Shown one piece after another: positions 1 through 64,000 of a stretch of DNA of 64,000 nucleotides. Under the pieces are notes generated by a model. That model made no database searches, was not told the origin of the DNA, and was given only the letters and a program-made list of their open reading frames with translations. Location of the stretch: assembly GCA_023954045.1 (NCBI GenBank), contig JAMLIR010000001.1, positions 434,001 through 498,000 on the forward strand, written 5' to 3'. Position numbers and translations under genes: made by a program. The number at the start of each line of letters is the position of its first letter. The stretch's first letter is position 1. Source of the stretch: Burkholderiaceae bacterium. Lineage in GTDB: Bacteria; Pseudomonadota; Gammaproteobacteria; Burkholderiales; Burkholderiaceae_E.

Positions 1-202
1 TCTTCGAGATCGCCGGGCCCCAGTGGGCCTTGAGCACCGGCTTGCCGTTCAGCGTCGCGGTCACCTCGGTGATGTGCCAGGCGGGAATCACCTTGCCGGA
101 GGCGTCCTTGCGCTGTCCGGTCTCCATCTCGTGCGCCATCAGCACGCGCACGTCGGCGCCGCCCTCCTTGGCGGTCGCTCGGATCTTCATCGGGTCTGCC
201 AT
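1..202 (-). CDS. soxZ: Sulfur-oxidation carrier subunit SoxZ (3' end outside window)
   Basis: The reverse strand from the ATG at 202 reads MADPMKIRATAKEGG, then a stretch with VLMAHEMETGQRKD and HITEVTATLNGKPV, which is the SoxZ fold. SoxZ forms the periplasmic SoxYZ heterodimer that carries sulfur intermediates on the SoxY cysteine during thiosulfate oxidation. About 67 residues are visible out of the roughly 100 usual; the C-terminus lies beyond base 1. It has no signal peptide, as expected, because SoxZ is exported together with SoxY. It lies 45 bp downstream of soxY on the same strand, the standard soxYZ order, so the two are presumably co-transcribed and the rest of the sox cluster lies to the left. 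Confidence 0.93.
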   Translation of the reverse strand, partial: MADPMKIRATAKEGGADVRVLMAHEMETGQRKDASGKVIPAWHITEVTATLNGKPVLKAHWGPAISK

Positions 203-247
203 GTCTCGTCTCCGGGTACGTGTCGTTGCCTGACGGGGGTTCGGGTC

Positions 248-718
248 TCAGCCGCCGCAGCCGCCAAGCGTGACCTTCACTTCCTTCCTGGCCATGTAGA
301 ACTTGCCGTCCGCCTTCACCAGCGCGACGACGTCGGAAGTCTGGCCCATCTTGATGCGCATGCTGACCTCGGGGTCGGCGCCCTCGAGGAGTTCGTAGGC
401 ACCGGCGAGCGCGTTCGGGTTCTTCTCGACCAGCAGTGCCATCATCTGCGTCTTCGGCAGGCCGCTCTTGATGGAGACCGGCACCACCGCGCCGTTCTCG
501 GCGATGTCGGGCGCGACGATCACCACGTCCTTCGAGTCGGCGGCGCCCTCGGCGCCGAGCGCCTTGAGCGTCGCGGCGACGCCGGCCGTCTTGAAGGCGC
601 CCTGGTCGAACGCCTGCGCGGCGGCCGTGCCGGGCCGCAGCAGGCCGATCGAAACCAGCGCGCCGTACAGGCCTGCGCTGCCTGCGACCTGCAGCGTGGT
701 GCGTCGTGAGCGGTCCAT
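248..718 (-). CDS. soxY: Sulfur carrier protein SoxY
   Basis: 156 residues. The C-terminus is the GGCGG tail, whose cysteine is the covalent attachment site for sulfur substrates in the Sox pathway. The N-terminus MDRSRRTTLQVAGSAG carries a twin-arginine (SRRTTLQ) signal followed by a hydrophobic stretch and an AAAQA-type cleavage region, consistent with Tat export of the SoxYZ complex. The start at 718 is chosen because it begins at the Tat signal and is preceded by a strong AAGGAGA ribosome site; the in-frame ATG at 805 would bury the signal. soxZ follows directly. A dedicated promoter probably lies in the 309-bp gap upstream. Confidence 0.94.
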   Translation of the reverse strand: MDRSRRTTLQVAGSAGLYGALVSIGLLRPGTAAAQAFDQGAFKTAGVAATLKALGAEGAADSKDVVIVAPDIAENGAVVPVSIKSGLPKTQMMALLVEKNPNALAGAYELLEGADPEVSMRIKMGQTSDVVALVKADGKFYMARKEVKVTLGGCGG

Positions 719-1027
719 ACTCGTGTCTCCTTCCTTTGCGGTGTTTCGTTCGCCTGGGCGAATCGCGGTCAGGCCAAAGATAACAAAATGATCCGGGCGC
801 GCCATCCGGGTCCCCGTTAACGAAAACCCGGATACGGGCCATGAGCCATGAAGGCCCGAGGGACCTTCGCGCGGGTCTTCCCGCGGCCCTCCCCGGCACT
901 TCTCGCCCCGCGCACCCCGGTGTGACGGTCGGCCGCCGCGATTTATTCCAGCGGCACGGGGTGCATCGAGCGCGGAACGCTGCTACCGTTCGTCCCACTG
1001 CCCACGCGCCGGCCCCCTGGGGCGCCG
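719..1027. other. Divergent intergenic region between soxY and a thioredoxin gene
   Basis: 309 bp without a convincing gene. It must hold the promoter(s) for leftward soxYZ and rightward expression of the thioredoxin-like gene. On the minus strand a TTGTTATCTTT stretch at about 773-786 could be a -10 region for soxY, but I see no matching -35 box. Reading frames through it are arginine-rich shadows with no family resemblance. I see no clear operator repeat. Confidence 0.4.
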
Positions 1028-1567
1028 ATGAAGACCGCACGATCCATCGCCGCGACGCTTTCGAAGCGGATCCCGATCCGCGCTGCGCTGCTGTCGCTGT
1101 CGCTGCTCGCGCTGCTGTCCGCCGCCCCGATCGCCGTCGACGCCGCCGGGCGCGACGGGCTCGAGCACCCCGCCTCGCACGAGGCGCTGCTGCGCGAGAC
1201 CGCGCGCGACGGCACGGTGGTCGTCGCGCTGTTCTCGCTGCCTGGGTGCCCGTTCTGCGAGGCGATCCGCCGCGACCAGCTGCGCCACCTCGCCCGCGAG
1301 CAGTCGGCGCAGCGCGTGCGTGTCGTCGAATACGAGATCACCGATCGCAGGCCGTTCGCCGGGCCCGCCTCGGGCGCGCCGGCGCCGGCCTCGCCCGCCG
1401 CGCTCGCCGCTTCGCTCGACGTGCGCCTCGCACCGACCGTCGCGTTCATCGGCCCGGACGGCAAGGAGATCGCCGAGCGCCTGGTCGGCTATTCCTCGCC
1501 CGACTTCTACGGTGCCTACCTGGAGCAACGCATCGCGCAGGCGCGCGAGCGCCTCGGCGCGCGCTGA
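1028..1567 (+). CDS. Periplasmic thioredoxin-fold protein, SoxW-like
   Basis: 179 residues. Residues 1-40 form a basic, then strongly hydrophobic, signal peptide ending near DAA. The mature part has a CPFC redox motif (Cys74-Cys77) in the context LPGCPFCEAIRRD and a LAPTVAFIGPDG segment supplying the cis-proline loop, both typical of thioredoxin-like oxidoreductases. Divergent orientation next to soxYZ suggests a SoxW-like role, reducing or maintaining Sox carrier thiols in the periplasm; that role is inferred from context only. An alanine/proline-rich insert (about residues 115-127) separates the two halves of the fold. Confidence 0.75.
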   Translation: MKTARSIAATLSKRIPIRAALLSLSLLALLSAAPIAVDAAGRDGLEHPASHEALLRETARDGTVVVALFSLPGCPFCEAIRRDQLRHLAREQSAQRVRVVEYEITDRRPFAGPASGAPAPASPAALAASLDVRLAPTVAFIGPDGKEIAERLVGYSSPDFYGAYLEQRIAQARERLGAR

Positions 1568-1629
1568 GCGCCTGCGCCGCCACGGTTGCCGGGGGGACGC
1601 GCGGCGGCACGGCGGCCGGCGCCGCGCGC

Positions 1630-2832
1630 TCAGTGGAAGTGGGTCGATTCGGGCTCGACGTCGCCCGGCATCTCGGCGTGGACGATCTCGCCCTTGCCGT
1701 TCGGATACAGCGGCACCCCGCAGTCCTCGCAGAACTCGGGCTCGTTCAGCTCGGGCCAGACGCGAACCTCGCCGACGCCGACCTCGCGCAGCACGTCGCG
1801 GATCTGCTCGACGGGCGATGGATCGTCCTCGTCGCCCTCGGCCCCGAGCAGCGGCCAGACGATCCCGTGCGCGACCTCGTCGCTGTCGCGGATGCTCATC
1901 CCGATCCGGTACTCGTCGGGCCGCTCGTGGCCGAACGCGGCGATCGTCGCCTTGATCTCTTCCGGCTCGATGTCCAGCGCGTGCGTCAGGAAGTGCACCG
2001 CCGCGCGGATCGAGTAGGGCCGCACGCGGCGGTCCGACTCGCGCATGTTGATGTGATAGGCATCGGGCAGCAGGCACTCGAACCCGCAGCCCTGCAGCAG
2101 CGGCTCGATGTTCGGGCGCGCCTGCGCGATCCACTGCTCCAGGCAGGCGACGCGCCCGGCGTGCTCGCCCGAATCGGACTCCTGCCAGCGAAACACCGGC
2201 TTGCCGGCCGGCGCCGCGACGACCCCGAGCAGGAAGCGCGTGTCCGCCAGCATGTCGGCGGTCTCGGGCAGCCCCTTCAGGTCGAGCCGCGGCACCTGTC
2301 CCGCGACGGCGGCCTGCCCCACGCGACGGGCGAGCCGCCTGAGCTCGCCGAAGTCGCGCGGAAGCTGGTCGATGCTGTAGAGGTAGGGGATCAGCCGGAA
2401 CCGCGTGCCGGCCGCCAGCGTGTGCGCCTGCCAGTGCGCCGACAGCGTCTGCGCCAGCTCGGGCGGGATCGGACCGGACGGAATGCGAAAGCGCGTCCAG
2501 ACGACCAGCGGCGCGGCCACCAGCAGCGCGTCCCAGCGCTCGCCCTCGGCCTCGATCGCAACGATCTCGGCGGACTCCTCGACGGCCTCGATCAGCACGC
2601 CGTAGGCCTCGCCGTCGGTCTGGTTCAGCCGGTCGAGCGCGTCGTAGACGGCCTGGACGTGGCCGCCGTCGAGCAGCCGGTCGAGCCGGGCCGACAGCTG
2701 GGCCTCCCAGAACCGGTCTTCGAGCCTGCTTCCCGAATTGGCCAGGCCGAGCGCGGACGCGACCAGCTTCTCGGCATCGGGGGACAGGTGACTCTTGCGT
2801 TCACGCGCTCGCGCGTGGCGGTGCTCTTTCAT
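1630..2832 (-). CDS. DUF2863 family protein
   Basis: 400 residues, cytoplasmic, no signal or membrane segment. The sequence (start MKEHRHARARERKSHLSPDAEKLV, internal stretches such as GEAYGVLIEAVEES and GTRFRLIPYLYS, tail DVEPESTHFH) matches my recollection of the DUF2863 family, which is common in Burkholderiales and has no established function. Near the C-terminus EFCEDCGVPLYPNGKGEI contains a CxxC pair followed by a glycine-rich turn that could bind zinc. It lies 27 bp after dnaQ on the same strand, so it may be co-transcribed with it. Function unknown. Confidence 0.8.
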   Translation of the reverse strand: MKEHRHARARERKSHLSPDAEKLVASALGLANSGSRLEDRFWEAQLSARLDRLLDGGHVQAVYDALDRLNQTDGEAYGVLIEAVEESAEIVAIEAEGERWDALLVAAPLVVWTRFRIPSGPIPPELAQTLSAHWQAHTLAAGTRFRLIPYLYSIDQLPRDFGELRRLARRVGQAAVAGQVPRLDLKGLPETADMLADTRFLLGVVAAPAGKPVFRWQESDSGEHAGRVACLEQWIAQARPNIEPLLQGCGFECLLPDAYHINMRESDRRVRPYSIRAAVHFLTHALDIEPEEIKATIAAFGHERPDEYRIGMSIRDSDEVAHGIVWPLLGAEGDEDDPSPVEQIRDVLREVGVGEVRVWPELNEPEFCEDCGVPLYPNGKGEIVHAEMPGDVEPESTHFH

Positions 2833-2859
2833 GCTTTCCTTCGCGATCGAGCACGAAGT

Positions 2860-3615
2860 TTAGACGAAATCGACCTGCCCTCCGGCGCCGGCCTGCGGTG
2901 CCTCGACCCCCTCCAGCCGGCTCCAGAGCGCCTGCCCCTTCGCCTCGCGCCCGATCGCGGCGAGCGTCGCGGCATGCTCGGCGAGCTCCTCGGCGCTGGC
3001 GGCCGCCACGCGCAACCCGGCGGGCGGCCACTGCTCCCCCGGCAGCACGCCGACGCCCTCGCCGCCGTCGCCGATCGCGATCTCGAGGCTGTCCTGGCCC
3101 CTCGTCATCGCCAGGTACACGTCGGCGAGCAACTCCGCGTCGAGCAACGCGCCGTGCAGCTTGCGGTGTGCGTTCGAGATCGCGTAGCGCTCGCACAGCG
3201 CATCGAGCGAATTGCGCTTTCCCGGATGCAGCTCGCGCGCCATCGCCAGCGTGTCGACGACACCCGCCACGAGCGACTGGAACCGCGGGCGCTGCAGCCG
3301 CGCGAGTTCGGCGTCGAGGAAGCCCACGTCGAACGGCGCGTTGTGGATCAGCACCTCGGCGTCGGCGAGGAAACCGATCACCCGGTCGGCAACGTCGCCG
3401 AAGCGCGGCTCGGACTGCAGGCGCTCGAGCGTCAGCCCGTGCACCGCGAGCGCCCCGGCGTCGATGTCGCGCTCGGGGTTCAGGTACAGGTGCAGCGAGC
3501 GGCCCGTCAGCCTGCGGTTGACGATCTCGATGCAGCCGATCTCGACGATCCGATGGCCGTCCTCGGCCGACAGGCCGGTGGTTTCCGTGTCGAGCACGAC
3601 CTGGCGAAGATTCAT
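2860..3615 (-). CDS. dnaQ: DNA polymerase III epsilon subunit (3'-5' proofreading exonuclease)
   Basis: 251 residues. The N-terminal DEDDh exonuclease is complete: VLDTETTGL (Exo I, Asp9/Glu11), HNAPFDVGFLD (Exo II) and HGALLDAELL (Exo III with the catalytic His and Asp). This is the proofreading subunit of the replicative polymerase. The C-terminal tail after about residue 180 is the flexible region that tethers epsilon to the alpha subunit. The start codon overlaps the end of the RND transporter gene by 4 bp, an unusual partner for dnaQ that implies translational coupling or at least shared transcription. In E. coli dnaQ is next to rnhA; here an efflux pair lies between them. Confidence 0.95.
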   Translation of the reverse strand: MNLRQVVLDTETTGLSAEDGHRIVEIGCIEIVNRRLTGRSLHLYLNPERDIDAGALAVHGLTLERLQSEPRFGDVADRVIGFLADAEVLIHNAPFDVGFLDAELARLQRPRFQSLVAGVVDTLAMARELHPGKRNSLDALCERYAISNAHRKLHGALLDAELLADVYLAMTRGQDSLEIAIGDGGEGVGVLPGEQWPPAGLRVAAASAEELAEHAATLAAIGREAKGQALWSRLEGVEAPQAGAGGQVDFV

Positions 3616-6600
3616 CGGCCCGGCTCCCCCGACGCCGCCCCGCCGACCGGGCCGTGCGCGCCGGACGCGCTGGCCGTGGCTCCCGCGTGCGCCGCGTCCC
3701 CGGCCTGCACCGCGTCCCCGGCGAGCAGGTGCCGCGGGCGCGTGAGCAGCGTGTAGACCGTGGGCAGCACGAACAGCGTCAGCAGCGTGCCGAAGCTCAT
3801 GCCCCCGACGATCACCATTCCGATCTGCGTCCGGCTCTCGGCGCCGGCCCCCGTGGCGAACGCGAGCGGCACCGCGCCCAGCACCATCGCGCCGGTGGTC
3901 ATCAGGATCGGGCGCAGCCGCAGGCTGGCGGCCTCGATCGTCGCGGGAAGCAGCGCCTTGCCCTGGTCGCGCAGCTGGTTGGCGAACTCGACGATCAGGA
4001 TCCCGTGCTTGGTGATCAGGCCGACCAGCGTGATCAGGCCGATCTGGCTGTAGACGTTCAGCGTGCCGCCGGTCCAGTTCAGCAGCGCCAGCGCGCCGGT
4101 CATCGACAGCGGCACCGTCAGGATGATGATCAGCGGGTCGACGAAACTCTCGAACTGCGCCGCGAGAACCAGGTAGATGAAGCACAGCGCCAGCCCGAAC
4201 GTGATAAGCAGCGTCGACGACGACTGCTTGAACTCGCGCGTCTGGCCGTTGTAGTCGACCGCGTAACCGGGCTTCAGGTGCTTGCGCGCCAGGCCTTCGA
4301 GCGTCTCGACCGCCTCGCCGAGCGAGGCGCCCGGGGCTAGGTTCGCGGTGATCGTGACCGCGCGACGCTGGCCGAAGTGGTTGAGCTCGCGCGCGGTGAC
4401 ACCCTCGTCGACGCGCACGAGGCCCGACAGCGGCACCATCGTGTCGCTGCGCCCGCGCACGAAGATCTTCGAGATGTCCTGCGGCGAGCTGCGGCTCGAG
4501 GCACCGAACTGGACGATCACGTCGTACTGCTCGCCTTCGCGCTTGAAGCGCGTCACCTGCCTGCCGCCCAGCGCGGTCTCGAGCGCGCGCGCGATCGCGT
4601 CGACCGCCACGCCGGCGTCGGCGGCCCGGTCGCGGTCGATCCGCAGCTTCAGTTCGGGTTTGTTCAGCCGCAGGTCGGTGTCGACCCCCTGGAAGCGCGC
4701 ATCGGCCTGCAGCTCGGCGCTCATCGGCGCGAGCGTCTTCTGGATCTCCTCGTGCGCATCGGAGCTCAGCACGACGAAGTTCACCGGGCGCTCGCGCGGC
4801 GACTGGCCGAGCGAGGCCGGCGCCACCGCGAACGCCTGAACCCCCGGGATCGCGAGCAGCTTCGGCTGAAGGTCGGCGACGATCTGCGGCACCTTGCGCT
4901 CGCGTTGCGCCCAGTCGACGAGCCTGAAGAACCCGATCCCCTGCGTCACCGTCGGGTTGCCGGTGACGACGAACACGCGGTCGGCCTCCGGTATCTGCTG
5001 CGCCAGGCGCTCGATCTCCTGCGCGTAACGGTAGGTGTAGTCGATCGACGCGCCGTCGGGCCCGTTGAACAGCGCGACGATCGTCGCCCGGTCTTCGACC
5101 GGCGAGAGCTCGCGCTTCATGCCGCCGAACAGCACGACGCTGGCGCCGGCCACGGTCAGCCCCAGCAGCACGACCAGCCAGCGCGCGCGCAGGCTCGCCC
5201 GAAGCGCCCGGGTGTAGCCGCGCGACAGCGCGGCGACGATCCGGTCGATCGTCCGCACGAGCCGGCCCGGCTGCGGATCGTGGCGCAGCAACCGCGAGCA
5301 CATCATCGGCGACAGCGTCAGCGCGACGAACCCCGACACCAGCACGGCGCCGGCCAGCGTGAGCGCGAACTCGATGAACAGGCGGCCGGTGCGGCCGGTC
5401 GTGAACGCGACCGGGGCGTAGACCGCGGCGAGCGTGAGCGTCATCGCGACCACCGCGAAGCCGACCTCGTTGACGCCGCGCAGCGCCGCCTGGATCGGCG
5501 CCATTCCGTCCTCGACGTGCCGGTAGATGTTCTCCAGCACGACGATCGAGTCGTCGACCACCAGCCCGATCGCGAGCACCAGCGCGAGCAGCGTCAGCGA
5601 GTTGACCGAGAAGCCGGCCACCAGCATCAGCGCGGAGGCGCCGACCAGGCACACCGGAATCGTGACCAGCGGGATCACGCTCGCCCGCACGGTGCCGAGG
5701 AACAGGAAGATGACCAGCGCGACGAGCAGCACCGCCTCGGCGATCGTCTTGTAGACCGACTGGATCGAGCGCTCGATGAACAGCGTCGTGTCGTTGGCGA
5801 TGTTGACCGTGACGCCGGGCGGCAACTCCTGCTGCAGCCGCGGCAGCTCGGCCTTCAGCGCCTGCGCGAGCGTCAGCGGGTTCGCGGTGGCCTGCTTGAT
5901 CAGCCCGAGCGAGATCGCGGGCCGGCCGTTGAAGCGCACGACACTGCGCTCGTCGAGCGGCGCGATCGTGACGCGCCCGACGTCGCTGATGCGCACCGGG
6001 TAGCCGCTCACCGTTCGCACCACCACGTCCTCGAACTCGCGCACGCGCTGCAGGTCGCTCTGCGAGACGACGGTGAACTCGCGTTGGCTGCTCTCGATGC
6101 GCCCCGACGGCAGCTCGATGTTCTGCCGTCGCAGCGCGTCCTCGACGTCGCCCGGGGTCAGGCTGAAGCCGGCCAGCCGGTCGGGATCGAGCCAGATCCG
6201 CATCGAGTACTTGCGCTCGCCGAAGACCCGCACGTCGGCCGCCCCGGGCAGCGTCTGCAGCCGCGGCTTGACCACGCGGTTGGCGATGTCGGAGACGTCG
6301 AGCGCCGACAGCGCGTCGCTGGAGAACGCGAGCCAGATGATCGGGTTGGCGTCGGCCTCGACCTTGGCGATGACCGGCTCGTCGATCGTCTCCGGCAGCT
6401 TCGCGCGTACGCGCGCGACGCGGTCGCGCACGTCGGCGGCCGCGCCGTCGGGATCGCGGTCGAGCCGGAAGCGCACCGTGATCTGGCTGAGTTCCGAGCG
6501 CGAGATCGAGGTGAGCACGTCCACGCCCTCGATGCCGGCGATCGAGTCCTCGAGCGGCTTGGTGACCTGCGTCTCGATGATGTCGGGCGAGGCGCCGAGG

Positions 6601-6752
6601 TACTTCGTCGAGACGGTGACCGTCGGCTCGTCGATCTTCGGGTACTCGCGCACCTGGAGCCTCGAGTACGAGACGAGGCCGAGCAGGACGATGACCAGCG
6701 ACAGCACCGTCGCGAACACCGGCCTGCGGATGCAGGTCTCGGAGAGCCGCAC
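3612..6752 (-). CDS. RND family efflux permease, HAE1/MexB-like
   Basis: 1046 residues, the normal length for an inner-membrane RND pump. It begins MRLSETCIRRPVFATVLSL, the typical first transmembrane helix with cytoplasmic start, followed by YPKIDEPTVTVSTKYLGAS and the porter-domain motif. Transmembrane segment 4 carries AIGLVVDDSIVVLENI, with the paired aspartates of the proton relay. The second half repeats the architecture (ALLNWTGGTLNVYSQIGLITLVG). The tail is Gly/Ala-rich. It sits 1 bp after the membrane-fusion protein gene, so the two form an efflux operon; an outer-membrane channel gene is not present nearby. The substrate cannot be told from sequence. Confidence 0.93.
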   Translation of the reverse strand: MRLSETCIRRPVFATVLSLVIVLLGLVSYSRLQVREYPKIDEPTVTVSTKYLGASPDIIETQVTKPLEDSIAGIEGVDVLTSISRSELSQITVRFRLDRDPDGAAADVRDRVARVRAKLPETIDEPVIAKVEADANPIIWLAFSSDALSALDVSDIANRVVKPRLQTLPGAADVRVFGERKYSMRIWLDPDRLAGFSLTPGDVEDALRRQNIELPSGRIESSQREFTVVSQSDLQRVREFEDVVVRTVSGYPVRISDVGRVTIAPLDERSVVRFNGRPAISLGLIKQATANPLTLAQALKAELPRLQQELPPGVTVNIANDTTLFIERSIQSVYKTIAEAVLLVALVIFLFLGTVRASVIPLVTIPVCLVGASALMLVAGFSVNSLTLLALVLAIGLVVDDSIVVLENIYRHVEDGMAPIQAALRGVNEVGFAVVAMTLTLAAVYAPVAFTTGRTGRLFIEFALTLAGAVLVSGFVALTLSPMMCSRLLRHDPQPGRLVRTIDRIVAALSRGYTRALRASLRARWLVVLLGLTVAGASVVLFGGMKRELSPVEDRATIVALFNGPDGASIDYTYRYAQEIERLAQQIPEADRVFVVTGNPTVTQGIGFFRLVDWAQRERKVPQIVADLQPKLLAIPGVQAFAVAPASLGQSPRERPVNFVVLSSDAHEEIQKTLAPMSAELQADARFQGVDTDLRLNKPELKLRIDRDRAADAGVAVDAIARALETALGGRQVTRFKREGEQYDVIVQFGASSRSSPQDISKIFVRGRSDTMVPLSGLVRVDEGVTARELNHFGQRRAVTITANLAPGASLGEAVETLEGLARKHLKPGYAVDYNGQTREFKQSSSTLLITFGLALCFIYLVLAAQFESFVDPLIIILTVPLSMTGALALLNWTGGTLNVYSQIGLITLVGLITKHGILIVEFANQLRDQGKALLPATIEAASLRLRPILMTTGAMVLGAVPLAFATGAGAESRTQIGMVIVGGMSFGTLLTLFVLPTVYTLLTRPRHLLAGDAVQAGDAAHAGATASASGAHGPVGGAASGEPGR

Positions 6753-6753
6753 G

Positions 6754-7905
6754 TCAGCCGCCCTGTCGCGGCGGCTCGACGACGCGCACCTCGGTCGCCT
6801 CGCGCGTGAGCTTCGGCTGCCCGGCGGTGACGACCTGCTCGCCGCCGCGCAGGCCGTCGACGATCTCGACCCGGCCGTCGCGTCGCAGCCCGGTGCGCAC
6901 CCGCACGCGGACCGCCTTGCCTTCGTCGATCCGGTAGACGAACTGCTGCTCCCCCGACGGGACCAGCGCTTCCTCGGGAACGACCACCGCGTCGGCGCGC
7001 TCGGACAGCGTCAACGACACCTTCGCGAACATCCCGGTGCGCAGCAGCCCGTCCGAGTTCGGCATCCGGCCCCGCGCGACCACCGAGCGCCCGTTGGCGT
7101 CGACCTGCACGTCGATTGCCTCGAGCGCGGCGCCGAACCGGCGCCCCGGATACGCGTCGAACTCGATCTCGAGCGACTGGCCCTGGCGCAACTGCCCGAG
7201 GTAGCGCTCGGGAAGCCGCAGGTCGACCTTCATCTGCGAGACGTCTTCGAGCGCGACCAGTTCGGTGCCCTCGCGGACGTAGTCGCCGACACTGAAGTTG
7301 CGCAGGCCGAGCCGCCCCCCGAACGGCGCGCGGATCACGGTCTTGGCCAATTTCGCCTCGGCCAGCTTCAGCTTCGCCTCGACCACCTTCAGGTTCGACG
7401 CGGCCTGGTCGCGCGCGCTCTCGCTGACGAACTTCTGTCGCGCGAGGTCGACGGTGCGCTGGTAGTTCGACCGCGCCAGCGCCAGCTCGGCGCGGATCTG
7501 CTCGGCCTCGGCCGCGGCCACCGACGCGTCGAGGACCACCAGCAGCGCGCCCTTGCGCACCAGGCTGCCCCCCTCGAAGCCGATGCGGTCGATCCGGCCG
7601 GCGATCTCGGGCTTGAGGACGACCGACTCGTTGGCGCGCAGCGTGCCGACCGCCGAGACCGTCTCGGTCAACGTCACCCGCTCGGCGCGCGCCGCCTCGA
7701 CGCCGATCGGTCCGGATGCCGCGGCGCGAGCGGGCGCCGCCGCGGGCCGGGGGCCGCGCGCGTCGGCGGCACCGCTGCCCGCCTTCGGGGTCGCCGCCAG
7801 CACCGGGATCTCGAGGGCCGGCGACTGGCCGCGGTTGAGCGCCCACGCCCACCAGCCCAGCGCGGCGGCGGCGATCGCAATCAGGGTGAAGGCCGGTTTC
7901 CTCAT
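6754..7905 (-). CDS. RND efflux periplasmic adaptor (membrane fusion protein)
   Basis: 383 residues. The start MRKPAFTLIAIAAAALGWWAWALNRG gives one N-terminal membrane anchor or signal; a longer frame from 8070 is rejected because it runs into rnhA. After a proline/alanine linker the barrel-sandwich parts appear: VGTLRANESVVLKPEIAGRIDRIGFEGGSLVRKGALLVVLD and its partner IRAPFGGRLGLRNFSVGDYVREG, flanking an alpha-hairpin coiled coil. This is the MFP/HlyD-type adaptor that bridges the RND pump to an outer-membrane channel. Upstream and adjacent to its pump, 1 bp apart. Confidence 0.92.
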   Translation of the reverse strand: MRKPAFTLIAIAAAALGWWAWALNRGQSPALEIPVLAATPKAGSGAADARGPRPAAAPARAAASGPIGVEAARAERVTLTETVSAVGTLRANESVVLKPEIAGRIDRIGFEGGSLVRKGALLVVLDASVAAAEAEQIRAELALARSNYQRTVDLARQKFVSESARDQAASNLKVVEAKLKLAEAKLAKTVIRAPFGGRLGLRNFSVGDYVREGTELVALEDVSQMKVDLRLPERYLGQLRQGQSLEIEFDAYPGRRFGAALEAIDVQVDANGRSVVARGRMPNSDGLLRTGMFAKVSLTLSERADAVVVPEEALVPSGEQQFVYRIDEGKAVRVRVRTGLRRDGRVEIVDGLRGGEQVVTAGQPKLTREATEVRVVEPPRQGG

Positions 7906-7957
7906 CGATGCGCGAGCCTGGAGTTGCCCGACACTAGCACAGCCGCCCGAGGGCGCT

Positions 7958-8392
7958 TCATCGCGACGGCACGCCGCGGTTGGCCAGCGTGTCGGCACGC
8001 TCGTTGCCCGGGTGCCCGGAGTGCCCCCTGACCCAGCGCCACTCGACCGAATGCTGCGCGACCAATGCATCGAGCTCGCGCCACAGGTCGGCGTTCTTCA
8101 CCGGCTTGCGGTCGGCGGTCTTCCAGCCGCGCGCCTTCCAGGCCGGCAGCCACTCGGTGATGCCCTTGTGGACGTACTGCGAGTCGGTGTGCACGACCGC
8201 GCGCGCGCTGCGCTTGAGCGCGGCCAGCCCGCGGATCACCGCGGTGAGCTCCATCCGGTTGTTGGTCGTCTCGGGCTCGCCGCCGCACAACTCGCGCTCG
8301 TGCTCGCCCCAGCGCAGCAGCGCGCCCCAGCCGCCGGGGCCGGGATTGCCCTTGCAGGCGCCGTCCGTGAAGATGTCGACCACTTCGGTCAT
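7958..8392 (-). CDS. rnhA: Ribonuclease HI
   Basis: 144 residues, close to the 155 of E. coli RNase HI. The catalytic carboxylates are visible: [17 protein letters not shown] (first Asp), [12 protein letters not shown] (Glu), HTDSQYV (second Asp) and [10 protein letters not shown] (last Asp). It cleaves the RNA strand of RNA-DNA hybrids. The ATG at 8392 begins [11 protein letters not shown], the usual N-terminus. It is divergent from cfa with 91 bp between starts. Part of the conserved gloB/yafS/rnhA/dnaQ neighbourhood. Confidence 0.95.
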
Positions 8393-8421
8393 GCGAGTTT
8401 CCGTCCGGTGCCGGCCGCGGG

Positions 8422-8450
8422 TTGCAGCCGGACTGCGGACGCATTTTAAT
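8422..8450 (+). promoter_or_regulatory. Candidate sigma-70 promoter for cfa
   Basis: TTGCAG (8422-8427) and TTTAAT (8445-8450) are separated by 17 bp, giving a predicted transcription start near 8457 and a leader of about 27 nt before the cfa ATG. The -10 matches the consensus at 5 of 6 positions; the -35 at only 3. The AT-rich patch at 8443-8450 stands out in an otherwise GC-rich gap. Confidence 0.35.
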
Positions 8451-8483
8451 GGTGGCTGTCGGGGCGAGAATCCGGAAGGCGAA

Positions 8484-9704
8484 ATGATCGAGAAGCAGGT
8501 CGTGAAATACCTCGAGGGTCTGCGCAAGCGCCAGCCGCTGCCGCTGCGCGTGAAGCTGTGGGACGGCTCGTCGGTGGCGCTCGACGACGAGCCGCGCGTC
8601 GAGCTGCGCCTGAAGGACGTGACCTCGGCGCGCTATTTCCTGAAGCCCTCGATGTCGGCGCTCGGCGAAGCCTTCGTCGAGGGACACATCGACGTCGACG
8701 GCGACGTGCGCGAAATCGTCTCGATCGCCGAGCACCTGTCGCGCGTCGGCGACGAGGAGCAGGGCCGCGGAAGGCTCCCGTCGTGGCTCGCGCGCCACAC
8801 GCGCAAGAGCGACCGCAAGGCGATCGAGTACCACTACGACGTCTCCAACGAGTTCTACTCGCTGTGGCTCGACCCGCGGATGGTGTATTCGTGCGCCTAT
8901 TTCCGCACCGGCGACGAGAACCTCGAGACGGCGCAGGTGCAGAAGCTCGACCACATCTGCCGCAAGCTGATGCTCGCGCCCGGCCAGACGCTGCTCGACA
9001 TCGGCTGTGGCTGGGGCGCGATGGCGATCCACGCGGCGAAGAACTACGGCGTCAAGGCGGTCGGCGTCACGCTGTCGACGAACCAGTTCGAGCTCGCGCG
9101 CGAGCGGGTCCGCGAGGCCGGGCTCGAAGACCGCGTCGAGATCCGTCTGCAGGACTACCGCGACGTGCCCGGCGACGGCGGCTTCGACCGGATCTCGTCG
9201 ATCGGCATGTTCGAGCACGTCGGGCTGAAGAACCTGCGCGGCTACTTCGACACGGTGCACCGCCTGCTCAAGCCGGGCGGCATCGCGCTGAACCACGGCA
9301 TCACGTCCAGCGACCCCGACAATCGCTCGGTCGGGCTGGGCGCCGGCGACTTCATCGACCGCTACGTGTTTCCCGACGGCGAACTGCCGCACGTCTCGCT
9401 CGCGATCCGCGAGCTCTCCGCTGCGGGGCTCGAGCTCACCGACGCCGAGTCGCTCAGGCGCCACTACGCGAAGACGCTGTGGTTCTGGTCCGACGGCTTC
9501 GAGCGCAACATCGCGCGGCTGACCGCGCTGGCCGGCGAAAAGCGGGCCCGCATCTGGCGCGTCTACCTCGCGGGCTGCGCGCACGCATTCGCGCATGGCT
9601 GGATCAACCTCTACCAGCTGCAGGCGATCAGGCCGCGGCCCGGCCCGAGCGGCGCGGAGAGCCCGCTGCCGCTGTCGCGCGAGTACCAGTACGCGCAGCC
9701 CTGA
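8484..9704 (+). CDS. cfa: Cyclopropane-fatty-acyl-phospholipid synthase family methyltransferase
   Basis: 406 residues. It has the N-terminal CFA lipid-binding region ([23 protein letters not shown]), the [25 protein letters not shown] signature of the family, and the SAM-binding loop [16 protein letters not shown]. These enzymes transfer a methylene from SAM to the double bond of membrane phospholipid acyl chains, a stress and stationary-phase adaptation. The chosen ATG follows a GGAAGGCGAA ribosome site. It is inserted between rnhA and the yafS-like gene, which are neighbours in E. coli. Confidence 0.92.
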
Positions 9705-9731
9705 ACCGACTGCGCCGCCTGGACGCGTCGC

Positions 9732-10535
9732 TCAGGACTTCCGGTTCGGCTCGCAGCGCGGCGATACCGCTGCGGCCGGCGCCCTGACCGGCAGCGCCTG
9801 CCGCCAGGCCGGGCCGATCAGGCGCATCCCGCGCACCCGCTTGACGGCCGAAACGAGGTACAGGGCGCCGCAGATCGGCCACCAGCGATCGCCTGCCGAT
9901 TCCATGAATTGCGTGCGGTCGAGCCACTGCTGGGTCCGGCAGGGCGGGCGATAGCAGCCGTAGCGGCCGCGGTCGAGTTCGAAGCTGAGCAGCTTGAACC
10001 AGTCGCGCAGCCTGGGCAGGCCGATGAAGTGCCCCTCGCGAGGCAGGAACGGGTGGCGCGAGACCGGGCGCGTCAGCCATTGACGCGCGCCCCACAGGCT
10101 CACCGGATTGAAGCCCGAGACGATCACCCGCCCCTCGGGGCGCAGCACGCGATCGACTTCGCGAAGAACCTGGTGCGGATCCTCGGCGAACTCGAGCACG
10201 TGCGGGAGCACGACCAGGTCGAGGCTCTGCGAAGCGATCGGCAGCTCCTCGAAGTGCTCGACGAGCAGGTTCGCGCCATCGAGCGCGGGCGAGTCCTGCG
10301 GTTCGCAGGCGCGAATGCGGTGCGGCATCCGGTTGTCGCGCAGCGCGTCGAGTTCGGGCAACCCGCACTGCAGCGCGTGGAAGCCGAACACGTCGGCGAC
10401 CGCGGCGTCGAACTGCTCCTGCTGCCACGCCAGCGCGTACCGGCCCGGCGGCGACGCGAGCCAGTCGCGCCACTCCGCGCGCCGCGCGAGCGCCGCCTCG
10501 GCGCTCCGTATAATCGCGGCGTCATCCATCTTCAT
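9732..10535 (-). CDS. SAM-dependent methyltransferase, YafS-like
   Basis: 267 residues from the ATG at 10535 (an alternative ATG lies at 10529). A class I methyltransferase domain of the methyltransf_11 type is seen in the middle: SLDLVVLPHVLEFAEDPHQVLREVDRVLRPEGRV, with the family's post-motif III loop SGFNPVSLWG. The usual N-terminal GxGxG SAM loop is poorly conserved (HALQCGLPELDALRD). The gene is divergent from gloB and close to rnhA, exactly as E. coli yafS is, so I call it YafS-like. Substrate unknown. Its start codon is only 3 nt from that of gloB. Confidence 0.8.
   Translation of the reverse strand: MKMDDAAIIRSAEAALARRAEWRDWLASPPGRYALAWQQEQFDAAVADVFGFHALQCGLPELDALRDNRMPHRIRACEPQDSPALDGANLLVEHFEELPIASQSLDLVVLPHVLEFAEDPHQVLREVDRVLRPEGRVIVSGFNPVSLWGARQWLTRPVSRHPFLPREGHFIGLPRLRDWFKLLSFELDRGRYGCYRPPCRTQQWLDRTQFMESAGDRWWPICGALYLVSAVKRVRGMRLIGPAWRQALPVRAPAAAVSPRCEPNRKS
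10509..10514 (+). promoter_or_regulatory. Consensus -10 box (TATAAT) for gloB inside the methyltransferase gene
   Basis: A perfect TATAAT lies at 10509-10514 within the first codons of the divergent methyltransferase gene. The predicted transcription start near 10521 would leave an 18-nt leader before the gloB ATG at 10539. The -35 position about 17 bp upstream (10486-10491) is not consensus-like. Confidence 0.45.
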
Positions 10536-10538
10536 GCC

Positions 10539-11372
10539 ATGCAGCTTCCGCAATCCTGGCGATTCGCTCCCCGGCCGCATCCCCTCGTCGAGGCGATCGA
10601 TGCGTTCGAGGACAACTACATCTGGCTGCTGCGCGCGCCGCAGGGCGACCGCGCGGCCGTCGTCGATCCGGGCGATGCCGGCCCGGTCGAGCGCGCGCTC
10701 GCCGGGCGCGGCCTGCGCCTGGCCGCCATTCTACTGACACATCACCATCCCGATCACGTCGGCGGGGTCCGCGCGCTGGTCGAGCGCTGGCGCCCGATGG
10801 TCTACGGGCCGGCCGGCGAGGCGATCGACGGCATCGACCGCAAGCTCGCGGCGGGCGACTCGATCGTCGTCGACGGCGTGGGCGTCGCGATGCGCGTGCT
10901 CGACGTGCCGGGCCACACCCGCGGCCACGTCGCCTACGTGGCCGAACCGTACGGCGGCGATCCGCGGCCGCTGCTGTTCTGCGGGGACACGCTGTTCGCC
11001 GCGGGCTGCGGCCGGCTCTTCGAGGGCACGCCCGCGCAGATGCTCGAGTCGCTCGATGGCCTGGCCGCCCTCGACCCCGCGACGCTGGTCTACTGCGCGC
11101 ACGAATACACCGTGTCGAACCTGCGTTTCGCGGCCGCCGCGGAACCGGATGCGCAGGCGGTGCGGGAGCGGCTCGACGAGGCGCGTCGCATGCGCGAGGC
11201 CGGCGTGCGCACCGTCCCGACGTCGATCGGCGTCGAACTGGCGACCAACCCGTTCCTGCGCGCCGACACGCCCGCCGTGATCGCCGCGGTCGCCGGCCGT
11301 CTGGGCCACGCCCCCGTCTCGCGGCTCGAATGCTTCGCGGCCCTGCGCGGGTGGAAAGATGGGTTCCGCTGA
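10539..11372 (+). CDS. gloB: Hydroxyacylglutathione hydrolase (glyoxalase II)
   Basis: 277 residues. The metallo-beta-lactamase metal site is explicit: LTHHHPDHVGG (THxHxDH), VPGHTRGHVAY, and FCGDTLFAAGCGRLFEG with the bridging Asp, followed by YCAHEYTVSNLRFA, the glyoxalase II-specific segment. It hydrolyses S-lactoylglutathione to lactate and glutathione in methylglyoxal detoxification. The N-terminus contains AFEDNYIWLL, a hallmark of GloB. It is followed by mltD in the same direction, as in E. coli. Confidence 0.95.
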   Translation: MQLPQSWRFAPRPHPLVEAIDAFEDNYIWLLRAPQGDRAAVVDPGDAGPVERALAGRGLRLAAILLTHHHPDHVGGVRALVERWRPMVYGPAGEAIDGIDRKLAAGDSIVVDGVGVAMRVLDVPGHTRGHVAYVAEPYGGDPRPLLFCGDTLFAAGCGRLFEGTPAQMLESLDGLAALDPATLVYCAHEYTVSNLRFAAAAEPDAQAVRERLDEARRMREAGVRTVPTSIGVELATNPFLRADTPAVIAAVAGRLGHAPVSRLECFAALRGWKDGFR

Positions 11373-11458
11373 ACTTTGCGTGCGCCCTTGACCGCTGCCC
11401 GGTCCTTCCGTAGGATCGGCCGGCTTATTTCGTGGAATCAGAGAGTTAGGGGTCGTCC

Positions 11459-13225
11459 TTGGTGCCCTTTCTTCGCGTCGGCGCGCTGCTGGGCGGCCTC
11501 CTCGTGGTGGCCGGCTGCTCCACCGTAGCCCCGTCGGCCTCGCAAGCCCCTGCCCCTGCCGCCCAGGCTTCCGCACCGGTGGCCGCTTCGCAGAGCGCGA
11601 GCGGCGCAGGCGCGAGCGCCACCGCGCCCGCCGCGCCCGCCGCGGCCGCGCCTGCGCGCGCCGATCCCGTCGCATCGCTTCCCGCGCCCACCGGACGTCC
11701 GCCGCAACCCGCGGCCCCGGTCGGAAACCTCTGGGACCGCATCCGCGCCGGCTTCGCGATGCCGCCGCTCAACAGCAGGCTCGTCGCCGAGAAGGAGCGC
11801 TTCTATCTCGAGCGCCCCGACTACCTGCAGCGGATGTTCTCGCGCGGCAGCCGCTACCTGTTCCACATCGTCGAAGAGATCGAGAAGCGCGGGATGCCCA
11901 CCGAGCTGGCGCTGCTGCCCTTCGTCGAGAGCGCGATGAATCCGGTCGCGCTGTCGCACGCGCAGGCGGCGGGGCTGTGGCAGTTCATCCCCTCGACCGG
12001 GCGCGCCTACAACCTGGAGCAGGACTGGTGGGTGGACAACCGGCGCGACGTCGTGAAGTCGACCGACGCGGCGCTCGACTACCTGCAGAAGATCTACGCG
12101 ATGCACGGCAACGACTGGTTCCTCGCGCTGGCCTCGTACAACTGGGGCGAAGGCGCGGTGGCCCGCGCGGTGCGCCGCAACCAGGCGCGCGGCCGCCCCG
12201 CCGACTACCTGTCGCTGCCGATGCCAGCCGAGACGCGCAACTACGTGCCGAAGCTGATGGCGCTGAAGAACATCCTGCTGCGCGCCGACGAGCTCGGCAT
12301 CGCGTTGCCCGAGCTGCCCAACCGGCCCTACTTCGTCACGATCGAGAAGACCCGCCCGATCGACCTGAAGCTGGCGGCGCAATTCGCGGGCATGACCGTC
12401 GACGAGTTCGTCGCGCTGAACCCTGCACACAACCGGCCGGTGATCGCCGCCAGCCGCAACAACGAGATCAAGCTGCCGGCCGACAGGATCGACGCCTTCA
12501 TGGCCGCCGTCGAGCGCCATGGCCAGGCCAACCGCGCGTTCGCGACCTGGCAGCCGCACACGCTGAAGCCCGGCGAGTCGCTCGAGTCGCTGGCGCAGCG
12601 CGGCGGCGTCACGCTGGTCGAATTACGCGACGCCAACGACCTGCGCGCCGGCCAGCGCATCCTGCCGGGCACGCGGATCCTCGCGCCGCAGCGCGCGGTC
12701 GAGGACGAGACCCGCGTCGAGCGCTTCGAAGGACCGCGCGTCTACGAGCTGGTCGAGCGCCCCGCCACCTACCACACGGTCAAGCGTCGCGAGACGCTCG
12801 CCACGATCGCCCGGCGCTACGACACGACGGTGGCGAACCTGAAGGCGTGGAACGGCCTGGCCAGGGGCGCGCCGGCCGGCACGCGGCTGATGGTCCGGCC
12901 CGCCAGCGCGCAGACGCTGCTCACGACCGAGGACGGCGATCGCCGGGTGGTCCGCAGCGAGACCAGCGAGCCGCGCATCATGCACGCGGTGCTGCGTCGC
13001 GAGCAGGCAGACGAGCCCGCTCCGCGCGAGCATGCAGCCCCTGCCCGCGCCCGGCCGTCGCGCGCTGCGCGCCCGGCTGCCAAGCGCGCCGGCACGTCCG
13101 CGCAGAAGGCCGGCGCCGCCCGCGCGAAGACGGTCGCCAGGAAGGTCCGCCCGGTGGAGCACGGCGACGCGCTGCGCACCGGCGGCGCCAAGCGCCCGCC
13201 GCCGCGCACGAACAAGCGCACCTGA
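11459..13225 (+). CDS. mltD: Membrane-bound lytic murein transglycosylase D with LysM repeats
   Basis: 588 residues from a TTG at 11459 (a GTG at 11462 is equally placed behind the AGGGG ribosome site; an in-frame stop at 11447 excludes longer forms). A lipoprotein signal ends in LVVAGC, so it should be anchored in the outer membrane. The SLT domain has the catalytic glutamate in MPTELALLPFVESAMNP and the AAGLWQFIPSTGR motif. Two LysM domains follow: PHTLKPGESLESLAQR and YHTVKRRETLATIARR. The C-terminus is an Arg/Ala-rich basic tail. It cleaves peptidoglycan glycan strands to 1,6-anhydromuropeptides. Confidence 0.93.
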   Translation: MVPFLRVGALLGGLLVVAGCSTVAPSASQAPAPAAQASAPVAASQSASGAGASATAPAAPAAAAPARADPVASLPAPTGRPPQPAAPVGNLWDRIRAGFAMPPLNSRLVAEKERFYLERPDYLQRMFSRGSRYLFHIVEEIEKRGMPTELALLPFVESAMNPVALSHAQAAGLWQFIPSTGRAYNLEQDWWVDNRRDVVKSTDAALDYLQKIYAMHGNDWFLALASYNWGEGAVARAVRRNQARGRPADYLSLPMPAETRNYVPKLMALKNILLRADELGIALPELPNRPYFVTIEKTRPIDLKLAAQFAGMTVDEFVALNPAHNRPVIAASRNNEIKLPADRIDAFMAAVERHGQANRAFATWQPHTLKPGESLESLAQRGGVTLVELRDANDLRAGQRILPGTRILAPQRAVEDETRVERFEGPRVYELVERPATYHTVKRRETLATIARRYDTTVANLKAWNGLARGAPAGTRLMVRPASAQTLLTTEDGDRRVVRSETSEPRIMHAVLRREQADEPAPREHAAPARARPSRAARPAAKRAGTSAQKAGAARAKTVARKVRPVEHGDALRTGGAKRPPPRTNKRT

Positions 13226-13226
13226 A

Positions 13227-13241
13227 GCGCCGCGGCGGCGC
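13227..13241. terminator. GC-rich hairpin between convergent mltD and yejF
   Basis: A perfect 6-bp stem GCGCCG/CGGCGC with a 3-nt loop begins 2 bp after the mltD stop. There is no T-run on either strand, so it is only a possible terminator or mRNA-end stabiliser. Confidence 0.3.
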
Positions 13242-13305
13242 GAGCGCGCGTTCGCGTGCCCCGGCCTGCGTCGGCAACGACCCCGTCCGGCCGCCGCCTG
13301 CCGCG

Positions 13306-14925
13306 TCAGCGAGCCGCCAGCTCCGGCAACGAAGCGGCGAGCAACTCGCGCGTATACGCCTCGCGAGGCGCGGCGAACAGCGCCTCCGTCTCCCCCGCCT
13401 CGACGATGCGACCGTCCTTCATCACGGCGACCCGGTGCGCCATCGCGCGCACCACCGCCAGGTCGTGCGTGATGAACAGGTAGGCCAGCGCGTGGCGGCG
13501 CTGCAGCGCCGCCAGAAGTTCGAGCACCTGCTGCTGCACCGACACGTCGAGCGCCGACGTCGGCTCGTCGAGCACGAGCAGCGCCGGCTGCAGGATGACC
13601 GCGCGCGCGATCGAGATCCGCTGGCGCTGCCCGCCGGAGAACTCGTGCGGATAGCGCTCGAGCGCTGCCGCGTCGAGCCCCACCTCGTCGAGCATCGCGA
13701 CGACCGCGTCGCGACGCGCTGCCGGCGCGAGCTCGGGGCGATGCAGCGCGAGCCCTTCCTCGACGATCTGCAGCACGGTGCGCCGCGGCGACAGCGAATT
13801 GAACGGATCCTGGAAGACGATCTGCATGTCGCGCCGCAGTGGCCGCAGCGCCCGCTGCCCCAGCGCGTCGATGCGGCGGCCCTCGAAGCGGATCTCCCCC
13901 GACGCTTCGCCCTGCGCCAGCCGCAGCAGCGTCAACCCCAGCGTGCTCTTCCCCGAGCCCGACTCGCCGACGATGCCGAGCGTCTCGCCGCGCGCCAGCC
14001 GCAGGTCGACGTCGCGCACCGCGTCGAACGCGCGCGTGCCGAACCAGCCGCGGTGCAGCCTGAAGCTGCACCCGACCCCGCGCCCCTCGAGCAGCGTCGG
14101 CGCGCCGGACGGGACCTGCTGCACCGAGCGGCGCGGCCGGCTCTCGACCAGCATCCGCGTGTAGTCGTCGCGCGGCTCGTCGAACACCCGGGCGGTAGGC
14201 CCCTCCTCGACGACGCGCCCCTCCTTCATCACGGCCACGCGGTCGGCGAACGAGCGCACCAGCGGGAGGTCGTGCGTGATCAGCAGCACCGACATTCCGA
14301 GATCGCGCTGCAGCTCGTCGAGCAGCGAGACGATCTGCCGCTGGATGGTCACGTCGAGCGCCGTCGTGGGCTCGTCGGCGATCAGAAGCTTCGGGTTGCA
14401 GGCCAGCGCCATCGCGATCATCGCGCGCTGCCGCTGTCCTCCCGAGAGCTGGTGCGGGTAGCTCCCGAAGCGCCGCTGCGGCTCGGGAACCCGCGTGCGC
14501 TCGAGCAGCTCGATCGCGCGCTGCGTCGCCTGGCGGCGCGCGAGCCCCTCGTGCAGCTCGATCGCCTCGCAGATCTGCTCCCCGATCGGATACAGCGGAT
14601 TGAGCGCGGTCATCGGCTCCTGGAAGATCATCGCGATCTCGCTGCCGCGGACGCCGCGCAGCTCGCGTTCGGTGCAGCCGAGCAGGTCGCGCCCCTCGAA
14701 GACGATGCGCCCTTCGTAGCGCGCGTCGGCGTTGAGCCGCAGCACTGACAGCGCGGTGACGGTCTTGCCCGAGCCCGATTCGCCGACCAGCGCGAACTTC
14801 TCGCCGCGGCCGACGGTGAAGCCGACGCCGTCGACGACGCGCGATGCGCCGCTCGCGGTCGCGAACTCGACGACCAGTCCCTCGACCGAGAGCAGCGGCG
14901 TTGCGGCGGCGGCGGGCGCGGGCAC
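13306..14925 (-). CDS. yejF: Peptide ABC transporter, fused double ATPase YejF
   Basis: 539 residues with two complete ABC modules. The first has Walker [13 protein letters not shown], signature [14 protein letters not shown] and Walker [13 protein letters not shown]; the second has [26 protein letters not shown] and [12 protein letters not shown]. Each is followed by an oligopeptide-type C-terminal extension. This is the energising subunit of the YejABEF importer, known in enterobacteria for oligopeptide and microcin C uptake. It is the last gene of the operon, 3 bp after yejE. Confidence 0.93.
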
Positions 14926-14928
14926 GGA

Positions 14929-15963
14929 TCAGCCCTTGCGGGTATCGAGCGCGTCGCGCAGCGCTTCGCCGATGAAGATCAGCAGCATCAGCGTTCCGAC
15001 CAGCACGCCGAAGGTGCCGAGCGAGATCCACCAGGCGTCCAGGTTGGCCTTGCCCTGCGCGAGCAGTTCGCCGAGGCTGGGCGTCGAAGGCGGCACGCCC
15101 AGCCCCAGGAAGTCGAGGCTCGTGAGCGCGACGATCGCCGCGCTCATCCGGAACGGCAGGAACGCGATCACCGGCGTCAGCGAATTCGGCAGCACGTGGC
15201 GGCCGATGATCTGCAGGTTCGACAGGCCGAGCGCCCGCGCCGCGGTCACGTACTCGAGCTGCCGGTTGCGAAGGAACTCGGCGCGCACGTAGTCCGACAG
15301 CCCCATCCAGCTGAACAGCGACAGGATCGCGAGCAGGATCCAGATGCTGGGCTCGAAGATCGACGCGAGGATCAGCAGCAGGTAGAGCTCGGGGATCGAC
15401 CCCCAGATCTCGGTCAGGCGCTGCAGCGCGAGGTCGACGCGGCCGCCGAAATAGCCCTGCACCGCCCCCGCCGCGATGCCGAACAGCATGCCGACCGCGG
15501 TCAGGGCCATGCCGAACAGCACCGAGATCCTGAAGCCGTAGAGCAGCCGCGCGAGCACGTCGCGCCCCTGGTCGTCGGTGCCGAGCAGGTTCGCCGCCGA
15601 CGGCGGCGCCGGATTCGGGCTGGGCGCGAAGTAGTTGATCGTGTCGAACCGGTAGGGGTTCGGCGGATAGATCGCCCAGTTCCCGTCCCGTGCCAGGCGC
15701 TGGCGGATGAACGGATCGAGGTAGTCGGTCGCGGTGCGGAAGTCCCCGCCGAACGTGGTCTCGGGATACTGCCGGATCAGCGGCCAGTAGAGATGCCCCT
15801 CGTAGCGCGCGACGATCGGCCGGTCGTTCGAGAGGACTTCGGCGACGAGGCTCAGCCCGAAGACGAGCGCGAAGATCCACAGGCTCCGGTAGCCACGCCG
15901 GTTCGCGCGAAAGCGCAGCCAGGCGCGGCGTCCGGGCGACAGCGAGCGGCGCGGCGCCGCCAT
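14929..15963 (-). CDS. yejE: Peptide ABC transporter permease YejE
   Basis: 344 residues. It begins in the cytoplasm with a basic segment (SPGRRAWLRFRANRRGYRSLW), then a first membrane helix, a long periplasmic loop (DRPIVARYEGHLYWPLIRQYPETTFGG) typical of YejE, and then the DppC-like helices. The ATPase-contact loop EYVTAARALGLSNLQIIGRHVLPN is present. Its ATG shares one base with the yejB stop (TGATG), indicating translational coupling. Confidence 0.92.
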   Translation of the reverse strand: MAAPRRSLSPGRRAWLRFRANRRGYRSLWIFALVFGLSLVAEVLSNDRPIVARYEGHLYWPLIRQYPETTFGGDFRTATDYLDPFIRQRLARDGNWAIYPPNPYRFDTINYFAPSPNPAPPSAANLLGTDDQGRDVLARLLYGFRISVLFGMALTAVGMLFGIAAGAVQGYFGGRVDLALQRLTEIWGSIPELYLLLILASIFEPSIWILLAILSLFSWMGLSDYVRAEFLRNRQLEYVTAARALGLSNLQIIGRHVLPNSLTPVIAFLPFRMSAAIVALTSLDFLGLGVPPSTPSLGELLAQGKANLDAWWISLGTFGVLVGTLMLLIFIGEALRDALDTRKG

Positions 15964-17009
15964 CAGCCCGCCGCCCCGAACTTCACACGCGGATCGACCC
16001 AGGTGTAGGCGAGGTCGGTGACCAGCCGGGTGAGCAGCCCGATCAGCGAGAACACGTACAGCGAGCCGAGGACCACCGGATAGTCGCGGCGGATCACGGC
16101 TTCGTACGACAGCAGCCCCAGCCCGTCGAGCGAGAACAGCGTCTCGATCAGCAGCGAGCCCGCGAAGAACGCGCCGACGAAGGCGGCGGGAAACGCGGTC
16201 ACGAGCGGGATCAGCGCGTTGCGGAACACGTGGCGATAGAAGACGCGGCCTTCGGACAGCCCCTTGGCGCGCGCGGTCAGCACGTACTGCTTGCGGATCT
16301 CCTCGAGGAACGTGTTCTTGGTGAGCATCGTGGTGACGGCGAAGCTGCCCACCGTCAGACAGGCGAGCGGCATCGCCAGGTGCCAGAAGTAGTCGAGCAC
16401 CTTGCCCGCCAGCGACAGCTCGGCGAAGTCGTCCGAGGTCAGGCCGCGCAGCGGGAACAGCTGCCAGAAGGTGCCGCCGCCGAACAGAACCAGCAGCGCG
16501 ACGCCGAGCACGAAGCCGGGAATCGCATAGCCGACGAGGATCGCGATCGAGGTCCACAGGTCGAACCGGCTGCCGTGGCGCACCGCCTTCGCGATGCCCA
16601 GCGGGATCGACACCGCGTAGACGAGCAGGAAGCTCCAGACGCCGAGGCTGATCGACACCGGCAGCTTCTCCACCATCAGCTGCCAGACGCCCTTGTGATG
16701 CAGGTAGCTGCTGCCCAGGTCGAACACCGCGTAGCGCCGCAGCATCTCGAGGAAGCGCTCGTGCGCCGGGCGATCGAAACCGTACATCTTGCGGAACTCG
16801 GCGATCCGCTCGGGTTCGACGCCCTGCGCGCCGCGGTAGACGCCTCCGGTCGCGGCCACCTCGCCGCCGACGCCGCCGCCGCGAAGCTCGCGCACCAGTT
16901 GCTCGACCGGGCCGCCCGGCACGAACTGGATGATGACGAACGAGACGAACAGGATCCCGACCAGCGTCGGGACCATCAGCAGCAGCCGCTTGGCGACGTA
17001 GGCCAGCAT
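15963..17009 (-). CDS. yejB: Peptide ABC transporter permease YejB
   Basis: 348 residues. It starts [34 protein letters not shown], the classic DppB-type first helix. It has a glycine-rich loop (RGGGVGGEVAATGG) characteristic of YejB homologues and the coupling loop IRKQYVLTARAKGLSEGRVFYRHVFRNALIP. It forms the inner-membrane channel with YejE. The start overlaps the yejA stop by one base (TGATG). Confidence 0.92.
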   Translation of the reverse strand: MLAYVAKRLLLMVPTLVGILFVSFVIIQFVPGGPVEQLVRELRGGGVGGEVAATGGVYRGAQGVEPERIAEFRKMYGFDRPAHERFLEMLRRYAVFDLGSSYLHHKGVWQLMVEKLPVSISLGVWSFLLVYAVSIPLGIAKAVRHGSRFDLWTSIAILVGYAIPGFVLGVALLVLFGGGTFWQLFPLRGLTSDDFAELSLAGKVLDYFWHLAMPLACLTVGSFAVTTMLTKNTFLEEIRKQYVLTARAKGLSEGRVFYRHVFRNALIPLVTAFPAAFVGAFFAGSLLIETLFSLDGLGLLSYEAVIRRDYPVVLGSLYVFSLIGLLTRLVTDLAYTWVDPRVKFGAAG

Positions 17010-18802
17010 CAGCGCTTCTCCCACCAGGTCTTGAGCAGCCAGGTCTCGGCCGCGTAGTAGAGCGGCAGAGTGGCCGGATGCGCCAGGCGCGCGCGCCAGG
17101 CGACGCGGTGCGCCGGCGCGTAGAAGTGCGGAACCAGGTACCAGCCGGCGCGCAGTACGCGGTCGAGCGCGCGCGCCGCGGTCACCAGTTCGGCGCGCGT
17201 GCGGCTCGCCAGCAGCCGCTGGACGATCGCGTCGACCGCCGGGTCGCGGATGCCCGCGAAGTTGTCCGATCCCTTCTCGTCCGCGGCGGCAGAAGTGAAG
17301 CGCTCGAGCAGCTCGTTGCCGGGCGTCTGGCTGGCCGCGTACAGGTGGATCGCGACGTCGAAGTCGAACTCGTCCATCCGCTTCTGGTAGAGCGCGGGGT
17401 CGGTGACGCGCAGGTGCGCGGCGATCCCGAGTTTCTCGAGGTTGCGCGCCCAGGGCACGGCGACGCGCTCCAGCCCCTTCGAATAGGTGAGGATCTCGAA
17501 GTCGAACGCCTGCCCCGCGGCGTTGCGCAACACGCCGTCGTCGTCGACGCTCCAGCCGGCCTGCGCGAGCAGCGCGAGCGCGCGGCGCAGGTTCCCGCGC
17601 AGGCTCGACGGCGGATCGGTCGTGGGCGGCATCACGGCCGGCCCGAACGCGGCCGGGTCGAGTTGCGCGCGAAACGGCTCGAGCAGCGCCAGCTCCCCGG
17701 CCGAAGGCAGGCCCTTCGCCTCCATTTCGCTGTTGGTGAAGTAGCTGGCGGTGCGCACGTACTGGCCGTAGAAGACCTGCCGGTTCATCCACTCGAAATC
17801 CATCGCCAGCGCCAGCGCGTGGCGCACGCGCACGTCGGCGAACTCGGGTCGGCGCGTGTTCAGCACGAAGCCCTGCATGCCGGCCGAATTCGAGTGGCGG
17901 AACTCCTGCTTGAGGATCTCGCCCGAGTCGTAGCGGCGGCCGACGTGGCCACGCGCCCAGTTCTTCGCCGAGTTCTCGGCGACCCAGTCGAACTCGCCGG
18001 CCTTGAAGCCCTCGAGCCGCGCGGTCTCGTCCTTGAAATACTTGTATACGACGCGGTCGAAATTGAACATGCCGCGGCGCACGTTCAGGTCGCGCGCCCA
18101 GTAGCCGGGATCGCGCCGGTACGCGATCAGCTTGCCCCAGTCGAAACGCTCGATCCGGTACGGGCCGCTGGTGATCGGCTCGTCCTGGACCACCCGATCG
18201 AACGGCTGCGCCCCGCCCCACTTGCGCGAGAACACCGGCAGCTGCATGCCGATGATCATGTGCAGTTCGTGGTTGCGGCGGCGGAACTCGAACCGGATCG
18301 TCGACGGGTCGACGACCACCGCGCGGGCGACGTCGGTGAAATACTGCCGGAAGCGCGGATGCGCCTGCTTGCCGGTGAGCACCTCGAACGAGTGGCGGAC
18401 GTCCTCGGCCGTCACCGGGTCGCCGTTCCAGAAGCGCGCCCGGGGATCCAGGTGGAACGTGATCGACAGGCCGTCGTCGGCGAAGCGGATGTCGTCGGCG
18501 AGCAGCCCGTACATCGAGAACGGTTCGTCGTCGCTCGCTTCGGCGAGCGTCTCGAACATCAGCGTGCCCAGGCCGGCAGCCGCCAGGCCGCGCAACGTGA
18601 ACGGGTTGAGCTTGTCGAACGAGCCGTAGCCGGCGAGGTTCAGCGTTCCGCCCTTCGGGGCGTCGGCGTTCACGTAGTCGAAGTGCGCGAAGCCGGGCGG
18701 ATACTTCGGCGTGTCGCCCCAGGCGAGGCCATGGGCGGCGAACGCCGGCCCGGACAGGGCGCCCAGCGTCAGCGCCAGCGCAACGCGTGCGACAATCGTC
18801 AT
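17009..18802 (-). CDS. yejA: Periplasmic peptide-binding protein YejA
   Basis: 597 residues, the usual size for YejA-type SBP_bac_5 proteins. A Sec signal ([23 protein letters not shown]) precedes [29 protein letters not shown], a YejA hallmark, and [13 protein letters not shown]. The start at 18802 is preferred; an in-frame GTG at 18826 would add eight residues before the signal. It delivers oligopeptides to YejBE. First gene of the operon; its promoter must lie in or beyond the fabI 5' region because only 29 bp separate the two divergent starts. Confidence 0.92.
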
Positions 18803-18831
18803 CGTCGAAGATTCTAGCGGAGACACCGCGA

Positions 18832-19617
18832 ATGGGATTCCTTGCCGGAAAGCGCATCCTGATCACCGGCCTGCTCTCGAACCGCTCGATCGCCTACGGG
18901 ATCGCGCGGGCCTGCCGCGAACAGGGCGCAGAACTCGCCTTCACCTATCAGAACGAACGCTTCCAGGACCGCGTCACGGACATGGCGGCCGAGTTCGGCT
19001 CGTCGCTGGTCTTCCCCTGCGACGTCTCCGACGACGCGCAGATCGACGCGCTGTTCGCGTCGCTGCGCCAGGGCTGGGACGGGCTGGACGGCCTGGTGCA
19101 CGCGATCGCGTTCGCGCCGCGCGAGGCGATCGCGGGCGCGTTCCTCGACGGCGCGAGCCGCGAGGCGTTCCGCGTGTCGCACGACGTCTCCGCGTTCAGC
19201 CTGGTCGCGCTGGCGAAGGCCGCGCTGCCGATGATGCAGGGGCGCGCGGGCGCGATTCTCACGCTGAGCTACCTCGGCGCCGTGCGCGTGCTGCCGCACT
19301 ACAACATGATGGGGCTGGCAAAGGCCAGCCTCGAGGCCGCGGTGCGCTACCTGGCCAACGACCTCGGCCCCCAGGGCATCCGCGTCAACGGCATCTCGGC
19401 CGGGCCGATCCGCACGCTCGCGGCCAGCGGGATCAAGGACTTCTCCCGCATCCTCGACTTCGTCGGCAGCCACGCGCCGCTGCGGCGCAACGTCACGACC
19501 GAGGACGTCGGCAACGCCGCGGCCTTCCTGCTCTCGGATCTCGCGGCCGGCATCACGGCCGGGATCACCTACGTCGACGGCGGCTTCAGCCAGGTCGTCG
19601 GCGGCATGGAGGTCTAG
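18832..19617 (+). CDS. fabI: Enoyl-[acyl-carrier-protein] reductase (NADH)
   Basis: 261 residues, matching E. coli FabI (262). The nucleotide-binding region is [19 protein letters not shown], the catalytic Tyr-x6-Lys is in [14 protein letters not shown], and [17 protein letters not shown] is the substrate-binding loop. It performs the last reduction of each fatty-acid elongation cycle and is the target of triclosan-type inhibitors. The start ATG is 29 bp from the divergent yejA start. The gene is followed 25 bp later by senB. Confidence 0.95.
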
Positions 19618-19642
19618 GACCGCCCGCCGGGTCGATCGCGGC

Positions 19643-20659
19643 GTGGGCAGGCCCTCGATTGCGCGGATCCTGATCGTCTCGCCGACGCTCGCCGACGCGA
19701 ACACCGGCAACTGGCGGACCGCGCACCGCTGGGCGGGCTTCCTGCGGCGCGAGTTCCGCGTGCGCGTGGCAAGCACCTGGGAGGGCGAGCCCGACGACGC
19801 GATGATCGCGCTGCACGCGCGGCGCTCGGCACAGGCGATCGCCGCCTTCGCCGCGGTCGGGCGCCCGGTGGCGGTGGTGCTGACGGGCACCGACCTGTAC
19901 CGCGACATCCGCAGCGACCGCAGCGCGCAGCGATCGCTCGAACTCGCGCGCCGGCTGGTCGTGCTGCAGCCGCAGGGGCGCGAGGAGTTGCCAGCGGCCC
20001 TGCGCGCGAAGACCGTGGTGATCGAGCAGTCGGCGCCGTCGATGGCGCCGCTCGCGCCGCGCCGGCGCAGCTTCGACCTGCTGCTGGTGGGCCACCTGCG
20101 GCCCGAGAAGGACCCGCTGACGGCGGTGCGGGCGCTCGCGCGGCTCGACGATCCGGCTTCGCGCCGCCTGCGCCTCGTCCACGTCGGCGGAACGCTCGAC
20201 GCGGCGCTCGGCCGTCGCATGCGCGACGCGGCGCGCCGCGACCCGCGCATCGAGCTGCGCGGGCCGCTGCCGCACGCGGCCACGCGCGCGCTGATCCGCC
20301 GCGGCCGCCTGCTGCTGCTGCCGTCGCTGATCGAGGGCGGCGCCAACGTGCTGATCGAGGCGGCGACCGCCGGCGTGCCGGTGCTCGCGTCGCGCATCGG
20401 CGGCTCGGTCGGGCTCCTCGGCGACGACTACGAGGGGCTGTTCCCGGCAGGCGACGACGCAGCGCTCGCCTCGCTGATCCTGCGCTGCCGGGACGAGCCG
20501 TCGTTCCTCGAGCGGCTGCGCGCGCAGTGCGAGCGCCGCGCGCCGCGCTTCGCACCCGGGCGCGAGGCGGGGGCAGTGCTCGCGCTGGCGCATAATCTGC
20601 TCCTCGCAAGGCGCGCCCGGTGCGCGCCCGATCCCTCCTCGCTGAAAGTCGAACGATGA
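19643..20659 (+). CDS. senB: SenB-like selenosugar synthase / GT4 glycosyltransferase (TIGR04348-type)
   Basis: 338 residues from a GTG start. It is a GT-B fold glycosyltransferase: N-terminal ARILIVSPTLADANTGNWRTAHRW, interdomain LLLVGHLRPEKDP, and the C-terminal sugar-nucleotide site EGGANVLIEAATAGVPVLASRIGGS. The family found beside selenophosphate synthetase genes includes SenB, which joins selenophosphate to a UDP-sugar to make a selenosugar in selenoneine biosynthesis. The assignment rests on the 4-bp overlap with selD plus the overall pattern; an ordinary GT4 enzyme cannot be fully excluded. The third gene of that pathway, senA (EgtB-like), is not in this window. Confidence 0.7.
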   Translation: MGRPSIARILIVSPTLADANTGNWRTAHRWAGFLRREFRVRVASTWEGEPDDAMIALHARRSAQAIAAFAAVGRPVAVVLTGTDLYRDIRSDRSAQRSLELARRLVVLQPQGREELPAALRAKTVVIEQSAPSMAPLAPRRRSFDLLLVGHLRPEKDPLTAVRALARLDDPASRRLRLVHVGGTLDAALGRRMRDAARRDPRIELRGPLPHAATRALIRRGRLLLLPSLIEGGANVLIEAATAGVPVLASRIGGSVGLLGDDYEGLFPAGDDAALASLILRCRDEPSFLERLRAQCERRAPRFAPGREAGAVLALAHNLLLARRARCAPDPSSLKVER

Positions 20660-21717
20660 ACGCACCCGAGATCGCGCAAGCGCCGCGACTGACCTCCTTT
20701 TCGCACGGCGGCGGCTGCGGCTGCAAGATCGCGCCCGGCGTGCTCTCCGAGATCCTGCAGGGCGCGTCGCGCCTGCCGGTTCCGCCGCAACTGCTGGTAG
20801 GCATCGAGAGCTCCGACGACGCAGCGGTCTACCGGTTGAACGACGAGCAGGCGCTGATCGCCACCACCGACTTCTTCATGCCGATCGTCGACGACCCGTT
20901 CGACTTCGGGCGCATCGCCGCGACCAACGCGATCTCCGACGTCTACGCGATGGGCGGCACGCCGATCATGGCGCTGGCGCTGGTGGCCATGCCGATCGAC
21001 CGGCTGCCGCTCGACGTGATCCGCCGCATCCTCGAAGGCGGCGAGTCGGTGTGCGCGGCCGCGGGCATCCCGATCGCCGGCGGCCACACGATCGATTCGG
21101 TCGAGCCGATCTACGGCCTGGTCGTGCTTGGCCTCGCGCACCCCGACCGGATCAGGCGCAACACCGGCGCGCGGCCGGGCGACCGGCTGGTGCTGGGCAA
21201 GCCGCTCGGCGTCGGCGTGCTGTCGGCGGCGCTGAAGAAGGGCGAGCTGTCCGACCGAGGCTACGCCGCGATGGTTGCCAGCACGACGAAGCTGAACACC
21301 CCCGGACAGGCGCTGTCGAAGCTCGATGCGGTGCACGCGCTGACCGACGTCACGGGCTTCGGCCTGCTCGGCCACCTGCTCGAAATCTGCCACGGCGCGC
21401 GGCTGTCGGCGCGCGTCTCGATGGCGGCGCTGCCCCGGATCGCCGGCGTCGACGACCTGCTCGCCCGCGGCTTCGCCACCGGCGCCTCGCAGCGCAACTG
21501 GTCCGGCTACGGGCACGAGGTGCGCCTGGCCGCCGGCATCGACGAGCTCCAGCGCGCGCTGCTCACCGATCCGCAGACCTCCGGCGGGCTGCTGGTGGCT
21601 TGCGCGCCCGAGGCGGTCGGGGACGTCCTCGCGGTCTTCCGGCGCGACGGCTTCGAGGCGGCGTGCGAGATCGGCGAACTCGCAGCCGGCGAACCCGGGG
21701 TCGACGTCCTCGCCTGA
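20656..21717 (+). CDS. selD: Selenophosphate synthetase (selenide, water dikinase)
   Basis: 353 residues. The N-terminal catalytic loop FSHGGGCGCKIAPG contains Cys21 and Lys24, equivalent to the E. coli Cys17/Lys20 pair; it is the cysteine rather than the selenocysteine form. ATP/Mg-binding segments follow: GIESSDDAAVYRL, TTDFFMPIVDDPFDFG, TNAISDVYAMGG and the AIR-synthase C-terminal domain with LTDVTGFGLLGHL and TDPQTSGGLL. It makes selenophosphate from selenide and ATP. Its ATG overlaps the senB stop (ATGA), so the two are coupled, which suggests a SenC-like role as well as or instead of tRNA/selenoprotein supply. Confidence 0.94.
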   Translation: MNAPEIAQAPRLTSFSHGGGCGCKIAPGVLSEILQGASRLPVPPQLLVGIESSDDAAVYRLNDEQALIATTDFFMPIVDDPFDFGRIAATNAISDVYAMGGTPIMALALVAMPIDRLPLDVIRRILEGGESVCAAAGIPIAGGHTIDSVEPIYGLVVLGLAHPDRIRRNTGARPGDRLVLGKPLGVGVLSAALKKGELSDRGYAAMVASTTKLNTPGQALSKLDAVHALTDVTGFGLLGHLLEICHGARLSARVSMAALPRIAGVDDLLARGFATGASQRNWSGYGHEVRLAAGIDELQRALLTDPQTSGGLLVACAPEAVGDVLAVFRRDGFEAACEIGELAAGEPGVDVLA

Positions 21718-21739
21718 TTCGGCGCGGCCCCGCACGCCC

Positions 21740-22432
21740 GTGGCCGGAACGACGTCTCCCGCAGTCGAGCTGATCGACGTCAGCAAGGCGTTCGGCGGGC
21801 GCGTCGTGCTCGACCGTATCCGGATGCAGGTCGAACGCGGCGAGCGCGTCGCGCTGCTCGGCGAGTCGGGCAGCGGGAAGTCGACGCTGCTGAACCTGAT
21901 CGCAGGACTCGAGCCGGTCGACGCCGGGATCGTGCGCGTCGCGGGCACGCAGGTCTCTTCGCTCGACCCCGACGAAGCGGCGACGTTCCGGCGTTCCAGC
22001 ATCGGCTTCGTGTTCCAGGCGTTTCACCTGCTGCCGCACCTCGACGCGGCGCGCAACGTCGCCGTGCCGCTGCTGCTCGGCGGCATGTCGGCGGCTGCCG
22101 CGCTCGAGCAGGCGACGGCGATGCTCGGGCGCGTGGGCCTCGCCGGACGCGCGTCGGCGTGGCCGCGCGAGCTCTCCGGCGGCGAGCAGCAGCGCGTGGC
22201 GCTGGCCCGCGCGCTGGTGCACCGACCCTCCCTGGTGCTGGCCGACGAGCCGACCGGCAACCTCGACCCGGCCACCGCGGCGCGGGCGCTGGCGCTGATC
22301 GCGGAACTCGTCGAGGCCAGCGGCGCAGCGCTGGTGCTGGTCACGCACTCGGAGCAGGCCGCGGCGATCGCCCACCGCCGGCTGCGACTGGGCGCACGGG
22401 GCCTGGACGCCGACGACGGGGTGCCCTCCTGA
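21740..22432 (+). CDS. ABC transporter ATP-binding protein, LolD/MacB type
   Basis: 230 residues from a GTG start. Walker A is [19 protein letters not shown], the signature is [15 protein letters not shown] and Walker B is [12 protein letters not shown], the TGNLD pattern being typical of the LolD/MacB/FtsE exporter class. It is followed by its FtsX-like permease and an AttH/CrtC-like secreted protein, giving an AttEFGH-like arrangement. It lies 22 bp after selD; whether it belongs to the same transcript is unclear. Confidence 0.88.
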
Positions 22433-22491
22433 ACGCCACCGCGTCGCCGCCTCCGCGAGGCCGCGCCGGCCGCCTCGCGCTGCTCGGCTGG

Positions 22492-25029
22492 ATGTGGCGC
22501 GCGCAGGCCCGGGCGCAGCCCGCGCGAGCGCTGACCGCCGTGTTCGCGATCGCGGTCGGCGTCGCACTCGCGCTCGCGATCCACCTCGTGAACCGGTCGG
22601 CACTCGACGAATTCGACGCCGCGATGTCGACGGTCAATGGCGAGGCGCAGGCGCAGGTTCGCGCGCGCGCCGGCAGCTTCGACGAGCGGCTCTACGCGCG
22701 CCTGGCCGCCGATCCAGGCGGCGCCTCGGTCAGCCCGGTGATCGATGCGGCGTTCGCGCTCGCCGACCGCCCCGGCGACTCGCTGCGCGTCCTCGGCCTC
22801 GACGTGTTCCGCGCCGCCGAGGTGACGCCGGCGCTGCTGCCGTCGGCGAGCGCGAGCGAGGACGCCGGCGCCGCGTCGCCGCTGTTCGCCGACGACACGG
22901 TCTTCCTGTCGAACGCGGCACTGTCGGCCTTCGGCCTCGCACCGGGCGACACGCTGCGCCTGCGCGTCGGCGCCCGGGTAGTCGCGCTGCGCGTCGCGGG
23001 CACGCTGCCCGGCGTCGCGGCGGGCCAGCGGCTCGCGGTCATGGACATCGGGGCGATGCAGTGGCGGCTGGGCTGGCTCGGGCGGTTGTCGCGCCTCGAC
23101 CTGCGTTTCGCCGAGCCGGCCGACGCCGCACGCGTGCGCGCGCGCTGGGAACCGCTGCTGCCGCCCGACGCGGTCTGGACCGCGCCGGACGCGAGCCGCC
23201 AGCGGATGTCCAACCTGTCGCGCGCCTATCGCGTCAACCTGGGCGTGCTGGCGCTGGTCGCGCTGTTCACCGGCGGCTTCATCGTCTACGCAACGCTCGC
23301 CCTGGGCGTGGCGCGCCAGCAGCGCGAACTCGCGCTGCTGGGCGTGCTCGGCGCGCGCCCGCGGCTGCTGGTCGCGCAGGTGCTCGGCCAGGGACTGCTG
23401 CTCGGCGGCGCCGGCGCCGCGCTCGGCGCGTTCGCCGGCATCGCGCTCGCCGGCGCCCTGCTCGCGTGGGTCGGCGGAGACCTCGGCGGCGGCTACTTCG
23501 CGGGCAGCCGGCCCGGGCTGGCGATCGACGCGACGGGAGTACTCGCGTTCGCGGCTGCGGGCGTTGCCACCGCGCTGCTCGGCGCCGTGGTGCCGGCGCT
23601 CGCGGTGAGCCGCATGCCCGGCGCGCGCGCGCTGCGCGCCGGCAGCGTCGAGGACACGCTGCAGGCGCCGGGCGGCTTCGCAGGCCTCGCCTGGCCGCTC
23701 GCATGCTTCGGGCTCGGCGCGGCCGCGCTGGCGCTGCCGCCGATCGACGGGCTGCCGTGGCCGTCCTACGGCGCCATCGCCGCCTGGCTTGCCGGGGGCA
23801 TCGCACTGGTGCCGCGGGTCGTCGCCGCGTGCTCGCGGGTGCTCGCGCGGCTCGCATCGACGCGCGTCGCGGGACCGATCGCCTGGCTCGCCGCGCAGCG
23901 GCTGCACGGCGCGCCCGCGAGCGCTTCGGCGGCGATGTCGGCGATCGTCGCGAGCGTCGCGCTCGCCGGCGCGATGGCGATCATGGTGTCGAGCTTCCGG
24001 GATTCGGTCGACCGGTGGCTGGCGATCGTGCTGCCGGCCGACGCGTACGCCCGCATCGCCACTGGCGCGGCAGACGGCGCGCTCGACCCGGAACTGCGCC
24101 GGCGGATCGCCGCTGCGCCGGGCGTCGCGCGGGCGGAGTTCTCGCGCAGCCTGGAGCTGACGCTGGACGCCTCGCGCCCGCCCGTCGTCCTGATCGCGCG
24201 CGAGATCGACCCGAAGCAACCACAGCGACGTCTCGCAATCACCGGCGAGGTGCGCGCGGCGCCGCCCGGCAGCGTCGCGGTCTACGCCAGCGAGGCGGCG
24301 GCCGACCTGTACGGCTGGACTGCGGGCAGCCGCATCGAATTGCCCCTGCCGCTGCGGTCCGCCGCCGCGGAGCCGCCGTTCTTCGTCGTCGCGGTCTGGC
24401 GCGACTACGCGCGACAGCACGGCGCGATCGTGCTCGATGCCGCCGACTACCGCGCGTTGACCGGCGACGCCTCGACCAGCGATGCCGCGCTGTGGTTCGA
24501 CGGCTCGCTGCCCGCCGCGGCGGCGATCGCCCGGCTGCGCGACGCGTTGCCGGACGTCGGCGGGCTCGAGTTGCGCGCCGCCGGCGAACTGCGCGCGCTG
24601 TCGCTGCGCATCTTCGACCGCAGCTTCGCGGTCACCTACGCGCTCGAGGCGATCGCGATCCTGGTCGCGCTGTTCGGCGTCGCATCGTCGTGGGCCGCCG
24701 AGGGACTGGCGCGGGCACGCGAGTTCGGCGTGCTCAGGCACCTCGGACTGCGCAGGCGCGACGTCGCCGCGCTGTTCGCGGCCGAGGCGGCGCTGCAGAT
24801 CGGCATCGCGACCGCCTGGGGAACGCTGCTCGGCGCGATGATTGCCCTGGTGCTGGTCCACCGCGTCAACCCGCAGTCGTTCCACTGGAGCATGGAGACG
24901 TCGTGGCCCGCGGGCCTGCTCGCTGCCGCTGCGGCGGCGCTGCTCGCGCTCGGTGTCGCGAGCGCGGTGCTGGCCGCACGCTCGGCGATGTCCGAAGCGC
25001 CGGTGCGCGCGCTGCGGGAGGACTGGTGA
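22492..25029 (+). CDS. FtsX-like ABC transporter permease
   Basis: 845 residues from the ATG at 22492 ([23 protein letters not shown]). No ATG, GTG or TTG is seen further upstream in frame before the preceding gene; a CTG overlapping the ATPase stop at 22429 is the only alternative. It has an N-terminal helix, a large periplasmic MacB-like domain, a block of helices with the FtsX motif ([36 protein letters not shown]), a second periplasmic domain, and a second FtsX block near the end ([19 protein letters not shown]). This double arrangement suits a lipoprotein/lipid-type exporter rather than an importer. Confidence 0.87.
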
Positions 25030-26141
25030 GCACGCCCGCGCGTCCGGCGCGCCGGGCGTGGCTCGCGGCGCTCGCGCTCGGCGCGTGGGGCCCGCGCGCG
25101 GCACGTGCCGCCCCCGATGCGCCGTCCTACCCGCCCGTCGAGCGCGGCGTCGCGATGGTCTTTCCGCGCGACCACGGCGCGCACCCCGCGTACCGCACCG
25201 AGTGGTGGTACCTGACGGGCTGGTTGCGCCGCCTCGACGACCCGCATCGCGGGCAGCCGATCGGCGTGCAGCTCACCTTCTTCCGGTCGCGCACGCGGCA
25301 CGACGCCGCGAACCCGAGCCGCTTCGCGCCGACGCAACTGCTGCTCGCGCATGCCGCGCTGGCCTTGCCCGAGCGCGGGCGGCTGCTGCACGTCCAGCGC
25401 GCCGCCCGGCAAGGCTTCGGGCTCGCGAGCGCATCCGCGGAAGACACCGCGGTGCGCATCGGCCGATGGTCGCTCGAGCGCGACGCCGCCGATCGCTACC
25501 GGGCGCGCGTCGAGGATCGGAAATTCGCGCTCGAGCTCGACGCGGCCGCGTCTTCCGCGCCCGCGCTACAGGGCGAGGCCGGTTTCTCGCGCAAGGGCCC
25601 GGGCGCGCGGCAGGCGAGCCGTTACTACAGCCGACCGCAGCTGCGCGCGAGCGGCGAAGTGCGCGTCGACGGCGCGCGCGTTCGCGTCGAGGGCCTCGCG
25701 TGGATCGACCACGAGTGGTCCAGCGAGATCCTCGACGAGCACGCCGAAGGCTGGGACTGGGTCGGCCTGAACTTCGACGACGGGTCGGCGCTGGCCGCCT
25801 TCAGGATCCGGCGCCGCGACGGCGGGCTCGCCTGGTCGTACGCGCGCTGGTTCGAGCCCGGTGGCGCCCCGCGCGGCGCGCGCGATCCCGCAGTGCGCTT
25901 CGTGCCGTCGCGCAGCTGGACCTCGCCGCGCACCGGCGCGCGCTATCCCGTCGCGATGCGCATCGAAGCGGGTTCGCGCGTGCTCGATCTCGAGCCGCTG
26001 TTCGACGACCAGGAACTCGACGCGCGCGCGAGCACCGGCACCGTCTACTGGGAGGGCGCGGTGCGCGTCGTCGAAGAGGGCCGCGAGGTCGGGCGAGGCT
26101 ACCTCGAGCTCACGGGCTACGCCGGCGCGCTGCGCCTCTAG
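25026..26141 (+). CDS. Secreted AttH/CrtC-like lipocalin-type protein
   Basis: 371 residues from a GTG that overlaps the permease stop by 4 bp (GTGA). An N-terminal export signal with a twin-arginine-like [14 protein letters not shown] is followed by the family signature [21 protein letters not shown] and later [34 protein letters not shown]. This is the carotenoid 1,2-hydratase / AttH fold, two lipocalin-like barrels. In attEFGH-type operons the protein accompanies an ABC exporter; its substrate is not known, and here carotenoid genes are absent, so a hydratase role is not supported. Confidence 0.82.
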
Positions 26142-26195
26142 GGCGTGTTCACACTACGATCGTCCCCGCGCCGAGGTCGCGGTACGGCGCGCTGG

Positions 26196-27395
26196 CTAGC
26201 GCCGCTCGACCGCCGCCACCCGCGCTGCCGGCCAGGCCAGCAGCGCCGCTGCCGCGACGCAGGCTAGGCCCGCGAACGCGCCCACCGCGGCAAACCCGGC
26301 CCGCTCGTACAGCAGCACCGCCAGCGGCGAGAACAGCGTGACGCCGAGGTAGGTCGCGCCGCTGAGCATCGCGGTCACCACGCCGCGCAACTCCGGGATC
26401 TGCTCGGTCGCCAACGAGGTGATCGCGGTGAAGAACACGCCCTGCACGCAGCCCCAGGCGATCACGCCCGGCACCAGCAGGATCGGCGTCCCCGCCAGCC
26501 ACGGCAGCCCCGAGAGCACCAGCCCGAGCGCGGCGAGCGCCGCGACGGCGCTGCGGGTCTTGCCGGCGCGATCGATCAGCCGGCCGTTCAGCGTGACGAT
26601 CAGCAGCCCGAGTCCGTAGGCGGCGATCGCGAAGCCTGCCGGCGCCGCGCCCCAGTCGTTCAGTCGCCGCATCTCGCTGCCCAGGAACGCGTAGACCGCG
26701 TAGAAGGCCCCCATGTCGATGCCGTTGACGGCCAGAACGACCAGCGTCGGCCGGTGCGAGACGACGCGCCGCAGGCTCGGGCCGACCGGCAGCTCTGCCG
26801 CCGCCGCGCCGGCCGCGTCCGGACCCGGCCTCGGCGCCAGCGCGAGCAGCGCGGCGGTCAGCAGCGCCGCGGCCGCCAGTCCCGCGAACGCGAGCTGCCA
26901 GCCGATCGCCTGCGAAGCGATCGCCATCAGCGGCACGACCAGCATGATCGCGATCGACCAGCCGCTGACGATGCGCCCCATCACCTGCCCGCGGTGCGCG
27001 AAGCTCGACAGGTCGCCGGCAAACGCATAGGTCGCCGGGATCACTGCGCCGGTCGCGGCGCCGGCGAGCAGCGTGAGCGCGAGCAGCGCGTCGAAGCGGC
27101 GCGTCCACGCGGCGAGCAGCCAGACGGTCGCGAACAGCAGCAACCCGGCGACGATCACGCGGGCGCGCGGCAAGCGCCGCGCCAGCAGGCCGACGGTGGG
27201 CGCGACGATCGCCATCGACAGCCCGTAGACCCCGATCAGCCACCCGGCGCGCGCCGGCGCGATTCCGAAGCTCGCCGCGATGTCCGAGAGTAGCGGCGAG
27301 ATCGCGAAGATGGTCGCTCCGACCGTCGCGACCGCGGCGGTCAATCCGGCCAGCAGCAGCGGGTATCGGTCGGCGGCAGTGTCGGGCAGGCGCAT
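26196..27395 (-). CDS. MFS transporter
   Basis: 399 residues with about 12 predicted membrane helices. The MFS loop 2-3 motif appears as VGLLARRLPRARVIVAG, and the N-terminal half has GIAPARAGWLIGVYGLSMAI. The start MRLPDTAADRYPLLLAGL is at 27395. It follows gspF by 23 bp on the same strand, so it may be read from the gsp operon, but a functional link to secretion is unlikely. The DHA1-type pattern suggests a drug or small-molecule exporter; substrate unknown. Confidence 0.85.
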   Translation of the reverse strand: MRLPDTAADRYPLLLAGLTAAVATVGATIFAISPLLSDIAASFGIAPARAGWLIGVYGLSMAIVAPTVGLLARRLPRARVIVAGLLLFATVWLLAAWTRRFDALLALTLLAGAATGAVIPATYAFAGDLSSFAHRGQVMGRIVSGWSIAIMLVVPLMAIASQAIGWQLAFAGLAAAALLTAALLALAPRPGPDAAGAAAAELPVGPSLRRVVSHRPTLVVLAVNGIDMGAFYAVYAFLGSEMRRLNDWGAAPAGFAIAAYGLGLLIVTLNGRLIDRAGKTRSAVAALAALGLVLSGLPWLAGTPILLVPGVIAWGCVQGVFFTAITSLATEQIPELRGVVTAMLSGATYLGVTLFSPLAVLLYERAGFAAVGAFAGLACVAAAALLAWPAARVAAVERR

Positions 27396-27418
27396 CGCGG
27401 TCTCCTCGCGCCGCGTCC

Positions 27419-28630
27419 TCAGCGCACCAGCTGGTTGATCTCGATGATCGGCAGCAGCACCGCCAGGACGATCACCAGCACCACCGCGCCCATCAGCAGG
27501 ATCAGCAGCGGCTCGAGCAGGCTCGTCAGCGTCAGCGCGCGGCGCTCGGTTTCCTGCGACAGCGTCACCGCGGTGCGCTCGAGCATCTGCGGCAACTCGC
27601 CGGTGGCTTCGCCGCTCGCAATCATGTGGATCATCATCGGCGGGAACTGGCCGCCCGCCTTGAGCGCCCGCGACAGCGGCGCTCCCTCCCGCACCCGCGA
27701 GATCGCATCCTGCACGTTCGACTTCATCGACTCGTTCGACAGCGTGCGCGCTCCGGCCTCGAGCGCGCGGATCAGCGGGACGCCGCTGTTCGTGAGGATC
27801 CCCAGCGTCGAGGCGAAGCGCGCGGTGTTCAGCCCGCGCACGAGCCGCCCGGCGATCGGCATCGCGAGCATCCGCCGGTCCCAGGACAACCGGAACGTCG
27901 GCGAGCGCAACGCCAGGCGGAACGCCACGACGCCGGCCGCCAGAGCCGCGAGCAGCCACAGTCCCCACTCGCGCACGAAGTCCGAGGTGGCGATCAGCGC
28001 GACGGTGAGGATCGGCAACTGCTGGCGCGTCTGCGTGAACACGCCGACGACCTGCGGCACCACGTAGGTGAGCAGCGCGACGATCACCAGCGTCGCCACG
28101 ACGGTCACGATCGCCGGATAGGTGAACGCCAGCATGATCCGCTGCGACAGCGCGGTGCGCGACTCGACGTAGTCGGCCAGCCGGTTCATCACCAGCGCGA
28201 GGTCACCCGACTGCTCGCCGGCGGCGACCAGCGCCCGGTAGACGTCGGGAAAGTCGCGCGGATACTTGGCCAGCGCCTGCGCGAGCGTCTGGCCGCCGAT
28301 CACTTCGCTGCGCACCGCCGCGAAGCGGTCGCGAACCGATTGCCGGTCGGCCTGCTCGACGACCGCGTTGAGCGCCTGCTCGATCGGCAGGCGCGCCGAC
28401 AGCAGGCTCGCGAGCTGGCGCGTCGCTAGCGCGAGCTCGGCCGCGCCGAGCTTGCCGGCGAGCACGCGCAATCCGGTGCTCGCGCCTGTCGCCTGGACCG
28501 GGGTCAGATCGAGCGGGGTGAGCCCGCGCTCGCGCAACAGGTTGCGCGCGTGCCGCGGCGAGTCGGCGTCGATGATCCCGCGCGCGACCTGGCCCGAAGG
28601 CTCGGCGGCTTCGTAGCGATAGGCCGGCAC
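27419..28630 (-). CDS. gspF: Type II secretion inner-membrane platform protein GspF
   Basis: 403 residues, the standard length. The N-terminus MPAYRYEAAEPSGQVARGIIDADSPRHARNLLRERG is diagnostic, followed by two T2SSF domains, each with a PDVYRALVAAGEQSGDL / PPMMIHMIASGEATGEL motif, and three membrane helices. It forms the inner-membrane platform that couples GspE ATPase motion to pseudopilus assembly. Last gsp gene of the leftward operon. Confidence 0.96.
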   Translation of the reverse strand: MPAYRYEAAEPSGQVARGIIDADSPRHARNLLRERGLTPLDLTPVQATGASTGLRVLAGKLGAAELALATRQLASLLSARLPIEQALNAVVEQADRQSVRDRFAAVRSEVIGGQTLAQALAKYPRDFPDVYRALVAAGEQSGDLALVMNRLADYVESRTALSQRIMLAFTYPAIVTVVATLVIVALLTYVVPQVVGVFTQTRQQLPILTVALIATSDFVREWGLWLLAALAAGVVAFRLALRSPTFRLSWDRRMLAMPIAGRLVRGLNTARFASTLGILTNSGVPLIRALEAGARTLSNESMKSNVQDAISRVREGAPLSRALKAGGQFPPMMIHMIASGEATGELPQMLERTAVTLSQETERRALTLTSLLEPLLILLMGAVVLVIVLAVLLPIIEINQLVR

Positions 28631-28655
28631 GATGCGATCGCTGGCGGCCGCGCGG

Positions 28656-30095
28656 TCAGTCGCGGGTCACGCGAACGACCTCGTCGGCCGACGTGACGCC
28701 GGCCCCGACCCAGCGGCGACCGTCGTCGCGCATCGACATCATCCCGCCGCGAAGCGCCGCCGCGCGAATCTCGCTCTCGGGCGCGTTTCGGTGAACGAGC
28801 CCGCGGATCTCGTCGTCGACGGCGAACAGCTCGTAGATGCCCGTGCGTCCCTGGTAGCCGGTGCGGTTGCAGGCAAGGCAGCCCACCGCGCGCCAGCCTT
28901 GGGTGACCGGATCGGACTGCCGGCACTGCGTGCACAGCTTGCGCACCAGCCGCTGCGCGACGACGCCCAGCAGCGACGACGACAGCAGGAAGGGCTCGAT
29001 CCCCATGTCGATCAGGCGCGTGACCGCCGAGACCGCGTCGTTCGTGTGCAGCGTGGCGAGCACCAGGTGGCCGGTCAGCGACGCCTGCACCGCGATCTGC
29101 GCGGTCTCGAGGTCGCGGATCTCGCCGATCATCACCACGTCCGGATCCTGCCGCAGGATCGAGCGCAGCGCCTTCGCGAACGTCATGTCGATGCGCGGGT
29201 TGACCTGCGTCTGGCCGATGCCCTCGAGGTCGTACTCGATCGGGTCCTCGACGGTCAGGATGTTCGTCGTCGACGAATCGAGCCGCCCGAGCGCCGCGTA
29301 GAGCGTGGTCGTCTTGCCCGAGCCGGTCGGCCCGGTCACGAGCACGATGCCGTGCGGCTGGTGCACGAGCCGGTCGAAGGCCGACAGCGTGCCCGGGCTC
29401 ATCCCGAGCCTCGCCAGGTCGAGCCGGCCGGCCTCCTTGTCGAGCAGGCGCAGCACCGCCCGCTCGCCGTGCCCGGTCGGAAGCGTGGACACGCGCACGT
29501 CCATCGGCCGCCCGCCGATGCGCAGCGTGATGCGGCCGTCCTGGGGCAGGCGCTTTTCGGCGATGTCGAGCTGCGCCATGATCTTGATCCGCGAGATCAG
29601 CGCCGCGTGCAGCTCGCGGCGCGGGCGCACCACGTCGCGCAGCGTCCCGTCGATCCGGAAGCGCACCACCGACGTCGTCTCGAACGGCTCGATGTGGATG
29701 TCCGACGCGCCGTCGCGGCTCGCCTGCGTGAGCAGCGCGTTGATCATCCGGATGATCGGCGCGTCGTCCTCGGCTTCCAGCAGGTCCTCGATCTTCGGGA
29801 TGTCCTGCAGCAGTCGCGACAGATCGAGGTCGCTCTCCACCTCGTCGACCACCGACGCCGCCGAGCCCTCCTGCTGAGAATAGGCGCGCGAGATCGCGGC
29901 GGCGAGCTCGGCCTCGGGCTTGTGCACCGTGACCAGCCGCAGCGGCAGCGTGCGCGTGAGCTCGGCCAGCGCCGCCCGCGGCGTGCGGTCGCCGATCCAC
30001 ACCTCGACCGCGTCGCCGGACACGCCGGTGACGAGCACCTGGTGCGTCCGCGCGAACCCGTAGGGGACGTAGCGCGCCGGCGAGACGGTCGTCAT
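28656..30095 (-). CDS. gspE: Type II secretion ATPase GspE
   Basis: 479 residues. The Walker A motif is VTGPTGSGKTTTLYAAL, followed by the Asp box and the Walker B/His box region (GEIRDLETAQIAVQASLTGHLVLATLHTND). The tetracysteine zinc module is present near the C-terminus (CTQC then CLAC). N-terminal N1/N2 domains contact GspL. It powers pseudopilus assembly from the cytoplasmic face. Ten bp after gspD. Confidence 0.96.
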   Translation of the reverse strand: MTTVSPARYVPYGFARTHQVLVTGVSGDAVEVWIGDRTPRAALAELTRTLPLRLVTVHKPEAELAAAISRAYSQQEGSAASVVDEVESDLDLSRLLQDIPKIEDLLEAEDDAPIIRMINALLTQASRDGASDIHIEPFETTSVVRFRIDGTLRDVVRPRRELHAALISRIKIMAQLDIAEKRLPQDGRITLRIGGRPMDVRVSTLPTGHGERAVLRLLDKEAGRLDLARLGMSPGTLSAFDRLVHQPHGIVLVTGPTGSGKTTTLYAALGRLDSSTTNILTVEDPIEYDLEGIGQTQVNPRIDMTFAKALRSILRQDPDVVMIGEIRDLETAQIAVQASLTGHLVLATLHTNDAVSAVTRLIDMGIEPFLLSSSLLGVVAQRLVRKLCTQCRQSDPVTQGWRAVGCLACNRTGYQGRTGIYELFAVDDEIRGLVHRNAPESEIRAAALRGGMMSMRDDGRRWVGAGVTSADEVVRVTRD

Positions 30096-30105
30096 GGCCT
30101 CGCGC

Positions 30106-32529
30106 TCAGTCGCCGCGCGCCGGAGCCAGCGACGTGCCCGGGCGCAGCGGCACGACGACCTCGTTCGGCGCGAGCTGGATCACGGTGCTCGGTCGCGACG
30201 CGGACACCGGCGCCGGCGCCTGCGTTGCGACGTCGGCCGCCGACGGCGGCGCCGGGGCCTGCGTCGCGGCGCCCTGCGTCGCGGCGTCCGGCGGCGCCGC
30301 CCCCTGCGGCGCGCGGCCCGCCGGCGCCTTCGGCTCGCGCGGCGGCGCGGGCGGCATTCCCGGCAGCGGTGCGGGCTTCATGTCGGGCAGCGCCCAGTGC
30401 AACGGCAGCGCAGCGTCGCCGCGCACGCCGCGGATGTAGTCGTAGCGATCGGCGGTGACGCCGTGCGCGTCGGCGCCGTCGCGCACGATCACCGGCCGCA
30501 GGAACACCAGCAGGTTCGTCTTCACCCGCTTGCGTGCGTCGTACCGGAACAGCTGGCCGACGACCGGCACGTCGCCGAGGCCGGGCACCTTGTCCTCGCT
30601 GCCCTCGATCCGCTCCTCGATCAGCCCGCCGAGCACGATGATCTGCCCGTCGTCGACGAGCACGTTGGACTCGATCGCGCGCCGGTTCGTGATGATGCCG
30701 GCCGACAGCGTCGTGCTCTGCACGCTGGAGACCTCCTGGAAGATCTGCAGCTTGACCGTGCCCGATTCGGACACCTGCGGCTTGACCCGCAGCGTCGTGC
30801 CCACGTCCTTGCGCTCGATCGTCTGGAACGCGTTCAGCGAGGCGCCGGTAGTCGCGTTCGTCGAGTACTGCCCCGTGACGAAGGGAACGTTCTGGCCGAT
30901 GACGATGCGCGCCTCCTCGTTGTCCAGCGTGAGCAGGTTCGGCGTCGCGAGGATGTTGGCGTTGGCGCCGCTCTCGAGAGCCCGCGCGAGGAACCCGAGG
31001 TTCAGGATCTCGCCCACGCCCGGCACGTTGATCGTGCCGCGCACGACGCCGAGGTTCAGGCCGGTGCCGACCGAGCCGATGTTCGCCGCGACGTCGAGGA
31101 TGTTCGATCCGGTGCCGCGGGCCGGCAGGTTGGTGCCGCCGATCACCCGGGTCGAGCCCTGCGGAGAGCCGAGGAACTGCCACTGCACCCCGAGCTCCGC
31201 GGCCTTCTCGGCGCTGATCTCGAGGATCAGCGACTCGATGAACACCTGCGCGCGCCGCGCGTCGAGCTTGTCGATGACCGCGCGCAGGTTGCGGTAGACG
31301 GGTTCGGGCGCCGTGATGATCAGCGAGTTCGTCGCCGGGTCGGCCGCGATGATCGCGCCGCCGGCGTTCACGGTGACCGGCGCGCTGCTCGAGGGTTGCA
31401 GCGGCGACGTCGCCGCCGTCTGTCCCTGCGCGCCGCCGGGCTGGCCGGCGATCAGCGCCGAGCCCTGCGGCATCTGCGACGGAGGCGTCTGCGGGGTCGT
31501 CAGCGGGCCGGAGGTTCCGGTGCCGCCGCCTTCGCCGCCGAGCACGCCTCGCAGCGTCTGCGCGAGCTTCACCGCCTCGGCATTGCGCAGGTAGACGACG
31601 TTGATGTTTCCGGGCCGCGCGCTCGGCTGGTCGAGCCGCGCGATCAGGCTCTTGGCCAGGTTCAGCTTCGCCGGGCTCGCCGCGCGGATCATGATCGAGT
31701 TCAGCCGCGGATCGGCCATCACCGCGACCCGCTGCCCCGGATCGACCTGCGCCCCGGGCCCGCCGCGGCCCGCGTCCTCGAGCAGCCGCGACACCGACAC
31801 GGCGATGTCGCTGGCCACCGCGAACTCGACCGGCACCACCTCGACTTCGCCGGTGGACGGGGCGTCGAGCGTCGCGACGATGCGCGCGATCCGCTGCAGG
31901 TTCGCCGCGTAGTCGGTGACGACCAGCGAGTTGTTGTTCGGATACGCGACGATCGTGTTGTTCGGCGAGATCAGCGGCCGCAACACCGGCACGAGGTTCG
32001 TCGCCGACTCGTAGTTCAGCCGGAAGATCTGCGTGACGACCTGGTCGCCGACCGCCGACGGCGCCCGGCCCGCGGTCACCGGCGTGGCCTGCAGCTTGGC
32101 GTCGGCCTCGGGGACGATCTTGGTGAGCGTACCGGTCTCCACGACCGCGAAGCCCTGCGAACGCAGTGCCGACTGCAGCAACTGCCACGCCTGTGCGCGC
32201 GTCACCGGGCGCGGCGTCTCGAGCGTCATCTTGCCGCGCACGCGCGGGTCGATCACGAAGGTGCGATTCAGCAGGTGCCCGAACGCGCCGACCACCGAGT
32301 CGACGTCGGCGTCCTTGAAGTTCAGCGTGACCGTGTCGTTCGACGCCGGGGCACCGGCGGCCGGCGCCGACGCCGGCTGGGCCCGGGCACCGACCGCCGC
32401 CGCGGCGCAGGCCAGTGCCAGCGCGCCGCACGCGGCCAGGCGCAGCGCCCGGACGCGGATCCGTCGCAGCGGCAAACCGCCGGCAGGCGGGTGCGCGGGC
32501 CTTCGCCCGCCTGGGTTGTGCACGCTCAT
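30106..32529 (-). CDS. gspD: Type II secretion outer-membrane secretin GspD
   Basis: 807 residues. A long N-terminal export signal (hydrophobic part RLAACGALALACAAAAVGARA) is followed by the N0 domain (DTVTLNFKDADVDSVVGAF), N1-N3 repeats (VYPNNNSLVVTDYAANLQRI-like segment) and the secretin core with VPGLGDVPVVGQLFRYDARKRVKTNLLVFLRP. Between N3 segments there is a Gly/Ser/Thr-rich insert, and the C-terminus beyond the barrel is Pro/Ala-rich. It forms the multimeric outer-membrane channel. The start overlaps the gspN end by 4 bp. Confidence 0.96.
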   Translation of the reverse strand: MSVHNPGGRRPAHPPAGGLPLRRIRVRALRLAACGALALACAAAAVGARAQPASAPAAGAPASNDTVTLNFKDADVDSVVGAFGHLLNRTFVIDPRVRGKMTLETPRPVTRAQAWQLLQSALRSQGFAVVETGTLTKIVPEADAKLQATPVTAGRAPSAVGDQVVTQIFRLNYESATNLVPVLRPLISPNNTIVAYPNNNSLVVTDYAANLQRIARIVATLDAPSTGEVEVVPVEFAVASDIAVSVSRLLEDAGRGGPGAQVDPGQRVAVMADPRLNSIMIRAASPAKLNLAKSLIARLDQPSARPGNINVVYLRNAEAVKLAQTLRGVLGGEGGGTGTSGPLTTPQTPPSQMPQGSALIAGQPGGAQGQTAATSPLQPSSSAPVTVNAGGAIIAADPATNSLIITAPEPVYRNLRAVIDKLDARRAQVFIESLILEISAEKAAELGVQWQFLGSPQGSTRVIGGTNLPARGTGSNILDVAANIGSVGTGLNLGVVRGTINVPGVGEILNLGFLARALESGANANILATPNLLTLDNEEARIVIGQNVPFVTGQYSTNATTGASLNAFQTIERKDVGTTLRVKPQVSESGTVKLQIFQEVSSVQSTTLSAGIITNRRAIESNVLVDDGQIIVLGGLIEERIEGSEDKVPGLGDVPVVGQLFRYDARKRVKTNLLVFLRPVIVRDGADAHGVTADRYDYIRGVRGDAALPLHWALPDMKPAPLPGMPPAPPREPKAPAGRAPQGAAPPDAATQGAATQAPAPPSAADVATQAPAPVSASRPSTVIQLAPNEVVVPLRPGTSLAPARGD

Positions 32530-33311
32530 GCCCCTATTTTAATGATCGTCTTCTCGCCGTCCCGCCGCCCGATCAGGCCGAGGAACGAATTCAGGCTCGC
32601 CTGCGCGGCCGGATCGGCGCTCGCCTCGGCGGTGAATCGCAGGCCTCCTCGCGCGCTGAAGCTGCCGCTGCCCTGCAGCCGCAGCGGTCCCGCCAGCGTC
32701 TGGATTCCGAGTTCCGCCTGGCCGCCGCGCCCGATGACCTCGACCCGGTAGCTGCCCAGCGGCCTGACCGGCGTCATCGCCGAGGACGCATCGCGCAGTT
32801 CGATCTGCGCGCGGCCCTCCAGCCCACCCTGCCTCAGGGTGAGGTTCTCCCAGCGCAGGCTCAGCGCCCCGGACGGGCGCAGCGTGTTCCAGGGCGATCC
32901 CATCCGTCCGAGTTCCACGGTGGGCAACGCCAGCGATCCGCCACTCACCCGGATCTCGCCGTAGCCGCCCTGGACGCGCACCGGCTGCGCCATCCCTTCG
33001 ACGCGAATCGACGCATCGACCTGTCCGATCAGCAGCGGGAGCTGGCGCAGGCCCCAGTCTATCCGACCCGGGACCGCCACCCCGGCCACCGAACGAAGGT
33101 TCGCGGCCTCCGCGCCCGGGTCGACCAGCACCAGGCGCCCCGAGCCGCGCCAGATCGTCCCGTCGGTCTCGGCGAGCCGCATCCGCCCGCCGGTGGCCCG
33201 CTCGAGCGCGCGATCGGCGAAGCTCGCCGGGGCCGCGAGGACCAGCACGAGCGCCGCGCCGAGCAACCCCGCGAGCGCGTAGGCGGCCATCCGGCCGGGC
33301 CGCATCCGCAT
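32526..33311 (-). CDS. gspN: Type II secretion protein GspN
   Basis: 261 residues with one N-terminal membrane helix (GRMAAYALAGLLGAALVLVLAAPASF) and a periplasmic beta-rich domain containing GTIWRGSGRLVLVDPG, the usual GspN/T2SSN pattern. GspN is an accessory subunit present only in some type II systems. It sits directly between gspM (0 bp gap) and gspD (4-bp overlap). Confidence is high from position and pattern. Confidence 0.88.
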   Translation of the reverse strand: MRMRPGRMAAYALAGLLGAALVLVLAAPASFADRALERATGGRMRLAETDGTIWRGSGRLVLVDPGAEAANLRSVAGVAVPGRIDWGLRQLPLLIGQVDASIRVEGMAQPVRVQGGYGEIRVSGGSLALPTVELGRMGSPWNTLRPSGALSLRWENLTLRQGGLEGRAQIELRDASSAMTPVRPLGSYRVEVIGRGGQAELGIQTLAGPLRLQGSGSFSARGGLRFTAEASADPAAQASLNSFLGLIGRRDGEKTIIKIGA

Positions 33312-33812
33312 TCAGCGACCCTCCCGGCGCGGCATCTCGAGCGCCAGCCGCACCGACACGACGCCGATGCCGGTCTCGCGCGTCACTGCCGCGTCGACCA
33401 CGCGCAGCCGGGTCTCGCGCGCAGCCGCCTCGAGCCATGCGAGCCACGCGGCGTAGGGCACGCTCTTGAAACGCAACTCGAACAGGTTGCCGGTGAGCGT
33501 GAGCTGCGCGAGCGCGGGCTTCAGGCCTGCCGCGTCGATCGACTGCTCGAGCCGCGCCCTCACCGCCTGCGGCGCATCGTTTCCCGCAGGCACCGCGCCC
33601 AGCCTGCGCGCCTCGCCCGCCAGTTGCTCGATCTGCGCCACCTGCGAGCGCATCGCGGGCAGCTCGGACTGAAGACGCCGGCGCCCGTCCCAGGCCGGCT
33701 CGAACAGCAGCAGCCAGACCACCGCGATCGCCAGCAGCGCGGCGCCGGCGATCACGACGCGCCGCTCGCGCGGCGTCGTCAGTTGCCATCTCTGGAGCAG
33801 GGTCTCGAGCAT
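33312..33812 (-). CDS. gspM: Type II secretion protein GspM
   Basis: 166 residues: short cytoplasmic N-terminus (MLETLLQRWQLTTPRERR), a single membrane helix (VVIAGAALLAIAVVWLLLF), then a coiled-coil and ferredoxin-like periplasmic domain. This is the typical GspM architecture, which stabilises GspL in the inner-membrane platform. It is between gspL and gspN. Confidence 0.9.
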   Translation of the reverse strand: MLETLLQRWQLTTPRERRVVIAGAALLAIAVVWLLLFEPAWDGRRRLQSELPAMRSQVAQIEQLAGEARRLGAVPAGNDAPQAVRARLEQSIDAAGLKPALAQLTLTGNLFELRFKSVPYAAWLAWLEAAARETRLRVVDAAVTRETGIGVVSVRLALEMPRREGR

Positions 33813-33824
33813 CGCGGATCCCGA

Positions 33825-35249
33825 TCAGCGCAACAGCGCGACGGTCGCGGTGGGCTCGCGCTCGCCGTCGAACTTCAACGACAGCCCTTGCCGCTGGCAG
33901 TCCCGCGCCAGCAGATCGCGCACCGATCGCGCCTCGTAGAAACCGGGCTGGAAGCGCACCCGCAGCCTGCCTTCGCGGTACTCGACGCTCGCCATCGAGT
34001 CCGCGGCCTGCCCGCCCAGCGCCAGCGCGAAGCGGGACAGCATCGGCACGAAGTCCTCCGGCCCGGGCTGCCCCGCCCGGGTGCGCAGCACGGCGACTTC
34101 GCGCTGCATCTGCAGCAACGGATCGACCACCAGCTGCGCATTCGGGAACGCCTGCCTGAACGTGCGCTCGATCTGCGCCTTCAACTCGGCGCGCTCCTGC
34201 GCGAGCGTGCCCCAGTTCAGGTTCAGCCCGAGCAGCGCGGCGGCGACGCTCGCGCCGCCGAGGATGGCGGGCACCCGCCACGCGCGCCAGTCGATGTCCG
34301 CGAGCCAGCGGCCAGCCGCATTGCCGCGCCGCGCACCCAGCAGGTCGATCGGCGCCGGCAGCGGAAAGGGCAGCGCGCGGATGTCGGCGTCGAACCCTGC
34401 CCGCGACGCCGCCTTCAGCACGGGCGTCTGCCAGCTCGCATCCTCGACGAACACCGCCAGCCGGCGACGCAGTCGCGGCGGCTCGGACGGCAACTCGCGG
34501 GCGGCAAGCCCGACGACCGCATCGTCGGGGCCCGCCGCGACCGCCGCAGGCTCGGCGTCGGGGATCGACGCAGCGAACGGCGCCGACGGTGCGCCGGCGC
34601 TGTCGAGCAGCGCGACGATCGCCTCGGCGCGGAAATTGGGGTCGGGCGAGGCGCCCCAGCCGATGCCGTCGAGCAACCCGGTGCGCAACGCCAGGCCGTC
34701 GTTGAGGCACGCCAGCGCGGTGCCCCCGGCGCCGACCGGCAACGCCAGCTGCGCAGGCCAGGCGCCCTGGACCGCGATGCCGCGGCGCTCGAACGCGCCG
34801 ATCACGAACTCCAGCCAGCCGCGATCGATCGCCGCGACCAGCCGGCGCCCCTCGTTGCCGACGCGCGGCCCGATCGCGTAGGCGCAGGTCTGCGGATCCT
34901 GCAGCAGGAGCTCCTCGACGACGTTGGGCAAGGCCTGCTGCAGCCGGGCGCCCGAGAGCGCCGGCACGGCGACCTGCAGCAGGTTGACGTCGCGCGCGTC
35001 GAAGATCAGCGTCGCGGTCTTGAGCACCGGCAACGCGTCGAGGCTCACGCGCACGTAGCGCGCAGTGCTCGCGCTGCCGAACACGGTGACCGGCACCCCG
35101 CCCGGGGTTGCCGCGCCGCCGACCTTGTCGGAGACCGCGACCGGCAGCATCGCCAGCAGCACCGGTTCGGTCGCGAACGCACGCTCGCCGATCGCGCGCG
35201 GCGGCACCCAGACGATCGCCTGGCCCTTCCTCAGTACCTGTGCTGCCAT
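33825..35249 (-). CDS. gspL: Type II secretion protein GspL
   Basis: 474 residues from the ATG at 35249 (MAAQVLRKGQAIVWVPP). The N-terminal cytoplasmic actin-like domain binds GspE (ALPNVVEELLLQDPQTCAYAIG); a membrane helix at about residues 320-340 (VPAILGGASVAAALLGLNLNW) is followed by the periplasmic ferredoxin-like GspL_C domain. The start overlaps the gspK coding end by 19 bp. Confidence 0.9.
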   Translation of the reverse strand: MAAQVLRKGQAIVWVPPRAIGERAFATEPVLLAMLPVAVSDKVGGAATPGGVPVTVFGSASTARYVRVSLDALPVLKTATLIFDARDVNLLQVAVPALSGARLQQALPNVVEELLLQDPQTCAYAIGPRVGNEGRRLVAAIDRGWLEFVIGAFERRGIAVQGAWPAQLALPVGAGGTALACLNDGLALRTGLLDGIGWGASPDPNFRAEAIVALLDSAGAPSAPFAASIPDAEPAAVAAGPDDAVVGLAARELPSEPPRLRRRLAVFVEDASWQTPVLKAASRAGFDADIRALPFPLPAPIDLLGARRGNAAGRWLADIDWRAWRVPAILGGASVAAALLGLNLNWGTLAQERAELKAQIERTFRQAFPNAQLVVDPLLQMQREVAVLRTRAGQPGPEDFVPMLSRFALALGGQAADSMASVEYREGRLRVRFQPGFYEARSVRDLLARDCQRQGLSLKFDGEREPTATVALLR

Positions 35250-36220
35250 ATCAATTCCACGCGGCTGGCGCCGCGGTACAGGAGCGCTTCGCTCTGCGAT
35301 TCGACCCGCCCGAAGCGTACCATCCCCCTCACGAGAAAGAAGTCCGAGCCGACGGACAGCAGATTGGCCGGCAGCACCGGCGAGCCGTCGATGCGCGTCC
35401 GGGCCACGTCCAGGCTCGCGAAGAAGGTCCGCTGGCGCACGCCCTCGACGAAGCGCCGCGCTCCCTGCAGATCGATCTCTGCCACTTCGGCGGCCAGCAC
35501 CTCGGGCGGCGCAGTGTTGACGTTGACTTTCGTGTTCTCGGTGACGAACTCGGCCGCGCCCACGCGCACCCGCTTCGGCAGGAAGATCACGTAGGGCTCC
35601 AGCGCCGTGATCGTCGCCTCGTCGAAACCGGGCACCGTGCGAAGGTCGGCCAGCTTCAGCAGCGGCAGCGCCGTGGCCGGTGCCCGCTTGCCCTGCACCA
35701 GCGGCGGATACGCCCGCTGCAGTCGCGCCTGCAGCAAGCCGGCCAGGCTCTCGGGGCGCCCGACGATCGCCAGCAGCCGCTCGAACGCTTCGCGATGCGC
35801 CGCGGACGGCAGGCCGTCGATGACCAGGTTGTTCAGGTTCATCCGCGCCTGCGCGTCGAACATCTGCCCGGCCATCCGCGCCTTGGCTCCGGCGTCGGTC
35901 AGCCGCGCGCCGCCGGTCACCGTCTCGTCGAGCACCGTCTCGGCGACCGGCGTCGCCCACAGTTCGCTCAGGTGGTCCACGCCGCCGGTGCTGGCGCGGT
36001 CGACCCGCAGCACGACCGACGCCCAGTCGAGGACCGCGGTCTCGATCCAGCGCATCTGCGCGAGCGCGAGCCGGTTCTCCACCGAACGCACCGTGACGTG
36101 CTCGCGCCAGAACAGGCTGCTCACGATCAGCGTCGCGAGCGTGATCACCAGCAGCACGCTGACGATCGCCACCCCCGCCTGCGCGGTTCCTGGCCCGGTC
36201 GTCGCCGCACGCGCGCGCAC
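35231..36220 (-). CDS. gspK: Type II secretion minor pseudopilin GspK
   Basis: 329 residues from a GTG at 36220. The N-terminus has the prepilin-like sequence AGVAIVSVLLVITLATLIVSSLFWRE; instead of the usual glycine plus Glu5 it fits the GspK exception, in which the fifth residue is not glutamate. The large domain includes the T2SSK motif VNVNTAPPEVLAAEVAEID and DLRTVPGFDEATITALEPYV. It forms the pseudopilus tip with GspI and GspJ. The start is 2 bp after the gspJ stop. Confidence 0.9.
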   Translation of the reverse strand: MRARAATTGPGTAQAGVAIVSVLLVITLATLIVSSLFWREHVTVRSVENRLALAQMRWIETAVLDWASVVLRVDRASTGGVDHLSELWATPVAETVLDETVTGGARLTDAGAKARMAGQMFDAQARMNLNNLVIDGLPSAAHREAFERLLAIVGRPESLAGLLQARLQRAYPPLVQGKRAPATALPLLKLADLRTVPGFDEATITALEPYVIFLPKRVRVGAAEFVTENTKVNVNTAPPEVLAAEVAEIDLQGARRFVEGVRQRTFFASLDVARTRIDGSPVLPANLLSVGSDFFLVRGMVRFGRVESQSEALLYRGASRVELIWQHRY

Positions 36221-36222
36221 GC

Positions 36223-36891
36223 TCAGTCCGCGACCGCGAAGACGCGCACGACGCGCTCGCCGCGACGCACCAGCGTGAGCTCCACGCCGGTGACCTGCGG
36301 CAATACCGGCCGCACCGACGGCACCTGCGCCTGCGCCTGCGCCGGCGCAGGCAGTTGCGCCGCCGTCAGCAGCGGCGCCAGCGCCGCGGCAGGCAGCCAG
36401 CCGCGGCCTTCGAGCCAGCCGCGAAACTCGATCGCCTGCACGTCGCGCATGATCGGCTGCCAGGTGAACGGCGTGACCGGCACCTTCTGGGCGCCGTCGG
36501 GCGACGGTGCCGCCCACAGGCTGAAGCCGCGTTCGAAGGTCCCGTCGCGAAGCCGGTAGATCACCCGCTGGACCTGCACGGCGTCCGATCCGCGCGTCTC
36601 GCGCAGCAGCCCGAGCGACGGCGGCTCGCGGTCGCCGGCGATCGAGAACGAGATCGACGGCTCGGCGAGCCCGAGCAGGCGGATCGGCCAGGACCGGCGC
36701 AGGTCTTCCTCCATCTGCGTCATCGCCACGGTGAGCGCGCGCAGGTCGTCGGACGACGCGACGATCCGGTCGCGGCCGCGCAGCACGGAATCCATGCCGC
36801 GCCAGGTGAGCACCGCCAGAACCGACAGCAGCGCCACCGCGACCAGCAGCTCGAGCAGCGTGAATCCGCGCGCGGCGCGTCGGGCGCTCAC
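36223..36891 (-). CDS. gspJ: Type II secretion minor pseudopilin GspJ
   Basis: 222 residues from a GTG at 36891 overlapping the gspI stop (GTGA). The prepilin cleavage site is RGFTLLELLVAVALL with Glu5, followed by the GspJ segment WRGMDSVLRGRDRIV. The mature domain is beta-rich, with an Ala/Gln/Pro-rich insertion near residues 180-192. It is a tip subunit of the pseudopilus. Confidence 0.9.
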   Translation of the reverse strand: MSARRAARGFTLLELLVAVALLSVLAVLTWRGMDSVLRGRDRIVASSDDLRALTVAMTQMEEDLRRSWPIRLLGLAEPSISFSIAGDREPPSLGLLRETRGSDAVQVQRVIYRLRDGTFERGFSLWAAPSPDGAQKVPVTPFTWQPIMRDVQAIEFRGWLEGRGWLPAAALAPLLTAAQLPAPAQAQAQVPSVRPVLPQVTGVELTLVRRGERVVRVFAVAD

Positions 36892-37313
36892 GGCAACCTC
36901 GTCGAGAACCCGACCAGCCGCGCCAGCCGGAACGTGCCATCCTCGGTGAAGACGCTGACCTCGACCCGGCGAAACAGCGGATTGGGCGTCTGGATCACGT
37001 CCTCGCGGCACACCATCGCCACGTTCGCCTGGCTGCAGCCGTACTGCCGCCGGCCGACGTTCGGCCACTCGCGCGCGATGCGGATCTGCGCCAGCCGGTT
37101 CTCGGCGCTCCACTGCGCCATCGTGCGGCTGCGCAGGTCGGCGCCGTTCACCGCCAGCGACGCGGTCGCGCGGATCGCGGCCATCAGCGCGACCGCCGCG
37201 ATCGTCATCGCGATCAGCACTTCGATCAGCGTGAAGCCGCGCGCCGGCCACGCCGCGCCACGCGCGCGGGGCCTGGTGCAGCGCCGGACTGCGGGAAACG
37301 CGCGCCGCATCAC
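36888..37313 (-). CDS. gspI: Type II secretion minor pseudopilin GspI
   Basis: 141 residues. Prepilin motif ARGFTLIEVLIAMTIAAVALMA with a basic leader of about 25 residues, longer than usual. The short mature domain has the GspI pattern NRLAQIRIAREWPNVG. It initiates the pseudopilus tip with J and K. It overlaps gspH and gspJ by 4 bp each. Confidence 0.9.
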   Translation of the reverse strand: MMRRAFPAVRRCTRPRARGAAWPARGFTLIEVLIAMTIAAVALMAAIRATASLAVNGADLRSRTMAQWSAENRLAQIRIAREWPNVGRRQYGCSQANVAMVCREDVIQTPNPLFRRVEVSVFTEDGTFRLARLVGFSTRLP

Positions 37314-37786
37314 TGGACCTCGAACGCGCCCAGGCCGTTGGCGACGATCGCCGCCTGCGACTCGCCGCGGCTCAGGCGCAGCACGAACGGCGCGTCGATC
37401 TGGTCGCGGCCGAACTCGATCTCGCGCCGCCCGTCGGCGCGCTCGACGCGCAGGCGCGTCGGCTGCTCCCAGCTGCGCTCGCGAAGGTCGCGATCGTCGA
37501 GCACCGGTTGCCAGCGGCGCTCCCGCCAGACGAAGAAGCCGTAGCGCTCATCGTCGGCCTCGAACCGGATCGGGGCGCCGCGCACCTGGGCCTCCTCGCG
37601 GGCGAGCACCAGCAGTTGCGCCAATCGCTCGGCCTCGAAGCGCAGGCTGCGATCGAAGCCGCCGATCGACAGGGACACGATGCCGATGAGCACGCCGGCG
37701 ATCACCATCGCCACGAGCAATTCGAGCAGCGTGAAACCCGCCTCGCGCGGCCGGGCATCGAACGCCGGCCGGAACACGCGCCGCAC
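37310..37786 (-). CDS. gspH: Type II secretion minor pseudopilin GspH
   Basis: 158 residues from a GTG at 37786 (a second GTG at 37777 would give 155). Prepilin motif EAGFTLLELLVAMVIAGVLIG, then ERLAQLLVLAREEAQVRGAPIRF, the GspH hallmark. It links the tip complex to the GspG shaft. The gap to gspG is 41 bp, the largest among the pseudopilin genes. Confidence 0.88.
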   Translation of the reverse strand: MRRVFRPAFDARPREAGFTLLELLVAMVIAGVLIGIVSLSIGGFDRSLRFEAERLAQLLVLAREEAQVRGAPIRFEADDERYGFFVWRERRWQPVLDDRDLRERSWEQPTRLRVERADGRREIEFGRDQIDAPFVLRLSRGESQAAIVANGLGAFEVQ

Positions 37787-37827
37787 TCTCCTTCTGCGTC
37801 GTCTTCGGGCGCCGCCCGTGACGGCGG

Positions 37828-38280
37828 CTACCGGTTCAGCGACCAGTTGCCGATGTCGGCGGCAACGCCTTCGCCGCCGGGTTGTCCGTCGGCGCCCAGG
37901 CTGAACACGTCGATCTCGCCACGCACGCCCGGATTCAGGTACTGGTAGGGCTTGCCCCAGGGATCGACCGGCGCCTGCTTCAGGTAGGCCTTCCAGTTCG
38001 GCGGCATCGGCTCGACCGTCGGCCTCTGCGCGAGCGCCGCCAACCCCTGGTCGGTGGTCGGGTAGCGCTGGTTGTCGAGCCGGTACAGGTCGAGCGCCTG
38101 CAGGATCTGCGCGATCTCGGTCTGGGCCGCCTTGACCCTCGCCTCGTCGGGCTTGCTCATGATGCGCGGCACTGCAATCGCGGCCAGCACGCCGAGGATC
38201 ACGATCACCACCATGATCTCGATCAGCGTGAACCCGCGCTGGCGCGCACGCGGCCTCCGATCGGCCGACGGACGGTGCAT
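37828..38280 (-). CDS. gspG: Type II secretion major pseudopilin GspG
   Basis: 150 residues. Prepilin motif [24 protein letters not shown] and the GspG core [44 protein letters not shown], plus the calcium-site tail. It polymerises into the pseudopilus. First gene of the leftward gspGHIJKLMNDEF operon, with an AGGAG ribosome site 8 bp before the ATG. Confidence 0.97.
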
Positions 38281-38355
38281 CGATACTCCTGAAAAGTGCC
38301 TTGACGACTCGGGCTATGATACCAGTGCATCTTCGCACCCTCCCCACCCACCGAA
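38281..38355. promoter_or_regulatory. Divergent promoter region gspG / gspC
   Basis: 75 bp drive both arms of the type II secretion cluster. TATGAT at 38315-38320 (plus) and TATCAT on the minus strand (38316-38321) overlap as one near-palindromic -10 element (TATGATACC read either way). Neither has a good -35 at 17 bp, suggesting that the two arms compete for, or need an activator at, a shared element. Confidence 0.35.
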
Positions 38356-39144
38356 ATGCTCTTCAAACGAACGGTCGCCTCGCGCCGATGGACGCCGCTG
38401 GCGGCCTCGCTCGCGGCGTTCGCGCTGCTGTGCGCGACCCTCGCCTACTGGGCGTTGCAGTGGCTTGCGCCGGCCGTTCCGATCGCGCCGGCCGGCTCGC
38501 TCGCCGACCAGCGCGACGCGCCCGATCTCGCGGCCGCATCCAGGCTGTTCGGCATGCCGGTCGGCAGCGGCGGCACGGCGCCCGTGGCGATGCCGTCGAA
38601 CATCCAGGTGCTCGGCGTCGCGGCCAGCGAGGTGCGGGGCAGCGCAGTCCTGGTCGTCGACGGCAGGCCGCCGAAGGCGTTCATGGTCGGCGACGCGGTG
38701 GGTGCCGACGCGAAGCTCGTCGAAGTGCGATCCGACGCCGCGGTCATCGAGCGCAACGGCGCGCGGATCGAGCTGGCGGCGCCGAAGCGCCCGTCGGTGG
38801 CCACGCTCTCCAGCGGCCCTGCGCGATCCGACGCGACGGCGGGCGCCACTGCGCCCCCCGTCGCAACCGCCGCCCCCGCGCCTGCGGCGCCACTGCCTGC
38901 AGCTCCCGCGCCTGCGGCCTCTGCGCCTGCAGTTCCCGCCGCTGCCGCGACGATCGCCGTGCCGCCGCCGCAGCCCGCGCCGAACCCGATCGAGGCACGC
39001 GGTCCCGCCGCCGGCGCGCCGGCGCCGGCCACGGCGCCCGCCCCGCCGGGGGTTCCCGGCGCGCCGGCAGCGGCTGTGCAGGAAGGCCAACCCCAGCAGC
39101 CGGCCGCGGTCGTCGACGGCGTCCGGCACAACGGGACCCAGTGA
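38356..39144 (+). CDS. gspC: Type II secretion protein GspC
   Basis: 262 residues: cytoplasmic N-terminus, one membrane helix ([21 protein letters not shown]), then the homology region ([12 protein letters not shown] ... [35 protein letters not shown]) that binds the secretin N0 domain. After about residue 155 the protein becomes almost entirely Ala/Pro ([15 protein letters not shown]) with no PDZ or coiled-coil domain. Encoded divergently from the rest of the gsp genes. Confidence 0.85.
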
Positions 39145-39187
39145 TGGCCGCGTTCCCCACCGTCTCCACGCGGACCCGCAGCGCACG

Positions 39188-39982
39188 ATGAGGCAATACC
39201 TCGATCTCCTCGACCGGATTCTTCGCGAGGGCGTCGACCGCCCCGACCGGACCGGCACCGGCACCCGCGCCGTCTTCGGCCACCAGATGCGCTTCGACCT
39301 GTCCGAGGGTTTTCCGCTCGTGACCACGAAGAAGCTGCACGTGCGCTCGATCGTCTACGAGTTGCTCTGGTTCCTGAAGGGCGACACGAACGTGCGCTAC
39401 CTGCGCGAGAACCGCGTCAGCATCTGGGACGAGTGGGCCGACGCGGACGGCAACCTCGGCCCCGTCTACGGCAAGCAGTGGCGCGACTGGACGACGGCCG
39501 ACGGCCGCCACGTCGACCAGATCGCCGAGCTGGTCCGGCAGATCCGGCACGACCCCTGGTCGAGGCGCCAGATCGTCAGCGCCTGGAACGTCGGCGACCT
39601 GCCCGCGATGAAGCTCGCGCCCTGCCACTGCCTGTTCCAGACGGCGGTCATCGGCGGCAAGCTGCACCTGCAGCTCTACCAGCGCTCGTGCGACGTCTTC
39701 CTCGGCGTCCCGTTCAACATCGCCAGCTACGCGCTGCTGCTGGCGATGCTGGCGCACCAGTGCGACCTCGAGCCCGGCGAGTTCGTCTGGACCGGCGGCG
39801 ACGTCCATCTCTACAGCAATCATCTCGAGCAGGCGCGGCTGCAATTGCAGCGCGAGCCGCTGCCGCTGCCGCGGCTCGAGTTCGCGCGCAAGCCGGCGTC
39901 GATCGACCTGTACGAGTACGAGGACTTCCGTTTCGTCGGCTACCAGGCGCACCCGCACATCGCGGCGCCGGTCGCGGTCTAG
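39188..39982 (+). CDS. thyA: Thymidylate synthase
   Basis: 264 residues, identical in length to E. coli ThyA. The catalytic cysteine is in LAPCHCLFQ, the dUMP-binding segment is [20 protein letters not shown], and the folate region is [12 protein letters not shown]. It methylates dUMP to dTMP using methylene-tetrahydrofolate. It lies 43 bp after gspC and is convergent with the Rrf2 gene (13 bp). Confidence 0.97.
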
Positions 39983-39995
39983 GTGCGAAGGCGCC

Positions 39996-40556
39996 CTAGG
40001 CCCGGTCCGCGCTGCGCGCCGTCGAAGGTCGGCGGGCGCGCCGCCGCGCCGCGGCGCCGGCGGACTTGCGCGCCCGGGGCTGTGCGGCCTGCGGTCCGGC
40101 GGATGCGGCTTCGGCGTCCGGCGCCGCCACCGCCCCGATCGGCCGGCCCTGCTGCCGCTCGATCAGCCGCAGCATCGTCGCCAGCGTGATCGAACTCAGC
40201 GTGGCCTTGGCAATCTCGTCGATCTCCGAGAGCACCGCGCCCAGCGCCATGCCCACCGGCGTGTCCTCGCTCGGCTCGCGGCGCTCGTTGGGCGCCGGAG
40301 TGAGGTCTTCGAACAGGCGAATGACGTCCATCAGCGTGATCCGCCGCGCGTTGCCCGCGAAGCGGTAGCCGCCGCCGACTCCGCGCACCGACTCGACGAT
40401 GCCGGTGCGCGCGAGCTCGGAGAGCACCTTCGCGAGGTGATGCGGCGACACGCCGTACTTGCCCGCGATCTCGGCCGCCGGGATATGGCGCGTCGGATCG
40501 ATCGCGAACTCGAGCACGCTGTACAGCGCGAGCGACGTGTTCTTCTGCAGCCTCAT
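39996..40556 (-). CDS. Rrf2-family transcriptional regulator lacking cysteines
   Basis: 186 residues. The winged-helix DNA-binding region is clear: MRLQKNTSLALYSVLEFA, then AAEIAGKYGVSPHHLAKVLSELARTGIVESVRGVGGGYRF, the classic Rrf2 recognition helix and wing. Unlike IscR, NsrR or RsrR it has no cysteine at all, so an Fe-S cluster bound by Cys is excluded. The C-terminal 50 residues are an Arg/Ala-rich basic tail. It is 15 bp after the GNAT gene and probably co-transcribed with it from a promoter carrying an 18-bp inverted repeat, consistent with autoregulation. Its ligand is unknown; the gene set suggests aromatic acyl-CoA or nitrosative signals. Confidence 0.88.
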   Translation of the reverse strand: MRLQKNTSLALYSVLEFAIDPTRHIPAAEIAGKYGVSPHHLAKVLSELARTGIVESVRGVGGGYRFAGNARRITLMDVIRLFEDLTPAPNERREPSEDTPVGMALGAVLSEIDEIAKATLSSITLATMLRLIERQQGRPIGAVAAPDAEAASAGPQAAQPRARKSAGAAARRRARRPSTARSADRA

Positions 40557-40571
40557 CGATTGCGCTCGCGC

Positions 40572-41105
40572 TCAGGCATCGAGGTCCATCTCCAGCGGGA
40601 TGAAAGGTCCGGTCATCATGCCCTGGCTGCGAAAGAACGACAGGATCAGCGTGTTGTCGCGCGCGAGGATCGTGCGCAGCTTGCGCACGCCGAGGCGCCT
40701 GAAGCCGGCGCGCAGCGCGTCGAGCATCCGCGTGGCGACGCCGGCGAGCCGGAACTCCGGCGCGACGTCGATCGCGAACACCCAGCCGCAGGGAGGCGCG
40801 CCGAATTCCCAGTCACGCACTTCGCCGATGATGAAGCCCGCGACGCGCCCGTCGATGTCGGCCACCAGGAAGATGCGCTCGGGCTGCTCGCCGTCGCCGT
40901 AGCGCCGGAACACCGAGAGCCAGTAGCTGCGCTTCTCGACGCCGGTCACGGTCGCGTCGATCGCGATGACCCGGTCGAGGTCGGCGCGCCGCGCGGGGCG
41001 CACGGTGACGACGCCCGCCGGCTCGGGCGCCGGCGCGCGCGTCGCCGCCGCGCGGCGCCTGGCCGGTGCGCCCGCGGCGCCCGTACGTGTCGATGCCCTG
41101 GTCAT
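40572..41105 (-). CDS. GNAT family N-acetyltransferase
   Basis: 177 residues. After a 30-residue Arg/Ala-rich leader the GNAT fold starts (VTVRPARRADLDRVIAID). The acetyl-CoA pyrophosphate loop is FRLAGVATRML (R-x-x-G-x-A), preceded by the beta4 strand GWVFAIDVAP. The opening segment closely resembles both halves of the double-GNAT protein at 58153-59166. It leads an operon with the Rrf2 regulator. A protein-lysine acetyltransferase acting on the nearby acyl-CoA ligase is conceivable but not shown by sequence. Confidence 0.85.
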   Translation of the reverse strand: MTRASTRTGAAGAPARRRAAATRAPAPEPAGVVTVRPARRADLDRVIAIDATVTGVEKRSYWLSVFRRYGDGEQPERIFLVADIDGRVAGFIIGEVRDWEFGAPPCGWVFAIDVAPEFRLAGVATRMLDALRAGFRRLGVRKLRTILARDNTLILSFFRSQGMMTGPFIPLEMDLDA

Positions 41106-41120
41106 CGGTACCCCGAAAGA

Positions 41121-41134
41121 CTGATACAGATCAA
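41121..41134. promoter_or_regulatory. FNR/CRP-type box between the GNAT and liv operons
   Basis: CTGAT-ACAG-ATCAA matches the FNR consensus TTGAT-N4-ATCAA at 9 of 10 defined positions. Its centre (41127.5) would be 41.5 bp upstream of a transcription start at 41169 for the liv direction, where CAGAAT at 41157-41162 could serve as -10. That geometry is class II activation, implying oxygen-limited induction of the downstream aromatic operon. Confidence 0.55.
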
Positions 41135-41145
41135 ATGAATACCTG

Positions 41146-41163
41146 CATTCGGGTACCAGAATA
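41146..41163. promoter_or_regulatory. 18-bp inverted repeat, candidate Rrf2 operator
   Basis: CATTCGGGTACCAGAATA is a near-perfect palindrome centred on GGTACC (ATTC-N-GGTACC-N-GAAT). A sister copy is found at 57591-57608 before the hemerythrin gene. It overlaps the proposed -10 of the liv promoter and lies upstream of the GNAT-rrf2 operon, so binding could repress both directions. The nearest regulator gene is rrf2. Confidence 0.55.
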
Positions 41164-41360
41164 GGTGTTAACGGGCGCGCTGTAAACGTCTCCGCTGCAT
41201 ACGTCCCGGTTGTCGCCCGATGCAGACACCCTCGGGCAGTTCCGTTCCGGGACGCGTCCGATGGCCCCACCGCCCTGCCTGGCGCAGCACGCGCGCGGCA
41301 GGGCTTTTCCGGCAGGCCGCGCCGTGGCCGTGTCGTCGCAGACAAGAAGAGGAGACTCGA

Positions 41361-42527
41361 ATGAATTTCGTCGCAACTGCCCGGAGCGCGATCCGGCTCG
41401 CCGGTACCTTCGTCGCGGCCGCGCTGATCGGAACCGGAACCGTCGCCGCCCAGGAGCCTATCAGAATCGGCGCCTTCCTCTCGGTGACCGGACCCGCCGC
41501 CTTCCTCGGCGACCCCGAGCAGAAGACCCTCGAGATGTACGTCGAGCGCATCAACGCGGCCGGCGGCGTGCTCGGGCGCAAGCTGCAGCTGTTCGCCTAC
41601 GACAGCGGCGGCGACGCCGAGAAGGCGCGCACGTTCGCCAAGCGGCTGATCGAGCAGGACAAGGTCGACGTCATCGTCGGCGGCTCGACGACCGGCGAGA
41701 CGATGGCGGCGATCCCGCTGGTCGAGCAGGCGCAGGTGCCGTTCATCTCGCTCGCAGGCGCCGTCGTCATCATCGAACCGGTCAAGAAGTGGGTGTTCAA
41801 GACGCCGCACACCGACCGGATGGCCTGCGAGAAGATCTTCACCGACATGAACGCGCGCAAGCTGACGAAGCTCGCGCTGATCTCCGGGGCCGGCGGCTTC
41901 GACAAGTCCCTGCGCGCCGAGTGCATCAAGGTCGCGCCGAAGCACGGCATCGAGATCGTCGCCGACGAGAGCTACGGCGCCGCCGACACCGACATGACCG
42001 CGCAGCTCACCAAGATCAAGGCGACGCCGGGCGTGCAGGCGGTGATGAACTGCGGCTTCGGCCAGGGCCCCGGGATCGTCACCAAGAACTACCGGCAGAT
42101 CGGCCTCACGCTGCCGCTGTACCAGTCGCACGGGGTGGCCTCGAAGGAGTTCATCAAGCTCGCCGGCGGCGCCGCCGAGGGCGTGCGCTTGCCCGCCGCC
42201 GCGCTGCTGGTCGGCCACCTGCTCGCCGACAACGACCCGCAGAAAGCGGTCGTCGTCAACTACAAGAAGGATTACGAGGCTCGTTACAAGTCCGACGTTT
42301 CGACTTTCGGCGGCCACGCGTACGATGGCCTGATGATCGCGGTCGAGGCGATCAAGCGCGCCGGCGGCACCGACCGTGCCAAGGTTCGCGACGAGATCGA
42401 GAAGACCAAGGGCTACGTCGGCACCGGCGGCGTCGTCAACATGTCGCCGACCGACCACATGGGCCTCGACCTCAGCGCGTTCCGGATGCTCGAGATCCGC
42501 AACGGCGACTGGACGCTGGTGAAGTAA
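41361..42527 (+). CDS. ABC transporter periplasmic substrate-binding protein (LivK type)
   Basis: 388 residues with a Sec signal (MNFVATARSAIRLAGTFVAAALIGTGTVAA). The mature protein is a type I periplasmic-binding fold of the branched-chain amino-acid family: IRIGAFLSVTGPAAFLGDPEQ, then VIVGGSTTGETMAAIPL and a C-terminal DHMGLDLSAFRMLEI. The position at the head of an anaerobic aromatic operon suggests that it binds an aromatic acid rather than leucine. The ATG follows AGAGGAGAC. A 255-bp regulatory gap lies upstream. Confidence 0.9.
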   Translation: MNFVATARSAIRLAGTFVAAALIGTGTVAAQEPIRIGAFLSVTGPAAFLGDPEQKTLEMYVERINAAGGVLGRKLQLFAYDSGGDAEKARTFAKRLIEQDKVDVIVGGSTTGETMAAIPLVEQAQVPFISLAGAVVIIEPVKKWVFKTPHTDRMACEKIFTDMNARKLTKLALISGAGGFDKSLRAECIKVAPKHGIEIVADESYGAADTDMTAQLTKIKATPGVQAVMNCGFGQGPGIVTKNYRQIGLTLPLYQSHGVASKEFIKLAGGAAEGVRLPAAALLVGHLLADNDPQKAVVVNYKKDYEARYKSDVSTFGGHAYDGLMIAVEAIKRAGGTDRAKVRDEIEKTKGYVGTGGVVNMSPTDHMGLDLSAFRMLEIRNGDWTLVK

Positions 42528-42567
42528 CGGCGCAAGGCGGCGACGAGACGCCGGGCGGAGGCGCAGC

Positions 42568-43443
42568 ATGGGCGGACAGGCGGTCCAGTTCGTCGCCGGC
42601 GGGCTCACCGTCGGCGCGATCTACGCCCTGGTCGCGCTCGGCTTCTCGATCATCTTCAACGCCAGCCGTGTGATCAACTTCGCCCAGGGCGAGTTCGTGA
42701 TGATCGGCGGCATGAGCGCCGTCTCGCTGGTCGCCGCCGGCATGCCGATGCCGGCGGCGATCGTCGGCGCCGTCGCGATCGCCGGCGTCGTCGGGCTGCT
42801 GCTCGAGCGGCTCGCGGTCGGCCGGGCGCGCAACGCCGACGTCGTGACGCTGATCATCATCACGATCGGCGCCTCGATCTTCCTCAGGGGCCTCGCCCAG
42901 CTGGTCTGGGACAAGCGCATCCATCCGCTCGCGCCGCTCTCGGGCGACGCGCCGATCGCAATCCTCGGCGCGACGATCGTCCCGCAGAGCCTGTGGGTGA
43001 TCGGCGTCACCATCGTGATCGTGGCTGTGCTGTCGTGGTTCTTCCGACGCACGCTGCTCGGCAAGGCGATGCTCGCCACCTCGTACAACCGCTTCGCGGC
43101 GCAGCTGGTCGGCATCGAGGTGCGCCGGGTCCTGTTCGCCAGCTTCGGGCTGGCGGCCGCGCTCGGCGCGATCGCCGGCGTCCTGATCGCGCCGATCACC
43201 TTCACCTCCTACGACGCCGGCATCATGCTGGGACTCAAGGGATTCGCCGCGGCGATCCTCGGCGGCCTCGGCAGCTTCACCGGCGCGGTCGTCGGCGGGC
43301 TCGTGCTGGGGCTGCTCGAGAGCCTCGGCGCGGGCTACGTGTCGTCGGCCTACAAGGACGTGATCGCGTTCGTGATCATCCTCGCCGTGCTGGTCGTCCG
43401 TCCCGATGGAATCCTTGGTGCAGTCAAGAGCGAGCGCGTCTGA
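42568..43443 (+). CDS. ABC transporter permease (LivH type)
   Basis: 291 residues, polytopic. Typical LivH features: GLTVGAIYALVALGFSIIFNASRVINFAQGEFVMIGG at the start and the coupling region LLGKAMLATSYNRFAAQLVGIEVRRV, followed by GFAAAILGGLGSFTGAVVGG. It forms the inner-membrane channel with the LivM-type protein. The coding end overlaps the next gene by 38 bp. Confidence 0.92.
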   Translation: MGGQAVQFVAGGLTVGAIYALVALGFSIIFNASRVINFAQGEFVMIGGMSAVSLVAAGMPMPAAIVGAVAIAGVVGLLLERLAVGRARNADVVTLIIITIGASIFLRGLAQLVWDKRIHPLAPLSGDAPIAILGATIVPQSLWVIGVTIVIVAVLSWFFRRTLLGKAMLATSYNRFAAQLVGIEVRRVLFASFGLAAALGAIAGVLIAPITFTSYDAGIMLGLKGFAAAILGGLGSFTGAVVGGLVLGLLESLGAGYVSSAYKDVIAFVIILAVLVVRPDGILGAVKSERV

Positions 43444-44404
43444 GCCGCGCGTGCCGGCGGCGCATTGGTGGGCCGCCCCGCGCACCGGGGGCATGGCCGT
43501 GCTGGCGCTGGCCATCGCGCTCGCCCCGCTGGCGCTCGCCAACGACTACTTCTACGACGTCGCGATCCTGGTCGGCCTGAACGCCATCGTCTGCGTCGGA
43601 CTGAACCTGCTGATCGGCTACGCCGGGCAGATCAGCCTCGGCCACGCCGGCTTCTTCGGCCTCGGCGCCTACGGCTCGGCGCTGCTCGCGTCGCGCTACG
43701 GGGTGCCGCCGCTGGCGGCGCTCTTCGCTGCGACCGCCGCCGTGGGCCTGATGGCCTTCGTCGTCGGGCGCCCGATCCTGCGCCTGAAGGGCCACTACCT
43801 CGCGATGGCCACGCTCGGGCTGGGCATCATCGTGTCGATCGTGCTCGCCAACGAGGACCGCGTCACCGGCGGCCCCGACGGGATGCCGGTGCCGCCGCTC
43901 ACGATCCTCGGCTACGCGATCCAGGGCGAGCAGGTCTGGTACTGGGTCGTCGGTGCGTGCCTGCTGCTCGCGGTCTGGCTGGCGCTGAACCTGATCGAGT
44001 CGCCCACCGGGCGCGCGCTGCGCGCACTGCACACCTCGGAAGTCGCAGCCGAGGTCGTCGGCATCGACAGCGCGCGGCAGAAATTGATGGTCTTCGTCGT
44101 CTCGGCCGTCTTCGCGGCGGCCGCCGGCGGCCTGACCGCGTTCTACAGCGGATTCATCACGCCCGCCAAGGCCTCGTTCATGCACTCGGTGGAGCTGGTC
44201 ACGATGGTCGTCTTCGGCGGCATGGCGTCGACCTTCGGCGCCGTCGTCGGTGCGGCCGTCCTGACCGTGCTGCCCCAGGCGCTCACCGTGGTGAAGGAAT
44301 ACGAAATGGTCGTGCTCGGCGCGATCATGATGGCGACGATGATCTTCCTGCCGCGCGGAGCGGTGCCGACGCTGGCGGGCTGGCTCGGCCGGGGGCGCGA
44401 ATGA
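43406..44404 (+). CDS. ABC transporter permease (LivM type)
   Basis: 332 residues. The signature GLNLLIGYAGQISLGHAGFFGLGAYGSALLA is typical of LivM, as is the coupling stretch SPTGRALRALHTSEVAAEVVGID. An internal GTG at 43451 could also be the start, which would remove the overlap with the LivH-type gene. The end overlaps the ATPase start by 4 bp (ATGA). Confidence 0.92.
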   Translation: MESLVQSRASASEPRVPAAHWWAAPRTGGMAVLALAIALAPLALANDYFYDVAILVGLNAIVCVGLNLLIGYAGQISLGHAGFFGLGAYGSALLASRYGVPPLAALFAATAAVGLMAFVVGRPILRLKGHYLAMATLGLGIIVSIVLANEDRVTGGPDGMPVPPLTILGYAIQGEQVWYWVVGACLLLAVWLALNLIESPTGRALRALHTSEVAAEVVGIDSARQKLMVFVVSAVFAAAAGGLTAFYSGFITPAKASFMHSVELVTMVVFGGMASTFGAVVGAAVLTVLPQALTVVKEYEMVVLGAIMMATMIFLPRGAVPTLAGWLGRGRE

Positions 44405-45246
44405 GCGGGGCCGCACCGATCGCGGGCGCACCCGCGGCCGGCGGCGACGCGCCGCAGGCGACGCCGGGCGGGCTGCGCGTCGAAGGCCTCTCGAAGGAGT
44501 TCGGCGGCATCCACGCGGTGCAGGACCTCTCGTTCGCGATCGGCGAGGGCAAGGTCCACTCGATCATCGGCCCGAACGGCGCCGGCAAGACGACGCTGCT
44601 GAACCTTCTGACCGGCGTCTACGTTCCCAGTGCCGGTCGCATCGCCCTCGCGGGCTGCGACCTCACCGGCCGGCCGGCGCACGAGTTCGCTGCTGCGGGA
44701 ATCGGACGCACGTTCCAGAACCTGCAGATCTTCTTCAACATGAGCGCGCTCGAGAACGTGATGACCGGGCGCCACCTGCGCGAGCGCTCCGGGCTCCTCG
44801 CCACGCTGCTGCGCACGCCCCGGCTGGCGCGCGCCGAACGCGATTGCAGGGCGCGCGCCCTCGAGTTGCTCGAGTTCGTCGGGCTGGGCGCCCATGGCCG
44901 ATCGGCCGCCGACGCGATGCCCTACGGCGCGCTCAAGCGCCTCGAAATCGCGCGCGCGCTGGCCGGCGATCCGCGGATCCTGCTGCTCGACGAGCCGGCC
45001 GCCGGCCTGAATCCGACCGAGTCGCAGGAGATCGCCGCGCTGATCCGCAGGCTGGCGCAGGCAGGCACCACCGTGGTGCTGGTCGAGCACAACATGCGCC
45101 TGGTGATGGGGGTCTCGGACCACATCCTGGTCCTCGACTACGGCCGCAAGCTCGCCGAGGGCAGCGCCGAAGCGGTGCGCAACGACCCCCGGGTGATCGA
45201 AGCCTATCTCGGCGCGGCTGCCGGGGCGGAGCACGCCGATGCTTGA
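44401..45246 (+). CDS. ABC transporter ATPase (LivG type)
   Basis: 281 residues. Walker A IIGPNGAGKTTLLNLLTG, Q-loop region GRTFQNLQIFFNMSALENVM, and Walker B LLLDEPAAGLNPTE. The canonical LSGG signature reads AMPYGALKRLEIARAL here, the PYG variant typical of LivG. An Ala/Gly-rich N-terminal extension of about 24 residues precedes the domain. It partners with the LivF-type ATPase. Confidence 0.92.
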   Translation: MSGAAPIAGAPAAGGDAPQATPGGLRVEGLSKEFGGIHAVQDLSFAIGEGKVHSIIGPNGAGKTTLLNLLTGVYVPSAGRIALAGCDLTGRPAHEFAAAGIGRTFQNLQIFFNMSALENVMTGRHLRERSGLLATLLRTPRLARAERDCRARALELLEFVGLGAHGRSAADAMPYGALKRLEIARALAGDPRILLLDEPAAGLNPTESQEIAALIRRLAQAGTTVVLVEHNMRLVMGVSDHILVLDYGRKLAEGSAEAVRNDPRVIEAYLGAAAGAEHADA

Positions 45247-45940
45247 AGTCGACGCGCTGTCGAGCCGCTACGGAAGGATCACCGCGCTCGATTCGGTGAA
45301 CCTGCGCGTCGATCGCGGCGAACTCGTCGCGCTGGTCGGCGCCAACGGGGCGGGCAAGTCGACGCTGCTGCGCGCGCTGTCGGGCGTGCAGCCGACCGCT
45401 GCTGGCAGCGTGCGCTTCGAGGGTGCCGACGTCACCCGCGCGTCCGCCCGAGCGCGCGTGCGCATGGGGATCGTCCAGGTCCCCGAAGGCCGCCAGGTCT
45501 TCGGCCCGCTGACGGTCGAGGACAACCTGATGCTCGGCGCCTACGTGCGGCCGCCCGCCGAGATCGCCGGCGCGCTCGAGCAGGTCTACGCCCTGTTCCC
45601 GGTACTCGCCTCGAAGCGCCGCGACGCGGCGGGCACGCTGTCCGGCGGCCAGCAGCAGATGCTTGCGATGGGCCGCGCGCTGATGGCGCGCCCGAAGCTG
45701 CTGCTGCTCGACGAGCCGAGCATGGGGCTGGCGCCGCGCCTCGTCGCCGAGATCTTCGCGACGATCCGCTCGCTGAAGGACGCGGCGACCACGATCCTGC
45801 TGGTCGACCAGAACGCGCGCGCGGCGCTGTCGGTGGCCGACCGCGCCTACGTGCTGGAGGTCGGCCGGATCGCGCTGTCCGGCAGCGGCACCGAACTGCT
45901 CGACAACCCGGCCGTCCAGCAGGCCTATCTCGGCCTCTAG
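45239..45940 (+). CDS. ABC transporter ATPase (LivF type)
   Basis: 233 residues. Walker A LVGANGAGKSTLLRALSG, signature LSGGQQQMLAMGRAL, Walker B LLLLDEPSMGLAPRLV. This compact form without extensions is typical of LivF. The start overlaps the preceding gene by 8 bp. With the four upstream genes it makes a complete HAAT-family importer; clustering with pad, hcr and bcr genes indicates an aromatic-acid substrate. Confidence 0.93.
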   Translation: MLEVDALSSRYGRITALDSVNLRVDRGELVALVGANGAGKSTLLRALSGVQPTAAGSVRFEGADVTRASARARVRMGIVQVPEGRQVFGPLTVEDNLMLGAYVRPPAEIAGALEQVYALFPVLASKRRDAAGTLSGGQQQMLAMGRALMARPKLLLLDEPSMGLAPRLVAEIFATIRSLKDAATTILLVDQNARAALSVADRAYVLEVGRIALSGSGTELLDNPAVQQAYLGL

Positions 45941-45986
45941 GCCGCACGCGAATCGCCCGATACCGGCAATACACACGGAGAATTCG

Positions 45987-46394
45987 ATGAAACCTACCCT
46001 CGCCCCCGGCGCAACGCGCACCAGCAAGCTCACCGTCGACCGCGACCGCACCATCGGCTTCATGGGCGAGAGCGCCCGCGTCTACGCCACGCCGATGCTG
46101 GTGCAGGACATCGAGATCGCCTGCCGCGAGTTGCTGCTCGAGCACCTCGACGCCGGCGAAGACTCGGTGGGCACGCGCGTGGAGATCGACCATCTCGCCG
46201 CCACGCTGCTGGGCATGCCGGTCGAACTGAAGGTGACCATCGCCGAAGTCAAGGGCCGCGCGGTCACCTTCGAGGTCGAGGGCCGCGACAGCGTCGACGC
46301 GATCTGCCGCGGCCGGCACAGCCGCTTCGTGGTCGACGTCGAGGGCACTGCCGCGCGCCTGGCAGCCAAGGCGAAGAAGGCAGGCCTGGCATGA
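45987..46394 (+). CDS. Hotdog-fold acyl-CoA thioesterase
   Basis: 135 residues. The pattern KLTVDRDRTIGFMGESARVYATPMLVQDIE followed by EDSVGTRVEIDHLAATLLGMPVELKVTIAEVKGRAVTFEVEG fits the FlK-like (fluoroacetyl-CoA type) thioesterase group. The stop overlaps the start of the molybdoenzyme gene by 4 bp. A thioesterase in an aryl-CoA operon can release stalled CoA thioesters and recycle CoA; the actual substrate cannot be told. The ATG follows ACGGAG. Confidence 0.8.
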   Translation: MKPTLAPGATRTSKLTVDRDRTIGFMGESARVYATPMLVQDIEIACRELLLEHLDAGEDSVGTRVEIDHLAATLLGMPVELKVTIAEVKGRAVTFEVEGRDSVDAICRGRHSRFVVDVEGTAARLAAKAKKAGLA

Positions 46395-49156
46395 GCGTCG
46401 CGGCTGCCGCCGCGGCCGACGCGGGCCGCGCCGACGCGCCCGCGCCGGGCCTGCGCCGGGTTCCCACCTACTGCTACCAGTGCGTGGCGGGCCCCGATCT
46501 GCTCACCGTCAAGGTGGTCGATGGCGTGGCCACCGAGGTGGAGCCCAATTTCTGCGCCGAGAAGATTCATCCGGGCGGCGGCAAGGTCTGCGTGAAGGCA
46601 TACGGGCTGGTCCAGAAGACCTACAACCCGAACCGGATCCTCACGCCGATGAAGCGGACCAACCCGAAGAAGGGCCGCGACGAGGATCCGGGCTTCGTGC
46701 CGATCTCCTGGGAAGAGGCGTTCGACACCATCGCCGAGCGCCTGAACCGGATCCGCGAGCAAGGCCTCACCGACGAATCCGGCTACCCGCGGCTGGCGGC
46801 GAGCTTCGGCGGCGGCGGCACGCCGCAGTTCTACATGGGCACCTTCCCGGCCTTCCTCGCGGCCTGGGGGCCGGTCGACATGGGCTTCGGCTCGGGCCAA
46901 GGCGTCAAGTGCGACCACTCCGAGCACCTGTACGGCGAGTTCTGGCACCGCGCGTTCATCGTCGCGGCCGACACGCCGAACTGCAACTACCTGATCTCCT
47001 GCGGCTCGAACATCGAGGCCTCGGGCGGCGTGGTCGGCGTCTGGCGACATTCGCAGGCGCGCGTGCGCGGCCTGAAGCGCGTCCAGGTCGAACCGCACCT
47101 GTCGGTCACCGGCGCCTGCTCGGCGCAGTGGGTGCCGATCAAGCCGAAGACCGACGCGGCGTTCCTCTACGCGCTGATCCACGTGCTGCTGCACGAAGTG
47201 CCGCGCGAGCGGCTCGACCTGCCGTTCCTCGCGAAGCGCACTGCGTCGGCCTACCTGGTTGGCCCCAACGGTTACTACCTGCGCGATCGCGCGACCCGCA
47301 AGCCGCTGGTCTGGGACGCGAGCGCCGGCTGCGCGCGCCCGCACGACGGCGAGGGGCTCGACGAAGCGCTGCACGCCAGGGTCGAGGTCGACGCGCTCGA
47401 GATCGGCCCCGACGACGAAGTGCTCGCCGACGGCGCGCTCGCCGGCGAGACCGCGTTCGACAAGCTGGTCGCGCACATGCGGCCCTACTCGCCCGAGTGG
47501 GCGCAGGGCGTCTGCGACGTGCCGGCAGCCACGATGCGCAAGATCGCGCACGAATACGTCGAGCACGCCTGCGTCGGCCAGACGATCGAGATCGAGGGGC
47601 GCGAGCTCCCGTATCGCCCGGTCGCGGTCACGCTGGGCAAGACGATCAACAACGGCTGGGGCGGTTACGAATGCTGCTGGGCGCGAACGATGCTCGCGTC
47701 GCTGGTGGGCGCGCTCGAGGTTCCCGGCGGCACCATCGGCACCACGGTGCGGCTGGTGCGCCCGATGTCCGAGCGGCTGGAGAGCGCGAAGCCCGGCCCC
47801 GACGGGTTCATGGCGTACCCGATGAACCCCACCGATCGCAAGAACTGGTCGCCGCGCCCGAACATCCGCAACGCCTATCGCACGATGGTGCCGCTGGTGG
47901 GCAACGGCGCATGGAGCCAGGCGCTGGGCCCGACGCACTTCTCGTGGATGTTCCTGGACGAGACGCCTAAGGGCTTGCCGAAGGTCACGTTCCCCGACGT
48001 CTGGTTCGTCTACCGGACGAACCCGGCGATCTCGTTCTGGGACACGCTGTCGGTCGCGGACAAGATCGCCCGCTTCCCGTTCGTCGTCGCGCTCGCCTAC
48101 ACCCGCGACGAGACCAACCACTTCGCCGACATCCTGCTGCCCGACGCCACCGACCTCGAAGGGCTGCAGCTGATCCGCATCGGCGCGACCAAGTACGTGG
48201 AACAGTTCTGGGACCACGAAGGCTTCGCGCTGCGCCAGCCGGCGGTCGCGATGCGCGGCCAGGCCCGCGACTTCACCGACATCGCCACCGAACTGGCGCG
48301 GCGCAGCGGCATTCTCGAGAAATACAACGCGTCGATCAACAAGGGCACCTGCGGGGTGCCACTGAAGGGCGAGCACGGCGACTTCTCCCTGGCGCTCGAG
48401 CGCGCGCACACCCGCGAGGAGATCTGGGACGCGGCCTGCCGCGCGGCCAGCGCCGAGCTCACCGAAGGCGCACAGGTCCACGGTCTCGACTGGTGGAAGC
48501 AGCAGGGCCTGGCGACGAAACCGTTTCCGCGCATCGCCTGGTATCTCTATCCGACGATGGTCGAGCGCGGTCTGCGCTTCGAGCTGCCCTACCAGGAGCG
48601 CCTGATGCGCGTGGGCGCCGAGCTGGGCCGGCGCCTGCACGAGCACGACATGCGCTGGTGGGACAAGCAGATGGGCGAGTACCAGGCGCTTCCCGCCTGG
48701 AAGGACTTCCCGGGCCTCTGGGAAGGCATCGTCACCGCCGACGGTGCGCGTGCCGAAGACTATCCGTTCTGGCTGCTCACCTCGCGCAGCATGCAGTACG
48801 CCTGGGGCGGAAACGTCGGCGTACAGATGATCCGCGAAGTCGCCGAGAACGTCGCAGGCCACCGCGGCGTGATCGTCAACCCGCAGGCCGCAGCCAGGCT
48901 CGGCATCGAGGACGGCGACGAGATCGAGATCGCCACCCCGAAACGCAGCGTGCGCGGGCGCGCGGTGCTGCGCCAGGGCATCCGCCCCGACACGCTGTTG
49001 CTGATCGGCCAGTTCAACCACTGGGCCACGCCGTTCGCGAAGGACTTCGGCGTGCCCAGCCTGAACGCGCTGGCCAGCATGTCGATGGACCTCACCGACG
49101 CTACCGGCTCGAGCGCCGACATCGTGCGCGTCGCCATCCGGAGGGCCGCGGCATGA
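46391..49156 (+). CDS. padB: Molybdopterin oxidoreductase catalytic subunit, PadB-like
   Basis: 921 residues, bis-MGD molybdopterin family. N-terminal Fe-S region: Cys28-x2-Cys31 in TYCYQCVAGPD, and Cys67 in GKVCVKAYG; the usual third Cys (position 35) is absent. Cys174 in GSGQGVKCDHSEH lies roughly where a molybdenum ligand is expected (inference). The C-terminal cofactor-binding domain (LGIEDGDEIEIATPKRSVRGRAVL) is complete. Together with a four-cluster Fe-S protein, a membrane anchor and a phenylacetate-CoA ligase-like gene, it resembles phenylacetyl-CoA:acceptor oxidoreductase PadBCD of Thauera and Azoarcus (phenylacetyl-CoA to phenylglyoxylate). No Tat signal, so the active site should be cytoplasmic. 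Confidence 0.75.
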   Translation: MSVAAAAAADAGRADAPAPGLRRVPTYCYQCVAGPDLLTVKVVDGVATEVEPNFCAEKIHPGGGKVCVKAYGLVQKTYNPNRILTPMKRTNPKKGRDEDPGFVPISWEEAFDTIAERLNRIREQGLTDESGYPRLAASFGGGGTPQFYMGTFPAFLAAWGPVDMGFGSGQGVKCDHSEHLYGEFWHRAFIVAADTPNCNYLISCGSNIEASGGVVGVWRHSQARVRGLKRVQVEPHLSVTGACSAQWVPIKPKTDAAFLYALIHVLLHEVPRERLDLPFLAKRTASAYLVGPNGYYLRDRATRKPLVWDASAGCARPHDGEGLDEALHARVEVDALEIGPDDEVLADGALAGETAFDKLVAHMRPYSPEWAQGVCDVPAATMRKIAHEYVEHACVGQTIEIEGRELPYRPVAVTLGKTINNGWGGYECCWARTMLASLVGALEVPGGTIGTTVRLVRPMSERLESAKPGPDGFMAYPMNPTDRKNWSPRPNIRNAYRTMVPLVGNGAWSQALGPTHFSWMFLDETPKGLPKVTFPDVWFVYRTNPAISFWDTLSVADKIARFPFVVALAYTRDETNHFADILLPDATDLEGLQLIRIGATKYVEQFWDHEGFALRQPAVAMRGQARDFTDIATELARRSGILEKYNASINKGTCGVPLKGEHGDFSLALERAHTREEIWDAACRAASAELTEGAQVHGLDWWKQQGLATKPFPRIAWYLYPTMVERGLRFELPYQERLMRVGAELGRRLHEHDMRWWDKQMGEYQALPAWKDFPGLWEGIVTADGARAEDYPFWLLTSRSMQYAWGGNVGVQMIREVAENVAGHRGVIVNPQAAARLGIEDGDEIEIATPKRSVRGRAVLRQGIRPDTLLLIGQFNHWATPFAKDFGVPSLNALASMSMDLTDATGSSADIVRVAIRRAAA

Positions 49157-49803
49157 CGCGCTGGGCCATGATCGCCGACCTGCGTCGCTGCGTCGGCTGC
49201 CAGACCTGCACCGCGTCGTGCAAGCACGCCAACGCCACGCCGCCGGGCGTGCAGTGGCGGCGCGTGCTCGACATGGAGTTCGGCGAGTACCCGGAGGTCA
49301 AGCGCGCGTTCGTGCCCACCGGCTGCCAGCACTGCGACGATCCGCCGTGCATGGAGGTCTGCCCGACCACCGCCACGAAGAAGCGTCGCGACGGCATCGT
49401 GACGATCGACTACGACCTGTGCATCGGCTGCGCCTATTGCGCGGTCGCCTGCCCCTACCAGGCGCGCTACAAGACCGAGCGGGCAACCTTTGCCTACGGT
49501 GCGCCCACCGAGAGCGAAGCCAGGCGCCACGACGACGCGCGGCTGGGCGTCGCCACCAAGTGCACGTTCTGCGTCGAGCGCATCGACGCGGGCCTCGAGA
49601 AGGGGCAGACGCCCGGCGTCGATCCCGAGGCCACGCCGGCCTGCGTGAACGCGTGCATCGCCAAGGCGCTCGCCTTCGGCGACCTCGACGACCCGGCCAG
49701 CAACGTCTCGCAGCTGCTCGCCGAAAACCAGCACTTCCGCATGCACGAGGACCTCGGCACCGGCCCCGGCTTCTACTATCTCTGGGACAAGGCGCAGGCA
49801 TGA
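49153..49803 (+). CDS. padC: Four-cluster iron-sulfur subunit, PadC-like
   Basis: 216 residues with 16 cluster cysteines in four groups: Cys13/16/19/23, 58/61/66/70, 90/93/96/100 and 137/140/164/168. This is the DmsB/PsrB-type electron-transfer subunit carrying four [4Fe-4S] clusters between the molybdenum subunit and the membrane anchor. No signal peptide. Its ATG overlaps the padB stop (ATGA) and its stop overlaps the padD ATG. Confidence 0.82.
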   Translation: MTRWAMIADLRRCVGCQTCTASCKHANATPPGVQWRRVLDMEFGEYPEVKRAFVPTGCQHCDDPPCMEVCPTTATKKRRDGIVTIDYDLCIGCAYCAVACPYQARYKTERATFAYGAPTESEARRHDDARLGVATKCTFCVERIDAGLEKGQTPGVDPEATPACVNACIAKALAFGDLDDPASNVSQLLAENQHFRMHEDLGTGPGFYYLWDKAQA

Positions 49804-50645
49804 GCTACGGCCCCAAACCCTGGCAGCAGGCGCACTGGGACTGGCGCGCCGCAGGCAACTTCGTCTTCGGCGGCGCCGGCAGCGGGCTGCTGGTCTTCAC
49901 CGCGCTGTCGGGCGCGCGCGGCACGACGGCCACGCTGCTCACGCTGGGTGCGCTCGCGCTCGTCGGCCTCGGGCTGCTGTGCGTGTGGCTCGAAATCGGC
50001 CGGCCGACGCGCGCGCTGCACGTGTTCTTCAACCCGCGCACCTCCTGGATGTCGCGCGAAGCCTTCGTCGCCACGCTGCTGTTTCCGGCGGGCCTCGCCG
50101 CCGCGGCCGGCCTCGCGCCGTTCGCCTGGCTGTCCGCGCTGCTCGCGCTCGCGTTCGTCTACTGCCAGGCGCGCATCCTGAAAGCGGCGCGCGGCATCCC
50201 GGCGTGGCGCGAGCCGCTGGTCGTCCCGCTGATCGTGACCACCGGACTGGCCGAAGGCGGCGGGCTGTTCCTGCTCGCGAATCCGCTGCACGGGGCGGCG
50301 AACCAGGCGCTGATCGCGTTGTTCGGCGCGCTGCTGGCGGCGCGCTGGCTCGCGTGGCTCGCCTACCGGCGCAATCTCGTGGCGGCAGCGGCGCCGAGGG
50401 CGCTCGCGGCACTCGACCGGGCCGGCGGCACGCTGCAGACCTTCGGCACCTGGCTCGCGCTGGCGCTGGCCGCGCCGGCCGGCATCGGGCTGGTCGGTGG
50501 CGCGGGCGCCGCGCTGCTCGCGGCGCTGGCCGGGCTGATGGCCGCCGGATCCGGCGCCTGGCTCAAGTACACGCTGGTCACGCGCGCCGCCTTCAACCAG
50601 GGGTTCGCGCTGGCGCGCCTGCCGGTGCGCGGCGCGCGGCCCTGA
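49800..50645 (+). CDS. padD: NrfD/DmsC-like membrane anchor, PadD-like
   Basis: 281 residues with about eight hydrophobic helices. It begins MSYGPKPWQQAHWDWRAAGNFVFGGAGSGLLVF, followed by CVWLEIGRPTRALHVFFNPRTSWMSREAF, a typical NrfD/DmsC motif with the GRP-x-R turn. It should anchor the Mo/Fe-S pair to the inner membrane and pass electrons to quinone. The ATG overlaps the padC stop. Confidence 0.8.
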   Translation: MSYGPKPWQQAHWDWRAAGNFVFGGAGSGLLVFTALSGARGTTATLLTLGALALVGLGLLCVWLEIGRPTRALHVFFNPRTSWMSREAFVATLLFPAGLAAAAGLAPFAWLSALLALAFVYCQARILKAARGIPAWREPLVVPLIVTTGLAEGGGLFLLANPLHGAANQALIALFGALLAARWLAWLAYRRNLVAAAAPRALAALDRAGGTLQTFGTWLALALAAPAGIGLVGGAGAALLAALAGLMAAGSGAWLKYTLVTRAAFNQGFALARLPVRGARP

Positions 50646-50677
50646 CGAGAGACTCGACACGGATTCCAGGAGAGGAC

Positions 50678-52030
50678 ATGGCAACCGACACCACGACGAA
50701 GCCGCGGCGCGCCGCGAACCGGGACGAAGCGCGCTGCCTGCATCCGGAGCAGGAGACGATGCCGCGCGAGCAGCTCGCGGCGCTGCAGCTGGCGCGGCTG
50801 CGCGAGACCGTGACGAACGCCTGGGAGAACGTCCCGCTGCATCGCTCGCGACTCGATGCGGCCGGCGTGAAGCCCGCGGACATCGCCTCGCTCGACGACG
50901 TCCGGCGGCTGCCGTTCACGCTGAAGTCCGACCTGCGCGACCACTATCCGTTCGGGATGTTCGCCCGGCCGCTGGGCGAACTCGCGCGGCTGCATGCGTC
51001 CTCGGGCACCACCGGCAAGCCGACCGTCGTCGGCTACACGCAAGGCGACCTCGACAACTGGGCCGACCTGATGGCGCGCTCGTTGCACGCGGGCGGCGCG
51101 CGGCGCGGCGACGTGGTCCACAACGCCTACGGCTACGGGCTGTTCACCGGGGGGCTGGGCGCGCACTACGGCGCCGAGCGCCTGGGCGGCGTGGTGGTGC
51201 CGATGTCGGGCGGGTCGACCGAGCGACAGGTCTCGCTGATCATGGACTTCAAGGCGCGGGTGCTGTGCTCGACGCCGTCCTACGCGCTCGCGATCGCCGA
51301 GCTGGCCGAGCAGCAGGGCGTGAACCTCGCGAAGGATTCGGCGCTGGAAGTCGGCATGTTCGGCGCCGAACCCTGGAGCGACGCGATGCGCCGCGAGATC
51401 GAGGCACGCCTGGGCATCCGCGCGGTCGACATCTACGGGCTCTCCGAGATCATGGGCCCGGGCGTGGCCTGCGAGTGCGAGCACCACGACGGCCTGCACG
51501 GCTGGGAGGACCACTTCCTGTTCGAGGTCATCGACCCCGATTCCGGCCAGCCGGTCCCGGAGGGCGAAGCCGGCGAGCTGGTGATCACGACGCTGACCAA
51601 GCAGGCGCTGCCGATGCTGCGCTACCGCACCCGCGACATCACGCGGATCACGACCGCGCCGTGCGCCTGCGGCCGCACGCACCTGCGCATCCTGAGGGTC
51701 ACCGGGCGCAACGACGACATGCTGATCATCCGCGGCGTCAACGTCTATCCGTCCCAGGTCGAGGCGGTGCTGGTCGGGCTGCAGAACATCGCGCCGCACT
51801 ACCAACTCGTGGTCGAGCGCAAGGGCAGCCTCGACCACGTGACGGTCGAGACCGAGGCTCAGCCGGGCGTCGACCCCGGTTCCTACGACGGGATCGCGCG
51901 CAAGGTCGCGCACCAGATCAAGTCGCTGCTCGGCATCACCACCGACGTCGTCGTCAAGCGCCCCGGCGAGATCCCCCGCTCGCAGGGCAAGGCGGTGCGC
52001 GTGCGCGACCTGCGACCCAAGGGAGTCTGA
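50678..52030 (+). CDS. Phenylacetate-CoA ligase family protein (PadJ/PaaK-like)
   Basis: 450 residues, a PaaK-type AMP-forming ligase. The P-loop is SSGTTGKPTVVGYT (residues 108-121), the A5-type motif is IYGLSEIMGPG (residues 252-262), and the C-terminal domain has GRNDDMLIIRGVNVYPSQVE and a terminal SQGKAVRVRDLR with the catalytic-type lysine. It activates an aryl acid (phenylacetate or 4-hydroxyphenylacetate most likely) to its CoA thioester. CACGRTH and ECEHHDG are the Cys/His patches seen in this family. Strong CCAGGAGAG ribosome site. It lies between the padBCD and hcr genes. Confidence 0.88.
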   Translation: MATDTTTKPRRAANRDEARCLHPEQETMPREQLAALQLARLRETVTNAWENVPLHRSRLDAAGVKPADIASLDDVRRLPFTLKSDLRDHYPFGMFARPLGELARLHASSGTTGKPTVVGYTQGDLDNWADLMARSLHAGGARRGDVVHNAYGYGLFTGGLGAHYGAERLGGVVVPMSGGSTERQVSLIMDFKARVLCSTPSYALAIAELAEQQGVNLAKDSALEVGMFGAEPWSDAMRREIEARLGIRAVDIYGLSEIMGPGVACECEHHDGLHGWEDHFLFEVIDPDSGQPVPEGEAGELVITTLTKQALPMLRYRTRDITRITTAPCACGRTHLRILRVTGRNDDMLIIRGVNVYPSQVEAVLVGLQNIAPHYQLVVERKGSLDHVTVETEAQPGVDPGSYDGIARKVAHQIKSLLGITTDVVVKRPGEIPRSQGKAVRVRDLRPKGV

Positions 52031-52034
52031 AACC

Positions 52035-52499
52035 ATGACCAAGAGACTGCTCTCCATCACCGTGAACGGGCGTACCCGCGAGGACGCGGTCTCCGATCAC
52101 GCGCTGCTCGTCGATTACCTGCGCGACACCGTCGGGCTCACCGGCACCAAGCAGGGCTGCGACGGCGGCGAATGCGGCGCCTGCACCGTGCTGGTCGATG
52201 GCCAGACGCGGCTGGCATGCATCACGCTGGCCGCGAGCTGCGAAGGCAAGCAGGTCGAGACGATCGAGAGCCTGTCCGCGGGCGGCCGCATGAGCCGCCT
52301 GCAGCACGCGTTCCACGAGAACCTCGGCACGCAGTGCGGCTTCTGCACGCCGGGGATGATCATGGCCTCCGAGGCCCTGCTGCGCCGCAATCCGCATCCG
52401 GACGACGCGCAAATCCGCGACGCCCTGTCGGGCAACCTGTGCCGCTGCACCGGTTACGTCAAGATCATCGAATCGGTGAAGGCCGCCGCGGGGGAATGA
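52035..52499 (+). CDS. hcrC: 4-Hydroxybenzoyl-CoA reductase gamma subunit, [2Fe-2S]
   Basis: 154 residues with both clusters of xanthine-oxidase family small subunits: Cys42/47/50/62 (plant-type) and Cys101/104/136/138 (second [2Fe-2S]). The end motif GNLCRCTGYVKIIESV is typical. It conducts electrons from the beta subunit to the molybdenum cofactor. Four bp after the ligase gene and 4 bp before hcrA. Confidence 0.92.
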   Translation: MTKRLLSITVNGRTREDAVSDHALLVDYLRDTVGLTGTKQGCDGGECGACTVLVDGQTRLACITLAASCEGKQVETIESLSAGGRMSRLQHAFHENLGTQCGFCTPGMIMASEALLRRNPHPDDAQIRDALSGNLCRCTGYVKIIESVKAAAGE

Positions 52500-52503
52500 C
52501 CAG

Positions 52504-54909
52504 ATGAATCCGATTGCAGCTCCCGAGAGCGCCGCCGCCCAGGGCGCGCCCGCCGCCGGCCGCGGCGAGCACCCGGTGGGACAGCGCACGCCGCTGATCG
52601 ACGGCATCGAGAAAGTCACCGGCCGCGCACGCTACACCGCCGACCTGCCGTTCGGCGAGACGCTGGTGGGCAAGATCCTGCGCAGCCCCGTCGCCCACGG
52701 CGTGATCCGCGGAATCGACGCGACGAAGGCGCGCGCGATGCCCGGCGTGCGCGCAGTCGTCACCGGCGAGGATTTCTCGGCGCCTTACGGCGTGATCCCG
52801 ATCGCGCAGAACGAGTGGCCGCTCGCGCGCGGCAAGGTCCGCTACCGCGGCGAGCCGGTGGTCGCCGTCGCGGCGATCGACGAGGCGACCGCGGAGGCGG
52901 CGCTGGCGACGATCGTCCTGGACATCGAACCGCTTCCGGCCTACTTCACCGCGGCCGACGCGCGCGCCCCTGGCGCTGCGTTGCTTCACGAGAAGAAAGC
53001 GGGCAACGTCGAGCGCGACGTCGACCACACCTTCGGCGACGTCGAGGCGGGCTTCGCGGCAGCCGACCTGGTGCGCGAGCACACCTTCCACTACGCCGAG
53101 GTCTCGCACGGACAGATCGAGCTGAACGCGGCGGTGGCCTCGTACGAGCCCGAGCGCGACCGCCTGACCACGCATTCGGTCACCCAGGTGCCCTACTACC
53201 TGCACCTGACGCTCGCGCAGTGCCTGGGCATGGACAGCTCGCAGATTCGCGTGGTCAAGCCCTTCGTCGGCGGCGGCTTCGGCCACCGCGTCGAGCCGCT
53301 GAACTTCGAGATGGTCACCGCGGCGCTGGCGCGCGCCGCCGGCGGCACGGTGCGCATCGAGCAGTCGCGCGAAGACAGCTTCCTCACGCATCGGGGCCGC
53401 CCCGAGACCGACGTCCGGCTCAGGATCGGCCTGAAGAAGAACGGCGAGATCACCGCGGTCGACGCCGAGATCGTCCAGCGCGGAGGCGCCTACGGCGGCT
53501 ACGGGCTGGTCACGATCCTCTACGCGGGCGCGCTGCTGCACGCGATCTACAAGCTGGGCGCGGTGAAGTACCGTGGCTTCCGCATCTACACCAATACGCC
53601 GCCGTGCGGCGCGATGCGCGGCCACGGCGCGGTCACCGCGCGCCACGCGTTCGAGACGCTGCTCGACCGCATGGCCGAGGAACTCGGGCTCGATCCGTTC
53701 GAGGTGCGGCGCGCGAACCTGATCACGCCGCCCTACCGCACGTTGAACGACCTGCAGGTCAACTCGTACGGCATTCCCGAATGCCTCGACTGGGTCGAGC
53801 AGGCGTCGGGCTGGAAGGAGCGGCACGGCAGGCTGCCGCGCGGGCGCGGTCTCGGCATGGCCTGCTCGCACTACGTGTCGGGCTCGGCCAAGCCGGTGCA
53901 CTGGAGCGGCGAACCGCACGCGGTGATCAACCTGAAGCTCGACTTCGACGGCGGGATCACGATCCTCACCGGCGCGTCCGACATCGGCCAGGGCTCCTCG
54001 ACGCTGCTCACGCAGATCGTCGCCGAGGTCCTCGCGCTGCCGCTCGCGCGCGTGCGCGTCGTGGCGACCGACAGCGCGCTCACGCCGAAAGACAACGGTT
54101 CGTACTCGTCGCGTGTCTCGTTCATGGTCGGCAACGCGGCGCTCAGGGCCGCGCAGGCGATGAAGCGCGTGCTGCTCGAGGCGGCCGCGAAGCGCCTCGA
54201 GGTCAGCGTCGACGACATCGAGTGGGAAGGCGAGCAGTGCCGGGTCGCCGGCACCGATCGCGCGCTCGGCTTCGCGCAGGTGGTCGAGGCCGCGCTCGCC
54301 GACGCCGGCACGCTGACCGTCAAGGGCGCCTGGTCCACGCCGCCGGAGACGCAGGGCGGCAAGTTCCGCGGCGCTGCCGTCGGCTCGTCGGCCGGTTTCT
54401 CGTACGCCGCGCAGGTGGTCGAGGTCTCGGTGGACGAGGACACCGGCGTGGTCAAGGTCGAGCGCGTCTGGGTCGCGCACGACTGCGGCCGCGCGATCAA
54501 CCCGCTGGCGGTCGAGGGGCAGGTGCAGGGCGCGGTCTGGATGGGCATGGGCCAGGCGATGTCCGAGGAGAACCAGTACCACCTCGGCCTGCCGATGCGC
54601 CCGAACATGCTCGACTACCGGATCCCCACCATCGCGGAGTCGCCGCCGATCGAGGTGAAGCTCGTCGAGAGCAACGACCCGCTCGGGCCCTTCGGCGCCA
54701 AGGAGGCGAGCGAGGGCGCGCTGCACGGCTTCCCGCCGGCTCTGGCCAACGCGATCCACGACGCGATCGGAATCCGCCTCGACGACCTTCCGCTCACCCC
54801 CGACCGCGTGCTCGAGGCCATCCACGCTCGACGCCGCGAGGAGCGGCTGCGGGCTTCCAGGCCCGCGGCGGCGCGCGCCGCAGCCGCCGCGCCCGAGACC
54901 AGGAGCTGA
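52504..54909 (+). CDS. hcrA: 4-Hydroxybenzoyl-CoA reductase alpha subunit (molybdenum)
   Basis: 801 residues. Xanthine-oxidase family catalytic subunit: GGGFGHRVE (about residue 255), QSREDSFLTHRG, PCGAMRGHGAV, QGSSTLLTQI-type cofactor loop and the active-site glutamate in GPFGAKEASEG (about residue 734). It reductively removes the phenolic hydroxyl of 4-hydroxybenzoyl-CoA to give benzoyl-CoA. The C-terminal 20 residues are Arg/Ala-rich. The presence of the HcrB-type beta subunit next door decides hydroxybenzoyl-CoA reductase over other xanthine-oxidase members. Confidence 0.92.
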   Translation: MNPIAAPESAAAQGAPAAGRGEHPVGQRTPLIDGIEKVTGRARYTADLPFGETLVGKILRSPVAHGVIRGIDATKARAMPGVRAVVTGEDFSAPYGVIPIAQNEWPLARGKVRYRGEPVVAVAAIDEATAEAALATIVLDIEPLPAYFTAADARAPGAALLHEKKAGNVERDVDHTFGDVEAGFAAADLVREHTFHYAEVSHGQIELNAAVASYEPERDRLTTHSVTQVPYYLHLTLAQCLGMDSSQIRVVKPFVGGGFGHRVEPLNFEMVTAALARAAGGTVRIEQSREDSFLTHRGRPETDVRLRIGLKKNGEITAVDAEIVQRGGAYGGYGLVTILYAGALLHAIYKLGAVKYRGFRIYTNTPPCGAMRGHGAVTARHAFETLLDRMAEELGLDPFEVRRANLITPPYRTLNDLQVNSYGIPECLDWVEQASGWKERHGRLPRGRGLGMACSHYVSGSAKPVHWSGEPHAVINLKLDFDGGITILTGASDIGQGSSTLLTQIVAEVLALPLARVRVVATDSALTPKDNGSYSSRVSFMVGNAALRAAQAMKRVLLEAAAKRLEVSVDDIEWEGEQCRVAGTDRALGFAQVVEAALADAGTLTVKGAWSTPPETQGGKFRGAAVGSSAGFSYAAQVVEVSVDEDTGVVKVERVWVAHDCGRAINPLAVEGQVQGAVWMGMGQAMSEENQYHLGLPMRPNMLDYRIPTIAESPPIEVKLVESNDPLGPFGAKEASEGALHGFPPALANAIHDAIGIRLDDLPLTPDRVLEAIHARRREERLRASRPAAARAAAAAPETRS

Positions 54910-54911
54910 AC

Positions 54912-55910
54912 ATGGACAGCATGCCCGCATTCGTCCTGAAGCGCCCCACCAGCGTCGCCGAGGCCGCGGCGCTGCTCGCCGGCGATCCGCAGGCGCGGCT
55001 GCTCGCCGGCGGCACCGACCTCGTGCCGAACATGCGCCGCGGCATCGCGCGCCCGTCGATCCTGATCGACCTCGGCGAGGTGACCGGACTCGACGCGGTC
55101 ACGTTCGCGCCCGAAGGCACCTGGATCGGCGCGCGGCTCAGGCTGGCGCAGCTGGCCTCGGACGCGTCGTTCGCCGCGGCCTGGCCCGCGATCACGCAGG
55201 CCGCCGGCTCGATCGCGGGGCCCGGCCACCGCAGCGCCGCCACGGTCGGCGGCAACCTCTGCCTGGACACGCGCTGCGTGTTCTACAACCAGAGCGAGTG
55301 GTGGCGCGCGGCGAACGACTACTGCCTGAAGCTGGGCGGCGACACCTGCCACGTCGCCCCGCAGGGCGCGCGCTGCCACGCCGCATTCTCCGGCGACCTC
55401 GCCCCGGCGCTGCTGGTGCTCGACGCCGAGGTCGAACTGGTGGCCAGCCGCGGCACGCGGCGCATCGCACTCGCCGACATGTACCGCGACGACGGCGCCG
55501 CGCACCTGACGATCGCCCGCGACGAGATCCTCACCCGCGTGCTGATCCCTGCGAGCGCCAACGCAAGGGCGTCCGCTTACCGCAAGGCGCGCGCGCGCGC
55601 TGCGATGGACTTCCCGCTGGCCGGCGTGGCCTGCGCGGTCACGCTCGGCGACGACGGCGCGCTGCGCACGCTGCGGGTTGCGCTCACCGGCACCAACTCG
55701 CATCCGCTGGTCCTCTCGGGCACCGATGCGCTGCTCGGCCGCGCGGTCGACGACGCGCTGCTCGCCACGCTAGGCAAACTGGTCCAGAAGCAGGTGAGCC
55801 CGATGCGCACCACCGTGACGCAGTCGAACTACCGCCGGCAGGTCGCCGCCGTGCTGGCGCAAAGGCTGCTGCAGTCGCTGGCGCAGCCGGCGAACGCGCC
55901 CGTGGCCTGA
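54912..55910 (+). CDS. hcrB: 4-Hydroxybenzoyl-CoA reductase beta subunit (FAD and [4Fe-4S])
   Basis: 332 residues. FAD-binding site LLAGGTDLVPNMRRG and TVGGNLCLDTRC. The HcrB-specific insertion carrying an extra [4Fe-4S] cluster is intact: Cys122, Cys138, Cys146 and Cys155, positions I recall from the Thauera enzyme. This cluster lets the enzyme run in the reductive direction with ferredoxin. Two bp after hcrA. Completes an active HcrABC complex. Confidence 0.94.
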   Translation: MDSMPAFVLKRPTSVAEAAALLAGDPQARLLAGGTDLVPNMRRGIARPSILIDLGEVTGLDAVTFAPEGTWIGARLRLAQLASDASFAAAWPAITQAAGSIAGPGHRSAATVGGNLCLDTRCVFYNQSEWWRAANDYCLKLGGDTCHVAPQGARCHAAFSGDLAPALLVLDAEVELVASRGTRRIALADMYRDDGAAHLTIARDEILTRVLIPASANARASAYRKARARAAMDFPLAGVACAVTLGDDGALRTLRVALTGTNSHPLVLSGTDALLGRAVDDALLATLGKLVQKQVSPMRTTVTQSNYRRQVAAVLAQRLLQSLAQPANAPVA

Positions 55911-55923
55911 GCCGGATCGCGCG

Positions 55924-56220
55924 ATGAGCACCCGAAGCCGCGAATCGGAACCGCGCGCGCCCGCGGGGGGACACGGCGCGGGCGCGCGCTGGAGCGAACC
56001 CGACGGCATCCACATCGACGTGCGCGGCCTGCCCGCCCCGGAGCCGCTGGTCGCGATCCTCGAGCTCGTCGGTTCGATCCGCGATGCGACGCCGGTGATC
56101 GTCCACCACGATCGCGACCCGCGGATGCTCTATCCCGAGCTCGCCGAGCTCGGCTGGACCGCGGAGCAGATCGACGGCGCGCCGGGCGAGGTCCGCCTGC
56201 GGCTCGCCCCGGCGACCTGA
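55924..56220 (+). CDS. DUF2249 domain protein
   Basis: 98 residues, soluble. DGIHIDVRGLPAPEPLVAILELVGSIRDATPVIVHHDRDPRMLYPELAELGW is the DUF2249 signature (TusA-like alpha/beta sandwich without the active cysteine). Such proteins are often fused to or beside hemerythrin and NO-related genes. Encoded 13 bp after hcrB and 22 bp before a polytopic membrane protein. Function unknown. Confidence 0.82.
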   Translation: MSTRSRESEPRAPAGGHGAGARWSEPDGIHIDVRGLPAPEPLVAILELVGSIRDATPVIVHHDRDPRMLYPELAELGWTAEQIDGAPGEVRLRLAPAT

Positions 56221-56242
56221 GCCGCCGCGAGGCCCACCCGAC

Positions 56243-57556
56243 ATGGCGACCCGGCTCGCGGCGGGCACCTTCCTGGCAGGTGCGACGAGCCGGCTGCTGC
56301 CCCCGTCGATCCCGCTGCGCTTCTTCGGCGCCGCGGTTGCCAGCCACCTGCTGGCCTGGCTCGCGCTGCTCGCCGGAAGCGCGACGATGCCGCGATTCGC
56401 CGGCGGGCTGGGCTGGACGCTGGCCGGGCTGCACCTGGTGACCCTCGGCGTCCTGGTGATGACTGCGATCGGCGCGAGCCTTCAGCTGCTACCCGTCGCG
56501 ACCCGGCAACCGGTTCGCTCGATGCGCTGGCCGGTCGTCGTCTGGTGGCTCTACGCGCCTGGCGTCGCGGCGATCGCGCTCGGCATGGGACTGGGCCTGG
56601 CGTGGCTGCTGGCCCTGGGTGCGACCGCGGTCGTCGTTGCGCTGATCGTCTACGGCGCGCTGCTCGCGCGAAACCTCGCCGGTGCCCGGGGCATGCCGGT
56701 CGTCGTCGCGCACGGATGGACCGCGCTCGCCTCGCTGCTGGTCGTGCTGGTCACCGCGTTCTCGCTCGCGTTCACCTACGTCGGCATTCCGCTGATGGAT
56801 CGTGGCACCGGGCTCGCACTGCACGTCGCGTTCGCCGCCTACGGCCTGATGGGCATGCTCGCTCTGGGCTTCTCGTACATCCTGGTCCCGATGTTCGCCT
56901 TGTCGGCCGCGCCGCCGGAGCGCCGCGCGCTGGCGTCGTGCGCGCTCGCGGCCCTCGCGCTCGCCCTCGCCGGCGCCGCCGCGCTCGGGTTCGCACCGCA
57001 GGCCTTGCGCGTGGCCGCCGTGCTCGCGGCCCTGGTGGCAGTCGGGCTGCACCTGCGGATGATGGTCGTCGCGACGAAGACCGGGATGCGCCGGGAACTC
57101 GGGCGCTCGTTCAGGCTGGTGCGCATCTCCTGGGTGCTGCTGCCGCTGAGCCTGCTCGCCGCCCTCGCGGTCGCGCTCGGCGCTCCGCTCGGCGGCATGC
57201 CGACCCTGTTCGGCCTTACGCTGATCGGCGGCTGGTTGCTGACGTTCCTGCTGGGTATCCTGCAACGCATCGTTCCGTTCCTTGCGTCGATGCACAAGCC
57301 GCCCGGCAAGTCGCCGCCGCGCACGCCTTCGTCGCTGACCGACGACCGCCCGCTGGCGATCCACTTCTGGTGCCACCTTTCCGCGCTGGCGTTGCTCGCG
57401 CTGGCGATCCTGACCGACAATGCGCGGATCGCCGCGGCGGGCGCAGCGGTGGGGTTCGCCGGCGCGATCGCGTTCTCGGCCTTCTTCGTGATCCTGTTGC
57501 TCAGGATGCGCCGGCCGCCGGTAGCGCGCGCGGCCCGCAATACCCCTGATGCTTGA
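56243..57556 (+). CDS. Polytopic membrane protein, NnrS/heme-copper-oxidase-like
   Basis: 437 residues with about 12 hydrophobic helices. Several helices contain conserved-looking histidines (ASHLLAWLALLAG, GLHLVTLGVLVM, HVAFAAYGLMGMLALGFSYILVPMF, IHFWCHLSALA), a layout reminiscent of NnrS or of NorB-like subunit I proteins. It may bind heme or metal and act in nitrogen-oxide handling. The call is from pattern only, so the exact family is uncertain. It follows the DUF2249 gene; its stop codon overlaps the FNR-type box of the next operon. Confidence 0.55.
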   Translation: MATRLAAGTFLAGATSRLLPPSIPLRFFGAAVASHLLAWLALLAGSATMPRFAGGLGWTLAGLHLVTLGVLVMTAIGASLQLLPVATRQPVRSMRWPVVVWWLYAPGVAAIALGMGLGLAWLLALGATAVVVALIVYGALLARNLAGARGMPVVVAHGWTALASLLVVLVTAFSLAFTYVGIPLMDRGTGLALHVAFAAYGLMGMLALGFSYILVPMFALSAAPPERRALASCALAALALALAGAAALGFAPQALRVAAVLAALVAVGLHLRMMVVATKTGMRRELGRSFRLVRISWVLLPLSLLAALAVALGAPLGGMPTLFGLTLIGGWLLTFLLGILQRIVPFLASMHKPPGKSPPRTPSSLTDDRPLAIHFWCHLSALALLALAILTDNARIAAAGAAVGFAGAIAFSAFFVILLLRMRRPPVARAARNTPDA

Positions 57557-57566
57557 CGCGCATCAA
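57553..57566. promoter_or_regulatory. FNR/CRP-type box before the hemerythrin operon
   Basis: TTGAC-GCGC-ATCAA matches TTGAT-N4-ATCAA at 9 of 10 defined positions. Its centre (57559.5) is about 42 bp upstream of a start expected near 57602, again class II spacing, with TATTCT at 57591-57596 as -10. It overlaps the stop of the upstream membrane-protein gene, so this operon has its own oxygen-responsive promoter. Confidence 0.6.
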
Positions 57567-57590
57567 TGGACCGATCCGGTCCTCTTTCGT

Positions 57591-57608
57591 TATTCTAGTA
57601 TCCGAATA
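57591..57608. promoter_or_regulatory. Second copy of the 18-bp inverted repeat (candidate Rrf2 operator)
   Basis: TATTCTAGTATCCGAATA has the same arms (TATTC ... GAATA, 8 bp apart) and centre as the copy at 41146-41163 (its reverse complement is TATTCTGGTACCCGAATG). The two agree at 15 of 18 positions. It overlaps the predicted -10 and lies 17 bp before the hemerythrin ATG. Confidence 0.55.
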
Positions 57609-57625
57609 CCATTATTGGACCGGCG

Positions 57626-58120
57626 ATGAACTTCCAGCGACAGGTCAGCCACGCGCTCGACGACGAGCACCGCACCAACCTCGACCTTCTCGGCCGCATC
57701 GAACAGGCGTTCGCGCGCGCGCCGCGCACGGGCGCGAGTCGCGACCCCGACCTCGCCAAGGTCGCCGCGAGCTTCGCGCGCCACCTCGAGCAGGACGTGA
57801 ACCGGCATTTCGACTTCGAGGAGCGCGAGCTGTTCACGCGGCTTGCCGACGCGGGCGAAGGCGACATCGCCGAGCTGCTCACCGAGGAGCACGCCGCGAT
57901 CCGCGCGGTCGCCGACGAGATGCTGCCGCTCGCGCGCGCCGCCGCGGCCGGATCCCTCGACGACGAAGGCTGGAATGCGCTGAAGGTCGGCGCGCTCGAG
58001 ATGGTCGAACGCCAGGTCTCCCACATCCAGAAGGAGACCATGGCGCTGCTGCCGATGCTCGAGGACCTGCTCGACGAAGACACCGACCGCGAACTCGCCT
58101 TCGCCTACGCCGCCGCGTGA
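57626..58120 (+). CDS. Hemerythrin-domain protein
   Basis: 164 residues, all-helical. Diiron ligands expected for a hemerythrin HHE domain are visible: His15, His53, His61 with Glu65/66, His89 (EEHAAIR) and His133 with Glu137. Such cytoplasmic hemerythrins store or sense O2 or NO, or protect and repair Fe-S proteins. First gene of an operon with a double-GNAT protein, a MIP18/DUF59 protein and an NnrS-like membrane protein, behind an FNR-type box and an inverted repeat. Confidence 0.85.
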   Translation: MNFQRQVSHALDDEHRTNLDLLGRIEQAFARAPRTGASRDPDLAKVAASFARHLEQDVNRHFDFEERELFTRLADAGEGDIAELLTEEHAAIRAVADEMLPLARAAAAGSLDDEGWNALKVGALEMVERQVSHIQKETMALLPMLEDLLDEDTDRELAFAYAAA

Positions 58121-58152
58121 AGCGGCATCCCGACACTTACGAGGCCACGCCC

Positions 58153-59166
58153 ATGCAAGCCGCCAACGCGCCAGCCATCGTCATCCGCCCGCTCGCGCGC
58201 GGCGACCTCGACGCCGTCGTCGCGATCGACAACGCGATCGAGGGCCGTTCCCGCCGCGCCTACTTCGAGCGTCGCCTGGCCGGTGCGCTGCGCGACCCCG
58301 GTTCGCACGCGCAATTCGCCGCCTGCGACGACAAGGGGCTGCTCGGTCACATCCAGGCCCGCGTCACCGAGGGCGAGTTCGGCCGCAGCGGCCGCGACCT
58401 GCGGCTCGAAGCGGTCGGCGTGCGCGCCGACGCCCAGGGCCGCGGCATCGGCCGCCAGCTGTTCGGCGCGCTGTCGCAGTGGGCCGCGCGCCACGGCATC
58501 GCCGAGCTGCGCACGCAGGCCGCGTGGAACAACCACCGGATGATGGGCTGGCTCGACAGCGCCGGCTTCACGCTGGCGCCCAACCACGTCGTCGACTGCC
58601 CGGTGCGCGGCGGCGAGTACGTTCGCGAGCGCGACGACCCCGTGTCGATGCCGGTCGGCGAAGGGCCCGCGCACGAGATCAACTTCGGCGGCAAGGAAGG
58701 CAACGACTTCGAGCGGCTGGCGCGCGACAACGCCGACATCCGGCCGATGAGCGCTGCCGACCTCGCCGACATCGTCCGGATCGACCGCGGCATCACCGGG
58801 CGCGACCGCAACGACTACATCGCCGGACTGCTCGGCGAGACGCTCGCCGACTCGGCGATCCGGGTCTCGCTCACCGCCCGGCTCGACGACGTGATCGTCG
58901 GCTTCGTGATGGCGCGCGCCGACCTCGGCGACTTCGGCCGCACCGAACCGGTGGCCGTGATCGACACGATCGGCGTCGATCCCGCCTACGGGCATCGCGG
59001 CGTCGGCCACGCGCTGCTCTCGCAGCTGTTCCTGAACCTGGGCGCGCTGCGCATCGAGCGGGTGGAGACGCAGGTCGCGCCGCGCGACCTCGCCCTGCTC
59101 GGCTTCCTGTACGACGTCGGCTTCGCGCCGTCGCAGCGGCTGCCGTTCGCGCGGCAGCTCGCCTGA
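58153..59166 (+). CDS. Double-domain GNAT acetyltransferase
   Basis: 337 residues from the ATG at 58153 with GAGG upstream (a GTG at 58117 overlapping the hemerythrin stop is an alternative). Two GNAT domains in tandem: residues 8-150, opening IVIRPLARGDLDAVVAID with CoA loop AQGRGIGRQLF, and about residues 195-337, opening DIRPMSAADLADIVRID with loop GHRGVGHALL. A linker with VGEGPAHEINFGGKEGND connects them. Both halves resemble the single GNAT protein at 40572-41105. Target unknown. Confidence 0.82.
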   Translation: MQAANAPAIVIRPLARGDLDAVVAIDNAIEGRSRRAYFERRLAGALRDPGSHAQFAACDDKGLLGHIQARVTEGEFGRSGRDLRLEAVGVRADAQGRGIGRQLFGALSQWAARHGIAELRTQAAWNNHRMMGWLDSAGFTLAPNHVVDCPVRGGEYVRERDDPVSMPVGEGPAHEINFGGKEGNDFERLARDNADIRPMSAADLADIVRIDRGITGRDRNDYIAGLLGETLADSAIRVSLTARLDDVIVGFVMARADLGDFGRTEPVAVIDTIGVDPAYGHRGVGHALLSQLFLNLGALRIERVETQVAPRDLALLGFLYDVGFAPSQRLPFARQLA

Positions 59167-59189
59167 TCGCCGTTCGGCGCGCCACTGCG

Positions 59190-59501
59190 ATGACCACCCC
59201 GATGCCCGACGACGACGCGGTGCGCGAAGCGCTGCGGCAGGTCGAAGACCCCGAAGCCGGGATGAACATCGTCGACCTCGGCCTCGTCTACGTCGTCGAG
59301 GTCGGCGAGAACTCGGTGCACGTCGAAATGACGATGACCACGGCCGCGTGCCCGATGGCCGACATGATCACCGACCACGCGCGCCGCGTCATCGCCGCGA
59401 TCACGCCGCCCGACACCGCGATCGACGTCGAGCTGGTCTGGGATCCGCCGTGGACCCCTGACAAGATGACCGGCATCGCCCGCGACCACTTCGGCTGGTA
59501 G
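59190..59501 (+). CDS. MIP18/DUF59 family protein (SufT/PaaD-like)
   Basis: 103 residues. The DUF59 motif is complete: QVEDPEAGMNIVDLGLVYVVEV, MTMTTAACPMADMI with the conserved cysteine, and ELVWDPPWTPDKM. The family acts in Fe-S cluster maturation (SufT, Mrp N-terminal, PaaD). It lacks the zinc-binding C-terminal extension of PaaD. In this Fe-S-rich gene neighbourhood a role in assembly or repair of clusters in Bcr, Hcr or Pad enzymes is plausible. 23 bp after the GNAT gene and 6 bp before the NnrS-like gene. Confidence 0.88.
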   Translation: MTTPMPDDDAVREALRQVEDPEAGMNIVDLGLVYVVEVGENSVHVEMTMTTAACPMADMITDHARRVIAAITPPDTAIDVELVWDPPWTPDKMTGIARDHFGW

Positions 59502-59507
59502 CGTGGC

Positions 59508-60632
59508 TTGACCCGGCGATCCGCGCCCTCCGCGGCCCCGTCCGGCTTGCCGCCGCCGTGGCGGGTGCCGCTCCTCGTGCTCGGCTTTCTCGGCCTCGTC
59601 GTCGGCGCTGGTGCCGGCCTGGCGAGGCTCGGCTGGGCGGTGCCCGCGCTCGCCGCGTCGGCCGCCGCGCTGCACGGTCCGCTGATGATCTGCGGTTTCT
59701 TCGGCGTCGTGATCTCGCTCGAGCGCGCCGTGGCGATCGGCCGCTATTGGGCGTACCTCGGTCCGCTGCTTGCCGGCATCGGCAGCGCGACCACCGTCTT
59801 TGGCGCCGGCGCGCTCGCGCCCTGGTTCTTCCTCGGAGGCGGCATCGTGCTGCTGGCGGCCTCGCTCGACGTGTACCGCAGGCAGACCGCGCTGTTCACC
59901 TTCACGCTCGCGCTGGGCGCCGCATGCTGGCCGGTGGGCGTGGCCCTCTGGGCGACGGGCACGAGCGTGCACGAGGTCGTCGGCTGGTGGCTCGCCTTCC
60001 TGATCCTGACGATCGCCGGCGAGCGGCTCGAGTTGTCGCGCTTCCTGCCGCCGTCGCCGATCGCCCGTCGGATGTTCGCGGTGATCCTCGCGGCGATCCT
60101 CGCGGGGCTGCTCGGCGCCGGCCAGCCGTGGGGCGCGTTCACCTTCCCGGCCGGGCTGCTGGCGCTGGCCGCGTGGCTGTTCCGGCAGGACATCGCGCGC
60201 CGCACCGTGCGCAACAAGGGCCTGACCCGGTTCATCGCCGTCTGCCTGCTGTCGGGCTATGCCTGGCTGGCGGTGGGCAGCGTCACCTCGCTGTGGGCCG
60301 GGGGATTCGTGCCCGGAACGCGCGCCTACGACGCCGCGATGCACGCGCTGACGCTGGGCTTCGTCTTCTCGATGGTGTTCGGCCACGCGGCGATCATCTT
60401 CCCCGCGGTGCTGCGGGTCGCGGTGCCGTATCACCCGACCTTCTACCTGCCGCTGGCCTTGCTGCACCTGTCCCTGCTGGTGCGCCTCGCCGGCGACGCA
60501 ACCGGCCACTACGGCTGGACGCAGGCCGGCGGCATGCTCAACGCCGTCGCGCTGGCAGCTTTCATTGTCAGCACTGCCGCGGCGGTCGTGCGCGGAGCGC
60601 GTTCTCGCGCGAAGCAGGCGCCGGCGGCCTGA
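59508..60632 (+). CDS. NnrS-like polytopic membrane protein
   Basis: 374 residues from a TTG start, about 11-12 hydrophobic helices. Segments such as LHGPLMICGFFGVVISLERAVAIG and AMHALTLGFVFSMVFGHAAIIFPAVLR, with helix-embedded histidines, resemble NnrS, a heme- and copper-binding membrane protein linked to NO tolerance in denitrifiers. Last gene of the hemerythrin operon. The match is by pattern; other heme-copper-like families remain possible. Confidence 0.65.
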   Translation: MTRRSAPSAAPSGLPPPWRVPLLVLGFLGLVVGAGAGLARLGWAVPALAASAAALHGPLMICGFFGVVISLERAVAIGRYWAYLGPLLAGIGSATTVFGAGALAPWFFLGGGIVLLAASLDVYRRQTALFTFTLALGAACWPVGVALWATGTSVHEVVGWWLAFLILTIAGERLELSRFLPPSPIARRMFAVILAAILAGLLGAGQPWGAFTFPAGLLALAAWLFRQDIARRTVRNKGLTRFIAVCLLSGYAWLAVGSVTSLWAGGFVPGTRAYDAAMHALTLGFVFSMVFGHAAIIFPAVLRVAVPYHPTFYLPLALLHLSLLVRLAGDATGHYGWTQAGGMLNAVALAAFIVSTAAAVVRGARSRAKQAPAA

Positions 60633-60793
60633 TCGCGGCCGGGCGCGCCGGATCGAACCGGAACCAGGGAGCCGCCGGTTCCCGGCGACATCCCGCACCC
60701 GGACATCCGGTGCGTTCCCCGAGAGGGCTTCCGTTCGGACCCTGCCGCTTGCGGGACGTTCCGTCCCCAGGCCGATGACGCCCGCCGGCCTCT
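60633..60793. terminator. Convergent intergenic region with two hairpins
   Basis: 161 bp between the convergent NnrS-like and ferredoxin genes. A perfect stem CGCCGG/CCGGCG with a 3-nt loop lies at 60673-60687, and a second hairpin GCACC(C)GGA/TCCGGTGC with one bulged base lies at 60695-60713. Neither is followed by a clear T-run, so they are possible Rho-assisted or bidirectional terminators. Confidence 0.4.
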
Positions 60794-61039
60794 TCAGCCG
60801 TGCAGCTGGTGGTATTTCTCCATCAGCTGCTCGGGCGTCTCCTGGTAGTCGGGGTGCGGCACGATGCAGTCGGCCGGACAGACGAGCATGCACTGCGGCT
60901 CGTCCTCGGCGCCGACGCACTCGGTGCAGCGCATCGGGTCGATCACGTAGATCGGGTCGCCGGCGCTGATCGCCTCGTTGGGGCACACCGGCTTGCAGGC
61001 GTCGCAGGCGGTGCAGTTGTCGTTGATCGTGAGTGCCAT
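60794..61039 (-). CDS. fdx: 2[4Fe-4S] ferredoxin of the benzoyl-CoA pathway
   Basis: 81 residues. Two clusters: Cys9/12/15/19 (CTACDACKPVC) and Cys38/41/50/54 (CTECVGAEDEPQCMLVC), the second with the 8-residue spacer of the Chromatium-type low-potential ferredoxins. The C-terminal helix (DYQETPEQLMEKYHQLHG) is typical. It lies 14 bp after bcrD, the same order as in Thauera aromatica, where this ferredoxin is the electron donor to benzoyl-CoA reductase. Confidence 0.93.
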   Translation of the reverse strand: MALTINDNCTACDACKPVCPNEAISAGDPIYVIDPMRCTECVGAEDEPQCMLVCPADCIVPHPDYQETPEQLMEKYHQLHG

Positions 61040-61053
61040 TCGGATTCTCCTGA

Positions 61054-61893
61054 TTACGCGACGGCCTGTTCCTGCAGGCCGGCAAGCTTGCCGTGGCGGA
61101 ACGCCCCCCACAGCGCCGCGCCGATCGCGCCTGCATAGATCGAGTCGGGGTGGTTGACGACCTCGACGTTGGCCTTCTCGTTGGCGATCTCCTCGCGGAT
61201 GGCCGCCAGCAAGCCGGTGTCGAGCGCCAGGCCGCCAGTCATCAGCGCGGTGCCTTCCTTGATCCCGGTGACCTTGAGCAGTTTGACGATCCGCGACGCC
61301 ATCGACAAGTGAATCCCTTTCAGGATGTCGGTCGGGGCGATGCTGCGCGACACCATGTTGATCACGTCGGTCTCGGCCAGCACCGCGCAGATCGAGCTCA
61401 CCTTCTCGGGGTTCTGCGACTTCTGCGACAGCGGGCCGATCTCCTCGACCGCGACGCCGAGATAGCGGGCGATGTTCTCGAGGAACTGTCCCGACCCCGA
61501 CGCGCACTGGCTCGTCATCTTGTACGACAGCACCTTGCCGCGCTCGTCGACGTAGATCGCGCGGCCGTTCAGCGCGCCGATGTCGACGATCGCGCGCGCG
61601 CCCGGCTGCAGGAACACGCCGCCGCGCGCGTGCGTGGTCATCGAGTAGAAGTGGCCGGTGGCGAACTTCACGTTCTCGCCCTCGCCGGTGGTCGCGATGT
61701 AGTCGACCTGGTCGGGCGCGATGCCGGCGTCGGCGAGCACGCCGTCGCGGCCCTCTTCCGCGAGCTGCATCGGATCGCGGCGGCGGATGCGCTCGCAGCG
61801 CTTGGCCAGCCATTCCTGCCGGTCTCCGTCGACCTTGAAGAGCACGCTCTTGACGGCGCCCGAACCGATGTCGATGCCGATCGAATAGGTCAT
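61054..61893 (-). CDS. bcrD: Benzoyl-CoA reductase subunit D (ATPase)
   Basis: 279 residues, BadF/BcrA ASKHA ATPase. Phosphate-binding loops YSIGIDIGSGAVKSVLF and AIVDIGALNGRAIYV; the bridging cluster cysteines are Cys130 (TSQCASGSGQFLE) and Cys169 (SSICAVLAETD). The subunit pairs with BcrA to hydrolyse ATP and drive low-potential electrons to the BcrBC site. It lies 26 bp after bcrA. Confidence 0.95.
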   Translation of the reverse strand: MTYSIGIDIGSGAVKSVLFKVDGDRQEWLAKRCERIRRRDPMQLAEEGRDGVLADAGIAPDQVDYIATTGEGENVKFATGHFYSMTTHARGGVFLQPGARAIVDIGALNGRAIYVDERGKVLSYKMTSQCASGSGQFLENIARYLGVAVEEIGPLSQKSQNPEKVSSICAVLAETDVINMVSRSIAPTDILKGIHLSMASRIVKLLKVTGIKEGTALMTGGLALDTGLLAAIREEIANEKANVEVVNHPDSIYAGAIGAALWGAFRHGKLAGLQEQAVA

Positions 61894-61919
61894 GTCGTTC
61901 TCCTGGATTGCGATGCCGC

Positions 61920-63260
61920 TCAGGCGCGAGCCTCGGCGGTCTTTCCTTCCTCGACCACCGCGCGCCACGCGAAGGTCGCACCGCCGAGCGCGCCGGTGTA
62001 GATCGAGTCGGGGTCGATGTTCAGCGTCATCTCGCCGTAGTTCTCGAACACCAGTTCCTTCAGCGCCTTGACCGCGGCCTCGTTCTTCGCCACCCCGCCG
62101 GTGAACGTGAACTCGTTGCGGATGCCGCCCGAGCGCGCGAGGATCGACATCGCCCGCAGGATGATCGACCGGTGCAGGCCGGCCATGATGTCCTCGCGCT
62201 TGTCGCCCAGCGCCAGCCGGTCGCGCAGCTCGGCGCCGGCGAACACGGTGCAGGTCGAATTGATGCGCACCGTCTTGGTCGACTTCATCGCCAGGGGCCC
62301 GAGCTCGTGCAGGCCCATGTTCATCTCGTCCGCGATGTAGCCGAGGTAGCGCCCGCAGCCGGCCGCGCAGCGGTCGTTCATCTGGAAGCTCTCGACGATG
62401 CCGTTCGGGTCGACCTGGATCGCCTTGGTGTCCTGCCCGCCGATGTCGAGCACCGTCGCCGTGTTCGGATACATCACGTGAGCGCCCAGCCCGTGGCACA
62501 GGATCTCCGAGCGCACGTGCTCCTTCGAGAACGGCAGCCGCGCGCGGCCGTAGCCGGTGCCGATCACGTACGTCTCTTCCATCTCGGTGTCGAGCACGCC
62601 CTTGACGGGCGCCTCGACCTGCTCGCGACGGCCGGCCGTCTCGGGCAGCGCCTTGAATGTCTTGTCGAGCGCCGACACCAGGTGGCGGCGGATCGACTCG
62701 TCGTAGACGCGGTTCTCGACCTCGATGATCGAGCGATCGAACACGTTCAGCAGGAAGTCGTAGCGGGTGCCCATCTCCTTCGCGACCGTCTCGCCGGTGG
62801 CCAGGTACTGGCTGCCGGCGATGTCGCGGAAGAAGTCCGACTTGCGCCGGGCGCCCGGCACGAACAACGACGGCGCCTCGGCGGTGATGCGCTTGAACAC
62901 CTCGTCGAGCGCCTCGCCGACGACCTTCGTGCTGTCGCCGAACTTGGCGGTCTCGAGGCTGCGCCGGCAGGTCTCGTGCAGGTCGCCGAGCTGCTCCAGG
63001 TACTGCTCGGCGCGGAAGTCGCGCTCGAGCTGGCCCAGGAAGGTCTCGAGGTGGCCGTTGAGCGCCTTCGTCTGCGCCAGCGCCTGCCGGAACAGGTAGA
63101 AGCGGCCGTTGAGCAGCGCCTCCTGCTTGGCGATCGCCGCCGCCGTGTCGTAGTTCGAGCGCGAGTTGGTGATCCCGCGCCCGATGATGTTCTGGTTCTC
63201 GTCGATGACCACCGCCTTGGTGGTCGTCGAGCCCAGGTCGATGCCGATGAAACAGCGCAT
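61920..63260 (-). CDS. bcrA: Benzoyl-CoA reductase subunit A (ATPase)
   Basis: 446 residues. ASKHA nucleotide loops [18 protein letters not shown] and [16 protein letters not shown]; cluster region [11 protein letters not shown] (Cys298, Cys302) and [10 protein letters not shown] (Cys337). It shares a [4Fe-4S] cluster with BcrD, acting as the ATP-driven electron activator. The length and the insertion of about 130 residues between lobes distinguish it from BcrD. It lies 14 bp after bcrB. Confidence 0.96.
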
Positions 63261-63274
63261 GGCGGTCCCCTTTC

Positions 63275-64000
63275 TCAGTGCGCCGCGGCGACCGCGCCGC
63301 GCTTCTGCTTGACCATCTGGAAGTAGCTCTCGAGCCGGTTCTTCACGTTGGCCGCCGAGAAGTAGCGCGGATCGACCAGGTCGGTCTCGATGAACGCCGC
63401 CGGCTTGCCGGTGCGCTTCTCGACTTCGCGAAGGATCAGCAGCTGGCCGGCCGAGAAGCTGTTGCAGCTCTTGATCGAGTTGATCAGCAGACCGTCGGCC
63501 TGGTACTCGTCGATGTACTTGCAGATCATGTCGATCCGCGACGGAAGGTTCAGGTTCGTGTAGCAGCCCAGGCAGTACTCGGCGAGCGACTCGAGCGGAT
63601 GGTCGGGGTCGTGCCGGAAGCCGAAGTCGTACAGGCCGCCCACTTTCGCGTAGGTCGAGGACACCACCACCGCGCCCTCGTCGTAGAACATCTTCCAGAA
63701 GTCGCGGAAGTTGGTCCAGTTCGGCGGCCCCTCGACCACCAGCCGGTACTTCTCCTCGCCCATGTCGCCGTCAGGGGTCACCGGGCCCTTGCCCAGCCGG
63801 ATGCGCTCCTCGATCTCCGAGCGCAGCACGTCGTAGTACTGCGTGGCCTCCGGCGTGCCGCGGAACGCGGTGAAGATCGGGCCGATGTAGTAGACCGCGC
63901 CGAAGTACCCGTCGATCGGCGAGGGTCGGTGCTTGGCCGACTGCAGCACCTTGACCAGGTTTTCCTCGGCCTTCACCGACTCCTTCATGTACTGGCGCAG
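63275..64000 (-). CDS. bcrB: Benzoyl-CoA reductase subunit B (5' end outside window)
   Basis: 242 codons visible of the roughly 430 expected; the N-terminal part lies beyond base 64000. The sequence has the HgdB/BcrB fold with [22 protein letters not shown] and [38 protein letters not shown], including cluster cysteines. With BcrC it holds the benzoyl-CoA site where the ring is reduced to cyclohexa-1,5-diene-carboxyl-CoA. bcrC should be the next gene to the right, as in the Thauera bcrCBAD-fdx order. Confidence 0.95.

Follow-up and report, generated by a model that had tools for sequence, protein, structure and literature searches.

At positions 41121-41164 of the 64,000-nucleotide stretch of Burkholderiaceae DNA analysed here (hereafter the window), an FNR-type box lies beside a palindrome resembling an operator, and it is very likely, judging from the sequence of the region and its relatives, that a BadM-type repressor site is combined here with FNR-type activation to control genes for the anaerobic use of aromatic acids. 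The region separates a GNAT-Rrf2 gene pair from a divergent block of liv, aryl-CoA and hcr genes (Table 1), and had been singled out in a sequence-only reading as an anaerobic feedback switch. What stands of that reading, as a prediction, is that the promoter of an aryl-acid block carries an FNR-type box together with an operator that goes with the adjacent Rrf2 gene and is positioned where it could obstruct RNA polymerase; what does not stand is oxygen sensing by FNR proper.

Table 1. Features of the control region and the surrounding genes (positions are those of the window)
Feature	Position	Strand	Basis or remarks
Rrf2-family protein, BadM-like predicted repressor, no cysteine	39996..40556	-	TIGR00738 97.1 bits, cut-off 73.3
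GNAT acetyltransferase, BadL-like	40572..41105	-	Pfam PF00583, PF13508
FNR/CRP-type activator box CTGAT-ACAG-ATCAA (CTGATACAGATCAA)	41121..41134	+	centre 41127.5; 0.96 conserved in near orthologs
Predicted BadM-type operator	41145..41164	.	16-bp symmetric core ATTCGGGTACCAGAAT at 41147-41162; family consensus about GYATTNNGGTACCNNAATRC
Predicted liv operon transcription start, ~41169	41165..41172	+	holds if the FNR-type box acts at -41.5
livK-H-M-G-F-type ABC importer genes	41361-42527, 42568-43443, 43406-44404, 44401-45246, 45239-45940	+	NCBIfam Liv models, below equivalog cut-offs
FlK/4HBT-type thioesterase	45987..46394	+	Pfam PF22636
Molybdopterin oxidoreductase	46391..49156	+	Pfam PF00384, PF01568; NCBIfam matches all below cut-off
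4Fe-4S protein, NrfD-like membrane protein (weak, below cut-off), AMP-binding CoA ligase	49180..52038	+	Pfam on frames 48493-49803, 49218-50645, 49979-52030
4-hydroxybenzoyl-CoA reductase genes: hcrC 52035-52499, hcrA 52504-54909, hcrB-like within 54906-55910	52035..55910	+	
Second FNR-type box TTGAC-GCGC-ATCAA	57553..57566	+	40 bp centre to centre from second operator
Second predicted BadM-type operator	57590..57609	.	TATTCTAGTATCCGAATA at 57591-57608
Hemerythrin-domain protein behind second operator	57626..58120	+	Pfam PF01814

The box CTGAT-ACAG-ATCAA is present just where it had been reported, with one mismatch to the FNR-type pattern. The adjoining palindrome, described earlier as spanning 18 bp (41146-41163), is also present, but its symmetric core, ATTC-G-GGTACC-A-GAAT, covers only 16 bp and is self-complementary except for a single unpaired position in each arm; the two bases that flank it, 41146 C and 41163 A, do not pair with each other, yet fit the Y...R of the family consensus. 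The centres of box and operator are 27 bp apart, within an intergenic region of 255 bp that extends from the GNAT ATG (41105, minus strand) to the first liv ATG (41361, plus strand). The window contains exactly two FNR-type boxes (at most one mismatch to TTGATNNNNATCAA; 41121 and 57553) and exactly two operator matches (at most two mismatches; 41146 and 57591), which together make up two pairs. In the 4.02 Mb genome as a whole the exact 16-bp palindrome has a single occurrence, while a search allowing three mismatches returned 50 matches against 26 for the reversed control, implying that weak matches are mostly noise. Two further sites in this genome, each with two mismatches (L091/L148 and L092/L149), were set aside, as no pathway gene was present nearby.

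Downstream of the GNAT gene (PF00583 44.3 bits, cut-off 20.7), and 15 bp from it, lies the gene for the Rrf2 protein (PF02082 92.5, cut-off 30), which, in line with the earlier description of it as cysteine-less, has no cysteine in its 186 residues. The protein shares its superfamily with the Fe-S cluster regulators NsrR, IscR and RirA (its TIGR00738 score being above the cut-off), from which it differs in lacking cysteine and in scoring far below the cut-offs of the Fe-S equivalog models; on these grounds we rejected an Fe-S sensor of NO or redox state. A PDB entry titled as a BadM/Rrf2 family protein, 4CIC, matched with an E value of only 5.8e-13 and was not used. On the opposite side of the control region, the liv-type genes are the first genes of the block behind the operator. 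They are followed by, among others, a molybdopterin oxidoreductase that we take from its context to be PadB-like, and by hcrC and hcrA, which score above the NCBIfam cut-offs of TIGR03193 and TIGR03194; Pfam matches in the hcr block include PF00941 and PF03450. A G-rich, Shine-Dalgarno-like stretch precedes the GNAT ATG in orthologs, as judged by eye.

In the scheme that we propose by analogy with characterized systems, transcription of the livKHMGF / aryl-CoA / hcr block would be controlled from 41121-41164. An FNR-type activator would bind 41121-41134 during anaerobic growth and drive a class II-like promoter rightward from about 41169; FNR-type activation of liv is likely, and the 41.5 bp from the centre of the box to 41169 is arithmetic on a predicted start. 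The Rrf2 protein would serve as a BadM-type repressor that sits on 41145-41164, covering the -10 region, and keeps RNA polymerase out, and it is highly probable that the palindrome is the operator of this local protein. The GNAT is likely to be BadL, the maker of the co-inducer, a role that the sequence-only reading had missed: its substrate would be an aromatic amine, for instance an aminobenzoate, and the acetylated compound would free the repressor, although for the co-inducer being an acetylated aryl amine we have a slight preference only. Through this operator the GNAT-Rrf2 operon is probably damped as well, such autoregulation being reasonably likely.

Both sites are conserved. When identity to the window was measured across the window and eight near orthologs, the FNR box reached 0.96 and the operator core 0.91, as compared with 0.83 for the spacer between the two sites, 0.83 for 41106-41120, 0.82 for 41163-41190 and 0.61 further into the intergenic region (41191-41330). 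Operator positions outside the search pattern are also conserved (G2/C21 0.84; G9/C14 0.76). In the more distant members L018 and L021 the long leader is absent, and the liv ATG follows the FNR centre by 82.5 bp and the right arm of the operator by 47 bp. The start must therefore lie close to the operator in these loci, as would be the case for a class II FNR-type promoter.

The sequence-only reading had suggested that the motif be sought genome-wide, and such a search across 18 genomes of the genus, using the pattern TATTNNNGTACNNNAATA with at most one mismatch and the same pattern reversed as a control, found 46 sites against 2. All except one of these adjoin reference genes: 11 lie at liv/GNAT, 9 at bcrC-like genes, 9 at had/kor, 4 at bcr-like/kor, 10 at hemerythrin genes and 2 at genes for molybdenum enzymes. 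The operator precedes bcrC-like genes in 9 of the 18 genomes; here the assignment is to be read loosely, the bcrC-like protein scoring 290 bits against an equivalog cut-off of 421, while Had is above its NCBIfam cut-off. Within the window's own genome, four sites were found, before liv, bcrC-like, had/kor and hemerythrin genes, and the predicted operator at 41145-41164 is thus one of four, something that had been missed earlier. The possibility that the palindrome is a functionless product of chance was considered, since short palindromes are common in single sequences and the matches in this genome at three mismatches come near to control levels (50 and 26); given that the site is conserved and recurs at one set of operons, and given the comparisons with controls, we rejected it as extremely improbable.

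The association extends to the FNR-type box, which was found (at most one mismatch) within 120 bp of 41 of the 46 sites as against 0.32% of 7777 control windows. Moreover, the distance between FNR and operator centres is fixed within each class of target: 27-28 bp at liv, 46-48 at bcrC, 60-61 at had/kor, 57-60 at bcr-like/kor and 37-40 at hemerythrin, the two molybdenum-enzyme sites being the ones at which it is not fixed. A common helical phase for these distances (27, 37-40, 46-48, 57-61), sought by hand, was not convincing. At the bcrC and hemerythrin sites the order is FNR box, operator, gene in 19 of 19 cases, and the same order was assumed in assigning a target side to the divergent promoters (liv/GNAT and had/kor). 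That the same operator stands beside an FNR-type box at bcrC-like, had/kor and hemerythrin promoters suggests that one repressor gates an anaerobic aromatic regulon. A hemerythrin-domain gene lies behind an operator and an FNR-type box in 10 of the 18 genomes (L118, L120, L122, L128, L130, L133, L136, L139, L142 and L145); possibly, the hemerythrin could scavenge oxygen on behalf of the reductases.

These spacings also bear on which operon the box at 41121 would serve. The promoter region is divergent, and with its centre only some 22 bp ahead of the GNAT ATG the box could in principle belong to the GNAT-Rrf2 operon and not to liv. In that case a class II position would require transcription to begin within the GNAT gene, at 41086; in addition, the order seen in all 19 tandem promoters at bcrC and hemerythrin genes here points to liv, as does the proximity of the liv ATG to the FNR centre in L018 and L021. 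From this spacing and promoter order we regard an FNR box for the GNAT operon as quite unlikely, and retain liv as its predicted target.

Across the genus and beyond, the operator largely accompanies the Rrf2 gene. G010 is the only one of the 18 genus genomes without an Rrf2 ortholog (best E 1.9e-8), and its single operator match, the 46th site, falls inside a monooxygenase-like frame; sites matching the pattern with at most one mismatch were absent at pathway-type genes in this genome, which may or may not encode the pathway. G017 has an Rrf2 ortholog and no site at one mismatch. Among 250 genomes of the order, the 6 with an ortholog have 19 sites against 1 for the control, whereas the 244 without one have 678 against 1008. 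One genome of the latter kind, G051, has 8 sites against 0; no pathway genes were seen near the three of these that were viewed. In 37 more distant ortholog-carrying genomes the enrichment was modest (52 against 30), and of 30 sites retrieved, one per genome, 23 lie beside reference genes and 7 do not. Three of these 7 precede genes resembling aldehyde:ferredoxin oxidoreductase or glutamate synthase. Operator-like sites before genes of the aldehyde:ferredoxin-oxidoreductase family are those at L150:1134 (Geobacteraceae) and L177:1501; this family includes BamB, a subunit of class II benzoyl-CoA reductase. One of the 23, in Rhodopila globiformis, lies between BadM-like and BcrC-like genes, with an exact FNR box 63 bp away.

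The gene pair itself is widely maintained. GNAT and Rrf2 were both matched at more than 44% identity in 20 of 20 loci (L002-L021) and in 53 of 56 (L032-L087), while no such GNAT was found beside the more distant Rrf2 matches L022-L031. Zeimonas arvi, a culturable relative, is among the carriers of the locus (L044). Of 54 named loci, 34 have the operator (at most three mismatches) ahead of GNAT, compared with 3.6% of 1080 shuffles; at this threshold it was not found there in the other 20. In 21 of the 54 the best operator match lies 27-28 bp from the best FNR match, which in three cases is a weak one with three mismatches. In a Rhodoferax/Comamonadaceae-like group (L040-L043, L046 and L047), the aligned place upstream of GNAT holds a different conserved palindrome, around TTGCATGCAA, as if the specificity of the repressor had changed.

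Since the pathway and the Rrf2 gene travel together, this association cannot by itself separate the Rrf2 protein from some other transcription factor that reads the palindrome as the operator of an anaerobic aromatic regulon, the GNAT-Rrf2 genes being mere neighbours, and the 20 named loci that have the gene pair and no good operator before GNAT would fit such another reader. What argues against it is an alphaproteobacterial family (that of genome G163, in the class of Rhodopila) in which 68 of 75 genomes have the Rrf2 protein. We examined 32 loci of this family, namely the best-scoring 28 (L222-L249) together with L216, L218, L220 and L221, and found GGTATTNNNGTACNNNAATACC, with at most three mismatches, within 300 bp upstream of GNAT in 29 of them. 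Over all 36 loci of the run, 30 of the real sequences and 0 of 720 shuffles reached three mismatches. The flanks (1.5 kb, or about 10 kb for L216, L218, L220 and L221) gave no match when searched for BcrC, Had, KorA, Hcr and the molybdenum enzyme, the wider flanks of these four loci holding distant liv-type paralogs only. Our strongest evidence that the operator goes with the Rrf2 gene independently of the pathway is thus its presence before GNAT in loci where none of the benzoyl-CoA genes searched for was found nearby. Furthermore, Rrf2 proteins are dimeric, which suits a site with two-fold symmetry. Another reader is therefore unlikely, and we take the local Rrf2 protein to be the probable one. 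The frequency of the operator before GNAT in this family also suggests autoregulation, in keeping with the feedback element of the sequence-only reading; that element finds a mixed picture in other alphaproteobacterial loci, where the operator precedes GNAT in 3 of 11 (first set) and 1 of 3 (later set).

It is conceivable, if tentative, that GNAT-Rrf2 (BadL-BadM) constitutes a widespread autoregulated signalling module of Proteobacteria, which would use a single conserved operator some 20 bp long (GYATTNNGGTACCNNAATRC) and an N-acetylated aryl amine as the internal message for aromatic acids. In Burkholderiales such a module would jointly gate uptake, ring reduction, later steps and an oxygen-binding hemerythrin, and in the G163 family it would have been kept, in those 68 of 75 genomes, apparently apart from benzoyl-CoA reduction.

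As for the activator, five CRP/FNR-like matches were found in the window's own genome (an assembly that is 97% complete), and only one of these has an FNR-type recognition helix. This FNR-like protein (G000:C49:78708-79454; L254) carries the helix LETVSR and scores 198.3 bits, below the cut-off of 228. E. coli FNR has an N-terminal C-x2-C cluster; an N-terminal cysteine cluster was absent from the FNR-like protein in all 16 genus copies examined (that of this genome, with the others at L276-L290; one copy is truncated). The earlier proposal of oxygen sensing by FNR itself is thus unsupported, given that the sole candidate with an FNR-type helix lacks the cluster, and either the activator may be of the FixK/AadR kind or the assembly may lack the gene for a true FNR. 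An alternative of nearly even weight is accordingly that the activator is not an oxygen-sensing FNR, and that a cysteine-less FNR-like protein acts downstream of another sensor, in a FixK/AadR-like cascade, or constitutively, with the repressor giving specificity. The published precedent, as far as the available part of the account goes, is that R. palustris aadR is itself under FixLJ-FixK (PMC6191541); on the other side, a cysteine-containing FNR may be absent simply from this assembly, and the targets are oxygen-sensitive reductases. This alternative is compatible with repression by the Rrf2 protein as proposed above, because it changes the activator and leaves the operator as it is. The gene for the FNR-like protein is convergent, by eye, with a histidine-kinase-like gene.

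The closest characterized counterpart is the BadL-BadM-AadR system of Rhodopseudomonas palustris, in which BadM has reportedly been mapped (Peres and Harwood, 2006; Hirakawa, 2015). According to the portion of the account available (PMC6191541), R. palustris BadL acetylates aminobenzoates, and acetamidobenzoates relieve BadM repression at badDEFGAB, a release that took 10 mM in vitro, while the CRP/FNR-type protein AadR activates the same operon. BadM binds a 212-bp badC-badD probe in vitro, and deletion of both genes of the pair restores growth. As in the window, adjacent GNAT and Rrf2 genes are thus found beside an anaerobic aromatic cluster, and a benzoyl-CoA reductase operon is controlled by a CRP/FNR-type activator and an Rrf2 repressor at one promoter, as we predict here; the likeness is one of published description, and the R. 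palustris operator may or may not match. A 385-genome draw of the class, of which 20 regions were inspected, and the G163 family yielded no recognisable R. palustris-like cluster. The present system differs in having matching sites at further promoters, those of transport/4-hydroxybenzoyl-CoA reductase, had/kor and hemerythrin genes, in that it belongs to Burkholderiales and not to a phototrophic alphaproteobacterium, and in that its FNR-like protein is without cysteines.

A badL-badM pair is likewise described for Geobacter metallireducens and Magnetospirillum magneticum in the same partial text (PMC6191541), which covers assays of the GNATs alone (aminobenzoate acetylation and partial complementation) and, in that portion, describes no operator for either pair. 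In our own data, a Geobacteraceae genome (L084) has a pair 46-47% identical to the window proteins and an operator-like site before GNAT at two mismatches. The promoter architecture proposed here also resembles that of the bzd PN promoter of Azoarcus sp. CIB, where, in the available parts of two reports (PMC6678401; PMC6449761), the CRP/FNR-type activator AcpR acts at -41.5 and BzdR covers -10/+1 of an anaerobic benzoate operon. BzdR itself differs, being described there not as an Rrf2 protein but as one that joins an XRE-type DNA-binding domain to a shikimate-kinase-like domain, recognizes TGCA repeats and has benzoyl-CoA as the compound to which it responds.

The kind of regulation is therefore known, and it is this member and the breadth of its regulon that look new. 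A 2024 survey, in the part available, mentions BadM in connection with Alphaproteobacteria only (PMC10803450), and a description of the operator was not found in the open literature searched, although one may be in print for R. palustris. If the interpretation is correct, the commitment of these Burkholderiales to the costly, oxygen-sensitive destruction of aromatic rings would be governed by an acetyl-signal/repressor pair of the R. palustris type. A short DNA word would then allow the regulon to be read from sequence, predicting which operons belong together, including that of a hemerythrin with a possible role in shielding the reductases from oxygen.

Two observations concern the setting of the gene pair. 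In the window, type II secretion genes (GspL-, GspH- and T2SSJ-like; minus strand, approximately 33800-38400) lie downstream of the Rrf2 gene. On an Agrobacterium tumefaciens plasmid typed as conjugative (NZ_CP123840.1; L274), a GNAT-Rrf2 pair lies beside molybdenum-hydroxylase, liv and benzoate-CoA-ligase genes, and the operator precedes GNAT at four mismatches.
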